NCBI GenBank assembly: GCA_903231505.1 | Contig: CAFBRK010000216.1 | Span: forward strand, 1-64,000 | Length of the DNA: 64,000 bases | Source: Olavius algarvensis associated proteobacterium Delta 3 | Lineage (GTDB): Bacteria; Desulfobacterota; Desulfobacteria; Desulfobacterales; CAFBRK01 | Direction: 5' to 3' | In this document: positions 1-64,000 of the stretch, piece after piece | How positions within the stretch are numbered: position 1 is the stretch's first letter | Layout of the letters: each line of letters starts with the position of its first letter | Notes under the pieces: generated by a model | Seen by the model: only the letters and a program-made list of their open reading frames with translations | Told to the model about the DNA's origin: nothing | The model's database searches: none | Translations under genes and position numbers: made by a program

Positions 1-392
1 CAGATCGCAATTAAATCATGCTCCCATGTTGGTTGAAAGAGCATGCGTCATGGAGCTAAAGACGGCTCGATAAAACCGGTTCGGGCAACAGCCCGTTGAC
101 ACCTGACAATCCATACATCCCGTGCCAGATGCGTTCGATCCGTTTTGAGGTTGTCAAAGCCGAAGCGAGCCGTTTCGGTGTGACAATCTCTTAGATGTGC
201 AAATGGGTTTAATATGTTGAAGATCGAAGGAATTGGGCATCCGATTATCGAAGCGGACTTCGCGATGCCTCAAAGGTTTATGTAATTGCCCCCCAAGGCA
301 ATAATAAAATTTTGATAAAGGACAGTAATACAAGATTGGCGATGCGTCAATTTACTATTTTGAGAGCATCGAGAGATCCGATCGCCCGTTAC
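1..392. other. Intergenic, no gene recognised
   Basis: No open frame here looks like a protein and no RNA gene is apparent. The stretch is AT-richer than its surroundings and lies downstream of the leftward-reading histidine kinase, so it may hold that gene's 3' end region and the regulatory region of a gene beyond the window edge. I see no clear terminator hairpin. Confidence 0.5.
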
Positions 393-3101
393 TCATTGGT
401 CGATGATGTCCCGGATCGTCCGGGACAGGTCCTCAACGGTAAATGGCTTTTGTAGAAATCCCATGCAACCGCGGTCGAGGATCTCCTGGGCGTCACCATC
501 CAGGTTATATCCGCTGGTCAGGAGCACCCTGCAGTCGGGTCGGATCTCCTTTAACCGGCCGAGCACCTCCCCGCCGGACATGTCCGGCATGATCATATCC
601 AGGATAACCAGATGGATTTCGGCACTTTCCGTTGCATACATGTTCAGGGCGGTTTCGCCACTGCTGGCAACCATGACCTGATACCCCAAGTCGGTGAGAA
701 TGGCCGAGGTGACCTCGAGAATCATTTCTTCATCGTCAATGAGCAGAATGGTCTCCGTCGCCCGGGGAATGGTTTTCTGGGGCTGCTCACCGGAATCGGC
801 GGCGGTATCGATGCCCGGCAGGTAAATGGTGAATGTCGTGCCTTGATTCAGCTCACTCTCCACATGAATGGCGCCGCCATGGTTTTTTACAACCCCGTAG
901 GCCGAAGCGAGTCCAAGCCCGGTCCCCCGCTCCTTTCCTCGATCTTTGGTGGTAAAAAACGGATCAAAGATCTTCTCCTGGGTTTTCTTGTCCATTCCCG
1001 TACCCGTGTCGGCGATGGAAATCACCACATAGTTACCGGGTTCCAGATTAAACGGCTTGGCGTCTTTTTCCAGCAGGCGTAAATTACCGGTTCTCAAGGT
1101 CAGGGTGCCGGAGCCGCCCATCGCCTGCCACGCATTGACGAACATGTTCATCAAGACCTGTTCGAATTGCGATTGAGCAACCTCCACCGGCCACAACCCC
1201 TCGGCCGGATCGATGTTAACGGTAAGTTCTTTGCGGGTCCTTCCGAACATGTCCGCAACTTTTGAAAGCACCACATTCATATCGGTTGCAGACGCGTCAT
1301 ACTTTCCGCTCTGGGCAAGACCCAGCAGCTGGTTGGTGAGTCGGGCACCGCTTTTGACAAATTTCTCGATGGCTTGCAGATGCATATAGTTGGGATCGTC
1401 TTCAGGGGTATTCATCAGGGCCAGGGACGAGTGCCCCTGAACCCCCATGAGCAGGTTGTTGACATCGTGAGCAACGCCACCGGCCAGTGTACCTAACGCC
1501 TCAAGCCGCTGGGCCTGCTGCAATTGTGCCTGGAGCTGTTCTGTTTCGGCTTCCATCCGTTTCTGATCGGTAATGTCTGAAAAGAAGTTGAGCGTGGCCG
1601 GACTCCCGTGCCAATCGATACGCACGCTGGTTACCGAGACCCAGTGGACCGTGTTCTGACTATCGATAATGCGAAAAATATATTTCTCCGGAACGTCCTC
1701 CCCTCGCAATCGTCTGAAATGACGATCGGCAACAAGATCCCTGTCCTCCGGGTAAACAAAATCGAAGGGGTTCGGGTGGGCCACCAGCTCATCGGCGGAA
1801 AGGCCAAAAAATGACTCGATGGTCTTGTTGGCAAAGACCAGGTGACCTTCCTTGGCGATGACGATACCGACACCGACATTTTCTACTACGGTCCGATAGC
1901 GCTCTTCACTGATCTGGAGATCGTCATACACCGCTTTGCTCTCGGTGATATCTTCTCCAATGCCTAAAATCCCAACGATCCGGCCTTCGGCGTCAAAGCG
2001 TGGCGTCAGGTGAAGTTTCATCCAGATCACTCGTCCGTCCTTGGTCTTTTGCCGGGATTCATAGGTCCGGGTGCTCTTCCCCTCGCGGATCTTTTTAACG
2101 ACGGCGGCCACCTTGTCCCGTTCCGCCTGGCTCGGGTAGAGAATATCCACGGTTTTCTTTCCGACAACCTCGTTAGCAGAATATCCATGTATGTTTGTTG
2201 CGCCCCGGTTCCAAAACAGAATATTTCCCTGAAGATCTGTGGATATGATCGATACCGCGTGTGAGCTGTCCAGGATGCTGTTCAGAAATGCGTTTGCATC
2301 TGTCAGTTCATCCTCGATCGTCTTATGCCGGGTGATGTCCCCAAGAATCACCAGGGCGTGATTCGCACTCGTTTCGAGCGGCACAACCGTCACATTCAGG
2401 ATCTGTTCGTTGATCACAATCGGCTCATCGGCACGGATCGATTCACCGGAGGTCGCCGCTGTGGCCAATACCTCATGGATCATGGGGTGATCCCCGCTTT
2501 GAAAAATGTCCACAAACGGACGCCCCAGCAGGTATTGCTCGATGGTGCCGATGATCTCCAAAGCCGCCGGATTGCAAAAGACAATGCGCCGGTCCGTATT
2601 TATCTCAAGAATGCCTTCCGCCATCTTTTCAAGCAACAGGTGAAAATGCTTTTTAGATGCAAGCAGTTCCTGGGTAATCCCCCTGGGGATCACGGCATCC
2701 AGGCCAATGATATTTCCGGATGCGCAATACCGCGCTGCGGCTCGCGGGTCTCGCAGAGTCTCCAGCAAGAAGTCTTTCATCTGGTTCAATGGGGCTTTGG
2801 CAATACACGCATCCGCACCGACCCGATTGAAATTGACCCATTCTTCTGCAGCAATGGCGGAGAGTATCACGATGAACAGGAACTCATACCGCTCGTCATG
2901 TCTCAGTATTTTACACAACGTCTTTCCGTCTATGTTCGGCATCACGTAGTCGATAAACACAACATCGGCCGGAAACGTTTTCAGCGCGTCCAGGGCCCCG
3001 AGGCCATCCTCTGTCGTTTGGACGTTGTAGCCTTCTTTTTTGAGCACATTTTCGGCGAACTTTAAAAACACCGGGTCGTTGTCCACAACAAGAACATTCA
3101 T
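393..3101 (-). CDS. Hybrid sensor histidine kinase (REC-PAS-PAS-PAS-HisKA-HATPase-REC)
   Basis: This 902-residue protein is a phosphorelay sensor kinase with a receiver at each end. The N-terminal receiver (about 1-120) carries the phospho-acceptor D51 in FIDYVMP. Three PAS domains follow (about 155-265, 270-390 and 400-520). The dimerisation/phospho-acceptor helix contains GTLAGGVAHDVNN with the histidine near residue 547. The ATP-binding domain shows NMFVNAWQAM (N box), IADTGTGMD (G1) and GTGLGLA (G2). The C-terminal receiver has its aspartate in VILDMIMPDMSG near residue 833. No membrane segment is present, so it should be cytosolic and sense an internal cue or a partner. No response regulator or output gene lies next to it, so the target is unknown. 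The start ATG is the family-like MNVLVVDNDP. Confidence 0.93.
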   Translation of the reverse strand: MNVLVVDNDPVFLKFAENVLKKEGYNVQTTEDGLGALDALKTFPADVVFIDYVMPNIDGKTLCKILRHDERYEFLFIVILSAIAAEEWVNFNRVGADACIAKAPLNQMKDFLLETLRDPRAAARYCASGNIIGLDAVIPRGITQELLASKKHFHLLLEKMAEGILEINTDRRIVFCNPAALEIIGTIEQYLLGRPFVDIFQSGDHPMIHEVLATAATSGESIRADEPIVINEQILNVTVVPLETSANHALVILGDITRHKTIEDELTDANAFLNSILDSSHAVSIISTDLQGNILFWNRGATNIHGYSANEVVGKKTVDILYPSQAERDKVAAVVKKIREGKSTRTYESRQKTKDGRVIWMKLHLTPRFDAEGRIVGILGIGEDITESKAVYDDLQISEERYRTVVENVGVGIVIAKEGHLVFANKTIESFFGLSADELVAHPNPFDFVYPEDRDLVADRHFRRLRGEDVPEKYIFRIIDSQNTVHWVSVTSVRIDWHGSPATLNFFSDITDQKRMEAETEQLQAQLQQAQRLEALGTLAGGVAHDVNNLLMGVQGHSSLALMNTPEDDPNYMHLQAIEKFVKSGARLTNQLLGLAQSGKYDASATDMNVVLSKVADMFGRTRKELTVNIDPAEGLWPVEVAQSQFEQVLMNMFVNAWQAMGGSGTLTLRTGNLRLLEKDAKPFNLEPGNYVVISIADTGTGMDKKTQEKIFDPFFTTKDRGKERGTGLGLASAYGVVKNHGGAIHVESELNQGTTFTIYLPGIDTAADSGEQPQKTIPRATETILLIDDEEMILEVTSAILTDLGYQVMVASSGETALNMYATESAEIHLVILDMIMPDMSGGEVLGRLKEIRPDCRVLLTSGYNLDGDAQEILDRGCMGFLQKPFTVEDLSRTIRDIIDQ

Positions 3102-3387
3102 CTGCCAGCTCCTGCTTCATTAGAGTTGATTGCAGAATCGCGTTTATCTATTACTAACACAATTTGAGAAAATCGTCATGCTCGACAGTCCGGTATCTAG
3201 TCGTTGCCGTAAACCTGTTCCGATAGAATATAGAATGGGGAAGCTCGGGGCGGATACCTTTTTTCACAGTGCGCTGGAACCATCGGCAGCGCCACGCGAT
3301 CGGTTTTCGCAACGGTACGATAGGGTATACCGATGGCATGGTGTCGCCCAAACGGATCTTAAAAATTCTAACCTCCCTGGGTACCTG

Positions 3388-4047
3388 TCATCCAAACCTC
3401 CCCAGGTACAGATAGCGGCCCAGCCCAATGGTAAATACAAAAATACCGTAAAGGGCGTGTTCCAATACCGACAGCACCAGGGATCCGGAGTCCAGGTATG
3501 TTTTCGCAAACAGAATCCCCCCGATAAAGGTCAGCACCAGGGCGACTGGATTCTGAAAGGCAATATGCATAAACGAAAATGCGGCCGCACTCACAACGAT
3601 GGCCCCCCAATATCCGGGAAATAGCGGACGATAGCGGTGCAGAAGAAAGGCCCGGTGGGTGACACCTTGGGGATATACGGATAGCATCGGATACAGCAGC
3701 AGGAAGAACATATAAATTACGGGATGGCTTTTGGGAAAGCCGAACAGCAATTCCGGTCTGAACGCAACGGTGGCCCCCCCGATCAGCAGACACCCCAACA
3801 GGAGACGGATCAGCATTGGTCGGACCAGTTGTTTCCATGCTCCCAGTCGTACCAGCCGCCGGTTGTCAAACCCGGGATCACGGATCAGTATGAGGAGGCA
3901 TATCAGAGAGAACAGGATGAGCAGCGGAATCGAATAGATAGGAATCCATCCGGCCGCAAAGATGCCGGGCAGGCCGAAAAAAACAGCCGTAAATTCGAAC
4001 AGAAGGTACGATTTTCGAGAGGGCCGTAGACGCATTGGCTGTTTCAT
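3388..4047 (-). CDS. CPBP-family intramembrane protease-like protein, active site altered
   Basis: The protein has 219 residues and several hydrophobic helices. Its C-terminal half matches the CPBP (Rce1/CAAX protease) family: FSFMH corresponds to the FxxxH motif and EHALYG to the last histidine motif. The first motif, normally EExxxR, reads QGVTHR within YPQGVTHRAFLLHRY, so the arginine is kept but both glutamate positions are Q and G. In the family the glutamate is a catalytic or zinc-site residue, so activity is doubtful. A scaffolding role or a substitution peculiar to this strain are both possible. It is a single gene; the divergent neighbour begins about 100 bp away. Confidence 0.75.
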   Translation of the reverse strand: MKQPMRLRPSRKSYLLFEFTAVFFGLPGIFAAGWIPIYSIPLLILFSLICLLILIRDPGFDNRRLVRLGAWKQLVRPMLIRLLLGCLLIGGATVAFRPELLFGFPKSHPVIYMFFLLLYPMLSVYPQGVTHRAFLLHRYRPLFPGYWGAIVVSAAAFSFMHIAFQNPVALVLTFIGGILFAKTYLDSGSLVLSVLEHALYGIFVFTIGLGRYLYLGRFG

Positions 4048-4152
4048 GATAAATAGGTTTCACCGGAAACCAACGCCGCTTGCATTTCGGATGGACAGGT
4101 TACCGGCAATGATCCAACCACGAACACTCAAGACAGCGAGTCGAGAAGTTCC

Positions 4153-4377
4153 ATGGTATCACACCGATCAAAACTGCTTCTGGCATGCATATCGGGCATC
4201 ATCCTGGGGATCCTGGCGGTGATCTACGGCTTCGAGGTGGTCAGCGCTCCCCGGGTCAAAGAGTACCACGAATTGGTATGGGTGCTTGGCGGCCTGACAC
4301 TGGTCATTGTCTGTACCGCGGGCCTTCTGTGGAAGGCCCGGAAGGGGCGGACACAACCCGGTAAATCCCAACCCTAA
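4153..4377 (+). CDS. Small two-helix membrane protein
   Basis: This 74-residue protein has two predicted transmembrane helices, roughly residues 8-28 (LLLACISGIILGILAVIYGF) and 41-61 (LVWVLGGLTLVIVCTAGLLW), followed by a basic tail. The distribution of charges (RSK before the first helix, RKGR after the second) suggests both termini are cytoplasmic. No conserved domain is recognised. It starts between a divergent CPBP-like gene and a convergent PAP2 phosphatase gene. It could be a real small membrane protein; coding evidence is limited to its clean hydrophobic pattern and an AG-rich stretch (gagaag) before the ATG. Confidence 0.55.
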   Translation: MVSHRSKLLLACISGIILGILAVIYGFEVVSAPRVKEYHELVWVLGGLTLVIVCTAGLLWKARKGRTQPGKSQP

Positions 4378-4465
4378 ACACATCCCCGCGTGCGCACCCC
4401 GACGCCTTCTGCCGTCCCCACCCGCAGGCGTTCATCCTCAGACATGCGTCCATGGATCCATCGGG

Positions 4466-5584
4466 CTACGGGATCTCCTGAAGATCCACCGTCACGGCGT
4501 CTTTCAGAGCCTCGGGAAGGTTTACGTCGACCTGGTGGGTAAGCTCCGAAAAATACCCCTTCGGCTGAACCGTCAACACGATCCGCGCCACCGGCGATGA
4601 TATGTCCTCTTCCATGAGCAGACCGTGGGAAGCGTTGGCCCATCCGAAGCCGGACGCATGAATAATAACCCGACCGCTGTCCATGGGCCGATACGACACA
4701 TGGAAGCGATCCGGGGGCGCATTGATGACAATCTGAAGCATCCGGGTCCCGGGCGGCACCGGGAAGGGCCGGACGTAGGTTTCGTAAAACGGACGGCGGG
4801 TGAAGAAAGCGGCCGAGATCAGCGCCAGAAGGACCGGCAGGCCATAGATGAGCAGACGGCGTCGGGCCGGCGAAAGCGTCCGTTCCGGCCGGGCTTCGGA
4901 GTCCGGGATCTTGAGAATGAAGTAGTAAAGCACCCCGGCAACCAGTAGAATGATCCCCAAGGACCACAGGGTGTCGGTTGGAAAGTGCCCTCCGTCAACA
5001 ATGCGCCCCACACTGACCACGGCTCCGTACAGAATGCCGAAAGATCCGCCAAGATAGGCGACTCGGGGATAGCGGCGGCGGAGAAAAAAAAGTGTGACAA
5101 AGATATATCCCATGGTGCAGTGGCCGCACGGAAACGATTGACCCTTTCCCGGCGTCCCCGGCTGGAGCGGGGAGCGGTATTCCCATTGCCCGCCGAATTC
5201 CGTGATCTGTCCGGGCCGTGGTCTTCCCCAAAACGGTTTCAGCGCCGAATTGACGATCAATCCGCCCCCAATCACCGCTGTTAGAAAGATCAGAAGGGCG
5301 TCGCGACGCCAGTGACGGTATTGCTTGCGGGCAACACCGGCCGCGAGCAGCACCAGAGACCCCGCCGTCAGCACAACGCCAGGAACCGTGCCGTAGCGAT
5401 AAAGCCAGTTCCAAGGGGGCGTTCCGTTCAGGAACCAGCCGGATGACGCCGTATAGAAGAGGCGACTGATACGACGGTCCAAGTCCATGTAATCGAACAG
5501 TCCGGTGACAACCAGAAGGCTGCCGAAGACGGCAGCCAGAAATATCCATCCGTTGCGCCGGTGATGTGGAATCGGTCGGTCCAT
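4466..5584 (-). CDS. PAP2-family membrane phosphatase with C-terminal extra domain
   Basis: The protein is a polytopic PAP2 (type 2 phosphatidic acid phosphatase) enzyme that probably removes phosphate from a lipid-linked substrate at the outer face of the inner membrane. The three signature motifs are visible: KPFWGRPRP (KxxxxxxRP type), PCGH in SFPCGHCTMG (PSGH with Ser to Cys), and GRIVDGGHFPTD (SRxxxxxHxxxD type). About six helices are followed by a further helix and a roughly 90-residue C-terminal part, rich in beta-type sequence, that ordinary PAP2 enzymes lack. I start at MDRPIPHHRR rather than 29 codons upstream because the longer N-terminus runs into repeat-like DNA. The substrate could be undecaprenyl pyrophosphate, lipid A or a phospholipid; the sequence does not decide. 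Confidence 0.85.
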   Translation of the reverse strand: MDRPIPHHRRNGWIFLAAVFGSLLVVTGLFDYMDLDRRISRLFYTASSGWFLNGTPPWNWLYRYGTVPGVVLTAGSLVLLAAGVARKQYRHWRRDALLIFLTAVIGGGLIVNSALKPFWGRPRPGQITEFGGQWEYRSPLQPGTPGKGQSFPCGHCTMGYIFVTLFFLRRRYPRVAYLGGSFGILYGAVVSVGRIVDGGHFPTDTLWSLGIILLVAGVLYYFILKIPDSEARPERTLSPARRRLLIYGLPVLLALISAAFFTRRPFYETYVRPFPVPPGTRMLQIVINAPPDRFHVSYRPMDSGRVIIHASGFGWANASHGLLMEEDISSPVARIVLTVQPKGYFSELTHQVDVNLPEALKDAVTVDLQEIP

Positions 5585-5962
5585 GGGTCTTAGGTGGTAT
5601 CCCGAAAATAATGGGTTATGCACAAGATAACGCCACTGCCAGAATCCCGTTCCGGACCGCCCCGGTTCCATCGGAACGTCGTTATGACAACGACGGCACC
5701 GCCAGCTTTAGCGTTTGTCGGAAATAGATTTTATGTTATGTCCCGCGAGCATTTTATGAAATCCTGTGTTCATGGTGTGTCCGGGCTGGCTGATTCTCGG
5801 TGAACGATTCACGGTGACACAAACTATCGCATCCGCGGCCATATTCGCCGGTATCTATCTCAGCCAGGCCGGCAACGGCAAAGAACGTCTCTCAAGGGAG
5901 GCGCTACCGGCATGATTGAACTCCGGCGGACGTGTCGCCATCGGGTCTCATCGCCGGAAGGG
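5585..5962. other. Intergenic with a partial dispersed repeat
   Basis: Apart from a diverged partial copy of the short dispersed repeat near 5627-5655, I see no gene or RNA in this stretch. It separates the leftward PAP2 gene from the end of the leftward stress-protein gene. Confidence 0.5.
5627..5655 (+). repeat. Short dispersed repeat A, partial diverged copy
   Basis: The stretch contains TGCCAGAATCCCGTTCCGG, which resembles the core CAGAATTCCGTTCCGA found in copies near 10250, 15740, 34515 and 39475. The 3' half of the element (GCCTGACTCAAGGTCC) is missing here. Confidence 0.4.
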
Positions 5963-6385
5963 TTATCGAACGACCAACACCGGACACGGCGCCGTGCGCA
6001 GCACCCGATGGGTCGCGCTGCCCAGAACCAGCCCTTTTAGCTCGGATCGTCCCCGGAGACCCATCACAATCACATCGCATCCCTCGATGTCCGCAATCTT
6101 GGATACGATGTCGCCGGCGCGCCCTTCCTCAACCTTGTCGCTAAAGGAGACACCGCTTTTCTTTAACAGCGCAATAAACGGATCCATGATGCGATGGGCG
6201 TCATCCCGTATTCCCGCCGCCGCCAACTCAAAATAGGGTTCGCCGGGGGAGACCGGAAACGGTCGATGGCAGTGAAGCAGCAGAATCTCTCCCTGCATCA
6301 TCTTGGCGACTTCCACGGCGTATTCGGCCGCCTTCATGGAATGATCGGACCCATCGACGGCCAACAGGATTTTGTTGATCTGCAT
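5963..6385 (-). CDS. Universal stress protein, UspA family
   Basis: This 140-residue single-domain Usp starts with the usual KILLAVDGSDHSMKAAEYAV strand-helix. It ends with the nucleotide-binding signature GLRGRSELKGLVLGSATHRV followed by PCPVLVV, i.e. the G-2x-G-9x-G(S/T) pattern of ATP-binding Usp proteins. It should be a cytosolic ATP-binding dimer involved in stress or energy-limitation survival. The ATG is preceded by a good ribosome-binding site (GGGAGGCAAAC), and a sigma70-like promoter lies about 40-70 bp upstream. It is transcribed alone. Confidence 0.93.
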   Translation of the reverse strand: MQINKILLAVDGSDHSMKAAEYAVEVAKMMQGEILLLHCHRPFPVSPGEPYFELAAAGIRDDAHRIMDPFIALLKKSGVSFSDKVEEGRAGDIVSKIADIEGCDVIVMGLRGRSELKGLVLGSATHRVLRTAPCPVLVVR

Positions 6386-6423
6386 GTTTGCCTCCCGTTA
6401 GTGAAATCGCCCTTCCGTTCACA

Positions 6424-6453
6424 TAAATACCTGAAATAAATACACTCTGTCAA
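6424..6453 (-). promoter_or_regulatory. Sigma70-like promoter of the Usp gene
   Basis: Read leftwards, TTGACA (6448-6453) is followed after 18 bp by TATTTA (6424-6429). This precedes the Usp start at 6385 with room for a short leader. It is judged by consensus match only. Confidence 0.5.
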
Positions 6454-6497
6454 TTGCCAGGGAAAACCGGCCTGTCCGCACCGGTCAGGGCTTTATA

Positions 6498-6635
6498 GTG
6501 GTTGTCATAAATATGTTCCGTTTGCAGACATAAGGAAACGATGACCGCAGAGTCGCAGAGGACGCAAAGGAACTGTATTTTTCCCAGAATCCCTGAGAGG
6601 GGGATACCGGGAAAGGGCCCCAGCAACATATTGAA
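6498..6635 (+). repeat. Dispersed repeat B, copy 1 (138 bp)
   Basis: This stretch aligns without gaps to the reverse complement of 34677-34814, with about a dozen differences by eye. Landmarks are ATATGTTCCGTTTGCAGACA, CCGCAGAGTCGCA and an internal imperfect hairpin with arms TTTCCCAGAATCCC and GGGATACCGGGAAA. No open frame is conserved, so it is a non-coding intergenic element. Confidence 0.85.
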
Positions 6636-6878
6636 CCGTGTTTTATTTGACCGATCCCCCATGCTTGCGTACAATATTCGTACTATGACCGACAGGCCCT
6701 GTATGTCGGTGGTCGCCAGCGAAAAGACAAGGGGCCCCTTCCCCGGCCGCGTTGATAAATGCGGACCGCCACGGGGCGAAACAGGTCGTCGACCCGGTAC
6801 GTTGTGGCGTGTTCCCGTCACCATACCACGCCGGCCGGACCTGCTGTAAAGCGGTACAACAGATTTTAATTACCGATT

Positions 6879-7613
6879 ATGGCGATTTCCGATACATACC
6901 TTGACCGATATGCCGCCCGTAAAAATCGTCGCTGCCTGTCTTGCGGAAGTTCCCTGGCCGGCTCCCGCCGCAGATACTGCGGTATCGATTGTCGACAGAC
7001 GCTTCGAAGAAAACTCAACGCCCGAACCGGGTTGTTGAAAGCCTTGAACACACGCTATGCATCGTTTTATTTCACGGATGCGGTCATCGTGATGGATGTT
7101 CTGCCCTATAATGCTTCGGAAATTTTCAGCTTTATCTATCCTCGCACGGAGAAGTGCCCGCCGGTCCAGGATTTCTGCCGGATGTCCGATACCCTTGGAA
7201 ATGCCTGGTGGGCGGAGCGCCGCAGGACGAATAAAAAATATCTGGCCAATATTCACGTGCTCAATCATGCGAACCGTGGTGACCAGAGGGTTGACGACGT
7301 CCGGCCGGTGGAAATCCGTATGCCCTCGGTCAGGGGTAAGGCATTGATTCGACTCCGCCTGGGAAAACACGATCTGGAATTAAAAGAGGTCCACAAACGG
7401 ATCAAACGGGCCTTTCGGGCCCAGGCCATGATCCACCACCCGGACAAAGGCGGCAACAACGCCGCCTTTCGCAACGTCGTTCACGCCTACGAAGAGCTCA
7501 TTTCATGGGCTGAAAGCCCATCGTTCATTACCCGTCGCGGTTTTCCCGACAAATGGTTCTACGATGGCAACCGGAATCGATGGGTACAGCCGACACCGGA
7601 ACCCAAAGGTTAA
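6879..7613 (+). CDS. J-domain protein with N-terminal zinc finger
   Basis: This 244-residue protein has a treble-clef/zinc-ribbon-like CxxC-x11-CxxxC at the N-terminus (C19, C22, C34, C38). Its C-terminal region (about 165-212) reads as helices II and III of a J domain, with HPD at 187-189 in IHHPDKGGNNAAFR. J domains stimulate Hsp70 (DnaK) ATPase; here the Hsp70-binding part is at the C-terminus, unlike classical DnaJ. The middle (about 50-160) is unrecognised and probably binds the client. No G/F region or DnaJ-type central zinc domain is present, so it is a specialised type III co-chaperone. It stands alone between the repeat-bearing region and the rfb genes. Confidence 0.75.
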   Translation: MAISDTYLDRYAARKNRRCLSCGSSLAGSRRRYCGIDCRQTLRRKLNARTGLLKALNTRYASFYFTDAVIVMDVLPYNASEIFSFIYPRTEKCPPVQDFCRMSDTLGNAWWAERRRTNKKYLANIHVLNHANRGDQRVDDVRPVEIRMPSVRGKALIRLRLGKHDLELKEVHKRIKRAFRAQAMIHHPDKGGNNAAFRNVVHAYEELISWAESPSFITRRGFPDKWFYDGNRNRWVQPTPEPKG

Positions 7614-7810
7614 CCCAAACAATGCATGAAATCTTTTCAGCATTTGGATAGAAAGGTAAACTATCGACCTGTTATCGTGAAATTGGGCATTTTCAGCAAA
7701 ATGTGATTTTCCGTGTGCACCAGGATTTGAAGAACAACCTGAACATATTTCATCCAATACCCGGACAAATGGTATTCCAATATGCGAACAATCGTCGTAT
7801 AATCAGTGTA

Positions 7811-7839
7811 TTGACATCCATCCAAAACCCCCATAAAAG
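7811..7839 (+). promoter_or_regulatory. Possible promoter of rfbACD
   Basis: TTGACA (7811-7816) is followed after 17 bp by TAAAAG. The match to a -10 box is weak, but it is the best sigma70-like site ahead of the rfb genes, about 45 bp before the rfbA start. Confidence 0.3.
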
Positions 7840-7883
7840 AATGTTGTCCAACTTTCTCAATCCATTGCACCGAAAGGAGGTCC

Positions 7884-8768
7884 ATGAAAGGCATTATCCT
7901 GGCCGGTGGTTCCGGAACGCGGCTTTATCCAATCACAACGGTCATCAGCAAACAGCTCCTGCCGATTTATGACAAACCGATGATCTATTATCCCCTTTCT
8001 GTGATGCTTCTCGCCGGCATCCGGGAAATCCTGGTGATTTCCACCCCCCACGACCTCCCCCTGTTTCGAAAATTGCTAAGGGACGGTCGACAGTGGGGAA
8101 TCTCCTTAACCTATGCCGAACAGCCCAGACCCGAGGGCCTGGCCCAGGCATTTGTCATCGGTAAAGACTTTATCGCCGATGGTCGGGTATGTATGATCCT
8201 CGGCGACAACGTATTCTACGGCCAGGGGTTGTCTCAACAATTGCTTCACGCCCGGCAACGGTCAACAGGTGCCACGGTCTTCGGCTACTGGGTCAAAGAC
8301 CCCCAGAGGTACGGGGTGGTGGAATTTGATCCATCCGGCAGGGTGCTGGGTATCGCGGAGAAACCCGCACAACCCAAGTCCAATTATGCGGTTACCGGAC
8401 TCTATTTCTATGACAATCAGGTCCGCGACATCGCCGCCGCGTTAACACCGTCTGCCCGGGGGGAGCTGGAAATCACCGATGTCAACAACGCCTACCTGAC
8501 CATGGGCAAACTTCATGTGGAGCGTCTCGGCAGGGGCATTGCATGGCTTGACACCGGCACCCACAAAACCCTCATGCAGGCCTCGAATTTTATTGAAGCC
8601 ATCGAAAACAGACAGGGATTAAAAGTCGCCTGTGTCGAAGAAATCGCCTATCGGATGGGCTACATCGATGCTGCCCAGCTGGAATCCCTGGCCGGAGAGA
8701 TGATCACCAACAACTACGGTAAATATCTTATGGAGCTATTGACCATGGAGACCCGGCCATGGAGGTAA
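7884..8768 (+). CDS. rfbA: Glucose-1-phosphate thymidylyltransferase
   Basis: The enzyme makes dTDP-glucose from dTTP and glucose-1-phosphate, the first step of dTDP-L-rhamnose synthesis. The nucleotidyltransferase signature [11 protein letters not shown] is at the N-terminus. Further family blocks are [12 protein letters not shown], the metal-binding region ILGDNVFYG, and [19 protein letters not shown]. At 294 residues it has the usual full length. A strong ribosome-binding site (GAAAGGAGGTCC) precedes the ATG. The stop overlaps the rfbC start by 10 bp, so the two should be translationally coupled. Confidence 0.97.
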
Positions 8769-9322
8769 TCCCGACGGCCTTTCCCGGCGTATTGCTCATC
8801 AAACCCCGCATGTTTCGGGATCAACGGGGGTTTTTCATGGAAACATTCCACGACAATCGTTACCGTGAGCTGGGCATCGACTGCCGATTCGTTCAGGACA
8901 ACCTATCCCGGTCCAGCCGAGGCACGCTGCGCGGACTCCACTACCAGAAACAGCGTCCCCAGGCCAAACTGGTGCAGGCGATAGTCGGGGAGATTTTCGA
9001 TGTCGCTGTGGACGTCCGCCCCGGGTCGCCCTTCTTCGGCAGATGGGTGGGAGAACGGCTCACCGGTGACAATGGGCACCAGCTGTACATTCCGGAGGGA
9101 TTCGCTCATGGATTCTGTGTGCTGAGCGACGAGGCCGTGTTCATCTACAAATGCACGGATTTCTACGCCCCGGAGGATGAAGGCGGAGTCCTCTGGTCTG
9201 ATCCGGATCTTGCCATCGAGTGGCCCGTCTCCGTCCCGGTCCTCTCCGAGAAGGACAGGTCTCTGCCGCTGCTTCAGGATCTCGGTGAAGATGACTTACC
9301 GCAAACCGGGGTCCACCGATGA
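8759..9322 (+). CDS. rfbC: dTDP-4-dehydrorhamnose 3,5-epimerase
   Basis: This 187-residue cupin-fold epimerase converts dTDP-4-keto-6-deoxyglucose to dTDP-4-keto-L-rhamnose. Family landmarks are RGFFMETF near the N-terminus, [18 protein letters not shown] with the catalytic-region histidine, [16 protein letters not shown], and [20 protein letters not shown]. It overlaps rfbA by 10 bp and rfbD by 4 bp (ATGA-type junction), so it sits in the middle of a tight three-gene unit. Confidence 0.97.
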
Positions 9323-10203
9323 AGATACTGCTTACCGGCGCCGACGGGCAACTCGGCCGCGAGGTCGTCAGACAAAGCCGTAACAGCGGCATCCATGTGG
9401 ATGCGACGGACCTCCCGGACACCGACATCGGCCGGGCCGACCATGTCCGAAGAGCTGTCGCGGAATATCAGCCGGAGCTGGTGATCAACGCCGCAGCCTA
9501 TACCGCGGTGGACAAAGCCGAGCTGGAAACCGAAATCGCCTTCCAGGTCAATGCCGGCGGGCCGAGACATCTGGCGGAGGCCTGTGGATCGTCCGGAATT
9601 CCCATGGTCCACATATCGACCGATTATGTATTCAACGGTACCCGGCAGACCCCGTATGGGGAGAATGACCCGTTAACGCCCATCGGTGTTTACGGCGTCA
9701 GCAAAGCACAAGGAGAAACGTTCGTTCGAGAGATCCTGGACCGGCACATTATCGTCCGGACATCCTGGCTATACGGCGTGTACGGGCATAACTTTGTTAA
9801 GACAATGCTTCGGCTGGGCGCTCAGCAGGAAGAAATCCGCGTGGTCGCCGATCAGCGCGGCTGCCCCACGAGTGCAGCGGACCTGGCCGCGGCCCTTCTT
9901 TCCATGATACACCAGATCGGCACCGGTGGTGTTTCGGAGTGGGGGACCTATCATTATTGCGGAAAAGGGGAAACGACCTGGTTTCACTTTGCGGAAGCCG
10001 TTTTCGAGCGGGCCAGAAGCCACACCTCCCTGGCAGTGACCCGTGTCGTACCGATCTCCACGACGGCGTTTGGAGCTCCGGCCCCAAGACCCGCCTTTTC
10101 GGTGCTTTCCTGTGAACGCATCCGTCAACGGTTCGGGATTGCCCAGCGCCCCTGGATCGACAGCCTGGACGACACCATCACCAGAATCTATACGGATCAG
10201 TAA
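9319..10203 (+). CDS. rfbD: dTDP-4-dehydrorhamnose reductase
   Basis: This NAD(P)H-dependent short-chain reductase completes dTDP-L-rhamnose. The Rossmann motif GADGQLGREV is at the N-terminus, AAYTAVDKAE follows, and the catalytic YGVSKAQGE (YxxxK) and FNGTRQTPYGE blocks are intact. Its 294 residues are standard. It ends the rfbACD unit. rfbB (dTDP-glucose 4,6-dehydratase), needed between rfbA and rfbC, is not in this window; the two SDR enzymes at 33.3 and 45.0 kb are epimerase types rather than RfbB. Confidence 0.97.
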   Translation: MKILLTGADGQLGREVVRQSRNSGIHVDATDLPDTDIGRADHVRRAVAEYQPELVINAAAYTAVDKAELETEIAFQVNAGGPRHLAEACGSSGIPMVHISTDYVFNGTRQTPYGENDPLTPIGVYGVSKAQGETFVREILDRHIIVRTSWLYGVYGHNFVKTMLRLGAQQEEIRVVADQRGCPTSAADLAAALLSMIHQIGTGGVSEWGTYHYCGKGETTWFHFAEAVFERARSHTSLAVTRVVPISTTAFGAPAPRPAFSVLSCERIRQRFGIAQRPWIDSLDDTITRIYTDQ

Positions 10204-10225
10204 CGGACGCGCTAAACCACTGCGG

Positions 10226-10280
10226 ACCATGGACCTTGAGTCAGGTTTCGGAACGGAATTCTGACAATCGCCATAGAATT
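10226..10280 (-). repeat. Short dispersed repeat A, copy near rfbD
   Basis: On the minus strand this reads CTATGGCGATTGTCAGAATT followed by CCGTTCCGAAACCTGACTC and AAGGTCCATGG. It matches the copies at 15724-15772 and 39461-39508 over about 45 bp and lies just after the rfbD stop. Confidence 0.75.
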
Positions 10281-10324
10281 TTATGGTGCGGCCGGCGGCG
10301 GTGTGAACGTCGGTTTTTAACAAA

Positions 10325-12298
10325 ATGGCACGGATGAGCGATCGGAAAACAAACCGAAAAGGCCTTCTGATCGGCGTTTTAGTCCTGACCGGCGTGCTAT
10401 GTGGTGTTGCCGTCGGGGTGCTTTTGGCCCTCTTCCATGACCTGCCGCAAATCCGTTCCCTGGAGTCCTACCGTCCGTCCGCCGTTACTCGCATTTACTC
10501 CTCGGACGATGTGTTGCTGGCGGAATTATTCCTGGAGCGGCGTCTTCCCGTACCGTTGGACCAGATACCGACGTATTTAAAAGAGGCCCTGATCGCCACC
10601 GAAGACCGGAGTTTCTACCGCCACGGTGGTGTTGATCCAAAAGGGATTGCCCGGGCCATTGTTCGGGATATTCTCGCCGGAGAATTCGTCGAGGGCGCCA
10701 GCACCCTTACCCAGCAGCTGGCAAAAACGCTTTTTCTATCTCCCCAGAAAACATTGAACCGAAAAATAAAGGAAGCGCTTCTCGCAATCCAGATCGAACG
10801 GCGATACACCAAAGATGAGATTCTCGCGCTCTACCTCAACCAGGTGTATTTCGGCAGCGGCGCCTACGGGGTGGAAGTCGCCGCCCGCAGTTTCTTCGGC
10901 AAACCGGCGAAGCAACTGACCCTGGCAGAATCCGCCCTGATCGCCGGGATGCCGAAAGCGCCGTCCCGGTATTCCCCATTGGTCAATTCGGACTTGGCCG
11001 TGCATCGCCGGAATGTGGTGCTTCGACAGATGAAGGAGGTCGGCGTTATCTCAGACACGCAGTATCGCACCGCAAGGCAGTCCCCGCTGGAATTGTCCGG
11101 TCCACGGCGTCAAAGGGAACGCGCGCCATATTTTGTCGACTATGTCACCCGGCACCTGGAACAGGAAATCGGCGCATCCATGCTCTACAAGGGAGGGCTG
11201 ACCGTACATACCTCTTTGATCTACCGTATCCAGGAAGCGGTGCGCCGGGCAATCGTGAAGGGGTTGGAAGCCATCGAACACCGGGCACGTGGCCAGGGGG
11301 GGCCGCCAAAACCGGCACTTCAGGGGGCCGCAGTGGTTCTGGACACCGCTTCAGGCGCCATTCTGGCCATGGCCGGTGGCCGGGAATATCGTGAAACCGC
11401 CTATAATCGTGCCGTTCAGGCAAAGCGTCAGAGCGGCTCGGCATTTAAACCGATCGTTTATGCTCTTGCCGTGGAGCGGGGTTTCCCGCAAAATTACATC
11501 ATCCGTGATGCGCCCGTTCTGTTTGAAAAGATGAACAACGGCAACGACTGGCAGCCTCAAAATTTTTCAACCGATTACCAGGGTGACATGACCCTGCGAA
11601 AGGCCCTGGCTACGTCGAGAAACATCCCCGCCGTTCGGCTCAATCACATGCTCGGGCCCGGATCGGCGGTTGACTTTGCACACCAGCTCGGCATCGAGTC
11701 GCCACTGGTCCCGAACCTGTCCCTGGTACTCGGCACATCCGAGGTGTCCCTGATGGAGCTGACCTCGGCCTATGCGGCGTTTGCCAATCATGGGATATCC
11801 GTCAAGCCCCATGGCGTGATCGTCGTGGTCGAGGATTCCGGAAAAATCATACTGCGGGGAAAATCCCAACGGCGGGCGGCCCTTTCCCGAGCCGGAGCGG
11901 CAGTCATGACAGACATGCTCCAGGCGGTCATCCAGGAGGGAACAGGGCGGCGAGCCCGGCGCCTGCCGGGTCCGCTGGCGGGCAAGACAGGCACCACCGA
12001 CAATTTTCGCGATGCGCTGTTTATCGGGTTTTCTCCGACACGCGCCGCCGGGGTATGGGTGGGACGGGATCTTCCGACGCCCATCGGTCCGCGGGAAACC
12101 GGTGCCCGGGCGGCGCTGCCCATCTGGATGGATGTGATGACGGAAGCCCTGGCCGGAGAGGGGCTCCAATACTTTGATATTCCGGACGATGTCGTGCGGG
12201 TCCGTATCGATCCGGAAACCGGTGCCCCTGTGGACGACCGGTCTCCAAAAGGCGTCGGCGTCCTGTTCAAACGGGGCACGGAGCCGCAAACCGATTGA
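10325..12298 (+). CDS. Class A penicillin-binding protein (PBP1a type)
   Basis: This bifunctional peptidoglycan synthase has 657 residues: a short cytoplasmic tail, one transmembrane anchor (about 14-37), a GT51 glycosyltransferase domain (about 55-230) and a transpeptidase domain (about 290-570). The GT51 landmarks are EDRSFYRHGGVD, GASTLTQQLAKTLFLS and LALYLNQVYFGSGAYG. The transpeptidase has SGSAFKP (SxxK serine), SRNIPA (SxN) and KTGTT (KTG). All three motifs are intact, so it should be active. It ends with a short tail and lacks the OB-fold insertion of long PBP1a proteins. It follows rfbD by 120 bp containing a repeat and is probably a separate transcription unit. Confidence 0.95.
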   Translation: MARMSDRKTNRKGLLIGVLVLTGVLCGVAVGVLLALFHDLPQIRSLESYRPSAVTRIYSSDDVLLAELFLERRLPVPLDQIPTYLKEALIATEDRSFYRHGGVDPKGIARAIVRDILAGEFVEGASTLTQQLAKTLFLSPQKTLNRKIKEALLAIQIERRYTKDEILALYLNQVYFGSGAYGVEVAARSFFGKPAKQLTLAESALIAGMPKAPSRYSPLVNSDLAVHRRNVVLRQMKEVGVISDTQYRTARQSPLELSGPRRQRERAPYFVDYVTRHLEQEIGASMLYKGGLTVHTSLIYRIQEAVRRAIVKGLEAIEHRARGQGGPPKPALQGAAVVLDTASGAILAMAGGREYRETAYNRAVQAKRQSGSAFKPIVYALAVERGFPQNYIIRDAPVLFEKMNNGNDWQPQNFSTDYQGDMTLRKALATSRNIPAVRLNHMLGPGSAVDFAHQLGIESPLVPNLSLVLGTSEVSLMELTSAYAAFANHGISVKPHGVIVVVEDSGKIILRGKSQRRAALSRAGAAVMTDMLQAVIQEGTGRRARRLPGPLAGKTGTTDNFRDALFIGFSPTRAAGVWVGRDLPTPIGPRETGARAALPIWMDVMTEALAGEGLQYFDIPDDVVRVRIDPETGAPVDDRSPKGVGVLFKRGTEPQTD

Positions 12299-12690
12299 TC
12301 CGCAGGTCCCAAGACAACTTTTCCGTGATCCGTCGCCCTGAACGCAGAAAAGAAAGAACGAGCCGTTACAACACTCACGTTACCTTACCCGCAACGGGGC
12401 CTATGGGAATCGGGCCGGATGGGAAAATGAGCGTTTTCATGCCGACCCACATCTGCTATGAATTGACGAGATCCACCACCTGACTGCAATCTCTCCTATA
12501 TTCGCCGGACCCCATCACGATTCGCCACGCTCCGCCGGATCTGCCGACAATTCCCGGAGCTCGGTCGTTCGCAACCGTATCCGAACCCGCCCTGTACGGG
12601 GAGGCCGGTACTGGTTTCTATTTTACCGTGCCGTCTCCGGGCGCATGTCTCACATCGCAGCAGTCCGATACCTGGGAAGGAGAACGGGCC
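12299..12690. other. Intergenic, nothing recognised
   Basis: About 390 bp follow the PBP gene without a convincing reading frame, RNA gene, terminator or repeat. It presumably carries the promoter of the cysteine-rich gene that follows. Confidence 0.45.
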
Positions 12691-13230
12691 ATGGCTGATG
12701 TCGACTTTTACCCAATCCACCCCTGGGCCGGCACCGAAAGCCCATGGACATCATCCAACAAGGCACTGGGCAGATTCATTGAACACCATCGAAGTGATCT
12801 GAAGGCGGGGCACTCCGCGGCGCAGACCATTCGGAGCCACCTGGCATCACTTTTCAATGTGATGGACGAGCTCTGCCGGAATTGCTGCCCCTGGTGTCCG
12901 GATCCCTGCTGCATCGTCAATAAGGTGTGGTTCGATTTCCGGGACCTGCTTTTTCTGCACCTGCTGAAACTACCCATACCGCCGGCGCAGCTTAATTGCG
13001 GGCACCACCAAGCCTGCCGTTACCTGGCCCATCGAGGGTGCCGGATACCCCGCATCATCCGGCCATGGGCATGCACCCGGTACCTCTGCGCAACCCAGCG
13101 AAGATTTCTCGACCGATTGGACGGCGCGGTCACATCGGAACTCCAGAGGACAACAGACACAATTCATGACTTACGGTTTGAAATGGAAATTTCCGTTTGC
13201 CGGATATGTTCGTCATGGAGGCCACCTTAA
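12691..13230 (+). CDS. Cysteine-rich protein of unknown function
   Basis: This is a 179-residue protein counted from the ATG preceded by GGGAAGGAGAACGGGCC; an in-frame upstream start at 12628 lacks such a site. Eleven cysteines cluster in the middle: C62, C65, C66, C69, C73, C74, then C93, C99, C107, C118 and C123, plus late C170 and C173. The core CCPWCPDPCC is striking and could bind zinc or an iron-sulfur cluster. It recalls the cysteine-cluster (YkgJ-like) proteins, but I cannot assign it firmly. It has no signal peptide or membrane helix. The charged helical C-terminal part could be a dimerisation segment. The downstream methyltransferase on the same strand may share its transcript. Confidence 0.65.
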   Translation: MADVDFYPIHPWAGTESPWTSSNKALGRFIEHHRSDLKAGHSAAQTIRSHLASLFNVMDELCRNCCPWCPDPCCIVNKVWFDFRDLLFLHLLKLPIPPAQLNCGHHQACRYLAHRGCRIPRIIRPWACTRYLCATQRRFLDRLDGAVTSELQRTTDTIHDLRFEMEISVCRICSSWRPP

Positions 13231-13380
13231 CAACCGCCTGTTCGGCATCCATTGCCGAATCCACCGTTCCGATCTCGAATTCCCGTATTTTGCGGGCAGA
13301 CGCTGCCGCTGTGTTGTTCTATGGATCTAGGTAGGGTATCATATGGGGAATCAGCGGTATTCCAATTTTGTGAGACAGCC

Positions 13381-14274
13381 ATGAAATGCATGTGTTGCGG
13401 TTCGGATCGGCACGCCTATCAGCGAATCAATCAAAATGAGTTTGCTACCTGCAGACGTTGCGGGTTTATGTTCTCGGACAGGGTCATAACATCTCATGTT
13501 GTCGGTCATTATCGTGACATCGATCCCCATAAAAAAGTCGCCGCAGCCAAAGGCCCCTTTTTCAAGGCTGCTCTGACACGTCTTTCAGCAGAAAACCACG
13601 ATACGGATCGATCGATCCTGGATATAGGGTGCGGGTTCGGATATTTCCTGCAACATGCCGCAAAAGAGGGATGGGTCCCATTCGGGGTAGAGATTGTTGA
13701 AGACGCCGTGGCCGCCGCCAGAGCTAGCTTGGGAAGAGATCAAATATTTCATGGGACGCTTCAGTCCGCCAATTATCCAACCAATACGTTCCATGCCGTC
13801 ACGGCATGGGACGTACTCTTTGTGGTCGACGAGCCGCTGCAGGAGATCATCGAATGTTACCGGATTTTGAAGCCGGGCAGCAGCAGCGGCATACGACTTC
13901 GAAATGTGCTCTTTGAGAAGGCGAGTTACCATGGATATCGAACAATTCAGCCTGTTGCCGGTAAGATGGGTATTAAGCGTCCTTACGTCTTTCACTCCTA
14001 CTGTTTTAGTCCGAAATCCCTCCACTATCTGTTGCACGGCGCCGGATTTGAGAACGTCCGCATTCAAAATTCGCCGTTGACCAAAGGTGATCCCTATGCC
14101 TACACGCCCTTCAGCTGGCTCACCACCTCTGCCAAGATGATAATCGATACCCTGGCAGGACGTCTGTTCTCTCTTTCAAAGGGACGTTGGATTCTTGGCC
14201 CTTCCCTGTTGGCCTGGGCAATAAAACCACTCCCCCATTCCAAGGAGAAGAGATCCGGTGACAGCGCTTCATAA
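13381..14274 (+). CDS. SAM-dependent methyltransferase with N-terminal zinc ribbon
   Basis: I start this 297-residue protein at MKCMCCGSDRHAY, which opens a CxxC...CxxC zinc ribbon (C3, C6 type pair, then CRRCGF) found in the sugar or small-molecule C-methyltransferase families. The class I methyltransferase fold follows. Motif I is DIGCGFGYFLQHAA, and the acidic and later motifs appear as VEIVEDAV, AVTAWDVLFVV and YRILKPGS. The C-terminal part resembles the SAM-methyltransferase proteins of surface-polysaccharide loci, so a sugar or lipid-linked substrate is plausible given the rfb neighbours, but that is inference. An in-frame upstream extension exists but is not protein-like. It converges with the LarA-like gene, leaving a 13-bp gap. 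Confidence 0.8.
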   Translation: MKCMCCGSDRHAYQRINQNEFATCRRCGFMFSDRVITSHVVGHYRDIDPHKKVAAAKGPFFKAALTRLSAENHDTDRSILDIGCGFGYFLQHAAKEGWVPFGVEIVEDAVAAARASLGRDQIFHGTLQSANYPTNTFHAVTAWDVLFVVDEPLQEIIECYRILKPGSSSGIRLRNVLFEKASYHGYRTIQPVAGKMGIKRPYVFHSYCFSPKSLHYLLHGAGFENVRIQNSPLTKGDPYAYTPFSWLTTSAKMIIDTLAGRLFSLSKGRWILGPSLLAWAIKPLPHSKEKRSGDSAS

Positions 14275-14287
14275 GCGGGTACAGCGC

Positions 14288-15565
14288 TCAGACCCCCCCG
14301 AATTTCAACAGGTTGCCCTCCCCGTCGAATCCCGGCCGTTTCCAGGGACCGATCCGGTCCATTCCGGAATGATCCTCAATCTCCGATGCCAGTGCCCGGG
14401 ACACCATCATGGTTTCCAGACTTTTTGTGTCCCGGATCCGAACGATCCTCGCCTTGCGCCCGCCTTCATAACCGGCGGTGCGGATGCAGGCTTCTATCGC
14501 CTGGCGGTCCGATTCAAAATGCATGGGAATGGCCGCTTTCTCCGGTGAGATGGCCGCAATGGCATTGACGTATGTTTTCTGAACATCGATGGCATCCACC
14601 AGGCGTCGGGTCGTGACATCGGCCAGGCCGATGCCGTTGGCGTTACCATCGGATTCCGGAGCCAGGTCCCGGACGAATATCCGTTTAATGTGGGGGGATG
14701 TGAAAAAATCTCCGGTGACATCCCGGTGTCGACCGGTCACATTGGAGTCCATGCCGATCCCGCTGATGTTTTTTCCGATCACATCAACGACCAGAACATC
14801 GAGAGGATCAAACGGGATGCGCGCCATCCACTCGTAAGCGTGACGCAGCAGCTGCGATTCCTCCGCGATCAATCCTTCCGGGGACACCGCCGAGACCTCC
14901 GCCAGCCGGCTGTACCCGTCCTCAATAAGCGCCAGACCAAACAGAAAATTGCCCTTTTCGACCACGGCAACCGCCCCCTCCTGGATGATTCCGAAACCGT
15001 GCCGTATCGCGGATCGATGAAATTCCGTGGCGCCGTGAACCTTCCCCAATCCAATGGTGAGCATCTTGCAGATGCCGCTCTCGATGGGCGCGCTAAATTT
15101 TGTATGGGGTTTGACCCGATTAATGACCACCAGGTGATCCGCTTCAATGGCGTCTTTTGCGCAGAACAGGTGGACATCGCCTCTGATCCGCCCAAGGGAG
15201 ATCGCCTCCATATCGGAGCATAAAGGCGCGCCCATAGCCTCTTCGGTGATTCCCAGATGGGATAAAATGGCCCTTTGGCCGTCTGCCGTGCCGCCGCCAT
15301 GGCTCCCCATGGCCGGCACCAGAAAAGGCCGGAGGCCGTGATCCTTGATCCCCTGGATGCACTGGTGAACCACCTCCGCCAGGCGATCGATGCCGCGGCT
15401 GCCCACGGCCACGGCCACGGTATCACCGACCGTGGTGCGGGCAGCGAGGGGAACGGTTGAAACGGTCCGGGAAACAGCAGCAGGCACGTCAAGTACCGGC
15501 GCCGAGTAAAGCCTCTGACGAACCGCGGCCATTTCCGGTAGTTGAATGGTGGATGTTGGGGTCAT
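14288..15565 (-). CDS. LarA-family nickel-pincer isomerase homologue
   Basis: This 425-residue protein belongs to the LarA (lactate racemase) N-terminal-domain superfamily. Typical blocks are VAVAVGSRGIDRLAEVV, LVPAMGSHGGGTADGQR, VINRVKPHTKF and the following KMLTIGLGKVHGA. In LarA, histidines and a lysine in corresponding regions hold the nickel-pincer nucleotide cofactor; the His/Lys of VKPHTK and the later VHGATEFH fit this. The substrate is unknown; these homologues act on various 2-hydroxyacids. A good ribosome-binding site (CCGAGGTGCCCC) precedes the ATG. It is a single gene, and no larB/larC/larE cofactor genes are seen nearby. Confidence 0.8.
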   Translation of the reverse strand: MTPTSTIQLPEMAAVRQRLYSAPVLDVPAAVSRTVSTVPLAARTTVGDTVAVAVGSRGIDRLAEVVHQCIQGIKDHGLRPFLVPAMGSHGGGTADGQRAILSHLGITEEAMGAPLCSDMEAISLGRIRGDVHLFCAKDAIEADHLVVINRVKPHTKFSAPIESGICKMLTIGLGKVHGATEFHRSAIRHGFGIIQEGAVAVVEKGNFLFGLALIEDGYSRLAEVSAVSPEGLIAEESQLLRHAYEWMARIPFDPLDVLVVDVIGKNISGIGMDSNVTGRHRDVTGDFFTSPHIKRIFVRDLAPESDGNANGIGLADVTTRRLVDAIDVQKTYVNAIAAISPEKAAIPMHFESDRQAIEACIRTAGYEGGRKARIVRIRDTKSLETMMVSRALASEIEDHSGMDRIGPWKRPGFDGEGNLLKFGGV

Positions 15566-15723
15566 GGGGCACCTCGGTTAGGGGATCACCGCATGGGGAG
15601 CCGAACGGTTCAGACTCGAATGAAACCCGAATATCGAATTTCGAAATCCGAAACAAATCCTAAATTCGAAAATGAAAAATAAATTCCAGGGGTGGTGACC
15701 CGTAGCGGAGATCTGATCCTCCG

Positions 15724-15772
15724 GTATAGCGATTTTCAGAATTCCGTTCCGAAGCCTGACTCAAGGTCCAGG
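15724..15772 (+). repeat. Short dispersed repeat A, full copy
   Basis: It reads GTATAGCGATTTTCAGAATT, then CCGTTCCGAAGCCTGACTC and AAGGTCCAGGG. It is nearly identical to 39461-39508 and to the inverted copy at 10226-10280. Confidence 0.8.
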
Positions 15773-15860
15773 GAACTCGAATCGAAGCGGGCCGGGGGAT
15801 GCGAGGTGAAACAAGGCGGGCTCTTTTAGATCGGTATCGTTTGAAACCACGTCTGGGATC

Positions 15861-15904
15861 ACGCATGCTCTCCATTCCGCCAGGGGACCTGGAGAACATG
15901 CGTG
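15861..15904 (-). terminator. Stem-loop downstream of the ferredoxin gene
   Basis: Arms ACGCATGCTCTCCA and TGGAGAACATGCGT pair with one mismatch around a 15-nt loop. It lies 10 bp beyond the ferredoxin stop. There is no U-run after the stem on the ferredoxin transcript, so it may protect the mRNA 3' end rather than terminate by itself. Confidence 0.4.
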
Positions 15905-15913
15905 GAATTCGGA

Positions 15914-16102
15914 TTACGTTTCCTCGATGATAATGGCGCCTTCTTCGCAAACCTCGACACAACTTTCACAGCCAAGGCATTCTTCAGCATTTACGGGCAC
16001 GGATTTGCCATCCTCCATTTCAAATACTTCCACCGGACACACATCCACGCATTCTTCGCAGCCCGCGCATTTCTCTTCATCGACAATAGGGTTGAATGCC
16101 AT
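15914..16102 (-). CDS. Small acidic 2[4Fe-4S] ferredoxin
   Basis: This 62-residue electron carrier starts MAFNPIVDEEKCAGC. The first cluster motif is CAGCEECVDVCP (CxxCxxCxxxCP). The second is CLGCESCVEVCE, with Glu instead of the usual Pro after the last cysteine. It is very acidic, as usual for cytosolic low-potential ferredoxins of anaerobes. An excellent ribosome-binding site (AAAGGAGGCTGTACTAAG) fixes the start and rules out the in-frame ATG 72 bp upstream. It is probably monocistronic, with a stem-loop behind it. Likely partners are oxidoreductases elsewhere in the genome. Confidence 0.96.
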   Translation of the reverse strand: MAFNPIVDEEKCAGCEECVDVCPVEVFEMEDGKSVPVNAEECLGCESCVEVCEEGAIIIEET

Positions 16103-16273
16103 CTTAGTACAGCCTCCTTTCTGAGTTAAACGGGTGACTCGATCACCGGGTAATTCCTGTATCGAGCAACCCATTATACCAATTACCAGGGGGAGTCAAG
16201 GCTTCAAGGAGGGTTTTTTAAATTATCTGTGTCGAGGCAAATTGTTGATTTTTTGCAATAAAATAGGTAAGTT

Positions 16274-17254
16274 TCATAAATTGCGGACTTCCATCAAAGC
16301 GAGCAGCGCAGTCTCCTTCGGCATTCCCGGAGGGGCTGCTGAATCCGGGGTGATCCAGCGCTCGACGACCGTGTCGGTCGGAACACCGGGGATCCGGTAA
16401 ACCGACAGGGACCCGACCCTCTCTCCCACCCCCGGTGCAACAGGCAATTCTGCGGCGGGCGAGGCGTCCGGGTGTGACAGCATCACCATGTAGCTGCCCA
16501 AACTCTGCCGCCATTGGTGATCAGAACCACCGCCCGGGGGGCCCGTCACGGGTATCCGCTCGAAGAAGGCAACCTGTTGGGTTTGCGGAACCGCTTCCAT
16601 CACCTCCTCTAGCACGGCGCGACTGGTGGTAACCATAACCGTTGGTCCGTCCGGCGGTGCGGGTGGTTCCAACAGAAATAGACGCGCCCAGGCATTGAGA
16701 CGATCGACGGTCATAAACGCTCCCGGATCCTGGGGTATACCGATATCCGGTGAGGATCGGCCCGCTGCTGCCGGTTCCCCCTTTAGATCCTGAAAGAGCG
16801 CCGTCTCCAACTGTTCAAAGCTTCCCAGCTCGCTTTCAAGATCCGAGATTTTAGCGTCGTACATCTGGGCCATCTGCAAAAAAATCCGGGCCTTCTGCAA
16901 TGGATCCCTCTCCGTGGGTCCACGCCCTTTGCTGATTAATTCCGATCGGATGCGGGAGATACTGGTGTCGTCGTAGAACGGGACCGAATCCGCCTGGGAT
17001 TTCAGCCAGGCTATCTCGCTGCCGCGATGCACGGTGGCCCAGTCATGAAACTGCCGCAAGACCTCTCCCATCGCATCATCGTCCCCGGCAGCGCTTCGGT
17101 CCAGCACCAGGCGGCCATCCCGCTCCGCCTGGATCATACCCCCCGGAATCTCGAGCGCCGACGGCAGCAGCACATGGATCGGTTGAAAGCAAGCATTCAG
17201 CGCTTCGAGAGCGCTGTGCGATACGAACGTGAATGGAAAAAACAGGGTTCTCAT
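16274..17254 (-). CDS. Conserved-looking protein of unknown function
   Basis: This 326-residue protein is soluble, with no signal peptide and no domain I recognise. The N-terminal 60 residues (FVSHSALEALNACFQPIHVL) look like a folded module. Residues about 120-160 (QKARIFLQMAQMYDAKISDL) predict a helical, coiled-coil-prone segment. The C-terminal half has several proline-rich turns and a hydrophobic-strand pattern (MVMLSHP, SLSVYRIPG). It ends upstream of the ferredoxin gene and begins 75 bp after the CysK/CysRS-like gene stops, so it may be the last gene of the tmk-CysK/CysRS-like transcript. Function is unknown. Confidence 0.65.
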   Translation of the reverse strand: MRTLFFPFTFVSHSALEALNACFQPIHVLLPSALEIPGGMIQAERDGRLVLDRSAAGDDDAMGEVLRQFHDWATVHRGSEIAWLKSQADSVPFYDDTSISRIRSELISKGRGPTERDPLQKARIFLQMAQMYDAKISDLESELGSFEQLETALFQDLKGEPAAAGRSSPDIGIPQDPGAFMTVDRLNAWARLFLLEPPAPPDGPTVMVTTSRAVLEEVMEAVPQTQQVAFFERIPVTGPPGGGSDHQWRQSLGSYMVMLSHPDASPAAELPVAPGVGERVGSLSVYRIPGVPTDTVVERWITPDSAAPPGMPKETALLALMEVRNL

Positions 17255-17328
17255 AAATCAGCATCCGATGTCTGCACATTATGCCGAATCGCTTCCGGCG
17301 TTTCAGAGGCGCACCGTCGCATATTGAC

Positions 17329-19608
17329 CTAAACCCGTCGGTCTCTGACGTCCACGCCCATCTGGATCAATTGCTCACGGATAGCGTCGGCGCGCGCCCA
17401 GTTTTTTTCCTGCCGGGCATTGTCACGTTCAGTCAGAAGTTGCCGGACTTCCGGCGACAGGTAAAAATCCCCAAAATCGAAAATGTTCAACACCGTGTCG
17501 ATACCGCGAAAGGCATCGATGAGCCGTTCAGCCGCCTCCCGATCGATACGGCCGTCCTGAAGCAGGCTGTTGATGTGCCGAACGGAGTTGAAGACCGCGG
17601 CCATAGCCTCGGCAATATTGAGATCATCATCCATCGCGGTGGTGAATCCCTGCTTTAAATCGTAAATAAGCTGATCCAGTTCCGCGTAGGGACGATGATG
17701 GTCAACCGCGTTAAGCGAGCGGAGACAGGTATCGAGGCGCTTGAGGGCTCGTCCGGCATCGATCATCCGTTCTTTGGAAAAAAAGATGGACTTTCGGTAA
17801 TGGGTGCCCATCAGCCAGTAGCGGATTTCCCGATGGGTGTATCCCATGGCGGTCACATCCGACAACGATATCCGGGCTTTCTGGCGATCCGCGGTTTTTG
17901 AATCTTCATGGGCCGGATCGCAGTGCACCCAGTAACGCGCCAGAGGCTCTCCATTCAGCGCCGCAGCGATGGCAATTTCATTTTCGTGGTGCGGAAATGT
18001 ATGTTCCCGCCCTCCGGTGTGAATATCAAAACAGTTGCCCAAGTGCTTCATGGACATCGCCACGCATTGAAGGTGCCACGAAGGACGAACATTTCCCCAT
18101 TCGGTTTTTACGAAAATACCCCGTTTTAGCTCCGACAGCCGACAACGTTTAAACAGAGTGAAGTCCCGGGGGTTGTCCTTCTCATAGTCGTCCAGATCCA
18201 CCGTCGCACCGAGCTTGATTTTGTCCAGATCGATGCCGGAGAGCTTACCGTAATCGTTGAATCGGGATATGTTGAAATACAGCGACCGAAGCTTTTCGTA
18301 GGCAAATCCCCGTTTCACCAGCCGTTCGCCCATCGCGATCATGTCGTCAATGTGTTCGCTGGCCCGGGGATACACATTAGCGGGCAACAGCCCAAGTCCC
18401 GCCACATCCGAGTGAAATTCATCGATGTGGCGCTGTGTAAAGGCTTCCAGCGCCATCCCGGCCCGTTCGGATCCGGCGATGGTCTTGTCATCCAGGTCGG
18501 TGATGTTCATCACATGGATCGTTTTGTGGCCGCGGAATTGCAAATACCGCACCAGCAGGTCGGCAAACACAAAACGGCGGCATTCTCCGAGATTGATCCG
18601 GGCGTGGGCGGTCGGGCCACATGAATACACGGTGGCTTTGCCGACATCGATCGGTTCGAAGGGTTCCTTTGAACGGCTCAGGGTATTGTAGAGTTTAAGC
18701 GGAGTGATATGATGACGCGTCTCAAAAAGGGGGGTACTCAGGTATCGTTCCCCGCTGTCGGGTAAAATCGCGACGATCACACCCTGGTCGAGACCTTCGG
18801 CTTCTTTGCAGGCGATTGCCATGGCGGCGCCGCTGCTCATCCCGACAAACAACCCCTCCTCCCTGGCGAGGCGACGTGTCATCTGAAACGCCTCGTCATC
18901 TTCCACATGAACCTTCCGGTCTAGCCTTTTTTTATCAAAAATTTCAGGAGGATAAGATTCTTTTACATTTTTTAGCCCCTGAATCTTGTGTCCCAGATAA
19001 GGTTCGACACCCACGATTTGAATGTTCCGGTTATACTCTTTTAGCCGTCGCGCCATCCCCATCAGGGTTCCTGAAGTGCCGAGGGTGGCCACCAGGGTGG
19101 TAATGCGGCCTCCGGTTTGTTCCCAAACTTCCTCTGCAGTGCCGTGATAATGGGCTTTCCAGTTGGCCTCGTTGTTGAACTGATCGGCCATGAAATAACG
19201 ATCCGGATCTTCCCGGACCAACCGGTATACTTCCTCGATCGCGCCATCGGTACTCAGATGGCCCGGTGTCAGAAGTATTTCAGCACCCCGGGCCTCTAGA
19301 ATTTTTTGCCGTTCAATGCTGACCGATTCGGACATGGCAAGCAGCAGTCGGTAGCCTTTGACCGCACAAACCACCGCCAGACCAATGCCGGTATTCCCGC
19401 TGGTGGCTTCAATGACAGTTTTGTCCGGCGTCAATGCGCCCCTGGCTTCCCCGTCTTCCACCATGTACAGTGCGGCCCTGTCCTTGATGGAGCCGCCCGG
19501 ATTGAAGTACTCCAATTTGGCCAGAACCTGAACGTTCGGATTGGGATTTACCCGTCGGATTTCCACAAGGGGTGTGTTGCCGATGGTGTCGATGAGTGAA
19601 TAGCTCAT
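17329..19608 (-). CDS. Cysteine synthase fused to a degenerate cysteinyl-tRNA synthetase-like module
   Basis: This 759-residue protein joins two enzymes of cysteine metabolism. Residues 1-298 form a PLP-dependent cysteine synthase (CysK/CBS fold) with PLP lysine K42 in GGSIKDR, SGNTG at 70-74, the phosphate loop GTSGT at 177-181 and SSGAA at 258-262; it looks active. Residues 303-759 align collinearly with cysteinyl-tRNA synthetase, ending with the family's KNWARADAIREQL helix. The zinc ligands are kept (C330, C515, H540, E544), as is TFPHHENEIA. However, the HIGH position reads NLGE (339-342) and the KMSKS position reads TADRQ (572-576), with no change of spacing. Aminoacylation by this module is therefore unlikely; it may bind tRNA, cysteine or zinc, or channel product. 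A true CysRS must be encoded elsewhere. It lies 33 bp after tmk. Confidence 0.93.
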   Translation of the reverse strand: MSYSLIDTIGNTPLVEIRRVNPNPNVQVLAKLEYFNPGGSIKDRAALYMVEDGEARGALTPDKTVIEATSGNTGIGLAVVCAVKGYRLLLAMSESVSIERQKILEARGAEILLTPGHLSTDGAIEEVYRLVREDPDRYFMADQFNNEANWKAHYHGTAEEVWEQTGGRITTLVATLGTSGTLMGMARRLKEYNRNIQIVGVEPYLGHKIQGLKNVKESYPPEIFDKKRLDRKVHVEDDEAFQMTRRLAREEGLFVGMSSGAAMAIACKEAEGLDQGVIVAILPDSGERYLSTPLFETRHHITPLKLYNTLSRSKEPFEPIDVGKATVYSCGPTAHARINLGECRRFVFADLLVRYLQFRGHKTIHVMNITDLDDKTIAGSERAGMALEAFTQRHIDEFHSDVAGLGLLPANVYPRASEHIDDMIAMGERLVKRGFAYEKLRSLYFNISRFNDYGKLSGIDLDKIKLGATVDLDDYEKDNPRDFTLFKRCRLSELKRGIFVKTEWGNVRPSWHLQCVAMSMKHLGNCFDIHTGGREHTFPHHENEIAIAAALNGEPLARYWVHCDPAHEDSKTADRQKARISLSDVTAMGYTHREIRYWLMGTHYRKSIFFSKERMIDAGRALKRLDTCLRSLNAVDHHRPYAELDQLIYDLKQGFTTAMDDDLNIAEAMAAVFNSVRHINSLLQDGRIDREAAERLIDAFRGIDTVLNIFDFGDFYLSPEVRQLLTERDNARQEKNWARADAIREQLIQMGVDVRDRRV

Positions 19609-19641
19609 GGCTGAATTTCCGTTATCACCTCACGGGGCCTG

Positions 19642-20277
19642 TTATTCCGCCAGCTTACCGGACAGGATGGAAAGGATCCGGGCACGGACCTTTGCTCTGC
19701 TTTGCGATGCGTCGATGATCTGAAAACGATCGGGGTCTTTCTGGGCCCTGTCCAGATAGCCTTCCCGGACTTTTCTGTGGAAGCGGAGGTCCTCCTCTTC
19801 AAACCGGCTCTCTTCACTTTCCCGCTCCCCGTTGACGATGCCCTTCCAGGCGCGAGCAAGGCCGACCTCAGGATCGAGATCCAGAAGCAGTGTCACATCC
19901 GGAAGCAAATTATTAAATAGAATCCCGTGAAGCTGTTCAATCAAATCCACGTCCAGCCCCCGGGCGTATCCCTGATAGACCACGGTGGCGTCAAAAAACC
20001 GATCCGATACAACAACCCGATCCTGGGACAGGGCGGGGCGGACCAAGGCTTCCAGATGCTCGGCCCGGTCCGCAAAATAGAGCAGCAGTTCGGCTAACGG
20101 CGCCAGACCGGATGTCTGCGGATCCAGCAGAATGGATCGAATCTTTTCTCCGCTTCGGGTGCCGCCCGGTTCCCGGGTGACCGTGTAAGCAATCCCCCGG
20201 CCCTGCAGAAAATCTTCGATATAACCGATCTGGGTGGTTTTGCCGCAGCCTTCAATGCCTTCCAATGTGATGAACAC
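19642..20277 (-). CDS. tmk: Thymidylate kinase
   Basis: This 211-residue dTMP kinase makes dTDP for DNA synthesis and indirectly for dTDP-sugars. The P-loop is EGIEGCGKTTQ, the DR(E)P-type thymidine motif is TREPGGTRSGEKIR, DRFFDATVVYQGYARGLD follows, and the LID region carries basic residues. Length is normal. It is the first gene of the leftward tmk - CysK/CysRS-like pair. The upstream 320 bp is repeat-rich and separates it from the next operon. Confidence 0.96.
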   Translation of the reverse strand: MFITLEGIEGCGKTTQIGYIEDFLQGRGIAYTVTREPGGTRSGEKIRSILLDPQTSGLAPLAELLLYFADRAEHLEALVRPALSQDRVVVSDRFFDATVVYQGYARGLDVDLIEQLHGILFNNLLPDVTLLLDLDPEVGLARAWKGIVNGERESEESRFEEEDLRFHRKVREGYLDRAQKDPDRFQIIDASQSRAKVRARILSILSGKLAE

Positions 20278-20600
20278 TTCTGTTTGCCTGTTTGCCAGTT
20301 TAGCCGGTTGTCCAGTTCAACCTGTTGCAGCGGTCGGCCAGTAGCAATACTACTTTACCACGAAGCGCACGAAGAACACGAAGAAGCATATCGGTTTACC
20401 CATTTCTTCGTGACCTTCGCGTTCTTGGTGATTGTATAAGCTGGTTTGCCGGGTTGCCGGTGCGCCCTCGGCACACGGCATTTTTGGTTGTTATCCCTAC
20501 TCTTTCAGCTTTCAGCTTTTAACTTTCAACTCATGCACTATCCAGCATCCAGCATCCAGCCCGCCGGAGGCGGGTAAACCTCAGGTGGGCGGGCAAGCAT
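20278..20600. other. Repeat-rich intergenic region
   Basis: It contains an imperfect inverted repeat built from CACGAAG-type units (about 20352-20383 against 20404-20432), then short direct repeats TTTCAGC (20506-20520) and ATCCAGC in three tandem copies (20543-20563), and a GCCGGAGGCGGG palindrome-like stretch. No gene is visible. These are typical of dispersed intergenic repeat families. Confidence 0.6.
20352..20432. repeat. Imperfect inverted repeat of CACGAAG units
   Basis: The left arm is ACCACGAAGCGCACGAAGAA continuing CACGAAGAA. The right arm is TTCTTCGTGACCTTCGCG continuing TTCTTGGTGAT. About two thirds of positions pair. It could fold into a long hairpin in RNA or be a decayed mobile-repeat unit. 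Confidence 0.5.
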
Positions 20601-21560
20601 CTACCGATCGTCGTCGGTCTTGCCTTTGTAAAAATGCCTCCCGAGCACCCGATGGTAGGCCGTCCATGCTTCCCCGGGGTCCTGGGTTGCCATGAATTCT
20701 CGAACACCGTTTACTTTGGAGTCAATTTCGTCAATGTAGTGAAGCAAAAGGGCTTCGATGGTTTTCGGCGGTTCCGGGGAACCGAACTCCAGAGCCCCAT
20801 GGTGGCTGATGACCAAATGTTTGAGAAGAACGGCCAGCTCCTCCGGAAAGCCATCGATGTCCGCCAGTTTTTCGTCGATCATCTTCAATCCGATAACGAT
20901 GTGTCCGACCAGTCGACCTTCGTCGGAGTAGTCGATGTTGGTGTGATAATCGAATTCCCGAACCTTTCCGATGTCATGAAGGATGGCTCCTGCCAGCAGC
21001 AGGTCTCGGTTGATGCCGCTGTAATGGTGGGCCATGTTATCGGCCAGAACGGCCATGGACAGGCAGTGTTCCAGAAGCCCACCCACGTAGGCATGGTGCA
21101 TCATTTTAGCGGCAGGCGCCCGCTTAAAGGCGCTTACGAAATCCCTGTCGTCCCAGAACGCCCGGAGAAGGGCTTGAATCGATGGATCTTCAAGCCCATC
21201 GGTCATCTGAACCAGCCGTTCAAACAGGTGATCCACGTCATGTCGTGTTACCGGTAGAAAATCTCCGGGATCGACACTCTCCGGGGAACATTTTGCCATG
21301 GATCGGACGGTCGCCTGAAGATTGCCGCGATATTCTGTGACGCGTGCGGTCACCTGCACAAAGTCTCCGGAATCTGCCGCCGTCGCAATCCTCTCGACAT
21401 CGTCCCAGACCACACCGCCGATGGATCCCGTCTTGTCCGCCAGGGCCACCGTCAAATAGCTGTCACCATCTTTCTTTTGGGCCAGATTTTTTTCTGCCAG
21501 GACAAAGACATCATCGACCGCATCGCCCGGTTTCATATCGCTCACATACTGGTGTTTCAT
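20601..21560 (-). CDS. OB-fold/HD-domain nuclease, YhaM family
   Basis: This 319-residue protein has the YhaM 3'-5' exonuclease layout. An N-terminal OB-fold (about 15-100, with SYLTVALADKTGSIGGVVWD) binds single-stranded nucleic acid, followed by an HD domain (about 155-285) with HHAYVGGLLEH, the metal pair in AILHDIGK, and HLVISHHG. The family degrades RNA or DNA from the 3' end using manganese-type metals. The gene starts 3 bp after the giant GlmS-like gene stops, so the two share a transcript and probably coupled translation. Confidence 0.9.
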   Translation of the reverse strand: MKHQYVSDMKPGDAVDDVFVLAEKNLAQKKDGDSYLTVALADKTGSIGGVVWDDVERIATAADSGDFVQVTARVTEYRGNLQATVRSMAKCSPESVDPGDFLPVTRHDVDHLFERLVQMTDGLEDPSIQALLRAFWDDRDFVSAFKRAPAAKMMHHAYVGGLLEHCLSMAVLADNMAHHYSGINRDLLLAGAILHDIGKVREFDYHTNIDYSDEGRLVGHIVIGLKMIDEKLADIDGFPEELAVLLKHLVISHHGALEFGSPEPPKTIEALLLHYIDEIDSKVNGVREFMATQDPGEAWTAYHRVLGRHFYKGKTDDDR

Positions 21561-21563
21561 AGG

Positions 21564-24500
21564 CTATCCATTCCGTTTCGTGCCATTGACACTGGAACAG
21601 ATAAACTCGGCAATCTTCTCAGCCGATCGCCCAAACAGCTCTTCCAGCGGCAATAGCTCCAGATGAGAATCCTCCCAGGGGATACTGTTCTCATGAACGA
21701 GGTTCTGGATATGTTCGTATTTACCACCCAGGGCCTTCACTTTTGCCGTCAGCGGGACCTCCGACCGGAAACCGATATTGAGCAGCAACAGATACTCGAT
21801 GATATTGGGCCGGTCCGGCGATGTTGAAATAGCGGGAATAACCAGGATGCTGCGATTGTCCTTTCGCCCCTTTCCAATGTACACATTGCCCTGACGCACA
21901 ATAATCCGCTTGGTTCCCTTCAATCGGCGGTCGGTTTCCACCCGTGACGGGATGGGCTCCAGGACGCCGGATTTTTGGAGTACGTCAATGGTCGTCCCGT
22001 CGGTCAGATCGCCGAGTAGATTCAGGCCGTCGATACGGTAAAGAATCGAACCTTTTATGTTGCTGACGATCGACTGGAGGTTTTTGAGCACCAAGACATT
22101 CCGGTTGATCAGCTGCGACACGCTGATACCGTGAGCGTCAAGGGATTCGAAGAGAACCCCTTCGACCTTCTCTTCGAGGCGGCTGGTACCCACCGTGACC
22201 GTTTTGGCCTGGTGTTTGATCGCGTCCACCGGACGCGCCAGGCAGTTGATCGCTTCCCCCAGGCACTGGAACAGCCGGTCGAGCATGTTTCGGGCGGTTC
22301 CTTTAACTCTGAAATCGATTTCAAAATCCGAAACCGGCAACCGCCCGGCCAGGTACTTTAACAAAAGGGTCAGATCCGATGCGATTTCCACACCCATCAT
22401 TCCGGGCAGCTGTTTCTCGGACTTGACCTTCCGGAATTCGTTGTAGAATCGGGCGATGGATTCCCGAAATGTCTTTTCCAGCACGATCTCGAAAACATCC
22501 AGCCCATTGCGAGCAAACCGGGCCACCGCAGCCTGGATCTGCTGCCGATGCCGATACAGGAAACCGGAGGCGTCGTTGATGGACAGCGCCGCATAGTATC
22601 CCCAGATGTGGCCGACCAAGGTGTTGAGGATAGGGGCCAAGTGCTCACGGACCACCGGTATGTAAAAGATGTCTTCGGCATACGGCTCGAATCGCAAATC
22701 GCCGTCATCGGCAATAACCACCGGCAGTGCCTTGTGGGCCCGGAATATGGCCGTGTCTTTTACGATATCGCCGATAACCGTGCCGCGGGTCCCGGCGGCA
22801 CAGACGATGATCAACGGCTCGGAAGATAAATCGATGTGTTTTTTGTCCTCAACGAAATCCGAGGAAATCGTCTTGTAACACAGCTCGCTGAGCTTGATCC
22901 GGATTTCATCGGCTGCGGCTTTGTTGGGGCCGCTGCCCACCGCCGCCCAGTATGTGCGCTGAACCGCCAGTCGCCTGGCACTGGCGGCAATTTGTTCCCG
23001 AATGCCGAGAATCGAGCGCATGTGGTTCGGAATCGCCAGCAGCCGCTGGATTTCCTCGGCGATGAAGGTGCGCGTGCGACGCTCCTTGAGTTGGGCAACA
23101 AACAGACCCAATATCGCGCCGGCGATGATTTGCGAGTAAAAGGCCTTGGTGGAGGCCACCGACATTTCAATGTCCCTCCCGCTGCTGGTATACAGTGTGC
23201 CGTCCACCTTGAAGGTCAGGTCGGAATCCCTCCGGTTGACAATCGCCAGGGTGCGGGCGCCTCGCTCACGAACCATATCCACGGCCCTGTTGGTGTCGGT
23301 GGTGGTGCCGGATTGACTGATCGCAACGACCAGGGCGTCGGCCATGTCTCCGGCTCCGGCCTGTCCGAGCCGGAATCCGGACAATTCGGAGGCTTTCATG
23401 GCACTGATGTGCAGCGTCGGATCAGCCAGGTAGAAGTTCAGGATGTCGGCACAGGCCAGGGCCGCCACGCCGGCCGTACCCTGTCCGATAAAGAAAATGC
23501 GGCGAATGCGGTCTCCGACCACATCCTTCCGCAACGACGCCGGAAATACGGCCGTGTCGAGGCGAATCTCCGTGTGGGGAGTATCCCCTCCGCTGATTTT
23601 CCACCGATTCAGCAAGGTCCGTTCGACAGATTGCGGGGCTTCGGAAATCTCTTTCAGAAAATAGTGGGGATATTCCTGGCGATCGATATCACGGGAGGTA
23701 ATTTCGGTCTGCTTGACCTGTTCGGCGGTCAGCCGCAGCGGGGTCCCGTCATAGTAGCTGGCAGTGATCCCTTCCGGTGTCACCTCGGCCTCCTGATCGA
23801 GAATGAGAATCTGGCCCTGGGTCTGCCCCGCCACACCCTCGATCACGGCCTCACCGTCCATTTTAATGAATCGGGACGTCTCTTCGACAAAACCGTAAAC
23901 CTCGGAGGTGGCCATGAAATGATCCTCGGACAGGCCGACGAAAATGGTTTGGCCGCTGCCCTTCTGGGCGAGGTACAGTTTTCCCGGCGCCAGGTCTGTA
24001 TGCATGCTGATGGCATGGGAGCCCTCGAAGTCATTGACGGCGCAGCGGAACGCCTCTGCCACGGACTCCCCCTGCCGGAGGTATTTTTCGATCTGAAGGG
24101 GAATCAGTTTGGTGTCCGTGGTGATATCCTGGTGCAGCAAGACACCCTCGTTTTCGAGAGCCTTTCTGAGTTCCAGGTAATTGTCGATGTCACCGTTCAG
24201 GCAGACATGGATAATCGCGTCCTGTCTGGGCCCGTTGCCGACGGTGTCGTTGTCGACAGGGTGGCAGTTGGCTTCGCTGATGGCGCCGACGGAGGCCCAT
24301 CGGGTATGGGATAGAATGGTGGCATGCTGACGGGGAATGGTCAGGAGCCGATGCAGGATCGCATCCTGCCGGATCTGCTCTCGCAAAAAGCGGGGATTGT
24401 CTCCGAGACTGCCGATCTCGGCGGCCACCTTGTAGGCCATGGCCACGGAGTGGCGGACAGCTCCGTCTGCTTCAATTTTCCGGATACCGATGCTGCCGTT

Positions 24501-25376
24501 GACCAACACATCCCGTTGCATCCGGTCCGCTAACGCCTCTTTCAGGTTTTCCTTATCGATCACCGCCATGAACCGCTTATACGCTGGATCGTCCAGAGCG
24601 ATCATCAGAGAAAGACCGGCTGAATCTCTGCCCCGGACCTCCAACCGTTCGATGCTGTTGAGGACGGTGTTCACCCGTTGTAAAAAGGTCCGGGCCTCCG
24701 GGTCTCCAGGAACTCCGGCAGCGCCCATCAAATGGTCGAGTTTAGCGATATTGCCGATAATTTCCGAGTGGATGCACCATTTGGCATCCTTTAACATGTC
24801 TATCCGTGAGGTAATCGTATCGACGGAACGGGCATCGAGGCGGCCGATATCCGCCGCCAGCAGGGATGCCTCGGTGTCACAGATATGCCGGATGCGTTCG
24901 GCAGCCTCGCGAAGAGCGAATTTACATGGGTCGCTCGAAAATATCTCTTGAAACTGCCGAACGCCCTTCAATTCCTTGATGGCGTGAAACAGGGTTTCAA
25001 GGGAGTTATTTCCGCCGAGATAGCCGTCCTCCAAATCGGGCCGACCATCCCCAAACTTCTCCAATCCGCTTTGCTCGAGTTGCTCCAGAAAAGCCTCGAT
25101 CGCCCCCAGGTCTACCCCTTCGGACGTCGCCTCCCTGCTTTTGACAGCAACCAGCCCCGCGAGACCGCAACACAACAATGCCTGGCGGCAAGGAAACAGC
25201 ACAATCGATCCATCCGGGACGGTGGCGGTGTGACGTCCGGCATACACGCTGTAACGTCCCAACCGACAGATTCTGGCGCCCGCTCCGACGGCCTGCCGCA
25301 CCAGACGGCCTATTGGCGGCAACGGCAACCGGCACCACCTTCTCCACCGGGGGTATTTTTCATCGACGTTGTTCAT
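21564..25376 (-). CDS. Giant GlmS-like glutaminase/double-SIS protein (1270 aa)
   Basis: The core is glucosamine-6-phosphate synthase-like but twice the usual length. Class II glutaminase motifs are scattered: CGLAG at 70-74 (the catalytic Cys position), RGRDSAG at 248-254, HTRWASVG at 357-364, H372, NG at 394-395 and D421. A helical insert of about 170 residues separates the first two. SIS domain 1 (about 620-760) has SQSGTTTDT and VASTKAF. SIS domain 2 (about 800-930) keeps KLSE (E831, the GlmS Glu488 position) and H847. AKTVTV at 1057-1062 matches the GlmS C-terminal tail lysine loop, yet about 115 extra residues precede it and 205 follow. The candidate nucleophile C70 is not N-terminal, so activity would need processing or a different start; the 69 upstream residues look like real protein. 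kdnB lies just upstream. Confidence 0.88.
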   Translation of the reverse strand: MNNVDEKYPRWRRWCRLPLPPIGRLVRQAVGAGARICRLGRYSVYAGRHTATVPDGSIVLFPCRQALLCCGLAGLVAVKSREATSEGVDLGAIEAFLEQLEQSGLEKFGDGRPDLEDGYLGGNNSLETLFHAIKELKGVRQFQEIFSSDPCKFALREAAERIRHICDTEASLLAADIGRLDARSVDTITSRIDMLKDAKWCIHSEIIGNIAKLDHLMGAAGVPGDPEARTFLQRVNTVLNSIERLEVRGRDSAGLSLMIALDDPAYKRFMAVIDKENLKEALADRMQRDVLVNGSIGIRKIEADGAVRHSVAMAYKVAAEIGSLGDNPRFLREQIRQDAILHRLLTIPRQHATILSHTRWASVGAISEANCHPVDNDTVGNGPRQDAIIHVCLNGDIDNYLELRKALENEGVLLHQDITTDTKLIPLQIEKYLRQGESVAEAFRCAVNDFEGSHAISMHTDLAPGKLYLAQKGSGQTIFVGLSEDHFMATSEVYGFVEETSRFIKMDGEAVIEGVAGQTQGQILILDQEAEVTPEGITASYYDGTPLRLTAEQVKQTEITSRDIDRQEYPHYFLKEISEAPQSVERTLLNRWKISGGDTPHTEIRLDTAVFPASLRKDVVGDRIRRIFFIGQGTAGVAALACADILNFYLADPTLHISAMKASELSGFRLGQAGAGDMADALVVAISQSGTTTDTNRAVDMVRERGARTLAIVNRRDSDLTFKVDGTLYTSSGRDIEMSVASTKAFYSQIIAGAILGLFVAQLKERRTRTFIAEEIQRLLAIPNHMRSILGIREQIAASARRLAVQRTYWAAVGSGPNKAAADEIRIKLSELCYKTISSDFVEDKKHIDLSSEPLIIVCAAGTRGTVIGDIVKDTAIFRAHKALPVVIADDGDLRFEPYAEDIFYIPVVREHLAPILNTLVGHIWGYYAALSINDASGFLYRHRQQIQAAVARFARNGLDVFEIVLEKTFRESIARFYNEFRKVKSEKQLPGMMGVEIASDLTLLLKYLAGRLPVSDFEIDFRVKGTARNMLDRLFQCLGEAINCLARPVDAIKHQAKTVTVGTSRLEEKVEGVLFESLDAHGISVSQLINRNVLVLKNLQSIVSNIKGSILYRIDGLNLLGDLTDGTTIDVLQKSGVLEPIPSRVETDRRLKGTKRIIVRQGNVYIGKGRKDNRSILVIPAISTSPDRPNIIEYLLLLNIGFRSEVPLTAKVKALGGKYEHIQNLVHENSIPWEDSHLELLPLEELFGRSAEKIAEFICSSVNGTKRNG

Positions 25377-25413
25377 ATCTCTCTGTCTTTTCCGTGTTCA
25401 AGGGTCGCTGCCC

Positions 25414-27748
<2,335 letters not shown>

Positions 27749-27869
27749 GGGGGACTCCTTTCCCAGATAGTCTTGAGCCTGTTGAGCCGTCGTGCATCGC
27801 GAAACAGATCTCCGGTGATGACGCTGTAGAACGGATGAGACGGCTTCAGACGAACGCAATAGAAGCGGG

Positions 27870-28566
27870 CTACCCGGACGGCGCGGTCGGTGCCTGACTC
27901 CGGGAGACCTCAACGGTGTTGAAATACTGCCGGATGGTCATGCGGGCATACTCGGCAGCCCGTGTTCCGATATATTTTTCATGGGCGACGACCACCGATA
28001 CGGCCAATTGACGCTGGCCATCCCGCTGCCGGGCAAAGCTGATCCGTACAGAGATTCTCGGACCTGCGGGTTTTATCATAGCCCACCATGGACACAATCC
28101 GGCCGGAAGAAGGATCCATGGACACAATGCCGATGTGTTTCGATGTGGATGGGTCCAGTTTTCCGAGGAGAAACCGCTGCAGGGTCATGTTCAAGCTGGT
28201 ATCGATGACCACCGGGCGGTCTTCTATCACCAGATCCAGGCGTTTTTCCTCCGAATTCAGCACGGTGCCGCTGTTTAGAACCGCCTGTATCGCACGCTTG
28301 TCGATACGCGGCACACTCTCGGCAGCTGACGGTTGCAGTGAGGCATCCGGTGGGTGGGGGAGTGGGACATCCGTGCCGAGCCGGCTGGATCCCCCAAGGA
28401 TCCAAATGAGCGCGGACACGGCAAGCGCCGCCGCCATAAAGAAACCAACATATTTACCCCGACGGCGACCGGCGCCGGTCTTTTTCAAGTGGGCCTGGTA
28501 ATCCCGCCAGCCGGTTCTGCCAGAATAGGGGTCAGGGTAATTACCCGATCCGGTTCCGATGCTCAT
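27870..28566 (-). pseudogene. Remnant of a penicillin-binding transpeptidase protein with central deletion
   Basis: The 5' part (28566 down to about 28025) encodes a cytoplasmic tail, one membrane anchor (GFFMAAALAVSALIWIL) and the beginning of a transpeptidase-type domain (HIGIVSMDPSSGRIVSMVGY, then CTDQLCPAA). At about 28015-28030 the frame shifts to one that reads like the C-terminal end of the same kind of protein (QLAVSVVVAHEKYIGTRA, then a terminal helix) and stops at 27870. The whole catalytic centre (SxxK, SxN, KTG) is missing between the halves. The simplest reading is an internal deletion that also broke the frame. The gene lies between kdnA and metG on the same strand. Confidence 0.7.
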
Positions 28567-28628
28567 AAGCCCTTGGCATGGTCCTATAGAATTAACCGTA
28601 GATGCGTGCTGTGCCTCTCCAGGGCGGC

Positions 28629-30548
28629 TTATTTGATGGCCGTTCCGGGGTCGATGGGGCGATCAACGGTGACCAGGCTCAAATCGTCGTCTCCCACCGC
28701 CGCCAGAACCATCCCATTGGAGAGCGTCCCCATCAGTTTGGCCGGTTTTAGATTGGCCGCCACCACCACTTGCTTGCCTTCAAGGTCTTCGGGTCTGTAG
28801 CTGCCGGAGATACCGGCCACGATGGTCCGACGCTCTCCCATATCCACCTCCAGTTTCAGAAGCTTTTTGGCCCGGGGTATGGGCTCCGCCGTGATAATTG
28901 TCGCGACCCGGAGATCCACCCGCTGGAGCGTTTCCATGTCGATTTCCGGTTTCATCGTGAGACCCGCTTCCGAACCCGTTGCGTCGGACGCTTGAGCGGC
29001 ATCCGGTGGTTGTTCAATGCGCGGGAACAGGGCCACGGCTTCGGGAATACGGATGCCGGGCGGAAGCGTTCCCCAACGGGAAAGGGGATCCATCAGAAAA
29101 AACGGGGCATCCGGATCCTGCCCCAGGTGCTCCTGCATTTTTTTGGCCGTATCCGGCATGACCGGATAGATCAGACCGGAAACGATGCGCAGCCCTTCCA
29201 GCAGATGGTAGATCACCGTTGCCAGTTCTTTCCGGGCTGCGGGTTGTTTGGCCAGTTCCCAGGGCGATGTGACATCGACATATTTGTTCATCTGGCTGAT
29301 AAACGTCCATACGGCCATCATGGCTTTATGAAACTCAAAATCCTCCATGAAGCGCCGGTACTGCTCGAGGGCTGCGGCCGCATCCTGCGACAAGCGGATT
29401 CCGGAATCTGATCCGGCCTCTCCCATGGGTTCCGGAACGATGCCATCGAAATATTTTCGTGCCATGGCAATGACCCGGGAAAATAGGTTTCCCAGATCGT
29501 TGGCAAGGTCTGCATTGATTCGGCCGACAAGGGCATCCTCGCTGAAACTCGAATCGAGTCCGAAGACCATGTCCCGCATCAGAAAAAACCGAAATGCGTC
29601 AAGCCCGTATTTATTCTTTAAATTCAGAGGTTCCACAACGTTTCCGAGGCTTTTCGACATCTTGCTCTCGGCCACGTTCCAGTACCCGTGAACGTTGAGA
29701 TGGTTATATAACGGGATACCGGCGGCTTTGAGCATGGTCGGCCAATAAATGCCATGGGGTTTAAGAATATCTTTTGCCACGATATGCTGGGCGGCCGGCC
29801 AGAACCGGTCGAAAAGCTCCCCCCCGGGGTATCCGAGTGCCGACACGTAGTTGAGCAATGCGTCGAACCAAACGTATGTGACATAGTTCTCATCAAAAGG
29901 GAGCGTGAGACCCCACCGGAGTCGGGACTTCGGGCGTGAAATGCAAAGGTCTTCGAGGGGCTCCCGCAGAAAGGCAAGCACTTCATTTTTATACCGCTCG
30001 GGGCGTATAAAGTCCGGGTGCTGTTGAATGTGGTCGATGAGCCATTGCTGGTATCGACCCATTCTAAAAAAGTAGTTCGACTCCTTGATGGGCTCCGGTG
30101 CGACTTCATGGTCCGGGCACTTGCCGTCCACCAGTTCCCGTTCCGTGTAGAAACGCTCGCAGCCGAAGCAATAGAGCCCCGCGTACTCACTGAAATAGAT
30201 GTCTCCGGCATCATAAATCCGTTGAAGAATGTTTTTGACAACGGCCTTATGGGATGGATTGGTGGTCCGAATGAATTGATCGTAGCTGATGCGGAGCTCC
30301 GGCCAGAGGTCTTTGAAAAGACCGCTGAACTTGTCCACATAGCTCTGGGGCGTCATGTCTTCCCGCTGAGCCGCCTGCACGATTTTATCGCCGTGCTCAT
30401 CGGTTCCAGTTAAAAAATAGGTGGCGTCTCCTTTCATGCGATGAAATCTGGAGGTCACGTCGGCCAGGATCGTGGTGTACGCATGCCCCAGATGGGGTCT
30501 TGCATTGACGTAATATATCGGTGTGGTGATATAAAACCTTCCGCTCAT
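28629..30548 (-). CDS. metG: Methionyl-tRNA synthetase
   Basis: This 639-residue class Ia synthetase charges tRNA-Met. The HIGH-type motif is HLGH in NARPHLGHAYT, the KMSKS motif is intact in SKMSKSLGN, and a zinc knuckle reads CFGC with CPDH. A C-terminal EMAP/Trbp111-type tRNA-binding domain (RVDLRVATIITAEPIP onward) is included, as in dimeric MetRS. Start ATG overlaps the stop of ricT by 4 bp (ATGA), so it is translationally coupled to ricT and holB upstream. Confidence 0.97.
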   Translation of the reverse strand: MSGRFYITTPIYYVNARPHLGHAYTTILADVTSRFHRMKGDATYFLTGTDEHGDKIVQAAQREDMTPQSYVDKFSGLFKDLWPELRISYDQFIRTTNPSHKAVVKNILQRIYDAGDIYFSEYAGLYCFGCERFYTERELVDGKCPDHEVAPEPIKESNYFFRMGRYQQWLIDHIQQHPDFIRPERYKNEVLAFLREPLEDLCISRPKSRLRWGLTLPFDENYVTYVWFDALLNYVSALGYPGGELFDRFWPAAQHIVAKDILKPHGIYWPTMLKAAGIPLYNHLNVHGYWNVAESKMSKSLGNVVEPLNLKNKYGLDAFRFFLMRDMVFGLDSSFSEDALVGRINADLANDLGNLFSRVIAMARKYFDGIVPEPMGEAGSDSGIRLSQDAAAALEQYRRFMEDFEFHKAMMAVWTFISQMNKYVDVTSPWELAKQPAARKELATVIYHLLEGLRIVSGLIYPVMPDTAKKMQEHLGQDPDAPFFLMDPLSRWGTLPPGIRIPEAVALFPRIEQPPDAAQASDATGSEAGLTMKPEIDMETLQRVDLRVATIITAEPIPRAKKLLKLEVDMGERRTIVAGISGSYRPEDLEGKQVVVAANLKPAKLMGTLSNGMVLAAVGDDDLSLVTVDRPIDPGTAIK

Positions 30549-31360
30549 TTCCGGCTTTTCTCCTTGGCAATGGTAAACTGGTTCAGCCCTTTTTCGACGA
30601 TGGCTCCGGTTTCGAGCTTGATGGATACACGACTGCAGATGACGTTGAGGCGGACTATTTTACCAGTGCCTTCACCGGTCACTACCGATGTCCCCACCCG
30701 CGGGTAGTTTTCCTTCAACTTCTGATACGTCGCATTTTCGTAGTTCAAACAGCACATGAGCCGGCCGCAAAGTCCGGAGATCTTTGTCGGATTCAATGAC
30801 AGATTTTGCTCCTTGGCCATGCGGATGGATACCGGTTCAAACTTGTCGATGAACGTGGAACAGCACAACACACGGCCGCATCGTCCAAGACCCCCACACA
30901 TCTTCGCCTGGTTGCGGATACCGACCTGTCGCATTTCAATGCGGGTTCGGAACTTCTTGACCAGCATCTTGACGAGCTGCCGGAAGTCGACCCGTCCCTC
31001 GGCGGTGAAAAAAAAAGTCAAACGGCTGGCATCAAAGGTACTCTCCACCGAAAACAGGTTCATCTCCAGATCGAGATCCCGGATGCACGCCATGCAAAAC
31101 TCGTGGGCAACCGCTTCGGTCCGGCGGTTTCTTTCCTGCTGTTTGAAATCCTGCTCGGTGGCTAACCGATACACCTTTTTCTGGGGTCGTTTATCTCCGT
31201 TTTTATCCAGAGGCCTCGGTGCTACGGCCACTGTTCCGAAACCGAGCCCCTTCTCAGTCTCCACGATCACGCGCTCGCCCGGCTTCAGAACAAATGCGCC
31301 GGGATCGAAATCGTATATCTTACCTGTCGGTTTAAACCGAATACCAACAATTTTGGTCAT
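30545..31360 (-). CDS. ricT: PSP1-domain protein RicT/YaaT
   Basis: I start this 271-residue protein at MTKIVGIRFKPTGKIYDF, which follows GGGAAGTGATAACC. The PSP1 C-terminal domain contains the family's cysteine cluster MCGGLGRCGRVLCCS and GLCGRLMCCLNYE. In Bacillus RicT (YaaT) is part of the Ric complex, which carries iron-sulfur clusters and promotes mRNA maturation; in other phyla its role is less clear. The order holB-ricT is the same as in many Firmicutes and delta-type genomes, which supports the call. It overlaps metG by 4 bp. Confidence 0.9.
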   Translation of the reverse strand: MTKIVGIRFKPTGKIYDFDPGAFVLKPGERVIVETEKGLGFGTVAVAPRPLDKNGDKRPQKKVYRLATEQDFKQQERNRRTEAVAHEFCMACIRDLDLEMNLFSVESTFDASRLTFFFTAEGRVDFRQLVKMLVKKFRTRIEMRQVGIRNQAKMCGGLGRCGRVLCCSTFIDKFEPVSIRMAKEQNLSLNPTKISGLCGRLMCCLNYENATYQKLKENYPRVGTSVVTGEGTGKIVRLNVICSRVSIKLETGAIVEKGLNQFTIAKEKSRK

Positions 31361-31407
31361 GGTTATCACTTCCCGTCCGGGTTCCACAACAACGCCGTGG
31401 ATTCCCG

Positions 31408-32427
31408 TTATCTGTCTTGTCGGATCATTTTCATCGCCAGCACCTCCAGGGTAACCCGTGGATTGGTATTGGCACGAAGCTGTTTCTGTGCCGTCTCGAT
31501 GGCCGTTAACACGCGCTGGATATTCCCCGGGGGCTGGCGGCTCGCGGCGATTTCGACAATTTCCGCAAGATCGCGGTTTACGATCCGCTCGGGGCGATGG
31601 GGCCAGACAGCGAGGTCCCTGTACCAGGTTTTCAGAATTTCAAGGGCATCCTCAACGCTGTTTTTATCTTCGGAAAGCTGCCGGGCAAATGCCAGACTCC
31701 GCACCATGGAATTAGCGTTCAGGGACTCCGCTTGCTGTATCAGCCAACTTCGACGGCGTATCCACCCGGCCTCGCGCATGCCAAGGGCCTTTGTCACACT
31801 CCCTAGTGAAATCGCCGCCAGAATCGCCGCTTCCGACACATCCATCCCGTGCCTCTGCACGAGCAACGCTGTCAGCGATTCCATGGAGATCGGCCGAAAC
31901 GCCACATGCTGGCATCTGGAGGAAATGGTCGGCAGCAGGTCCGAAGCACCCGAGGCAGTCAATATCAGCAGTGTTTGGGCCGGCGGTTCTTCGAGGGTTT
32001 TCAGCAGTGCGTTTCCTGCCTCCGGGGTCATGACATGCGCATGTGACACAATGGCTGTCCGATACACCGCTTCATAAGGTTTCATGGCCAAGGTGTGCAC
32101 GAGATCCCGGATTTGCTCGATTCGGATCAAGGACCCTTTGGGCGTGACGTGAACCACATCCGGGTGGGTATCGGCGGCAATTTTTCTGCAGGCAGAACAC
32201 GTCCCGCAAGCATCCAGCGGCCCACGCGCGTCCTGCTTGGAAGATAGGCGTTCAGAGGATAGAAACGTGCAGTTGCAGGCCATGGCAAAGGCCAGGGCCG
32301 CTGTCCGTTTACCCACGCCGTCCAGGCCGGTAAACAGCAAGGCGTGGGGGATGTTTCCCTGTGTAAGAAACGCTGTTAACAGCCGGACCGCCCGCTGTTG
32401 ATCCCTTATCGATCCAAATCCAGGCAC
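31408..32427 (-). CDS. holB: DNA polymerase III delta-prime subunit
   Basis: This 339-residue clamp-loader subunit has the P-loop-like GLDGVGKRTAALAFA, a zinc module with CGTCSACRK plus an upstream cysteine, and SSRCQHVAF (the SRC arginine-finger motif) within its AAA+ core. It helps load the sliding clamp on DNA. It starts just downstream of the damaged HU/IHF gene (gap of 4 bp) and is followed by ricT and metG, forming a housekeeping operon. Confidence 0.93.
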   Translation of the reverse strand: MPGFGSIRDQQRAVRLLTAFLTQGNIPHALLFTGLDGVGKRTAALAFAMACNCTFLSSERLSSKQDARGPLDACGTCSACRKIAADTHPDVVHVTPKGSLIRIEQIRDLVHTLAMKPYEAVYRTAIVSHAHVMTPEAGNALLKTLEEPPAQTLLILTASGASDLLPTISSRCQHVAFRPISMESLTALLVQRHGMDVSEAAILAAISLGSVTKALGMREAGWIRRRSWLIQQAESLNANSMVRSLAFARQLSEDKNSVEDALEILKTWYRDLAVWPHRPERIVNRDLAEIVEIAASRQPPGNIQRVLTAIETAQKQLRANTNPRVTLEVLAMKMIRQDR

Positions 32428-32431
32428 AACT

Positions 32432-32619
32432 CTAATAGTTGACCCGTTCTCTGAGTTCCTTTCCTGATTTAAAAAAAGGCAAGCGCTTCGGCTTGATCAG
32501 CACTTTCTCTCCCGTCTTCGGGTTTCTGCCGGTATAACTGCGATAATTCTTCACATAGAATCGGTCTTGGATATGCCGGCCTCCTCCTTCAAGGCAGCGA
32601 TGAGTTCAAGTTTGTTCAT
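32432..32619 (-). pseudogene. HU/IHF-family gene with internal deletion
   Basis: The first 18-20 codons read [20 protein letters not shown], the N-terminus of an IHF/HU-family DNA-bending protein. After SM the frame meets TGA at once. In the next frame the DNA continues as [20 protein letters not shown] and then [18 protein letters not shown], the beta-arm and C-terminal helix of the same family. About 25-30 codons from the middle (dimer core helices and the first strands) are missing and the frame is broken at about 32556-32566. A strong ribosome-binding site (AGGAGGGCTT) and a promoter remain, so the message may still be made. Confidence 0.85.
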
Positions 32620-32693
32620 AAGCCCTCCTATCTGATCGAAAGCCGGCCGGTAACCGTTCAAAACCCGGTGCTCGAAATATCCACAGGATGACT

Positions 32694-32722
32694 TTATAAT
32701 ACAAAACTTTATTGAAAGTCAA
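32694..32722 (-). promoter_or_regulatory. Promoter ahead of the HU/IHF remnant
   Basis: On the minus strand TTGACT (32717-32722) is followed after 17 bp by TTATAA (32694-32699), about 75 bp before the HU/IHF start. It could now drive holB-ricT-metG. Confidence 0.55.
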
Positions 32723-32726
32723 GTAG

Positions 32727-33248
32727 TTATGATAGAACCCGCGGCAGAATCTCGATGTCTTCCGCCTGAACTTCGACCCCGGCATATTGACCAAGGGCCT
32801 CGATGTCCACCAAGACCCGGCCCCGTCCATGGTAGCGTACGAAAACGCCACACACTCCGGCAAAGGGTCCGGCCACGACCAGGACCGGATCACCCTTTCG
32901 AAGCCGTGTGCCGGTCTTCACCGGCTGGTCTGTGGCCACCATGATCTTCAGGGAGTCGACGGTCTGATCCGATACCGGTATCGAGCTCTCTTTGGTGCCG
33001 ATGAGTTTGACGGCACCGGCTGTTTTCACGATTTCCAGGTGCTCTGAAGGGTTTAGATCCGTTTTGACAAAGACATAGCCCGGAAACAGAGGGATCCGGA
33101 TCATCGCTTTTCGATCCCGGCGGCGACTGCGGACCTTGATCTTGGGCAGAAACACCTCGAATGACTTTTTGATCAGCCCCTCGTTGACGACATTCTCGAA
33201 TCGGCTTTTGGTGTGCAGCACGTACCAGAATCGTTCTAGTTTATCCAT
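32727..33248 (-). CDS. NusG-paralogue transcription antiterminator (RfaH/UpxY type)
   Basis: This 173-residue protein has a NusG N-terminal domain (FWYVLHTKSRFENVVNEGL, then IPLFPGYVFVKTDL) and a C-terminal KOW domain (RKGDPVLVVAGPFAGVCGVF). Specialised NusG paralogues of the RfaH/UpxY type bind RNA polymerase and let it read through long polysaccharide or LPS operons. Its position ahead of sugar and LPS genes suits that role. I start at MDKLERFWYV. The housekeeping nusG normally sits with secE and ribosomal genes, none of which are here. Confidence 0.88.
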   Translation of the reverse strand: MDKLERFWYVLHTKSRFENVVNEGLIKKSFEVFLPKIKVRSRRRDRKAMIRIPLFPGYVFVKTDLNPSEHLEIVKTAGAVKLIGTKESSIPVSDQTVDSLKIMVATDQPVKTGTRLRKGDPVLVVAGPFAGVCGVFVRYHGRGRVLVDIEALGQYAGVEVQAEDIEILPRVLS

Positions 33249-33343
33249 GATCAACAATCCAACCCGTTTCATTCCTCAAGAGGCTGTTGCTCCCGGAAAA
33301 TGGCCGGAGCCCCGCCACCGCAACCGCGTGCTTTCCGAAACAC

Positions 33344-34483
33344 TCACGCACTGTCGTGCGCCTGCCGGATAACCTGGAGCTGTTTCATGTGCGTTTCAGC
33401 GTAATCCAGAATATCATCCAAATCATTTTGATGATGCAGGTAGTCCCAGTATTGGCCGATGCTGTCACGAACGTCGCGGGTGGGTTCCCATCCGAGTCCG
33501 CGCAACCGCTGAATGTCGGAAACGATATTGCGAGTGTCGCCGTACCGGTAATACCCGGCCACTATGGGACTCACGGATTTTCCCGTCACCGTTTCCATGG
33601 TATCGTAAAAATCGAGGACGGTCCAGGGTGTGCCTCCCCCCACGTTGAACATGCGGTAATCGGCGTCTGGGTGTTTCAGGACCAGGATATTGGCATCGAC
33701 AACATCGGCGATATTGACAAAATCACGCACCTGTTGACCATCCTCATAGATGATGGGCTGTCGATCGAACATCAGCGACAGCGCAAAAATGCGCATGGCT
33801 CCGGAGTAGGCATTATAAAACGACTGACGGGGGCCCTGCACGATGGAGTATCGCATGACCGTAGTCGGGATGCTGTAGCGTCTTCCGAGCTGCAAAGCGA
33901 TCTGTTCCTGGGAAAACTTGGATATCGCATACGGATTGCAGGGGCGGACCACCCCCTCGTCGGACGGCATCCATGTGAGGATCTCCTGGCATGTCGGGCA
34001 CCGATGATCCCAATTGCCCCGGGAGAGCTGTTCCTCGAGCCGGATGTCGGGATAAATATACCGGCCGTCCTGCGGGTAACAGCGCGGGCACTTGTAGCGG
34101 CCCTCGCCCATGACGGCCTGGCTGGCGGCGACAATCACTTTTTCAACCGTTGCCTGCGGTGCGTTTTCGACCAGCACTTCGTACAACAAGGCCGTCGACA
34201 CGCCGTTCACATGGAAAAATGTCGAAAAATCGGTGAGGTAATCCTGATAGGCCGCAAGGTGATAGACCGCTTGCATGCCGTCCAGGGCCTTCTGCCAGGA
34301 CCGCTTGTCCCGGACGTCACCATGCATGAACTCGGCATCCGGATGGATGTAATCGGGGGCCCCTTTCGGGTGCACCGTTTCCTGGAGGTTGTCCAGAATT
34401 CGGACCGAATGCCCCAGGGCAATAAGGGCATCGGCCGTGTGGGATCCGATGAATCCGGCTCCGCCGGTGATCAGGATGCGCAA
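33344..34483 (-). CDS. NAD-dependent sugar epimerase/dehydratase with zinc-ribbon insert
   Basis: This 379-residue extended SDR enzyme starts MRILITGGAGFIGSH (NAD-binding GxxGxxG). The catalytic YxxxK is YAISK. Between the active-site serine region (AASQAVMGEG) and YAISK lies an insert with two CxxC pairs, CPRC and CPTC (about residues 134-172), likely holding zinc; the same arrangement occurs in dTDP-L-rhamnose 4-epimerase-like proteins. The usual VYG of this strand is VMG here. A nucleotide-sugar epimerase for LPS or exopolysaccharide is likely; the substrate is not proven. rfbACD elsewhere in the window would supply dTDP-rhamnose. The start is preceded by GGAGGGAAC. Confidence 0.88.
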   Translation of the reverse strand: MRILITGGAGFIGSHTADALIALGHSVRILDNLQETVHPKGAPDYIHPDAEFMHGDVRDKRSWQKALDGMQAVYHLAAYQDYLTDFSTFFHVNGVSTALLYEVLVENAPQATVEKVIVAASQAVMGEGRYKCPRCYPQDGRYIYPDIRLEEQLSRGNWDHRCPTCQEILTWMPSDEGVVRPCNPYAISKFSQEQIALQLGRRYSIPTTVMRYSIVQGPRQSFYNAYSGAMRIFALSLMFDRQPIIYEDGQQVRDFVNIADVVDANILVLKHPDADYRMFNVGGGTPWTVLDFYDTMETVTGKSVSPIVAGYYRYGDTRNIVSDIQRLRGLGWEPTRDVRDSIGQYWDYLHHQNDLDDILDYAETHMKQLQVIRQAHDSA

Positions 34484-34500
34484 TTGTTCCCTCCTGTGTT

Positions 34501-34530
34501 CTATAGCGATTGCCAGAATTCCGTTCCGAT
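34501..34530 (+). repeat. Short dispersed repeat A, half copy
   Basis: It reads CTATAGCGATTGCCAGAATT then CCGTTCCGAT, matching the first half of the element seen at 10226, 15724 and 39461; the second half is replaced by unrelated DNA. Confidence 0.65.
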
Positions 34531-34586
34531 TCCTTTTACGATCAAGGTATCACCGCAAAGTTAATCCGTTGAAAGTCAAGAAAGAA

Positions 34587-34650
34587 TTTTGCATTTCGCT
34601 GCCCTTCGACTGGCTCAGGATAAACAGGACGTAGAGGGCGACATGCAAAA
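34587..34650. repeat. Inverted-repeat element with CTTCGACTGGCTCAGG core
   Basis: Arms TTTTGCATTTCGCTGCCC and GGGCGACATGCAAAA pair with a few mismatches around a 31-bp core containing TTCGACTGGCTCAGG, a word common in intergenic repeat families of many bacteria. It probably forms a hairpin in RNA. Confidence 0.55.
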
Positions 34651-34676
34651 CGATCGTCTGACAAAATATTTCGAAT

Positions 34677-34814
34677 TTCACTATGTTCCTGGTGCTCTTT
34701 CCCCGAATCCCCCTCTCAGGGATTCGGGGAAAAATACAGTTCCGTTGCGTCCTATGCGACTCTGCGGTGATCGTTTCCATATGTCTGCAAACGGAACATA
34801 TTTAGGACAACCAC
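34677..34814 (-). repeat. Dispersed repeat B, copy 2 (138 bp)
   Basis: The reverse complement aligns end to end with 6498-6635. In this copy the internal hairpin is perfect: TTCCCCGAATCCC pairs with GGGATTCGGGGAA around CCCTCTCA. Confidence 0.85.
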
Positions 34815-34829
34815 CATCCGCAGTGGGCA

Positions 34830-35825
34830 TTATTTACTCGGATACGATCGGTCGTCGAAAATCACCTTGCTGCCGCTTTCTTCCAACATAAACGGCAATT
34901 CACGATAATCCTTTAACGCCTCGAAAACGGCATTCTGTCGTTCCCGGGGAACCATCAGCAGCAGGAATCCTCCCCCGCCCGCACCGGCCACCTTCCCGGC
35001 CAGGGCCCCGGCGGATGTGGCGCGTTCATACATGTCGTGAATCTGAGGATTCGAAATCCCCGAGGCCATGGTCTGTTTCAGATTCCAGTTTTCCTCCATC
35101 AAGACCCCGCAGCCGGAAATATTCCCATCACGCATGTTTTCGATGAATGGATCTACCAGATGGACCATCCGGCGCATACCTTCGAATTTGTCCGTTTCTG
35201 CCAGATTCGACGTTTGTCGGTTTAAAATGGTGTCGGCGCTTCGCGTGATTCCCGTGTAGTACAGCAGTAAGGATGACGCAAACTTGCGTTTCTGGGCGTT
35301 CCCCATCTCCACAGGTACCCGCAGGGTGAGATCCCCCTTGGAAAAGATAAACTTGTTGATGCCGCCGAAGGCGGCCGCGTATTGATCCTGACGTCCGATG
35401 GGTTTGCCCAGAATGTCGATCTCTATCCGGCAGGCCTCCACGGCCAGTTGCTCTGCCGTCACCAGTGTATTCTGGAAGGCATACAGGGCGTGAAGCAAGG
35501 CCACCGTAATGGAGCTCGAACTGCCCAGACCGGATCCGGATGAGGGGATATCGGCCAGGGTGGTAATTTCAACACCTTGTGTCACCCCCGTGATCTTCAT
35601 GGCCTCCCGGACCAAGTCGTGCTGAATGGCGGCCACCTTGTCCACACATTCCTTTCGGGAATAATTGATGTAAATCATCTCATCGAAGCGTTCTTTGATA
35701 ATGGCATAGACGTACTTGTCGATCGCGGTGGACACGACCATCCCGTCACACCGATCATAGAATTTTTTCAAGTCGGATCCGCCACCGACAAAGCCGATGC
35801 GCAGGGGTGTTTTTACGATGATCAT
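34830..35825 (-). CDS. GHMP-family sugar kinase, heptose-7-phosphate kinase (HddA)-like
   Basis: This 331-residue kinase starts MIIVKTPLRIGFVGGGSDL, the N-terminal signature of D-glycero-D-manno-heptose 7-phosphate kinases of the HddA type. The ATP-binding loop is PSSGSGLGSSSS and the third GHMP motif is KVAGAGGGGFLLL. It would phosphorylate C1 of heptose-7-phosphate on the way to a GDP-heptose, used in LPS or S-layer glycans; a fucokinase-like alternative cannot be excluded. In-frame codons upstream of this start (to 35933) are less protein-like. Partner genes gmhA, gmhB and hddC are not seen here. Confidence 0.82.
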   Translation of the reverse strand: MIIVKTPLRIGFVGGGSDLKKFYDRCDGMVVSTAIDKYVYAIIKERFDEMIYINYSRKECVDKVAAIQHDLVREAMKITGVTQGVEITTLADIPSSGSGLGSSSSITVALLHALYAFQNTLVTAEQLAVEACRIEIDILGKPIGRQDQYAAAFGGINKFIFSKGDLTLRVPVEMGNAQKRKFASSLLLYYTGITRSADTILNRQTSNLAETDKFEGMRRMVHLVDPFIENMRDGNISGCGVLMEENWNLKQTMASGISNPQIHDMYERATSAGALAGKVAGAGGGGFLLLMVPRERQNAVFEALKDYRELPFMLEESGSKVIFDDRSYPSK

Positions 35826-35949
35826 AGGACTGCCCTTATCGTCGCTATCCGACATAGGTTTCGATAAAACAGGAGAGATCCGGGGTCCGGAGCCGTCTCC
35901 GGAGAACTGTTTTATCAACTCGGCGGCGATCAATCAACTGGAAGAACGG

Positions 35950-38262
35950 TTATGGGGACAGGCCGACACCGCTGGCAATGCCCCCAAGACCGGTCAGACT
36001 AATTTCGAATGTCACGCTCGGCGCCTCGGCCTCTTCGACATAGCGAACCACGATGGACCAGCATTGGGCACGGTACTGAACTCCGAGACCGGTCTTGATG
36101 TTTGTGCGATTGAAAAGGTTCTGTTCATAGTCGGCCAGCAACGCCACCCGGTCAAAGACGGGCACGAGTAATTCCGTGGTGAGAGTTTCGGCTTCATCCC
36201 GCGCATACAGGTAGTCCAGATACAGCCGGTCGCCCCTTCGGGACTGGGCTGTTGCGGAAAGATTATGGCCGGTGAAACCGCTCCCGTAAACGGAAAACTG
36301 GGTGGCGGCCCTTAGCGTCAAATAGCTTGTGAGATTCAGATCCAGCAGCGTGTCGATGGGCGAAAAGGGTTCCGGATCACCGGAGGTGCCCTTGTTGACG
36401 TCGTAAATTTGGGTAACCTGCAGGCGCAGGAGATCGTTGTAGAGAAAACGGGTCGAGGGTTCCTCTGTCCTGACCCGGGAACGGCTCCGACCGGTCAACG
36501 TATTCGTCCAGGAATAGGTAATCTGGTTGACCTTCTCGATACGGTCAGTACCGTCAAACAGAGGGAGCTCTCCCTGGTCTTGATCCGGAACGTAGTCATA
36601 TACTGCCTGGAACCTGGAGAGATGTCGCAGTCTGTCCGTGGGTCCGAATCGAACCGGATACACCCGCGAGATATCCGTGGATGCATCCAGCCGAAAGTCG
36701 AACGATTCCCTGTGAAATGCGCTGTTTTTATCCGGCGTCCCGGGTGCATACGCGTTGATGTACCAGGCTGTCTCCCGAAGGCCGACCGACGGCTCGAGGG
36801 TCATAATGTTCCGCAGTCGGTAGGGATAGTAAAATCTCGGAAACAGGTCGATCCGCTGGCCACGGTCTCCTGTTTGTCGGTAAAAGTTATTAAAACTGGA
36901 CTGAAAATCCCAGTAAATCGCCTGGCGAAATATCGGCTGTCTCGACCCGTCGAACAGAACCACAGGAAGCTGCTGTAGCGTTTGATCCGGTTGATCCAAC
37001 GCCCGATTTCTGGAATCTTCGTTCCAGCGAAGCCCTGTGTTGAGACTGTAGCGGGGCCAGGTACGGTTGACATTCAGCTCATTGGCCCGGATGGGGTTGG
37101 TAAAGTCATTGATGTCCCGGCTGAAAGCCTCCCTGAAATAGAACCGGGTGTCCTCAAAACCGCTGTAACCGGATTTGAACTCCTGAAGGTAATCCTGATC
37201 GCTGACGATATCCAGATCCAGCCGGCCGGTGAACTTTCCCGGAAGGGGCTGATTGTGCTTCATCCGGAACCAGTATCTGTCGGAGTTCGGTCGGAGTACG
37301 CTGTCATCGGTGTAACCCCATCGCTGACTGCTATCGCCCTGCCCGTCATCCACCTGTCGGTCATCCAGGTAATCCAGCATCACCGTACCGAAGGTGCGGG
37401 GCGAGAGGACATACCGGTATTCCCCACCGATTTTAAATCCCCGCTCGGTCATGAAGTCGGCGTAGACAGTGGCATCCATATTGTCCCGGATGGCCCAGTA
37501 ATAGGGTACCGCCAACTGGTACCCCTTGCGCTCCGAGATCCCGAACTGGGGCGTTAGAAAACCGCTTTGACGGGCAATTTTAACCGGAAATACCAGGTAC
37601 GGTGCCCACAGGATGGGGATATTGCGCACCCGAAACGTGGCATTTCTGACTTTGCCATAGCCCTCCAGCGTTACGTTGAGTTTTCGGCCGGTGATTTTCC
37701 AGGCCGGCGGTTCACCGTCGCAGGTGGTGGCGGACGCCCTTTCGGCCGAATAGGTGTTCTTTCCGGTTTTCAGGATCTTCTGTCCCCGTATGTAAAAATG
37801 CTGCTGGGAGAAAAAGATGCTGGCATCGGTGAGGGTCCCGACCTCCCGGTCCAAATCCATGGTTACCCGTGACGCCCTCAGCATATCGTCCCCCGAAGAC
37901 AGGGTGACATTGCCCGTGGCATCGATCGTCATTTGTCGATGGTCAAAACGGATCTCGTCGGCGGAGATCCGCAGGGATCCTTTTGAAACGATGACATTTC
38001 CTCTGGCGATGTACCGGTCGACCGCTTCATCGTACCGGGTTTCATCGGCCAGAAGGTTCCATGGCGCCGCACCGTCGACGGCTTCCGGCAATATGTCAGA
38101 AGAGATCCCGTCACATGGGAGGAGCAGAAGCATCAGGCTCCAGAAAAGAACGCCACCGGCGGTTTTACCCCGGCAAAGGCCCCTTCTTCGGCAGGAGACC
38201 CGGGGAAAAAAGAGATACGGATAGATGAGATTAAGCACGGATATGGGATTCCAGAGCTTCAA
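35950..38262 (-). CDS. lptD: LPS-assembly outer-membrane protein LptD
   Basis: This protein of about 770 residues inserts LPS into the outer leaflet of the outer membrane. A hydrophobic segment near residues 38-50 (GGVLFWSLMLLLLP) should serve in export. The periplasmic OstA/LptA-like beta-jellyroll follows (RYDEAVDRYIARGNVIVSKG, then YSAERASATTCDGEPPAW). The rest is a beta-barrel with alternating aromatic strands, ending with the typical QCWSIVVRYVEE block. Only two or three cysteines remain in the mature part, fewer than in E. coli LptD, so the disulfide pattern must differ. The first codon appears to be TTG and the exact start is uncertain. The partner lptE is not seen nearby. Confidence 0.9.
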   Translation of the reverse strand: MKLWNPISVLNLIYPYLFFPRVSCRRRGLCRGKTAGGVLFWSLMLLLLPCDGISSDILPEAVDGAAPWNLLADETRYDEAVDRYIARGNVIVSKGSLRISADEIRFDHRQMTIDATGNVTLSSGDDMLRASRVTMDLDREVGTLTDASIFFSQQHFYIRGQKILKTGKNTYSAERASATTCDGEPPAWKITGRKLNVTLEGYGKVRNATFRVRNIPILWAPYLVFPVKIARQSGFLTPQFGISERKGYQLAVPYYWAIRDNMDATVYADFMTERGFKIGGEYRYVLSPRTFGTVMLDYLDDRQVDDGQGDSSQRWGYTDDSVLRPNSDRYWFRMKHNQPLPGKFTGRLDLDIVSDQDYLQEFKSGYSGFEDTRFYFREAFSRDINDFTNPIRANELNVNRTWPRYSLNTGLRWNEDSRNRALDQPDQTLQQLPVVLFDGSRQPIFRQAIYWDFQSSFNNFYRQTGDRGQRIDLFPRFYYPYRLRNIMTLEPSVGLRETAWYINAYAPGTPDKNSAFHRESFDFRLDASTDISRVYPVRFGPTDRLRHLSRFQAVYDYVPDQDQGELPLFDGTDRIEKVNQITYSWTNTLTGRSRSRVRTEEPSTRFLYNDLLRLQVTQIYDVNKGTSGDPEPFSPIDTLLDLNLTSYLTLRAATQFSVYGSGFTGHNLSATAQSRRGDRLYLDYLYARDEAETLTTELLVPVFDRVALLADYEQNLFNRTNIKTGLGVQYRAQCWSIVVRYVEEAEAPSVTFEISLTGLGGIASGVGLSP

Positions 38263-38595
38263 ACGTATCGGCGTCCCCAGGGTGGTGGCTGACAGGGCAG
38301 CGGATCGGTGATCCGACGCATGATGTCGCGGTGTCCGCCCGTTTCATCGGGGCCACTGCGGAAGTCGACGGCACCGGCCATTCGGGCTAACACATTGAAT
38401 CCGAATAAAATTTTCTTATTTTTGAATGATCCGGCATGAAAAGTCAACAATGCCCCGCCCCGGAGACGCGGGTCACGGTTGCATGGAATCCGAAAAGAGT
38501 TGTATATAGTCCTCCACCGGGACGGGGTAACGGAACGGATCACAAGGGGATTCGCCATGGATGCAGATCCACAACGTAGCGAAAAGCCGAGGCTG

Positions 38596-39357
38596 ATGCA
38601 CCTTCTATTGACGAATGACGATGGAATTTATGCCGAAGGGCTGCATGCCCTTTACAGGCAATGCTCGACGCGCCACTCGGTCACCGTGATTGCGCCGGAC
38701 CGTGAAAGAAGCGCGGTTGGCCACGGCATCACGCTGCACCAGCCGCTCAGGGCCGTTCCGGTCCATCTGAACGGCGGTATGCCCGGGTACGCCGTCAGTG
38801 GAACGCCTGCCGACTGCATCAAGCTCGCCATTCTCGAAATACTGAAAGACCGACCGGACATGGTCATTTCGGGGATTAACCCGGGCGCAAACGTCGGTGT
38901 CAACATTAACTACTCCGGAACCGTCTGTGCCGCCAAAGAGGCGGCTATTTACGGAATCCCCGCGATTGCCGTGTCCATGCCAGGGCCCGATGTGGCCCAC
39001 TATGACGAAGCGGCCCGCTTTATCCTGAACCTGCTCGGTCAGGTGTCTCAAGAGGGTCTGCCCCGGGGGACATTTTTAAACGTCAACATTCCCGACCTGC
39101 CCCTGAACGCCATGTCGGGCGTTCGCATCAGCAGACACGGCACCACGCTTTTTCCGGAATACGTTGACAAACGTATGGATCCGCGAAATCGCGCCTACTA
39201 CTGGCAGGGCTGTGACGCATACCTGGGGCACCCGGACCCGTCTGTCGATGAGACGGCCCTGAGCAAGAACTATATTTCCATTACCCCGATCAAGTGTGAC
39301 GCCACCGACTATGATGCCATCCCGAACCTGAAAAACTGGGATTTCGGGACCCTTTAA
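38596..39357 (+). CDS. surE: 5'/3'-nucleotidase SurE
   Basis: This 253-residue metal-dependent phosphatase starts MHLLLTNDDGIYAEGLHALY; the DD pair binds the metal. Other family blocks are VIAPDRERSAVGHGITLH, SGTPADCIKLA, ISGINPGANVGVNINYSGTV and the SMP-type block after YGIPAIAVSM. It dephosphorylates nucleoside monophosphates and short polyphosphates. An alternative in-frame ATG at 38557 has an AAGGGG stretch upstream, so the N-terminus could be 13 residues longer; the start chosen is the conserved family position. It converges with pyrG, and a long inverted repeat lies between them. Confidence 0.93.
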   Translation: MHLLLTNDDGIYAEGLHALYRQCSTRHSVTVIAPDRERSAVGHGITLHQPLRAVPVHLNGGMPGYAVSGTPADCIKLAILEILKDRPDMVISGINPGANVGVNINYSGTVCAAKEAAIYGIPAIAVSMPGPDVAHYDEAARFILNLLGQVSQEGLPRGTFLNVNIPDLPLNAMSGVRISRHGTTLFPEYVDKRMDPRNRAYYWQGCDAYLGHPDPSVDETALSKNYISITPIKCDATDYDAIPNLKNWDFGTL

Positions 39358-39360
39358 AAA

Positions 39361-39414
39361 AAAGACACCAACGCCCGAATCCGAAATAGTCCGGATTCGG
39401 GCGTTGGTGTCTTT
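39361..39414. terminator. Bidirectional intrinsic terminator between surE and pyrG
   Basis: A perfect 23-bp inverted repeat (AAAGACACCAACGCCCGAAT plus CCG against its complement) surrounds an 8-nt loop, starting 4 bp after the surE stop. An A-run sits before the left arm, giving U-runs to leftward transcripts, and the right arm ends in CTTT. It should end surE transcription and can end pyrG transcription. Confidence 0.85.
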
Positions 39415-39460
39415 CCAGGCCGCCGGGGCAGGTCTGCCGGAAGGCGGACCGGCCTTAAAC

Positions 39461-39506
39461 AGCAATTTTCAGAATTCCGTTCCGAAGCCTGACTCACGGT
39501 CCAGGG

Positions 39507-39508
<2 letters not shown>
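39461..39508 (+). repeat. Short dispersed repeat A, full copy at the pyrG end
   Basis: It reads AGCAATTTTCAGAATTCCGT then TCCGAAGCCTGACTCACGG and TCCAGGG, nearly identical to 15724-15772. It reaches the pyrG stop codon. Confidence 0.8.
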
Positions 39509-41195
<1,687 letters not shown>

Positions 41196-41316
41196 TTAAA
41201 AATGTGTTAACAGAATACCAGTCCGTAGGAACACCTTGCAACAGCGTCTTGGGTGGTCGACTCCGGGAGGTGCCGCAACCCGCCATTCGACCCGGGAAGT
41301 TTATGAACCGAACGGC

Positions 41317-43477
<2,161 letters not shown>

Positions 43478-43538
43478 TTATCCGGGCGGTGCCGAACAAA
43501 CCTCAAAATCCGAACGATATTTATAGGTTGGATACGTT

Positions 43539-43567
43539 TTGACAGGTGTCTGCCCCTTGACTATTTG
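43539..43567 (+). promoter_or_regulatory. Sigma70-like promoter with adjacent palindrome
   Basis: TTGACA (43539-43544) is followed after 17 bp by TATTTG (43562-43567). A perfect 14-bp palindrome ATTTGGCGCCAAAT (43563-43576) overlaps the -10 region and would be a natural operator. The downstream gene starts at 43707. Confidence 0.5.
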
Positions 43568-43706
43568 GCGCCAAATGTTACTCTTCTTACTTCTTTGTGT
43601 CAAGAAAAGCAGCGCAGATATTGCCACGGAAAAACCGGCAAATCAACCTGCTCACCAAAACTTCCGGAGGCGTTCCATCCGCCCGGAAACAGCCTTGGGA
43701 GGACTT

Positions 43707-44129
43707 ATGTCGGGTGAAGATGCATACACGAACGGACATCTGATCGTCGCTGCGATCCGGGTTTTGGAGCATCAAAACAACGTTCCCCCATCCATCGAGG
43801 ATGTCTGCCGCTGCCTGTCCCTGTCGGTTGAACAGGGACATCTGATGTGCCGGCGCCTCCACCAGCGGGGCGTTCTGGAAATGATCGAAGGCGCGTTCGG
43901 CTCCAAGCTTTTTGTTCGAAACCACACGGCCCTGGAAGATATGGCGAGCGAGGCAGAGGCACCGGCGTTGGCCGAGGAGGTGAAAAAATTTCAGGACTCC
44001 CGAAAGGCGATGGCCGAAAAGATCGCATCCATAAAGGCAGACCAGAAAGAAAAGAAAAAGAGCCTATGGGCCGATTTGGAGGCACAGCTGAAGTCGGACA
44101 TTAAAAAAAAAGGACCATCTCCCGATTAG
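43707..44129 (+). CDS. Small winged-helix-like protein of unknown function
   Basis: This 140-residue protein starts at an ATG after a clear CTTGGGAGGACTT site. Residues about 10-70 (HLIVAAIRVLEHQNNVPPSI then LSLSVEQGHLMCRRLHQRGV) look like a helix-turn-helix/winged-helix module with a following beta-wing (LEMIEGAFGSKLFV). Residues 85-140 are a charged, lysine-rich helix suited to coiled-coil formation or nucleic-acid contact. It may be a small regulator, possibly acting on the palindrome in its own promoter; I know no named family. It is transcribed divergently from eno. Confidence 0.65.
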   Translation: MSGEDAYTNGHLIVAAIRVLEHQNNVPPSIEDVCRCLSLSVEQGHLMCRRLHQRGVLEMIEGAFGSKLFVRNHTALEDMASEAEAPALAEEVKKFQDSRKAMAEKIASIKADQKEKKKSLWADLEAQLKSDIKKKGPSPD

Positions 44130-44476
44130 TTGTAGGTTTTGGATAAAAAACGCTGGCAACCCACGTTTGTCGGTGTGATCCAGCAGGGTCCAAGGGGCCG
44201 GGGATTCAAGGGTTCGAGTGAAATGCCTAAAGACCTCATTAACCTCATCCCTGCATTTGGCTGGAGCCAAGCGGAAATTCCACTCAGCGGGGCGGCAGGG
44301 ATTAGAATGTGGCCCGCCAAACCGCCGGCGGACAGGCCTTTTACCCATAAGCGGCATCGTCGCGTTTTATAAAATCGTTGTACGATGTTATCTGGAAAAC
44401 AAACCCTTGAATCCTTGACCCCTTGGATCCTTGGACCCTCTTCTCCCACCAATTGGGAGAAGAACCAAAAAAAATG
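44130..44476. other. Intergenic with a MITE-like element
   Basis: No gene is present. Most of the stretch is a 253-bp segment bounded by inverted repeats (44186-44438), described separately. Confidence 0.6.
44186..44438. mobile_element. MITE-like element with inverted ends, no coding capacity
   Basis: The left end GGGTCCAAGGGGCCGGGG then ATTCAAGGGTT (44186-44214) is the reverse complement of the right end AACCCTTGAATCC ... GGATCCTTGGACCC (44402-44438), apart from an 8-bp indel and a few mismatches. The interior is about 187 bp and has no protein. Target duplications are not obvious, so this could instead be a decayed intergenic repeat. Confidence 0.45.
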
Positions 44477-44923
44477 TTACTCCGAGGCGGCACCCACCCC
44501 GATAACCGTGACCTCCACCGGTCGGTTTCTCGGCCGATTATCGTGGTTGATCGCCACCACCTGCTGCCAGGTGCCGAGGCCAAGGGCACCGTTTCTGACG
44601 GGCAGGCTAATCGAAGGCCCGATTAATGCCGCCTGGACATGGCTGTGGCCGTTACCGTCCTGCCACGCCTGTTCGTGGGCATAGGCCAGTCCCGGCGGCG
44701 CCATCCGATTCACCGCTGCCTTCAGATCTTCGACCACCCCCGGCTCGAATTCAATAGTGGTCAGCGATCCGGTCGAACCCACCGTGGTGGCGGACAGGTC
44801 TCCCTCGGTAATGCCGGCGTCGCCCAGGACATCACGCAGTTTTCGCGTGATGTCGACGATATCGGGGCCTTGCGCCATTTGAACTGAAATAGTGGCGGTC
44901 ACCATCCGGATGTCCTGGGCCAT
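44477..44923 (-). CDS. YjbQ-family protein (UPF0047)
   Basis: This 148-residue protein is a compact YjbQ-type fold. Landmarks are GSTGSLTTIEFEPGV, the invariant DGNGHSHVQAALIGPSIS and GLGTWQQVVAINHDNRPR, which carries the histidine of the proposed active site. YjbQ proteins have weak thiamine-phosphate synthase activity in vitro, but their true role is unsettled. It is a single gene, and the ATG is followed by a normal N-terminus. Confidence 0.9.
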   Translation of the reverse strand: MAQDIRMVTATISVQMAQGPDIVDITRKLRDVLGDAGITEGDLSATTVGSTGSLTTIEFEPGVVEDLKAAVNRMAPPGLAYAHEQAWQDGNGHSHVQAALIGPSISLPVRNGALGLGTWQQVVAINHDNRPRNRPVEVTVIGVGAASE

Positions 44924-45007
44924 GGTTCTACCCTTTCAACATGCCATGAGCGGTTGTCGCGTCGTTTGCACACATACGGTCGGTTTCAATATCCGTCCGA
45001 AACGACA

Positions 45008-45961
45008 TCAGGATTCAGTGTTCCGGTACCAGTCATAGGTCCGTGTCAAACCTTCTTCGAACCCAAAGCACGGCTCGAATCCGAGCACCGACCGTGCGTA
45101 TCCGATATCGGCGACAGACTCCCGAATATCTCCCGGTCTTTCCGGACGGAATTCCGGGGCCACCCGGCATCCGGATATCTCCTGGATCATCTTCCAAAGC
45201 CGTTGGATCCTTACAAACCGGCCGGTGCCGATGTTAAACACCTTCCCGTCGGAAGCCTCGACCGACGCAGCCAGCAGATTGGCGGCCACCACGTCGGTGA
45301 CATACACGAAGTCCCGGTACTGACGACCGTCTCCATGGATTCGCGGGGTCTCACCGGCGGCGGCACGCTTCATGAAAATGGAAATGACACCGGAGTACGG
45401 CGACGCCGGATCCTGGCGCGGCCCGTAGACATTGAAGTATCGAAGACATACCGTGCCAAGTCCATATAGCTCGGTGTACAGCGCCGCATACGATTCACCG
45501 GCCAGCTTTTGGAGGGCATACGGACTCTGGGGTTTCGGGGGCAGCACCTCCTGTTTGGGAAGCTGCGGTCCGTCACCGTATACGGCACATGAGCTGGACA
45601 GAACAACCCGTTTGGCGCCGTTCAGCCGTGCTGCTTCCAGCACCGTCAAGGTTCCCATCTCGTTGATCCATGCCGACGCTAACGGATCTTCCACGGTTTG
45701 GGGCACCGACACAACGGCCGCCAGATGGAACACGACCTGGCACCGGCGGCTGAGGTCCATGACCAGATCCCGATCCCGGATATCACCCTGCACAAATGTG
45801 ATGCGCTTTCCGGACCGATTGAGATTGCCTCGACGGCCCGTGCTCAGATTGTCCAGCACTGTCACCCGAGAGCCGGCATCGACTATAGCGTCTACCAGAT
45901 GGGAGCCGATGAATCCGGCGCCGCCGGTCACCAGTGCATGTTCAAACGGAAGTTTACCCAT
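45008..45961 (-). CDS. UDP-sugar 4-epimerase-like SDR enzyme
   Basis: I start this 317-residue extended SDR at MGKLPFEHALVTGGAGFIGSH. The NAD motif is GGAGFIGS, the catalytic serine region is LSSSCAVYGDGPQLP and the tyrosine-lysine pair is YALQK. The pattern (YFNVYGPRQDP, YSGVISIFM, RDFVYVTDVV) is that of UDP-glucose/UDP-N-acetylglucosamine 4-epimerases of the GalE/WbpP group. It would supply a C4-epimerised sugar nucleotide for the surface polysaccharides. Its exact substrate is not determined by sequence. It lies beside the U32 gene on the same strand. Confidence 0.88.
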   Translation of the reverse strand: MGKLPFEHALVTGGAGFIGSHLVDAIVDAGSRVTVLDNLSTGRRGNLNRSGKRITFVQGDIRDRDLVMDLSRRCQVVFHLAAVVSVPQTVEDPLASAWINEMGTLTVLEAARLNGAKRVVLSSSCAVYGDGPQLPKQEVLPPKPQSPYALQKLAGESYAALYTELYGLGTVCLRYFNVYGPRQDPASPYSGVISIFMKRAAAGETPRIHGDGRQYRDFVYVTDVVAANLLAASVEASDGKVFNIGTGRFVRIQRLWKMIQEISGCRVAPEFRPERPGDIRESVADIGYARSVLGFEPCFGFEEGLTRTYDWYRNTES

Positions 45962-46054
45962 GGGTTTCCTGTCGGCAGAAGTGGTCCGGATGGGCGTTGT
46001 CTTTTGATACAGGAGGACGCCCGTCGCCGTCAATGCGAAAGCCCTTTAGACGGA

Positions 46055-48043
46055 TCACCGCAGACCGATCGTCCAGTTCCATTTCCCCGGTCGTCGTTTC
46101 AACCGGACACGCTTCGGCACCGGTTCATGCAGATGCAAAAACAGGGAATACCCGGCCCGTTGCAGCTGTGGTTTTGTTTTCCGCAGATCAACACGCCAGT
46201 TGGGATATACCCAGTTGGTGGTATCGTACCGGGCGACCCAGGCATCCTCTCCCCGCGGGCTGATAAACGGTCGATCTTCCCGGATCAGCGGTGACCGGGC
46301 ACGGGACAGACACAAAGGCCAGTTTCCGTAAATCAAAATCCCCAGAGGCAGGGGGCTCTGCCGGGCTAACGCGAGATAATCGGCAGCCCCCAGTTCCGGG
46401 CTGGGGATCACCCCGGAAAATCCCAGAGACGCCATTTGATCGACGGCCAGGGGATTGGATACATTGCAGAAGGGACCCGCCCACAGCATCACGCCACGCC
46501 GTTTTCCAAAAACCGCCGTCTGCCATGGTGCATTCAGTATAAAGCGACGGCCGCCGGCGTTCAGTACCTTCAGTACCGATGCCGCCACACGGTCCTCGTC
46601 TTCCGGCCAGATCACCGGCGGCAGACACCACCAGGTATGTGAAACATCCTGTTTTGAGAACGGCTGCGCTCGATCCGGAGACACCCAAACGCCCACGGAA
46701 CCGCCGGTTCTTTTCCGGTCGGGAGCACGAAATATGTGAACGTCGCCGATGGGTGGCGATTTCCGGCGTTGGTGACGCGGGAGACGGACCGTAAACAACG
46801 ATTTCGAGCCGGAAGACCGGCCGGAAGACGCCCCGGAGGGTTCCACAGACGCCATCGCCTCCTGGAGCCATTTCTCACGGCGATCAATCAGAAAAACCGG
46901 TGTTCGCCGGGCAGCACGCTTGGGAGGGGGGCCCGACAAGACCAGCCGGCCCCCTTTGGGCACGGATTTGGACACCCGGTAAATCCGGTGGCCCGGCTCA
47001 TCTTCGTATCCCAAGCGCAGCGTGTCGCCGGGAAAAAGGGCCCGGTTGGGGGTAAGAGCCGGTTGATTGCCCTTTCCTTTCAGAACGCCGACCGGCAGTC
47101 CGGATCCGGTTTCACCGTCTTCGGGCACCGGATTTTGAGGCCGCTGCGGGAGAAAATTGTAATGGGTGCTTCTACGGCCCAGGGCCTGGGAGAGTAGCGC
47201 GTTGGCCTCTTTTTTGGTCCGGGCATCGTTTCCCTGGTCACGGAGTAATCGGTACGCCTGCACCGTATGAAAGACATAATGGGGCCCTTTTTTGCGGCCC
47301 TCAATTTTCCAGGCACGAATCCGGTCCACTCGGCGAAGCACCTTGGCCAATACATCGACGCTCAAATCCTGACACGAGAAAAATCGCCCGCGCAGTCCGG
47401 ATTGGGCGTAGCGTCTTCGGCAGGGCTGCACACACCGGCCCCGGAGCCCGCTTTTGCCGCCCAAATAACTGCTCCAGTAACAGCGACCCGAGACCGCGTA
47501 GCACAGCGCTCCGTGCACGAACACCTCGAGCCCCAGCGTATCCGGACAGGCCCGGGCCATGGTCTGAATCTCATCGATGGAAAGTTCCCGGGGCAGGACC
47601 ACCCGTTGCACGCCCGGATTCTGTGACAACCGGTGCAGCGGGGCGCAAAAGCTGACATTGGACAGGGTCGACAAATGGATCTCCCCGGTGAACCCGATTT
47701 GCCGGGCCAGGGTTACGATCGCCAGATCCTGCACGATCAGCGCATCCGGCACCACCTCCTGCTGCAGGCGATCCAGCATCCGCCCGACGTCGGTTAATTC
47801 ACCCGGCTTGACCATTGTGTTGAAGGCGACGTAGACCCGGACACCACGCTCTGCAGCGGCCGCCCGCAGGTCTGACAGCTCACCCATCCGAAAATTTGTT
47901 GCCGCCATCCGTGCCGAGTGCTGTTTGAGGCCGCAGTAGATGGCATCCGCACCGGCGGCCAGGGCAGCCAGGAAAGACGACCGGTTTCCGGCCGGCGCAA
48001 GAATTTCCGGAATTGCGCTGTCGTCCATTTTCTTTTTCGGCAT
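46055..48043 (-). CDS. Peptidase U32-family protein
   Basis: This 662-residue protein matches the collagenase-like U32 family (RlhA/YegQ/TrhP relatives). The N-terminal TIM-barrel part starts PEILAPAGNRSSFLAALAAG, followed by the family signature GLEVFVHGALCYAVSGRCY and GGKSGLRGRCVQPCRRRY, whose four cysteines can hold an iron-sulfur cluster. Several U32 members modify RNA (for example 23S rRNA hydroxylation) rather than cut protein. The C-terminal 260 residues hold a lysine/arginine-rich insert and a second barrel-like part. Function in this organism is not assigned; it follows the epimerase convergently within the same strand group. Confidence 0.88.
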   Translation of the reverse strand: MPKKKMDDSAIPEILAPAGNRSSFLAALAAGADAIYCGLKQHSARMAATNFRMGELSDLRAAAAERGVRVYVAFNTMVKPGELTDVGRMLDRLQQEVVPDALIVQDLAIVTLARQIGFTGEIHLSTLSNVSFCAPLHRLSQNPGVQRVVLPRELSIDEIQTMARACPDTLGLEVFVHGALCYAVSGRCYWSSYLGGKSGLRGRCVQPCRRRYAQSGLRGRFFSCQDLSVDVLAKVLRRVDRIRAWKIEGRKKGPHYVFHTVQAYRLLRDQGNDARTKKEANALLSQALGRRSTHYNFLPQRPQNPVPEDGETGSGLPVGVLKGKGNQPALTPNRALFPGDTLRLGYEDEPGHRIYRVSKSVPKGGRLVLSGPPPKRAARRTPVFLIDRREKWLQEAMASVEPSGASSGRSSGSKSLFTVRLPRHQRRKSPPIGDVHIFRAPDRKRTGGSVGVWVSPDRAQPFSKQDVSHTWWCLPPVIWPEDEDRVAASVLKVLNAGGRRFILNAPWQTAVFGKRRGVMLWAGPFCNVSNPLAVDQMASLGFSGVIPSPELGAADYLALARQSPLPLGILIYGNWPLCLSRARSPLIREDRPFISPRGEDAWVARYDTTNWVYPNWRVDLRKTKPQLQRAGYSLFLHLHEPVPKRVRLKRRPGKWNWTIGLR

Positions 48044-48249
48044 TTAGGTCAACTTCCGCAGATGTCGGGTTCGCCAAACGTCTGTTCCGTTTCATGAGAG
48101 TCGATGTCGGTAACCTACCGGAACAATTTTGTGGCGACCGATGCGAAACATAAATATCACAAACGGAACGTCAATCGCCATTCAACGCAACGGTCAGTAT
48201 TCTGTTTCGATGTGTGGAATGTTGCCGCGGTTGAACGTTGCGGAGTCAT

Positions 48250-48295
48250 CGGTATCGGTATCGGGTTCGGAATCGGTATCGATCTCGACGTCGGC
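48250..48295 (+). repeat. GGTATCG-type short tandem repeat
   Basis: CATCGGTATCGGTATCGGG then TTCGGAATCGGTATCGAT shows the hexamer-like unit ATCGGT repeated imperfectly. Such runs are frequent in intergenic DNA of related genomes and have no known role here. Confidence 0.6.
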
Positions 48296-48398
48296 CATTC
48301 TGTTTTGATTCCGATATCGTATCCTTTTAAACTTTTTCTGAAAAGATATCATGCAATGTTCGGGTTAGACCGGTGATGACATGTGGATGGCGTAGGGC

Positions 48399-48431
48399 AC
48401 AAAAAAGGGCGTCCGCATGGATCGGACGCCC
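48399..48431 (-). terminator. Intrinsic terminator of the polysaccharide operon
   Basis: On the minus strand GGGCGTCCG and CGGACGCCC form a 9-bp GC-rich stem with a 7-nt loop, followed by TTTTTT. It lies about 20 bp after the stop of the last gene of the leftward locus and so should end the whole operon. Confidence 0.85.
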
Positions 48432-48452
48432 GGATACATTCGGTCATGGGAT

Positions 48453-49910
48453 TTACGGAAGCAGGTGCCGGCCTCCATAAGGTATCGGAAGTCTATCGGA
48501 AAGAGGGCGCCGGTCGCGTCCGCCACCCGTGTCAAGGCCCGCCATGGTCGCATCCTGATTTTCGGCCGCCTCAAGTTCCGGAAGAATCGCCAGTATACCG
48601 ACAACAAACCAAAACGGCTCCATGATACGAACAATAATGAACGTGTTGGCACCAATGGCATGAAAGAGCAGACCGACGTATCCGGCGAGAAATCCTTTTA
48701 TCAACCCCCTGTTGAAGGGGTCCGAAACGCGTTGCAGGTTGATGAACGCCAGCCTGAATATGGAATAGAGAATATAGAAAAAAGCAATGAGTCCAAGGAT
48801 ACCGGTCTCCACCAGCACTCTCGGAAACTGGGCGTCCATGAATGCAAACCCGGATACGCCATGACCCAGGATGGGGTGATGCGTCCACCCCCCCAATCCC
48901 TTGCGCCAACTTATAAGCCGGGCCGATAACGACGTGTCCAACCGAACGCCGGCAATCTCGACATGCTGACCGGGATGATATCTCTGTTTATAGGTATAGG
49001 TAATGCGCTCGATAATGTTTGCCGGCAGCAACAAGGGGCTTACCGCCAGGCCCGCCAGAATAAGACCGATGACAATGGCCTTCTTGTTTGAAAGAAAACC
49101 GAAAACCAAAGCAGCGGGGATGGCGGCCAGATAGGAGGAACGGGACTCCGTATACAGAAAGGGGGGGATAATAAACAAAAGAACCCCTATTAAAAACCAA
49201 CGAACGTTCTTGTCGGAGGCCGTCGAGAGAAGTCCGGCGGCCAGAGCCCCCATGAACACGAGATAACCACCGAACGTGTTGGGTTCTCCCGTCTCGCCTT
49301 CAAAAGGTGCGCTCACTCGCCCCCCTCCCGGAATTTGCAGCATACCGACCACACAAACGATGATACAGGTCAGGAACATGCAAAACAGGAGACGCTTCAT
49401 CTGCTGGGTGGTTTCCAGCAGATTGGTCACCATGAAAAATACGATAAAGTATTCGAAGTACTTCAAGGTAAAGAAAAACCCGGTTTTGGGGGCAACCCGT
49501 CCGGCGATGATGCCGACACCTGTCGCCAGCAAGCAGACAATCACATAGTAAAAGACAGGCCTGTTCAAAGGGGTTCTGAGAAAAAGGCCCAGTTCCTTAT
49601 GGAAGGCGGTTTTCGCAAACCAGCTGAAACCGATGATCACCAGCAGCAAATCATCCAGACGAATCGTCACCCCCCGACCGAGTGCTGATCCACCGCCGAC
49701 ACCGCTGACGACGATCTCCGGTGAAAGCAGCATGGAAAACACCAGTATGTAAAGGCCGGCTTCGGTGTTGAGAAAGGAAAGTGTGAAGATAACCAGGGCT
49801 GCCAGAGCCCCAAGCAGAAGGAACGGCGGGTGTTGCGAGACCACCAGCCCTGTGATCAGCGCCACGGCGACAACCAGCGACGCAATAATTGCAAGTCTAA
49901 TGAGTAGCAT
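48453..49910 (-). CDS. O-antigen ligase/polymerase-type membrane protein (Wzy_C)
   Basis: This 485-residue protein has about 12 hydrophobic helices and a large periplasmic loop with the Wzy_C pattern (SARLISWRKGLGGWTHHPIL then GHGVSGF). The family joins polysaccharide repeat units or transfers them from the lipid carrier. It is the last gene of the leftward exopolysaccharide locus, so it is the likely chain polymerase. The C-terminal 40 residues (DTGGGRDRRPLSDRL) are polar and cytoplasmic. A terminator follows. Confidence 0.85.
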   Translation of the reverse strand: MLLIRLAIIASLVVAVALITGLVVSQHPPFLLLGALAALVIFTLSFLNTEAGLYILVFSMLLSPEIVVSGVGGGSALGRGVTIRLDDLLLVIIGFSWFAKTAFHKELGLFLRTPLNRPVFYYVIVCLLATGVGIIAGRVAPKTGFFFTLKYFEYFIVFFMVTNLLETTQQMKRLLFCMFLTCIIVCVVGMLQIPGGGRVSAPFEGETGEPNTFGGYLVFMGALAAGLLSTASDKNVRWFLIGVLLFIIPPFLYTESRSSYLAAIPAALVFGFLSNKKAIVIGLILAGLAVSPLLLPANIIERITYTYKQRYHPGQHVEIAGVRLDTSLSARLISWRKGLGGWTHHPILGHGVSGFAFMDAQFPRVLVETGILGLIAFFYILYSIFRLAFINLQRVSDPFNRGLIKGFLAGYVGLLFHAIGANTFIIVRIMEPFWFVVGILAILPELEAAENQDATMAGLDTGGGRDRRPLSDRLPIPYGGRHLLP

Positions 49911-49988
49911 GATCGGATGTCGTCCGGTGGTTGGTTAAAACCGTCTTAAACCGATGCGGCAAACGGACGCGGGGCCATTAGTTGAGAG

Positions 49989-52232
49989 CTATGGGGATCC
50001 TGAGAAAAGATCGTTCCAAAATATTCCAAGCAATAACAAAGCGGCCGCCACCACGACAAAAAGGTACCGGATCAGTTTGCCCCCTGAGAACAGGGTTTCC
50101 CCTTCTGTATCGGACGGAGGGCCGTAATAGTAATGGGCATGGTATTTGAAATAATCCGGGCCCATCTCAGGTTTGACATTGTTGAGAATCACACCCAGAA
50201 CCTTGGCGTTAACATTGTCCAGTGTGAGTTTCGCGCGGTTCAGGATTCCCCGGGCAATGGCGCCAACCTTGTATACCAGGATGACCCCGTCGACCAGCGT
50301 TGCGATTTCCGTAGCGTCGGCCACGGGCAGGACCGGGGGCGCATCGATAAAGATAAAGTCATATTCCTCATAGGCTTCGGCCAGAAAAGCCTTGAATCGG
50401 GGTGATCGAAGGATTTCCGACGGATTGGGCGGATTCGTGCCGGCCGTCATAATTGTCAGGTTGTCCAAACCGGGTGTGCGCAAAATGTCCTCAATCTGGT
50501 ATTCCCCCAGCATCACGTCCGTGATGGTGACGGTAATGTCCTGCCAATTATAGTTTCCCAAGACATAGTCGGTCATGCCGGGAGCTTTATCGATACCAAA
50601 CATTTTATGGACGAGGGGTTTTCTCAAATCCCCTTCCACCAGAAGGACTTTGTCACCGGCCTGGGCCATACTCAATGCCAGGTTTACAACGTTTGCTGTT
50701 TTTCCTTCCTGAACAAAGGAGCTTGTGATGAGAAAGGATTTACCGCTCCGGTCGATGCTGATGAACTGCAGGTTGGTCCTCAGGGAACGGAATGCTTCTG
50801 CGGCCAGGGATTTCGGATCAAAATGGGCCACCAGGTCCTGGTACCTTGCAGAGCCGGCGTAACGTTTGCCGCCTTCTTCTTTCTCCCAGAAGGGAATGAC
50901 CCCTAGAACCGGTATGTTCAATAGATTCTCCACGTCCTCGATCGTGCCGATGGACGTATCGAGCGTCTCCGCGATAAAGGTAAACACGATGCCGATGACC
51001 AGGCCCATGACCAGACCGGTAACGATGATCATGGCCTTGGACGGTATATTGATCGGGCTTTGGGGAAGTGTCGCCGGCCGGATAATGGTGACCTCCTCGA
51101 TCTGCCCGGATGCCTTGATCTGGGTTTCCTGGTATCGTGTCTTTAGCTGGGAGTACAGGTCCGACTGGAGGCTCAGTTCGCGCTGCAGCCTGGCAAGCTC
51201 CAGGGCCTTTTTTGGTATACTCCGGTTCTCGGCGGTCAACGCCTCGAGTCGCTGCCGAATGCCGGATTCTTGCGATGCCAGTCTGATCAGAAGTGTATCG
51301 AGTTCGGTCGCAATTTCCCGAATGACGCTCTGGATCTGTTCATCGACCTCCAGCACCAGCGGATGCCTTTCCGTATAATCGAATAAAAGATCCTGACGCT
51401 TTAACACCATCTCCCTCAGCTGAATCCCCAGGCTTTCCACGGGAGAGCCTTTTACCGCCGGGGAGAATCGTGTCCGCACATCCTGGGGTGCGTGTTCGGC
51501 ATGGCTGATGCTCGTTGATAATTCCTGGATCTCATGCCGATTCCGCTTAATTCTATCGAGCTCTATGTCCAGCGACGTGATGCGATTGACAAGGGCTGAG
51601 GTTTGGGCATCCAGCGCTATCAGAGTGTTGGTCTCTTCAAAAGTTCGAAGATTTTCCTCGGCACGTTTCAACTGCCGGGAAGTCACCGACAGCTGTTTCT
51701 CGATAAATTCCTTGGTTTCAAATATCTGCTTGTTTTTTTGTTCGATGTTGAACCTTCGGAAGGCTCTCGCAAAAGCGTTGGCGGTCTTTTCGGATTCGTA
51801 AGGGTCACTGCCGACAACCAGTATGTTGACGATATTGGTCCCCGGCTCCGGTTCGGCGGAGGTCATCCCTTTTAGGCGTCCCACGACGGCCATGGCGGCG
51901 ACGGAGTTTTGAACTTCTTCCGGTGTCAGATCCTCCGACAGCCATTCCAGTTCCTGGGCCGCCTTGACCAGCACCGGAAAACTGGTGATAATGAACGCCT
52001 GGGTCGTCAGGGTTTCCGCCTGGGTCCAAAAGCCCCCGCTCAGAAAATCGGCGATGTTGGTATACCGGTCGATTTTCACGGCCGCGGTGGCTTCGTACAG
52101 GGGCACGGGTTCCTTCAGTTTGGCGAGTCCATAACTGGACACACCTGCCAGAAACACCATCAAAAAAACAATGGCTTTCCGCTTGCGGAAGATTCGCCAG
52201 TAATCCCTCAGATCGACATCATATTGGGCCAT
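49989..52232 (-). CDS. Wzz-type chain-length regulator/tyrosine autokinase with C-terminal membrane anchor
   Basis: This 747-residue protein starts MAQYDVDLRDYWRIF (AAGGA site 8 bp upstream). The N-terminal Wzz domain has a first membrane helix (AIVFLMVFLAGVSSYGL) and a long coiled-coil periplasmic part ending in the second helix (IIVTGLVMGLVIGIVFTF). The cytoplasmic BY-kinase domain has Walker A FVQEGKT, Walker A' LLVEGDLRKP and Walker B FIFIDAPPVLPVAD. The kinase ends in a tyrosine cluster YFKYHAHYYYG. Unusually, this is followed by a further transmembrane helix (YLFVVVAAALLLLGIF) and a short tail. Autophosphorylation of the tyrosines normally controls chain length and export through the Wza-type channel encoded next door. 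Confidence 0.93.
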   Translation of the reverse strand: MAQYDVDLRDYWRIFRKRKAIVFLMVFLAGVSSYGLAKLKEPVPLYEATAAVKIDRYTNIADFLSGGFWTQAETLTTQAFIITSFPVLVKAAQELEWLSEDLTPEEVQNSVAAMAVVGRLKGMTSAEPEPGTNIVNILVVGSDPYESEKTANAFARAFRRFNIEQKNKQIFETKEFIEKQLSVTSRQLKRAEENLRTFEETNTLIALDAQTSALVNRITSLDIELDRIKRNRHEIQELSTSISHAEHAPQDVRTRFSPAVKGSPVESLGIQLREMVLKRQDLLFDYTERHPLVLEVDEQIQSVIREIATELDTLLIRLASQESGIRQRLEALTAENRSIPKKALELARLQRELSLQSDLYSQLKTRYQETQIKASGQIEEVTIIRPATLPQSPINIPSKAMIIVTGLVMGLVIGIVFTFIAETLDTSIGTIEDVENLLNIPVLGVIPFWEKEEGGKRYAGSARYQDLVAHFDPKSLAAEAFRSLRTNLQFISIDRSGKSFLITSSFVQEGKTANVVNLALSMAQAGDKVLLVEGDLRKPLVHKMFGIDKAPGMTDYVLGNYNWQDITVTITDVMLGEYQIEDILRTPGLDNLTIMTAGTNPPNPSEILRSPRFKAFLAEAYEEYDFIFIDAPPVLPVADATEIATLVDGVILVYKVGAIARGILNRAKLTLDNVNAKVLGVILNNVKPEMGPDYFKYHAHYYYGPPSDTEGETLFSGGKLIRYLFVVVAAALLLLGIFWNDLFSGSP

Positions 52233-52301
52233 AATCGGCATCCTTGCGGACGGCGGTGGTCATCCCGCAATCCGCTGTGAATCGCATCAAAAAGTCGACA
52301 G

Positions 52302-54518
52302 TTATGGGAAATTGGTCTGATCCCCTCGGAGATAGTCGCTCGCCCTGCCATATTCGTTGACTGTCTGGGCCGGGAATATAATCAGACGAAACAGCGGGGT
52401 CACCTGTTTTATAAACCGGTTGATATCCCCGATAAAACTGCGCGGAACATAGACCAGATCACCGTTGACCAGGGCAAGATTTTGCGTCTGATCGCCGCCT
52501 TCGGCCAGGGCTTTAAAATCGACGGAAATCACCTGGGGATTGTCGATATCCCCCCGAACGACCTTGACATGCTCCCGCTTGGCGAAGACGGTGTCCCCGC
52601 CGGCCATGGCAATCGCGTCCGCAATACGCATTTCGTCTTCCACAAACGGATAGACACCCGGTTTATCAACCTCGCCAAAAACATACACCCGATTGGAGGC
52701 CCGTGTGACGAGGGGAACATAAATTGTATCCCCGTCATCGAGGACGAGGTCCTGGGTAAGATCGCCCTGGGTTAACGCCTTGTAGAGGTTGGCCCGCACC
52801 ACCTGGCGATTCTTTCGGGTGATGCGCACATCTCTGAGGTTGGCATCCTGCATGGGGCCGCCGGCTTCGGCCAGCATTTCGACAACACGCCGTTTTCCGG
52901 TCAGTTCGTATTTTCCCGGACCTCCTCCGGTCCCCCCCCAGCCTCCGACAGCACCGAGTATCGTGACATATTTGCTGGCAAATTCGGTTACCCGAATATC
53001 GATACGGGGAACTTTGATGAACTCCTGGAGACGTTCCGAAAGAACGCCGTCGAGTTGTCTGGCCGTCAGGCCCTGGACGTACAGGTCTTCGACATAACCG
53101 AAAGAAATTCTCCCATCCGGCCGGACGGCAAGCTCTTCGCGGGTGCCTGTGGTCCCTTTCCAGAAGGTGATTTCCAGGATGTCGCCTGGACCGATTTTAT
53201 ACTCGTCGATACCGGCGGCGGTGGTAAACACCGCATTTTCCCGGATGATGTCCGTATCCGTCGGCGTTTGCTGCACCGTCAGCCGCCCCACATTGAAATT
53301 TCCCTGTGACAGGGCACCGGATCGGCCGCTGAGCCAGATTTTGACGCCGTCCCCAAACGCCGCCGTCGTCAAATCCGCAACGCCGTCGCCATCTAAATCA
53401 TCATTGACCATGGCGTAATAGAACCCGGTCTCCGGGAAAAGTTCAGGGATTGTCGCAAATTTATCAATCCCGTCAAACAGCCATGTCCGAAGTCCCCGGT
53501 TCTCCAGTGAACCGGCAACAATATCTTTAAACCCGTCCCCATCCATATCCATGGCCAGGACGGTATGGTAACTGCCGGTGTCTTCCGGAATAGAGAAAAA
53601 TCGAAACCGGCCGTTGCCCCTACCAAAAAATATGTTGAAGCCGGCGCGATAGGTGGTGGCAAGAATGTCGGCATGGCCGTCGTTGTTAAAGTCGTCTACG
53701 GTAATGCCGTAATAGCTGCCCGCGGCAAGTTTCAAGACGGAGGACCAGCCGCCTCCGCCGGTGCCGAGCCACATGTTCAAGTTCGCGTCCACGCCCCAAC
53801 CGGCACCCACGATATCGAGAACCCCGTCTTCATTGAAGTCGGCTATCCCCACATCCATGTACAACCCCTGCTGGGTGGGGCCGATTTGCGTGATCCAACC
53901 CCCTTTTCCGTCGCCGAGCCACACCTGGAGGCCGCTTCTGTTTTCGGATGTCCGGTTGGCGGCGGCAATATCCATAAATCCGTCGTTGTTGATATCGGCG
54001 ACCTCGATGCCCCGGTAGAACTGGGTGGCCGGCGGTCCTTCACGCACCGTCCATTTATGGTCGGGGCGTTGGGCAATCTGGAAAATACCGAAGTTTTCCT
54101 GTTGAACCGAGACAAAAAGATCCAGAAGTCCATTAGAATCCGCGTCCCCGGCGGTAATATCCAAGACGTCCCCGCGGACCGGTACGGAGATCATGGTGTC
54201 GAATTTCCCGGGTGCCTTGCCGTACCAGATGGCAACCGAACCTGGACCAGCCGTCCCTCCGGCGACATCCAGCAGTCCGTCGTTGTCCAGATCCGCAACG
54301 CACACCGCCTTGAATCGGCCTCCCGTCGTCAGTCCCTGGGGAATGGCGGCGACCTGGGTCGGCGTTTTCATTCCCGGGGGCTCGATTTTTTTGGGAGGGG
54401 CCGGGCCATAGCACCCGATGATTAGAAAACCAATGACACAAGCCAACAGCCAAAACATCCCACGGGGAATCCGAAGACCTGTTTCTCCGGTAGTTTGTCT
54501 GTATTTCATGTTCTCCAT
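52302..54518 (-). CDS. Polysaccharide export (OPX) lipoprotein fused to an N-terminal FG-GAP propeller
   Basis: This 738-residue protein is an outer-membrane lipoprotein: a hydrophobic stretch ends in the lipobox LIIGC at C36. Residues about 70-410 contain seven evenly spaced calcium-type FG-GAP/VCBS motifs (ADLDNDGLLDV at 75, then about 125, 175, 227, 276, 324 and 374), i.e. a complete seven-blade beta-propeller of the integrin type. The rest is a Wza-like export protein: Poly_export domain (YKIGPGDILEITFWKG, 440-520), two SLBB domains (about 513-600 and 608-690) and a terminal amphipathic helix RFIKQVTPLFRLIIF that could form the pore. Normal Wza lacks the propeller. The tyrosine kinase gene follows, as in other capsule/EPS loci. 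Start may be M1 or M4. Confidence 0.92.
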   Translation of the reverse strand: MENMKYRQTTGETGLRIPRGMFWLLACVIGFLIIGCYGPAPPKKIEPPGMKTPTQVAAIPQGLTTGGRFKAVCVADLDNDGLLDVAGGTAGPGSVAIWYGKAPGKFDTMISVPVRGDVLDITAGDADSNGLLDLFVSVQQENFGIFQIAQRPDHKWTVREGPPATQFYRGIEVADINNDGFMDIAAANRTSENRSGLQVWLGDGKGGWITQIGPTQQGLYMDVGIADFNEDGVLDIVGAGWGVDANLNMWLGTGGGGWSSVLKLAAGSYYGITVDDFNNDGHADILATTYRAGFNIFFGRGNGRFRFFSIPEDTGSYHTVLAMDMDGDGFKDIVAGSLENRGLRTWLFDGIDKFATIPELFPETGFYYAMVNDDLDGDGVADLTTAAFGDGVKIWLSGRSGALSQGNFNVGRLTVQQTPTDTDIIRENAVFTTAAGIDEYKIGPGDILEITFWKGTTGTREELAVRPDGRISFGYVEDLYVQGLTARQLDGVLSERLQEFIKVPRIDIRVTEFASKYVTILGAVGGWGGTGGGPGKYELTGKRRVVEMLAEAGGPMQDANLRDVRITRKNRQVVRANLYKALTQGDLTQDLVLDDGDTIYVPLVTRASNRVYVFGEVDKPGVYPFVEDEMRIADAIAMAGGDTVFAKREHVKVVRGDIDNPQVISVDFKALAEGGDQTQNLALVNGDLVYVPRSFIGDINRFIKQVTPLFRLIIFPAQTVNEYGRASDYLRGDQTNFP

Positions 54519-54523
54519 ATCGA

Positions 54524-55321
54524 TTACTGTAGATCCTCGATGGCTTCGTTGACAATGGCCGAGTTGATACCCCTGGCTTTTCTCAGGAGACCAACCAGCA
54601 GGCTGCGGTCACACAGATTGTTGATTCGAAGCGGAACACCACCGGTATACTCAAACAGCGGGGAGACCGCTTCCTTGGTGAAAACCCCGCGGTCGGCACC
54701 GGCGGATTTTAGACGAAACAGGATGTATCGTACGGTATCCCGGAGATCCAGAGGTTTCAGGTGATATTTCACCGCAATCCGCTCTTTCAGGGGTTGCAAC
54801 GCCGTAATATTTTCCTGCAAAAGCGGCTGCCCGACGACAATCAATGTGATGAGAAACCGGTTTTCAGACTGCATGTTCAGCAGCATCCGCAACTCTTCCA
54901 GGCTGGTTCGCCCGGGAATTAAATGTGCCTCGTCGATGATTAAAATGGTATTCTTCCCGTGCTCGGCATTGCTGGCAAGACGGTCTTGGAGCCGGCTGAG
55001 CAGAGTAAATTTGGAGTCGCTGTCACTGCTCTCTCCCAGGCAGAACAGAATGGCACGGATCAAATCGAGGGGATTCAACGCGGGGTTGATCAGGGTTTTG
55101 ACACTGTATTGATCCGCCGAGAGGCTGTCCTTAAGCACCTTGCTGATGGTGGTCTTTCCGGAGTCCACCTCACCGGTCAGCATGGCAGCACCTTTATGAT
55201 TCTTCACCGCGTAGAGCAATCTCATAAGGGCTTCCTCATGCTGTGAGGATCGGAAAAAAATGTCACGACTCGGTACGTTTTCAAACGGAGGTAGTCTAAA
55301 GCCCCAATATTTTAAATACAT
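54524..55321 (-). CDS. ExeA/GspA-type AAA ATPase of the polysaccharide locus
   Basis: This 265-residue ATPase starts MYLKYWGFRLPPFENVPS (CAGGAAACGGT site), the standard opening of ExeA/GspA and of the exosortase-locus ATPase. Walker A is GEVDSGKTT, Walker B is ILIIDEAHLI, with sensor-like LRMLLNMQSENRFLITLIVV and a C-terminal helical lid ending in GGVPLRINNLCDRSL. The peptidoglycan-binding C-terminal part of full ExeA proteins is absent; a SPOR-domain protein is encoded directly upstream and may take that place. It overlaps no neighbour; the export lipoprotein gene begins 5 bp downstream. Confidence 0.9.
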   Translation of the reverse strand: MYLKYWGFRLPPFENVPSRDIFFRSSQHEEALMRLLYAVKNHKGAAMLTGEVDSGKTTISKVLKDSLSADQYSVKTLINPALNPLDLIRAILFCLGESSDSDSKFTLLSRLQDRLASNAEHGKNTILIIDEAHLIPGRTSLEELRMLLNMQSENRFLITLIVVGQPLLQENITALQPLKERIAVKYHLKPLDLRDTVRYILFRLKSAGADRGVFTKEAVSPLFEYTGGVPLRINNLCDRSLLVGLLRKARGINSAIVNEAIEDLQ

Positions 55322-55365
55322 ACCGTTTCCTGAGCTGCGAGCCCACTATCCAAGGGAGCATCCAC

Positions 55366-57402
55366 CTACCGTTCCACAACCTGTCCTGGAAACCCGTTTT
55401 TCGCCAGTTCGGCGACCTGCTGCACAGCGCCCTCTTCGGTGTAGAAAGCGCCGACCATCAGGTGATACCGCTGTGCCTCGTCCTCGATGATATATGGAGA
55501 GAACCCTTTTTGCTTTAGGGATTGAACCTTCTTGGTCAGGGCGGCCACTGAGGGAGACTCGCCGAGTCCGGCGGCGAACCGCGTGCGTTTTACGAGGGCG
55601 TCTCCCAATTGCTGCGCCACAACGAATTCCTCGGCATCCTCAACACGCTTGAAGTAGCCGGCAAACAGCCGATGCCATACGCCATCTTCTCCCAGCCGGA
55701 CCGTCACACGGTATACCGGAAATCCGTTCCGCCGGTAGTCGGAAAGGGCATTTTCGGCCGACGCCAGGGAACGGAACGATGCCAGCAGCACGGAATAGGG
55801 ATACCCGGCACGTGCCGAGCCGGTATCCGTTGCTGTTCCGGCAGGGATGGGCGTATGGATGGCGGAAGACTCCTTTGATGTGCCGGACGGATCTCGCGTT
55901 GCCGCTGCTTTGATCATGGCAGGCACCGGGGGAGCGGATCGGGGTTGTCCGGCTTTCGGGATATCTTTCCCGGCAACTGGGGGCGGCGCCTTCTTTTCCG
56001 TGGGAAGGACGGCCGGCTGTTGCTTGGGGACAGCCTCCCGAATCGGCACGGAAGAAACACGCGGCGGTGCTTTTTGAAATACGGGCTTCGAAACTTTCCC
56101 GGCTGGCGGCGCCGGTTCTCCGGACTGGTACCATTGCCAGAGAGCCCCTGCCAGAACGAGTATCAGGATCCCCAGGCCGAGCGTCCGTTTGAACCATTTA
56201 GAGCGTTTCTGCGGCGCCATAGCAGGAGTTGAAAATTCCGGTGTTTCAGACCGGGCTGGGGTATCCTCGAAATCCTCCGTCGGTTCTTCCGACGCCATTT
56301 CCGCGTACGGTTCGGGGAGTGACGGCTGTGAGCGGACCACTTCCACGGTCTCCTTGCCGAGCGTGCGGATATCATCTTCGGACACGCTATCCACGATGTA
56401 CAGAAGCGGATTGTCCGGAAAGTGAACGACGCGTTCGGTAAGCACTTTCCGTCCCTGGGAATCGTACTCGATCCGAAGCCGCGGGCGCATGGGTCGATCC
56501 GGAAACGTTTGAATCACCCGCCCGATCGCGTTGGAATTGAGGCGCACAAGCGTCGACAGAGGAAAAATGGAGACCGCGTTCAGCAGCGCTTTCAGATGCT
56601 TCCTCTGAAAGGAGCCCTTGCAGGTTCGGATGATCTCTTTGATGGCATAGAAATGAGGGAATCCGTCTCTGTGGGGCCGCGAGTGGCAGAGGGCTTCGTA
56701 GATATCCACCAGTCCGATGATTTGCGCGTAGTCGTGGATCTCGTCGCCGCGGAGGCCCTGCGGGTAGCCACTCCCATCGATTCTCTCGTGAACCTGCAGC
56801 GCTACTTCCGCCAAATACGGGTACTGGTCGCTATAGCTTTTCAGGATTTGATATCCGAATTCAGAATGCTGCTGGACGACCTTGTACTCCTGTCCGGTTA
56901 ACGGCCCGGGCTTAAAGAGGAGTGTTTCAGGTATGAGGGCCATACCGATCTCATGGAGGAGGCCGGCCATGCCGATTTCCAATTGCTGATCCGGGCCGAA
57001 TCCGAGTGTTTCGCCCGCCTGGATCGCAAACAGGCTTACATTGAGTGACTTTTGCGTAAGATAGGCGCGGGTATCGTCCTGGTGGATGGCGCTGATAAAA
57101 AGGGCGCGCTGGGCCGTCTGGGATTGGACAATTTGACGGACAATGCGAAATCCTGAATCCAGTGTGAATTTCTTCCGCTTCTGAATAGCGGCGAACACCT
57201 GGGTGACATACAGCAGCCCTTCAGAATAGAGGTCATTTTGGTCGTCAACGGCGACAGTTAGGTCGGGTGTATTCAAATCCAGATCCGCTTCCATCTGTCG
57301 GAAGGGGGTACCGGGTCCCTCTGGCGTGCTGGTTGGCCTGGCCGGCCGATCATCCGCCGTTTTCTCGGAGACAAGATGCTCCAAATCGATGAATTTTACC
57401 AT
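55366..57402 (-). CDS. HD-GYP-like domain protein with membrane anchor and SPOR repeats
   Basis: This 678-residue protein runs cytoplasm to periplasm. Residues about 80-330 align with HD-GYP domains (HERIDGSGYPQGL with GYP), but the metal residues are eroded: the leading His is K118 in QKSLNV, HD is HE at 150-151, and the HHE pair is VHE at 204-206. A membrane helix follows (LGLGILILVLAGALWQWY, about 408-425), then a proline/alanine-rich linker, then one complete and one further SPOR-like region (YSVLLASFRSLASAENALSD; YHLMVGAFYTEEGAVQQVAE). SPOR domains bind stretches of peptidoglycan without stem peptides. It probably senses or binds c-di-GMP without cleaving it, and links that to the cell wall. 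It heads the ExeA/export genes. Confidence 0.85.
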   Translation of the reverse strand: MVKFIDLEHLVSEKTADDRPARPTSTPEGPGTPFRQMEADLDLNTPDLTVAVDDQNDLYSEGLLYVTQVFAAIQKRKKFTLDSGFRIVRQIVQSQTAQRALFISAIHQDDTRAYLTQKSLNVSLFAIQAGETLGFGPDQQLEIGMAGLLHEIGMALIPETLLFKPGPLTGQEYKVVQQHSEFGYQILKSYSDQYPYLAEVALQVHERIDGSGYPQGLRGDEIHDYAQIIGLVDIYEALCHSRPHRDGFPHFYAIKEIIRTCKGSFQRKHLKALLNAVSIFPLSTLVRLNSNAIGRVIQTFPDRPMRPRLRIEYDSQGRKVLTERVVHFPDNPLLYIVDSVSEDDIRTLGKETVEVVRSQPSLPEPYAEMASEEPTEDFEDTPARSETPEFSTPAMAPQKRSKWFKRTLGLGILILVLAGALWQWYQSGEPAPPAGKVSKPVFQKAPPRVSSVPIREAVPKQQPAVLPTEKKAPPPVAGKDIPKAGQPRSAPPVPAMIKAAATRDPSGTSKESSAIHTPIPAGTATDTGSARAGYPYSVLLASFRSLASAENALSDYRRNGFPVYRVTVRLGEDGVWHRLFAGYFKRVEDAEEFVVAQQLGDALVKRTRFAAGLGESPSVAALTKKVQSLKQKGFSPYIIEDEAQRYHLMVGAFYTEEGAVQQVAELAKNGFPGQVVER

Positions 57403-57649
57403 ATCCTTTGATCAAGCCCCTTTGTTGCAGGTATTGCTAACGCCCCGCACACGCCGCAGTGTGAAAAGTATAACTGGGTTTTCTCTTGTGTGTCAAGATA
57501 AAATTGATCGCAACATGTTGGGGTTAAACAACTGAAATCCGGTCCGATTTCCGGCGTATCGGCCACGTCTAGTATGAAGAATGCCGTCAACCGGAGTCAC
57601 CAACGAGACCCCCATGACGATGGGACCGCCAAGGGGTGCTGCATCCAGG

Positions 57650-58900
57650 TCAATCCCCCTTTTCGGCGGTATTGCCGTCCGGGCCCAAGGGACCGCCCGG
57701 CTCAGGAACAAACCCCTGCGCCAGGCCGTCCGCCAACGGTTCCGGGGCTTCAGCGGCGCCGATGACCCTCCCCCGTCTTTCCAGGATGGTGATCAAAACG
57801 ACAATAATGGTGGCCTGCAACAACAGCAGCATCGCGTCGATTGGCCGGGCATCCCGAAGCACCACCGCACTGGTGCCCAGGCAAAAACTCAGGAAAAAAA
57901 TAAACATCACACTCCGCTTCTGCCCTCCCAGGGCATAGCCCAGACGATGATGGAGGTGGTCCTGGCCCACGAACTCGATCCATTCCCTGAAATTACGCAC
58001 CTTTCCGGTCATAATACGGTCAATGGTGATGTAAACCATATCGAAAATTAAAATCCAGAATATCAACAACGGAGATACCAGAGCGCCAATCGGGTTGTGC
58101 TCGGCCCAGTCGCCGTAAACGGCCACACATGCCAGCAGAAAGCCTATCACGGTGCTGCCTGCATCTCCGAGGAAAATTGTCGCCCGTCCGTTCCTTCTGA
58201 AGTTGTAGGGTATAAAACCCAAACAACTCCCCATCACCGCCATGGCCACCCAGCCCAGAAACGGTTGGTGTGTCTGAAAAGCGACGATCCCAAGGAATAA
58301 AGCAATTATTGTGCCAAGTCCGGAGGCGAGACCATCCATGCCGTCGAAAAAATTCATGGCATTGGTGATCCCCACGATCCACAGCAGCGTCAGCACGATG
58401 TTGGCTGTTTCCGAGAACATCCCAAGTTCCACGGGTAACACCCGCAACACGATGCCATTGCGGATCACCCAAGCCGCACATGACATCTGCACCACCAGTT
58501 TGATCCAGGCCGGAATTTCCCGGCTGTCATCGAGCACCCCGGCGACAAACAACACCAATGATGCCAACAGGATCACCTCCAGCTTTTCCGAATAGATATC
58601 ATTGGCGATGATGGATACGCCGAAACCGATAAAAACCGCTGCCCCGCCGAGCAAGGGGGTCGCCTGTTCATATCCCTTCCGGGCGTCCGGCGTATCGACA
58701 ATCCCCCCTCGAAACGCAATCCACCGGAGAATCGGCGTCAGTGTATACGACAGGGCCGCGGCGACGAAAAAAATGTAAAGCCAACGCAATCCGATGTCGG
58801 CGAAAAACGTCCGCATCGGCGGCATCACCAGAAAAATGAGAAAGAACGCCACGAACACATAAGCGTTGCGTTCGGATCGACTATGGAATAAACCGCTCAT
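57650..58900 (-). CDS. Undecaprenyl-phosphate sugar-1-phosphate transferase (WecA/MraY family)
   Basis: This 416-residue polytopic enzyme loads the first sugar phosphate onto undecaprenyl phosphate. Signature blocks are ATPLLGGAAVFIGF, GVLDDSREIP (metal-binding DD), the NAMNFFDGMDGLASG motif, FLGDAGSTVIGF and the cytoplasmic DHLHHRLGYALGG. It is WecA-like (UDP-HexNAc transferring) more than MraY-like by these blocks. The C-terminal tail (LADGLAQGF then PGGPLGPDGN) is disordered-looking. It is the initiating enzyme of the leftward exopolysaccharide locus. Confidence 0.93.
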   Translation of the reverse strand: MSGLFHSRSERNAYVFVAFFLIFLVMPPMRTFFADIGLRWLYIFFVAAALSYTLTPILRWIAFRGGIVDTPDARKGYEQATPLLGGAAVFIGFGVSIIANDIYSEKLEVILLASLVLFVAGVLDDSREIPAWIKLVVQMSCAAWVIRNGIVLRVLPVELGMFSETANIVLTLLWIVGITNAMNFFDGMDGLASGLGTIIALFLGIVAFQTHQPFLGWVAMAVMGSCLGFIPYNFRRNGRATIFLGDAGSTVIGFLLACVAVYGDWAEHNPIGALVSPLLIFWILIFDMVYITIDRIMTGKVRNFREWIEFVGQDHLHHRLGYALGGQKRSVMFIFFLSFCLGTSAVVLRDARPIDAMLLLLQATIIVVLITILERRGRVIGAAEAPEPLADGLAQGFVPEPGGPLGPDGNTAEKGD

Positions 58901-58960
58901 CGTCTGACAATTGTGAAGCCTCTTATCCCGACCCAGGGCCGATGATACCCAATTAGCGGC

Positions 58961-60037
58961 CTAGCGGGTCACCTCGGAATGTGCCAATATGCCTTCTATG
59001 ACGCGATCCTGCTCGGTCGTCGTCAGTGAGGGGTAAATGGGAATGGACAGGTGACGCTGCCAGGCGGCCCTGGCATCCGGGCAATCATTTCGACCCAGCA
59101 AGACATCCAGGGGCGGATCCACAGGCCGTGCGCAGGTAACACCCCGGACGGCCAGGTGGCGGATCCACTCAGCGGGGTCCCCCGGCACACCCATGACGAA
59201 GCGATAGTATATGTGCCCTTCATCTGCAGCCGGGACCTGAAATTTACTTCCATCAAATGCCGCCCGGTAATTCATGGCCAAGGCCCTTCGCTGCCCCACG
59301 AATTCGTCGAGCCGAGACAGCTGTACCAACCCCATGGCTGCCTGCAAATCGGTCATTTTATAGTTATATCGAAGGCGATATGCGAAACGTTTGTCATAGT
59401 CCCGGAGGTCCCGGACCCGATCGGCCAGTTCCGCCGAGTCTGAAACCACCATGCCCCCTTCCCCGGTGGTCATGACCTTGGTCGCATAAAACGAAAACAC
59501 CGCTGCATGGCCGAAACTGCCGACCGGCCGATTGTCATACGTCGCGCCAATGGCCTGGGCACAATCTTCAATGATCGGGACACCCAGGGCCAGCAGCTCG
59601 TCCATGGCCGCCGGACAACCGAACATGTGCGGGACGATGATGGCCCGGGTGTTGTCCGTCATGCGTCGCCGGGCATCGAACGGATCCATGTTGCCGGTGG
59701 CCGGGTCGACATCGGTAATTACCGCGTTGGCGCCGACGTAGTTCACGGCATTGAGCAATGCCGTGCACACGTAAGACGGGATCAACACCTCGTCGCCGGC
59801 TTCGATGGACATGGCCAGCAGGACCAAATGCAGCGCTGCGGTGCCCGATGCGGTGCCGATCGCCTGGGATCGCCCGATGCGCAACGCCAGCGCCTGCTCG
59901 AAATTTTCCATCACCGGGCCCTGGGCAATATGTCCGGTGGCCATGACCGACGCGACAGCCGCGGCTTCTTGAGGCGACAGACTGGGCCTGGAATGCGGGA
60001 TGTTCATGTCCTGGGGGACCTCGACGGCGTCAGACAT
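58961..60037 (-). CDS. DegT/DnrJ/EryC1/StrS-family sugar aminotransferase
   Basis: I start this 358-residue PLP enzyme at MSDAVEVPQDMNIPHSRP. The stop of the PIG-L gene and this ATG overlap (AATGTCTGA), so translation is coupled. Fold signatures are GTASGTAALHLVLLAM, DEVLIPSYVCTALLNAV, IIEDCAQAIG and the PLP-lysine block SFYATKVMTTGEGGMVV. It would aminate a keto-sugar nucleotide for the polysaccharide. With the adjacent deacetylase and WbqC protein it suggests an unusual amino sugar. Confidence 0.92.
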   Translation of the reverse strand: MSDAVEVPQDMNIPHSRPSLSPQEAAAVASVMATGHIAQGPVMENFEQALALRIGRSQAIGTASGTAALHLVLLAMSIEAGDEVLIPSYVCTALLNAVNYVGANAVITDVDPATGNMDPFDARRRMTDNTRAIIVPHMFGCPAAMDELLALGVPIIEDCAQAIGATYDNRPVGSFGHAAVFSFYATKVMTTGEGGMVVSDSAELADRVRDLRDYDKRFAYRLRYNYKMTDLQAAMGLVQLSRLDEFVGQRRALAMNYRAAFDGSKFQVPAADEGHIYYRFVMGVPGDPAEWIRHLAVRGVTCARPVDPPLDVLLGRNDCPDARAAWQRHLSIPIYPSLTTTEQDRVIEGILAHSEVTR

Positions 60038-60653
60038 TGATAAACAGCCGCAACGAAGAGAAGGCCTCGGCATATTTGACCCGGCCCTGGATGCCGCGGA
60101 AGTTTGCCGTGGAGCGGGCCAGTTCGACAATCGACATGTCTTCGATATTGGTCTTTCCGATTTGTGAAGGGTGGGCCATCAGCGCCTCTATTTTCGTTTT
60201 CAACTCCGCCGATATGTCGACATACACATTCGGTGTGAAATTCTGGGTCGTCGGGCCTTCGAAGAACATGACGTTCTGGATGTAACGGGTGGCGGAAATG
60301 GTGGCCTGGGCCAGGTGCCGGTGATCCTGGTGGGTGTCGTAAGGAAAATGGGTAAGGATAAAATCAGGATTGACCTGGGCGATCACCGCTTCAATTTTGT
60401 TGATCATTTCTTTGTCGACCACCAATTTGGTGTCCTGGTAATCACTCCAGAAGATGTGCTCCACACCCAGTATCGCCTGGGAGTCTGTTTGCTCCCTGGC
60501 CCGAACTTCCGGTTTTCCTCCCTGGTCTCCTCGGGTCATGATCATCAGGTAGGCGCGATGTCCTTTGGCGGTGTATTTGAAAAGGGTTCCACCGCACCCG
60601 AACTCGATGTCGTCCGGATGGGCGCCGACGGCCAGAATCTTCATCAGTTTCAT
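60030..60653 (-). CDS. PIG-L/LmbE-family deacetylase
   Basis: This 207-residue zinc hydrolase has the AHPDD motif (VGAHPDDIEFGCGGTL) and HxDH in DTHQDHRHLA. Family members remove an acetyl group from N-acetyl-sugars (GlcNAc-PI, bacillithiol precursors, antibiotic sugars). In this cluster it probably frees an amine on a nucleotide- or lipid-linked sugar, to be changed further by the WbqC or aminotransferase steps. The C-terminal YAEAFSSLRLF block is typical of the family. It overlaps the aminotransferase gene by 8 bp. Confidence 0.92.
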   Translation of the reverse strand: MKLMKILAVGAHPDDIEFGCGGTLFKYTAKGHRAYLMIMTRGDQGGKPEVRAREQTDSQAILGVEHIFWSDYQDTKLVVDKEMINKIEAVIAQVNPDFILTHFPYDTHQDHRHLAQATISATRYIQNVMFFEGPTTQNFTPNVYVDISAELKTKIEALMAHPSQIGKTNIEDMSIVELARSTANFRGIQGRVKYAEAFSSLRLFINV

Positions 60654-60686
60654 AACGTGCCCCTTAGCTGTTTCCGATCTGTCCCG

Positions 60687-61385
60687 TCATCGGCCGATGG
60701 GGGGGTTTTGACTACGGATGATTTCAAGACTGCCCGACCCGCAGCAAAATAGCAGATCCACAACGGAAAGATGAGAGACAAAGTCTCCATACAGCTGCGT
60801 GTAGGACGGATGATGGAAATCCTGGAAGACCACGTCGACTCCGGACCCTTGGAAGCGGTCCATATCCATGTACAGGGCGCCGTCCCGGCCGGACAGATAG
60901 ACATCCCCGCCAGATAATCGACAGATGTCGATGAGCCGCTGGGTGGGTTCCTGGCTTTTAGTTAATTCCGATGCGCGAACGGTCTGTGTCTGCCCCAGGC
61001 CCAGGGCCGCCATCAACTGCGTCGTGGCAAATATGTTCAGATCGGTCAAATTTCGCCATTCTCTTGCATAAATGTCTTCGAAAATTTCAAAATAGGCCCT
61101 GAAACAGGGTGCCTTACGGTAATTGGTGCTGAGCGCCTGCAGGTGTTTTCGGCGCCAGTTCTCTTTGTTGTTGATCGCCACTTCATGGATTTTCTGGGGA
61201 AAACGGTACCGGACCGGTACCGTCAGCCATTGGGTTCCCTGGGCTGTCTTCAACCGATTCCGGTTCTGCCATTCGTTTTTCTTATACTGCACATCGTCCA
61301 GAAAGCAGAACACATCGGCCTTGTCTATCTTGTCGAAATAACCGAGCCAGGGCATGAATTGGGGTTGATGGATGGCAACGATCAT
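60687..61385 (-). CDS. WbqC-family protein
   Basis: This 232-residue protein starts MIVAIHQPQFMPWLGYFDKI (GGAAATGGGATC before the ATG). It shows the WbqC signature QPQFMPWLGYFDK, then KNEWQNRNRLK and the terminal YLSGRDGALYMDMDRF block. WbqC proteins occur in surface-polysaccharide loci next to amino-sugar enzymes. Their reaction is thought to involve acyl transfer or glycine-type modification of an amino sugar but is not firmly defined. Here it sits directly upstream of the deacetylase, in the same orientation. Confidence 0.88.
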   Translation of the reverse strand: MIVAIHQPQFMPWLGYFDKIDKADVFCFLDDVQYKKNEWQNRNRLKTAQGTQWLTVPVRYRFPQKIHEVAINNKENWRRKHLQALSTNYRKAPCFRAYFEIFEDIYAREWRNLTDLNIFATTQLMAALGLGQTQTVRASELTKSQEPTQRLIDICRLSGGDVYLSGRDGALYMDMDRFQGSGVDVVFQDFHHPSYTQLYGDFVSHLSVVDLLFCCGSGSLEIIRSQNPPIGR

Positions 61386-61580
61386 GATCCCATTTCCAGG
61401 GCGGATACCGTTCGGCAACTATCCGTGATTGAAACCCTGTGGTTTCGTTTCAGGTCTCTCGATGGAAACTTTTATGATTGATTCCAGCTATATGTAATAT
61501 AACTCGGGCCCAAAGACAAGCGCGGTCTGTCGGGCCGCTGGCGGGTATGAACCCGTGGGGCAGCAGCACCGTGCCGCAGT

Positions 61581-62759
61581 TCAATTGAGCAGGCAGGCAT
61601 ACAGCGCATCCAGTTTGTCGACCATCCGTTGAAGGCTGAAGTTCTCCGCCCGCCGGCGCCCCTGTCCGCCCATCCGCTGCCGAAGATCCGGTCTGTCGCA
61701 CAGTTTCAGAATGGCCCGTCCTAAAGAGGCCGCATCTCCGGGAGGCACCAGCAGCCCGTTGTGACCATCGGACACCAGATCCGGAAGGCCCCCGGTTCGA
61801 TTGGCCACTACCGGCAACCCGGCGGCCATGGCCTCCACGATGACACGCCCCATCCCTTCATTGCGGGATGGCAGAACAAACATGTCGAAGGAATGCATCA
61901 GGTCCGGGATGTCGGTCCGCCAACCCAGAAACCGAACCCGATCGGCAACATTCATCCGCCGCACCCGCGCCTTCAGTGGTTTCTCGAGATCGCCTTTGCC
62001 GACATAGACAAGTGCGATGTTTGATCGGTGCTGCCACACCTGTCCCATGGCCTCCAGTAACACCTCAGGGCCCTTTATGGGCAGCAGCCATCCGACGGTG
62101 CCGACCACCAGAGTCTGATCGTCGATGTCCAAACTTTCCCTCGTTAATGTTGGCGCAACTTCCGGCTTCTTGAATCGCTGAAGGTCCACGCCACTGTGAA
62201 TCACGCTCGCCTTTCCGGGCAGGGTCACGTGGAGGTCGATATAATCGGTGAACTCTGCCTGGGTCAGGCAGATGATATGATCGGTCACCCGATCCGAGAG
62301 CCGTTCCAAAAGCAGAAACAATTTTGACACGGCGGCTCTGAAATGCCCGTAAAACACGTGTCCGTGGGGAGTATGAACAATGACCGGGACGCCCGCCAAC
62401 CGGGCGGCCCAACGGCCCAACAGCCCTGCCTTCGACGAATGGGTGTGGACAATGTCCGGAGCCTCTTTGCGGAGCCATCTCACCAGCCGGACAAAGGTGA
62501 CCGTGTCGCGGATTGGGTCGATGCGTCGGACAAGACCCGGGAAGACGGCCACACGCCCGCCCCGGGATCTGAATCGGGCCATCTGTCGGTCCACGGCATG
62601 CTGTTCTCCGGAGGTCATCTGCGACTCGGAAGACGGGCCGAAGGACAACACGGTGTCGTAGGTGCCGACAAGTTCAAGACAGCTCATCAGGGTGTTTTGG
62701 GCCGACCCGCCCATGTCCATGCGGGTGATGAGATGAATGACCTTTGGCGTCCGTATCAT
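61581..62759 (-). CDS. Glycosyltransferase, family 4
   Basis: This 392-residue GT-B enzyme starts at MIRTPKVIHLITRMDMGGSA; codons upstream to 62852 look like non-coding DNA. The acceptor-side Gly-rich loop is MDMGGSAQNTL. The C-terminal GT4 domain carries DMFVLPSRNEGMGRVIVEAM (E-x7-E type) and GVPVIVHTPHGHVFYGH. It would add a sugar from a nucleotide donor to the lipid-linked chain on the cytoplasmic side. Specificity is not readable. Confidence 0.9.
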   Translation of the reverse strand: MIRTPKVIHLITRMDMGGSAQNTLMSCLELVGTYDTVLSFGPSSESQMTSGEQHAVDRQMARFRSRGGRVAVFPGLVRRIDPIRDTVTFVRLVRWLRKEAPDIVHTHSSKAGLLGRWAARLAGVPVIVHTPHGHVFYGHFRAAVSKLFLLLERLSDRVTDHIICLTQAEFTDYIDLHVTLPGKASVIHSGVDLQRFKKPEVAPTLTRESLDIDDQTLVVGTVGWLLPIKGPEVLLEAMGQVWQHRSNIALVYVGKGDLEKPLKARVRRMNVADRVRFLGWRTDIPDLMHSFDMFVLPSRNEGMGRVIVEAMAAGLPVVANRTGGLPDLVSDGHNGLLVPPGDAASLGRAILKLCDRPDLRQRMGGQGRRRAENFSLQRMVDKLDALYACLLN

Positions 62760-62897
62760 AGGCGATTCGAACGATTCCCGAGAGATGCGTACCACCGATC
62801 CGGCCTGCGCGAACCCGGACCAGGAAGCCGTGGGGCCAAGCAGGCCAGGCAATATCCGAGGACAGCCGAATTCCGGACTCGGACGTCGTCCTCGCTG

Positions 62898-64000
62898 TCA
62901 GACATAATACGTATCGAACCAGTATTGGAAAACGATCAGATTCCAGAGCATCCAGGAAGTGTCGGTGCGCTTTTGGAAGTGCGTCTGCACCAGCCCGTCT
63001 ATGACCCGGTGATCGAAGATCCCCTGGTCCGCGATCCGTTGTTTCGCAAGGTAACGTTCCACCAGAAACTTCAGATCGGTTCTGAGCCAGCGACTGATCG
63101 GCACTTCGAATCCCGCTTTGGGTCGGCGGTATAGACTCCGGGGCAGGATATCCCGAAATGCCTCCTTGAGCAGGTATTTGGTCACCCCGCCGCGGAGTTT
63201 CCATCGCCCGGGGATCTGAAAGGCGAGTTCCACAACGCGATGATCCAAAAGGGGCACACGGACCTCCAGAGAGTTTTTCATGCTCATCCAGTCCACCTTG
63301 TTGAGCATGTCTCCCGGCAGCGAGTCGATAACATCGGTATACATCAACGCATTGAGGCTGTCGCCTCCGCATTCCTGCAGACGCCGCTGAATCAGCATCA
63401 GGGCCGGATCCTTGCCGTCAAGCCGATAGTCGCGCAGGAGGTCTTGCCGCAGCCGCTCCGGAAAAATTTCTTTTAGCGCGAGGTACCGCTCCTCCGGACG
63501 CCCCTTGCTTCCTTTGATAAACTTCTTGGCGCGACGGAACCATTCCTTCCACCGCGTGTCTCTGGAATCCGGCAAGGACATCACCAGCCGTTCGAAATAG
63601 GCTTCCCGGAACAAGGCCGGGATCATCGTGTACCAACGGTACCAGTACTGGCCCAGGTAGGATCGGTAGCCGCCAAACAATTCGTCGCCGCCATCTCCGG
63701 ACAGGGCAACGGTGACGTATTTGCGTGTCTCCCGGGACACGATATACGTGGGGATCACGGAGGAATCGGAAAATGGTTCGTCACACATATCCATTACATC
63801 CGGGAGAACATCCAGCATATCTTTAAACGCGAGTTTGAACTCCCGATGGTCTGTGCGAAAATGATCGGCCACCTGCCGGGCATAACCGGTTTCATCGTAC
63901 AGGGGGTCGTCCCTGAAACCGATGGAAAACGTCTTGATCGGCGTCGCGGAATGTTTTGCCATGAGGGCGACGACAGCACTGGAATCGATCCCGCCGCTGA
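62898..64000 (-). CDS. asnB: Asparagine synthetase B-like amidotransferase, cut by the window edge
   Basis: The ATP-pyrophosphatase domain of a glutamine-dependent asparagine synthetase runs from the right edge to a stop at 62898. The P-loop SGGIDSSAVVALM is encoded at the very edge (63965-64000), so the reading continues beyond it and the glutaminase half is outside. Later blocks are SGDGGDELFGGYRSYLGQ and LEVRVPLLDHRVVELAFQIP. Paralogues of this type occur in exopolysaccharide (PEP-CTERM/exosortase-type) loci, where they probably amidate a sugar or amino acid on the glycan. The gene would be the first of the leftward locus seen here. Confidence 0.93.
   Translation of the reverse strand, partial: SGGIDSSAVVALMAKHSATPIKTFSIGFRDDPLYDETGYARQVADHFRTDHREFKLAFKDMLDVLPDVMDMCDEPFSDSSVIPTYIVSRETRKYVTVALSGDGGDELFGGYRSYLGQYWYRWYTMIPALFREAYFERLVMSLPDSRDTRWKEWFRRAKKFIKGSKGRPEERYLALKEIFPERLRQDLLRDYRLDGKDPALMLIQRRLQECGGDSLNALMYTDVIDSLPGDMLNKVDWMSMKNSLEVRVPLLDHRVVELAFQIPGRWKLRGGVTKYLLKEAFRDILPRSLYRRPKAGFEVPISRWLRTDLKFLVERYLAKQRIADQGIFDHRVIDGLVQTHFQKRTDTSWMLWNLIVFQYWFDTYYV

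Follow-up and report, generated by a model that had tools for sequence, protein, structure and literature searches.

The window analysed here, a stretch of 64,000 nucleotides, carries on its minus strand (17329-19608) a single open reading frame for a protein of 759 aa, in which an N-terminal cysteine synthase is joined to a C-terminal pseudo-cysteinyl-tRNA synthetase (pseudo-CysRS). The gene and its features are as follows.

17329..19608 (-): fusion gene, 759 aa (open reading frame, profile matches, orthologues in relatives)
18724..19590 (-): cysteine synthase domain (PALP, CysM-type), residues 7-295 (TIGR01136, PF00291, structure match to 2bhs)
19483..19485 (-): PLP lysine K42 in NPGGSIKDR, unchanged throughout the 90-row alignment
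19387..19404 (-): residues 69-74, the TSGNTG substrate loop; no variation at S70, G71, N72, T73 or G74 in the same 90 rows
18970..18972 (-): K213, which lines up with M. tuberculosis CysM R220 and does not vary in the 90 rows; aligned spans to 3dwi_A and 3dki_A of equal length
18700..18723 (-): residues 296-303, linking the two domains; the model is of low confidence around 291-300
17338..18699 (-): CysRS-derived module, residues 304-757 (TIGR00435; structure matches to 8qhp and 1u0b)
18619..18621 (-): zinc ligand C330 (E. coli C28), from alignment
18583..18594 (-): HIGH site, reading NLGE, residues 339-342, from alignment
18574..18576 (-): R345, fusion-specific; Arg in 143/144 fusions and Pro, Ser, Ala or Thr in standalone CysRS
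18064..18066 (-): zinc ligand C515 (E. coli C209), from alignment
18004..18015 (-): GGxD ATP-ribose site, reading GGRE, residues 532-535, from alignment
17989..17991 (-): zinc ligand H540 (E. coli H234), from alignment
17977..17979 (-): zinc ligand E544 (E. coli E238), from alignment
17881..17898 (-): KMSKS site, reading KTADRQ, residues 571-576, from alignment; model loop 572-576 of low confidence
17338..17460 (-): CysS_C anticodon-binding domain, residues 717-757 (PF23493), with R728, R732, W737, D741, R744 and D756

Thymidylate kinase (tmk; 19642-20277, -) lies 33 bases upstream of the fusion gene and is preceded by a gene for an HD-domain/OB-fold protein (20601-21560, -). On the other side, an uncharacterised 326-aa protein with no Pfam match is encoded at 16274-17254 (-); at 51 of 116 loci it accompanies the fusion, in most cases as the next gene downstream. 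These three were the recurring neighbours, within the order only, and no cysteine-related gene was found among the conserved neighbours of the fusion. The arrangement of HD/OB protein, tmk and fusion recurs across the window's order, which suggests an operon. The same strand also encodes a 425-aa protein weakly similar to the lactate racemase N-terminal domain (14288-15565, below the Pfam cut-off), with relatives near the fusion in 6 loci; a protein of 1270 aa that combines glutamine amidotransferase and SIS domains, in a GlmS-like layout, with long extra regions (21564-25376); and an ordinary methionyl-tRNA synthetase with a C-terminal tRNA-binding domain (28629-30548). No tRNA genes were found in the 64,000 nucleotides.

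Both halves of the protein were recognised by profile searches. Residues 7-295 matched TIGR01136 (cysKM) at 362 bits against a cut-off of 344, and also PF00291. Residues 304-757 covered 457 of the 466 positions of TIGR00435 (CysRS) at 341.5 bits, against a cut-off of 340, and all the Pfam parts of a CysRS, namely the catalytic tRNA-synt_1e, DALR_2 and CysS_C, were found there; identity to the nearest solved CysRS sequences was about one third. In an AlphaFold model of the fusion built from 90 orthologues, each half was confident (mean pLDDT 89.8), but the arrangement of the halves was not (pTM 0.70), and the block near residues 291-300 averaged only 57. In structure searches, the CysRS half of the model matched CysRS 8qhp with a TMt of 0.91 and E. 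coli CysRS in complex with tRNACys (1u0b) with a TMt of 0.83, and the PALP half matched E. coli cysteine synthase B (2bhs) with a TMt of 0.96.

Homologues of the fusion were then counted in related genomes. Among genomes of the same order, 82 of 96 matched at E<=1e-200, most of them over the full length, so an error of sequencing or assembly was ruled out; the observation first made from the sequence alone was confirmed as real. At E<=1e-120, 136 of the 345 genomes of the phylum sample matched. Named organisms among the matches were Desulfobacterales, Desulfobulbus, Desulfocapsa and unclassified deltaproteobacteria, and the fusion group consists mostly of sulfate-reducing bacteria. One apparent loss of the CysRS half (genome G160) was discounted, as the gene runs off its contig. 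The family counts given below come from an alignment of 144 distinct fusions (143 with a complete C-terminus) against 86 standalone CysRS, in E. coli numbering. In the tree, the CysRS halves of the fusions formed one clade apart from standalone CysRS (SH-aLRT 100). The fusion is ancient, and since its CysRS halves group in this way, the simplest reading is that it was joined once. The length of the CysRS module, about 455 aa, was stable across the deep divergence of the fusions.

The residues expected of a PLP-dependent cysteine synthase, K42 and the TSGNTG loop, were invariant, and a CysM-type loop stands in place of the CysK-type loop. As predicted from these residues, the N-terminal half is an intact CysM-type cysteine synthase. 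The invariant K213 occupies the position of R220 of M. tuberculosis CysM, a residue which we take to have a role in O-phosphoserine sulfhydrylase activity; E. coli CysM aligns over an equal span there and is probably also basic, hence K213 alone is no proof of the donor. Unfused cysteine synthases from genomes mostly lacking cysE fell in a different, CysK-looped clade and were rejected as the ancestor before fusion. Such an unfused CysK-looped synthase, with GTSSGAN and DRAERYFST, was observed in five phylum genomes that have neither the fusion nor cysE (G105, G107, G177, G206 and G235; L284-L288).

The CysRS half, on the other hand, failed the test for the CysRS signature motifs, since its HIGH and KMSKS sites read NLGE and KTADRQ. 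The preliminary description had noted NLGE and TADRQ at these sites, which the alignment bore out, and had overlooked a further loss at GGxD, a motif that helps hold ATP in class I enzymes. In the family, no fusion (0/144) had an intact KMSKS or a complete GGxD, the second lysine K269 was kept in 0/144, and the best members read KMSRS; HIG[H/N] was kept in 6/144, all distant from the window member. By comparison, standalone CysRS had HIG[H/N] in 85/86 and the KMSKS pattern in 83/86. Conservation of the exact letters NLGE and TADRQ across orthologues had been named beforehand as a sign of support. It was not found: the loss is conserved and the replacement letters drift, commonly reading HLGE and KKVDE in the order. 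On the CysRS tree, the KMSKS-like trait needed 12 changes. With HIGH, GGxD and KMSKS all gone, the CysRS half of the window member is, by its sequence, adenylation-dead.

The zinc site followed another course. The window protein keeps all four ligands, as first described, and also W511, but this does not extend to the family: all four were present in 86/144 fusions, and at least one was missing in 58/144. Among the 143 complete fusions, 124 had at least three ligands and 19 had two or fewer; in one family (L278-L280) the ligands were wholly lost apart from the His. The zinc trait required 12 changes on the tree. Because the site was lost repeatedly, a zinc-cysteine carrier, one of the roles suggested earlier, would not be the general function of the module.

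The anticodon domain gave the opposite picture. R728, R732, W737, D741, R744 and D756 correspond to R423, R427, W432, D436, R439 and D451 of E. coli CysRS, of which R423, R427, W432 and D436 contact G34 of tRNA-Cys (PMC12684709). R423, R/K427, an aromatic residue at 432, D436 and D451 were present in every complete fusion (143/143), even in the 19 that have no more than two zinc ligands, and this residue set underwent zero changes inside the fusion clade. We take D451 to be an anticodon contact as well. The mean entropy of the domain was 1.97 bits in fusions and 1.80 bits in standalone CysRS; since the surrounding domain is thus not unusually conserved, selection seems to act on the anticodon-reading positions themselves. 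Demands of folding or packing could account for part of this constancy, as standalone CysRS keeps the same residues. The preliminary description had rightly reported that the CysRS tail is kept and had missed this invariance, which is the best clue of all. The family thus shows synthetase chemistry lost stepwise while one set of contacts stays fixed.

Some residues were specific to the fusions. The invariants R345, K439, T469, R488, L491, E493, L494, K495 and G497 lie, except R345, in or near the segment that matches E. coli 111-200, which was more conserved in fusions (entropy 1.14 bits) than in standalone CysRS (1.60 bits). A domain interface is one possible reason for the conservation of this segment.

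We also searched the genomes for other genes of cysteine metabolism. The window's genome has a separate intact CysRS (C255:139729-140670; L001) with HIGN, KMAKS and the zinc ligands, so that the check for a second cysS proposed at the outset came out positive and the fusion is not needed for the supply of Cys-tRNA. This standalone enzyme (32% identical to the fused half) belongs to another branch than the HIGH-type CysRS of most relatives in the order. At least two CysRS matches were found in nearly all fusion genomes. Four genomes of the family f111 gave a single match; both genes are present in them, the fused one (E ~1e-26) being too eroded for the strict cut-off, and f111 was therefore dismissed as a one-CysRS family. 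The other exceptions were low-completeness genomes and one in which the fusion runs off the contig. The module being adenylation-dead, conserved in relatives and accompanied by a genuine cysS, the earlier idea that it has been repurposed is upheld.

On C293, the window's genome additionally carries cysE and cysK as a pair, so that the fusion is not the sole route there. The sole-synthase test drew on a phylum sample of 148 genomes and used the 60 that have the fusion, with thresholds of E<=1e-60 for cysKM and E<=1e-25 for cysE. The fusion was the only cysKM match in 31 of the 60. cysE was absent from 28 of these 31 and from 2 of the 29 with a second cysKM match (Fisher p=3e-11, a value that ignores shared ancestry, so that the true strength is lower, in a search to which serine acetyltransferases of other families are invisible). 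This distribution says that the fusion can work without O-acetylserine made by CysE, as judged from gene content. SerA, at the start of the route to phosphoserine, was present in 20 of 21 genomes checked, a set made up of 20 cysE-less ones and the window's own; canonical SerC was found in only some of those checked, and others had a related aminotransferase-like match beside SerA. The serine donor of the fusion would most likely be O-phosphoserine. The preliminary description had not seen that in many genomes the fusion stands in for the route through CysE, and the fusion is a candidate cysteine synthase for many genomes of the phylum that have no serine acetyltransferase.

Here we propose a model by summarizing the above results. 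Tentatively, and with somewhat less than an even chance of being right, we regard the fusion as a CysE-independent cysteine synthase, probably acting on O-phosphoserine, that is regulated or positioned by a pseudo-CysRS binding tRNA-Cys without charging it. The attached synthase would make cysteine without CysE, most likely from O-phosphoserine and sulfide. The pseudo-CysRS would form no cysteinyl-adenylate and would grip tRNA-Cys by its GCA anticodon; in many lineages its zinc could still bind cysteine. Whether tRNA-Cys sits on the module, and whether its end is charged or uncharged, together with cysteine in the zinc pocket where this is kept, may then tune how active the synthase is or where it acts. 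Cysteine normally limits its own synthesis through feedback inhibition of CysE. Where CysE is absent this control point is missing, and a sensing module on the synthase would replace it, so that the CysE-less route, too, would come under end-product control. We infer the O-phosphoserine donor, the binding of tRNA-Cys and the regulatory effect on the synthase from sequence, and at a pTM of 0.70, with no fixed arrangement of the halves, no allosteric path was visible in the model. A cysteine or tRNA-Cys sensor was among the functions first guessed for the module; it fits the retained anticodon residues and stands as a proposal. In a bolder reading, which we consider rather unlikely, the enzyme would read the tRNA of its own product: tRNA-Cys, recognised by its anticodon, would either gate cysteine synthesis by its charging state or, at the most radical, bring an attached serine derivative into the PLP active site, so that cysteine is made on tRNA.

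Several other explanations were weighed against this model. The module might be a tether or scaffold that leaves the catalytic rate unchanged and anchors the synthase to tRNA-Cys, to CysRS or to the translation apparatus, so that cysteine arises close to where it is needed; or it might do no more than stabilise the enzyme. Invariant anticodon residues, a stable module length (about 455 aa) and a flexible linker (pTM 0.70) are consistent with this, but the repeated partial retention of the zinc-cysteine pocket (all four ligands in 86/144) suggests that the module does more than hold the enzyme passively in place, as do invariants found only in fusions, R345 and G497 for example; we consider a tether unlikely. 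Somewhat less probable still is a sensor of free cysteine only, resembling HisZ, in which zinc-bound cysteine would inhibit the synthase and the anticodon domain would serve folding or oligomerisation. C330, C515, H540, E544 and W511 are kept in the window, 124 of 143 fusions have at least three zinc ligands, and HisZ-HisG is a direct precedent. Against it, zinc ligands were lost about a dozen times, all but the His in L278-L280, and the anticodon readers never.

The remaining explanations carry little weight. If the PLP half converted a serine derivative on tRNA-Cys, the fusion would be a fold-type II counterpart of SepCysS. The joining of a PLP synthase to a non-charging module that reads tRNA-Cys, and its place as the sole synthase in cysE-less genomes, would suit such a reaction; however, an ordinary CysRS is present in these genomes, we know of no enzyme that would mis-acylate tRNA-Cys here, and cysteine synthases have deep active sites whose normal substrates are free amino acids; synthesis on tRNA is regarded as very improbable. 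A working bifunctional cysteine synthase-CysRS with unusual motifs is hardly credible. Six distant members keep HLGN and KMSRS, and the ancestor may have been active, but K269 and a complete GGxD occur in 0/144, the window's own genome and nearly all other fusion genomes have a cysS besides the fusion, and for the window member, without any of the three ATP motifs, an active CysRS was rejected. The same very low standing is given to a role as cysteine persulfide synthase, like CPERS, or as zinc-cysteine carrier, for which cysteine and PLP chemistry in one chain and the zinc site kept in the window could speak. Persulfide synthesis by CysRS reportedly uses the lysines K73, K76, K266 and K269 of the KIIK and KMSK motifs. 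These are not conserved in the fusions, which failed this lysine test (K269 in 0/144, K76 mostly replaced), and the zinc ligands were lost repeatedly; the persulfide role put forward earlier is weakened accordingly.

The fusion was finally compared with known systems. It shares with CysRS (CysS, EC 6.1.1.16) the fold, the length, the zinc ligands (in the window), the anticodon domain and the G34-reading residues, and differs in having no HIGH, GGxD or KMSKS, in being joined to a cysteine synthase and in coexisting with a genuine cysS. With CysM and CysK (PLP fold type II) it has in common the PLP lysine, the TSGNTG loop, a cysKM profile score over the cut-off and, for CysM, the loop type; unlike them, it carries a 455-aa CysRS module and serves in many genomes that have no CysE. 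M. tuberculosis CysM, an O-phosphoserine sulfhydrylase, resembles it in the equal-length loop match, in K213 at the R220 position and in the CysE-independent distribution, but has no CysRS module.

Two other CysRS-derived proteins were considered as identities and rejected. In Desulfobacterales, the same kind of bacteria, a second CysRS homologue, CysRS*, is known (cysS*/selC*)(PMC9437257, PMC7609411); it is active, has no anticodon domain and travels with selC* (PMC7609411). The fusion is the reverse, with an anticodon domain (PF23493) and a position away from selC*/selB*: no tRNA gene was found in the window, and the neighbours are tmk and the HD/OB protein. MshC (mycothiol ligase) is likewise derived from CysRS, works outside translation and has a similar fold (3c8z), but its profile has no region for the anticodon domain, the match in the window protein stops at residue 703, and the TIGR03447 score of 176 bits is far from the cut-off of 485.

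Among the open-access PMC papers searched, no description of such a fusion was found; in database records it may already be annotated as bifunctional. The interpretation of the fusion as reading tRNA-Cys is new. HisZ, an inactive HisRS paralogue, activates HisG and mediates inhibition by histidine (PMC10795190). By analogy, HisZ would be comparable to the pseudo-CysRS and its closest precedent, as a dead synthetase paralogue serving the biosynthetic enzyme of the same amino acid; it is, however, a separate class II subunit, whereas here a class I module with its anticodon residues kept is fused. The HisRS-like domain of GCN2 is a synthetase-derived, tRNA-binding sensor that controls a kinase in eukaryotes, whereas the module described here is fused to the amino-acid-making enzyme itself. 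Dead synthetases as regulators are thus known from HisZ and GCN2, and the papers searched described none that is fused to the synthase of its own amino acid with the anticodon residues kept. If the model is true, the supply of cysteine would be tied directly to the demand of translation, in a phylum with a central part in the sulfur cycle.

Follow-up and report, generated by a model that had tools for sequence, protein, structure and literature searches.

We found that a gene of the Olavius algarvensis associated proteobacterium Delta 3, here called glmS-L, encodes a GlmS-type protein of 1270 residues. GlmS-L is very probably a glucosamine-6-phosphate synthase and the main or only source of this sugar phosphate in the cell. 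It would be made as a pro-enzyme and cut, probably by itself, just before an internal catalytic cysteine, Cys70.

GlmS, a textbook enzyme that is usually essential and serves as a drug target, produces the first building block from which bacterial cell walls are made. If whole orders, in several phyla, have as their sole GlmS a divergent protein of double size, a core step is overlooked or wrongly named there in automated annotation and in metabolic models, because the giant scores below the curated GlmS cut-offs.

We propose that GlmS-L converts fructose-6-phosphate and glutamine to glucosamine-6-phosphate, and that this reaction would be the main or only supply for peptidoglycan and lipopolysaccharide. 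The protein would be translated with an N-terminal extension that ends in a conserved pro-segment of ~27 residues. Cleavage would take place immediately ahead of Cys70 and, as in PurF, is most likely carried out by the enzyme on its own chain. This would expose Cys70 as the N-terminal nucleophile of the glutaminase. Ammonia from the glutaminase would then reach the isomerase site of the two SIS domains. There the sugar phosphate would be acted on by H847 and by K1058, the lysine of the tail, in the manner known from E. coli GlmS. The most likely function of the C-terminal PAS/GAF-like domain is to adjust activity in response to a metabolite. The computed support consists of homology, a conserved active site, fold superposition, phylogenetic complementarity, a translated and conserved extension, and the single gain and repeated loss of that extension; catalysis, cleavage, autocatalysis and C-terminal regulation are what we infer from it.

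Gene and domain organization

We analyzed a window of 64,000 nucleotides, in which glmS-L occupies positions 21564-25376 on the minus strand (as do all features given below) and starts with ATG. The motif CGLAG begins at Cys70 (codon at 25167-25169), which is preceded by Cys69 and is the predicted start of the mature form. Other GlmS landmarks are HTRW (residues 357-360), ISQSGTT (686-692), KKH (845-847) and AKTVTVG (1057-1063). In Pfam, only SIS and GATase_6/7 matched above cut-off. The initial annotation had described a GlmS-like protein of this length with all landmarks of the enzyme and a catalytic cysteine buried at residue 70. Motifs, Pfam matches and the fold superposition described below bear out the first point, and the position of CGLAG the second.

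A variable basic segment (residues 1-42; 25251-25376) is followed by the conserved pro-segment (43-69; 25170-25250) and by a class II GATase glutaminase domain with inserts (70-560; 23697-25169), in which R248, D251, R359, W360, N394, G395 and D421 are conserved. The isomerase half (~565-931; 22584-23684) has two SIS domains, with the motif SQSGTTTDT and residues E824, K828, E831 and H847. After an insert modeled as helical (~932-1047; 22236-22583) comes the equivalent of the GlmS C-terminal tail (1048-1063, RPVDAIKHQAKTVTVG; 22188-22235) with the Schiff-base lysine, K1058. The chain ends with an alpha/beta domain that is PAS/GAF/Cache-like in a model of residues 1055-1270 (1064-1270; 21567-22187).

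Much of the extra length is in the glutaminase. By structural alignment, residues 1-239 of E. coli GlmS correspond to a stretch of ~490 residues in the giant, with ~250 extra residues in several inserts. The long insert (~80-240; 24657-25139), modeled as helices and present in all family members aligned, separates the strand bearing the cysteine from RGRDSAG, so that the cysteine and the arginine of this motif are 178 positions apart, compared to 25 in canonical GlmS. A further ~113 extra residues precede the tail and 207 follow AKTVTVG, whereas the tail of canonical GlmS lies at the very C-terminus. Earlier estimates of about 115 and 205 for these two regions were close, but that of about 170 for the glutaminase was too low.

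The present equivalog model does not take in GlmS-L, a divergent branch whose scores against both curated GlmS models are below cut-off. The best NCBIfam match was PRK00331, with 261.3 bits (cut-off 381), and TIGR01135 gave 240.7 bits (cut-off 418). A chance open reading frame was ruled out by near full-length homologues with 42-63% identity throughout the order, usually of 1150-1300 amino acids. A chimera or assembly artifact was ruled out by dozens of genomes with the same architecture, some of them on a single contig (e.g., G011 and G055). No GlmS ribozyme or other known RNA was detected at gathering score in positions 17000-33500 of the window.

Conservation of the active site

Nearly all residues needed for catalysis in E. 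coli GlmS, whose roles are well established, are invariant in the giants. We mapped them through the canonical GlmS of genome G006 and aligned 51 giants. In the glutaminase, Cys70, R248, R359, W360, H372, N394, G395 and D421 (E. coli Cys1, Arg26, Arg73, Trp74, His86, Asn98, Gly99 and Asp123) were identical to canonical GlmS in 51/51. The same was true of Q688, S689, T692, S742, E824, K828, E831, A1057 and K1058 (E. coli Gln348, Ser349, Thr352, Ser401, Glu481, Lys485, Glu488, Ala602 and Lys603). D251 (Asp29) and H847 (His504) were invariant in a separate set of 29 sequences.

Some other positions were changed in all 51 giants relative to E. coli GlmS: Ser303 is Ala, Thr76 is Ser, and His77 is Val, Ile or Met. 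The equivalent of Ser347 is Ser in 43 giants and Thr in 8. The changes at 303, 76 and 77 indicate phosphate and glutamine pockets that are slightly different, and S303A at the phosphate site leaves room for altered kinetics.

Structural model and the C-terminal domain

An AlphaFold model of residues 43-1242, built from 63 sequences, had a mean pLDDT of 87.7. It superposed on E. coli GlmS (1jxa) with a Z-score of 45.2 over 597 of 608 residues. Model positions 28-1021 aligned with 1-608, so that Cys70 coincides with Cys1, and G1063 with the final residue of the E. coli enzyme. Human GFAT-1 gave a Z-score of 45.5 over 618 residues. Most of the inserted sequence, both within the glutaminase and ahead of the tail, was helical, and these inserts and the C-terminal domain are features of the family.

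Canonical GlmS and GFAT (EC 2.6.1.16; E. coli GlmS, 1JXA, and human GFAT-1, 6R4J) share with the giant the glutaminase, the two SIS domains, a cysteine of the N-terminal type, and equivalents of E481, K485, E488, H504 and the tail Lys603, with ~600 residues superposed at Z 45. The giant differs in having about twice the length, only ~23-25% identity in the structural alignment, the helical inserts, the domain after the tail, the pro-segment before the cysteine, and S303A, T76S and H77V. NagB-II/SIS deaminases and phosphosugar isomerases have the double-SIS fold in common with it (Z 30-36). However, they lack a glutaminase, whereas the giants keep both glutaminase and tail.

The C-terminal part (residues 1055-1270), modeled alone, had a pLDDT of 95. 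Its best structural match was the N-terminal segment of a 180-kDa glutamate dehydrogenase (7jsr; Z 9.0, 167 residues, rmsd 4.8), which supports a shared fold only modestly. Next came GAF, PAS and Cache sensor domains, with Z-scores of 5.5-6.6. The best Foldseek hit had an E-value of 6.6e-3, and a search for sequence relatives in the PDB gave none that was convincing (best E 0.26). With moderate confidence, based on the model, we consider the domain to be sensor-like (PAS/GAF), which predicts allosteric control. In the 180 kDa glutamate dehydrogenases, too, PAS/ACT-like putative sensor domains add to the size of a central enzyme (PMC8175468), although the catalytic core there is unrelated to that of the giant. 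In Pseudodesulfovibrio members the chain stops 6 residues after the tail, indicating that the C-terminal domain is dispensable in nature.

Distribution of the giant and of canonical GlmS

The strongest evidence that the giant makes glucosamine-6-phosphate is that its distribution is complementary to that of canonical GlmS and NagB. Searching 58 genomes of the same order, we found a match to the giant in 56. The match in G006 is an ordinary GlmS of 614 amino acids, leaving 55/58 genomes with the giant. G006, which is without the giant, is also the only one of the 58 with a TIGR01135 match above cut-off. Neither the giant nor a canonical GlmS was found in G021 and G042, and these were the only two genomes with a match to NagB. 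In G042 the NagB frame is ~60 bp from glmM, on the same strand. glmM itself was found in 55 of the 58.

The pattern extends beyond the order. Of 247 genomes sampled from the phylum, 31 carry the giant. Among 26 further giant-bearing genomes of the phylum, 25 had no canonical GlmS over cut-off; the exception, G238, has both. Similarly, 33 of 34 giant-bearing genomes from many phyla had no canonical GlmS over cut-off, with G304 as the exception. The same searches scored over cut-off in all control genomes (14/14).

Judging from these gene counts, the giant appears to be the main GlmS of the organisms that carry it. The initial annotation had hinted at an unknown amino-sugar or regulatory role, which this distribution disfavors. 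On a related view, the giant would be a paralogue of GlmS that serves another purpose (a different amino sugar, or regulation), possibly tied to Kdo8N synthesis by kdnAB. The kdnA-kdnB neighborhood is indeed conserved in many genomes, and the S303A, T76S and H77V changes could be read in the same way. However, a paralogue of this kind is a decidedly slim prospect: canonical GlmS is absent from nearly every giant-bearing genome, the giant is replaced one-for-one by canonical GlmS or NagB, and it is present in phyla with quite different cell envelopes.

The genome that carries glmS-L encodes a second large GlmS-like protein, of 1518 amino acids, with a normal Met-Cys start and a divergent active site (SWSSTT, and no KH motif). 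Similar frames were found in about nine of the 58 genomes, and this type is too patchy to be the general GlmS. For this genome, "sole GlmS" means the only one predicted to have an intact active site.

Relatives of the giant are widespread, with at least 560 confirmed loci in a set of 85,000 species. Among 80 of the listed loci, the taxa were Thermodesulfobacteriota/Deltaproteobacteria, Pseudodesulfovibrio, Alphaproteobacteria (Azospirillum, Niveispirillum, Ahrensia and Oricola), Acidimicrobiia/Actinomycetota, Planctomycetota, Myxococcota, Eremiobacterota, Armatimonadetes, Riflebacteria and one Acidobacterium; many listed loci are from metagenome bins and single phylum assignments are provisional. 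A search for relatives of a divergent family member on plasmids found none.

The N-terminal extension and Cys70

We found two types of N-terminus in the family. Most members from Desulfobacterota, and three loci from planctomycetes (L179, L185 and L197), have an internal cysteine; in the other members it directly follows the start codon. The initial annotation had named a conserved extension as support for its reading, and the extension is conserved: the last 27 residues before the cysteine align without gaps in 61 distinct extended sequences from two phyla. Relative to the cysteine, position -26 is aliphatic (61/61, counting Phe), -23 is Gly (54/61), -22 is Arg or Lys (56/61), -12 to -9 are hydrophobic (61/61) with Phe at -9 (58/61), -8 is Pro (61/61), and -2 is hydrophobic (61/61). 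Position -1 (P1) is variable. The basic stretch upstream of the pro-segment has a net positive charge in 58/60 orthologues. The pro-segment is poorly resolved in the AlphaFold model (pLDDT 47-58); it had no Pfam match, and we found no resemblance to a known family.

The extension must be translated: among 64 extended members, the 15 codons closest to the cysteine contain no ATG, GTG or TTG in 40, and the closest 30 contain none in 20. A misannotated start, with translation beginning at or near the cysteine and no extension at all, is hardly credible in light of these counts. Met-Cys starts do occur, in eight of the order's 58 genomes. However, glmS-L in the window and most of its relatives have no start codon directly before the cysteine, and in two phyla the protein sequence encoded upstream is conserved without any shift in register.

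The extension had a single origin and was lost about six times. We used a tree built from 129 rows of the core region, without the columns of the extension. The extended members form one clade in this tree, and the Met-Cys form reappears inside that clade at ~6 separate places. The fewest changes needed were 8, compared to 38.7 for shuffled labels. After each loss, the start codon directly precedes the same cysteine. The simplest reading of this pattern is that the mature enzyme would begin at Cys70 in all members, including the extended ones. Orthologues without the extension had been named in advance as a counterargument. They exist (the 8/58 genomes noted above), but as secondary losses, and because they start exactly at the same cysteine they support processing at Cys70.

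The variable P1 residue fits self-cleavage, for which there is precedent in PurF. Like the giant, PurF/GPRATase of B. subtilis and plants has an N-terminal extension ahead of a conserved catalytic cysteine, although the acceptor domain is different. In PurF-type enzymes the propeptide is removed autocatalytically, exposing the cysteine, which is Cys87 in Arabidopsis GPRAT2 (PMC7056826). By analogy, the giant probably removes its own extension.

Alternatively, the giant could be a GlmS whose extension stays in place, with the glutaminase inactive or latent and free ammonia used instead, or one that is cut in a regulated way by another protease, as a zymogen. The extension is long, conserved and specific, and cleavage, whether by a protease or by the enzyme, is a prediction. 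NagB interconverts glucosamine-6-phosphate and fructose-6-phosphate in other organisms, and its presence in both GlmS-less genomes (G021 and G042) may mean that ammonia can serve as the nitrogen source in the order. Even so, we consider this alternative improbable. The glutaminase residues (Cys, R, D, R, W, N-G and D) are invariant in all 51 giants, which is unexpected if they are unused; the lineages that lost the extension all begin exactly at Met-Cys; and a variable P1 is expected of self-cleavage but not of a sequence-specific protease.

Our preferred reading remains a self-cleaving pro-enzyme. A more far-reaching version is tentative and on balance unlikely. The giants would be a distinct, anciently split class of glucosamine-6-phosphate synthase and the only GlmS in at least 8 phyla. 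In Desulfobacterota and some Planctomycetota they would be zymogens, their glutaminase kept inactive by the pro-segment until the chain is cut before Cys70 in response to folding or a signal, and the sensor domain would provide ligand feedback. If so, the first step of envelope synthesis would be under control of proteolytic maturation.

To our knowledge, no GlmS with a propeptide has been described, and a literature search found none either. That search covered open-licence papers, so that absence is weak evidence. It returned nothing relevant on a long GlmS or a GlmS propeptide, and no family enzyme with a measured activity or solved structure. We provisionally regard the family as undescribed. 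If the internal cysteine and conserved pro-segment do mean processing, this would be the first GlmS to need it, as far as we found. The ~six natural losses are a comparison set for the purpose of the pro-segment.

Gene neighborhood

The initial annotation had placed the giant next to kdnBA and coupled it to a YhaM-like nuclease, and only the former association is conserved. A kdnB-like iron-containing dehydrogenase gene (25414-26538) and a kdnA-like DegT/DnrJ/EryC1 aminotransferase gene (26558-27913) are upstream of glmS-L. In many genomes kdnA-kdnB lies directly upstream of the giant, on the same strand, with metG further upstream. Among 55 loci, many of which were ended by a contig edge, we counted kdnB at 18, kdnA at 16 and metG at 28; one kdnA lies elsewhere, on the opposite strand. 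An amino-sugar supply for the envelope fits this neighborhood, by position only.

The gene for the YhaM-like OB-HD exoribonuclease (20601-21560) adjoins glmS-L downstream. It recurs at one other locus, in the same family, and tmk and cysM-cysS are likewise beside the giant only within that family. We rejected a functional link between the giant and the nuclease, as conservation of their proximity does not extend outside the family. In G011, the start of the giant's reading frame and the stop codon of kdnB overlap.

NagB and GlmU in the order

We found NagB matches in just two of the 58 genomes sampled from the order, G021 (contig C13, 46806-47513) and G042 (contig C6, 336-671). These are also the only genomes of the sample that lack any GlmS. 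This restriction of NagB to the two GlmS-less genomes suggests that NagB, working in the synthetic direction, may stand in for GlmS there. In G042, glmM adjoins the NagB match.

GlmU was above the model cut-off in 0/58 genomes of the order. Only the uridylyltransferase half of the model was matched, in frames of about 250-315 aa; the match in the host genome lies at L227:1083-1850 (G000:C284, about 36082-36849). Based on these results, the acetyltransferase step in the order is probably carried out by a separate protein.

GlmS-like proteins and neighboring genes

The host encodes a second giant GlmS-like protein, of 1518 aa (L226:1613-6169, or G000:C255, about 25112-29668; minus strand). It begins with MCGIVTYFGG, matches GATase_6 and SIS, and has a long C-terminal region. 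Its active site is divergent (SWSSTT; HGRWA; KH motif absent). Similar frames, of 1130-1819 aa, were found in about 9/58 genomes.

Five Pseudodesulfovibrio / Desulfovibrio members of the family of the 1270-aa giant (L153-L156 and L166) are about 940 aa long and stop 6 residues past the AKTVTVG tail. These naturally occurring variants lack the C-terminal sensor-like domain. Within the phylum sample, only G238 carries a full canonical GlmS (616 aa, 802 bits) alongside a giant (1277 aa); the two lie on contigs C29 and C30.

Upstream of the giant gene is a co-directional run (26558-32427, minus strand) of holB-like, PSP1-like, metG, a hypothetical gene, kdnA and kdnB; the order metG-kdnA-kdnB-giant is repeated across many relatives. 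A single minus-strand ORF of 759 aa (17329-19608) fuses cysteine synthase (PALP, residues 7-284) to cysteinyl-tRNA synthetase (residues 317-757), and G001, a relative from the same family, has a homologue at the equivalent position.
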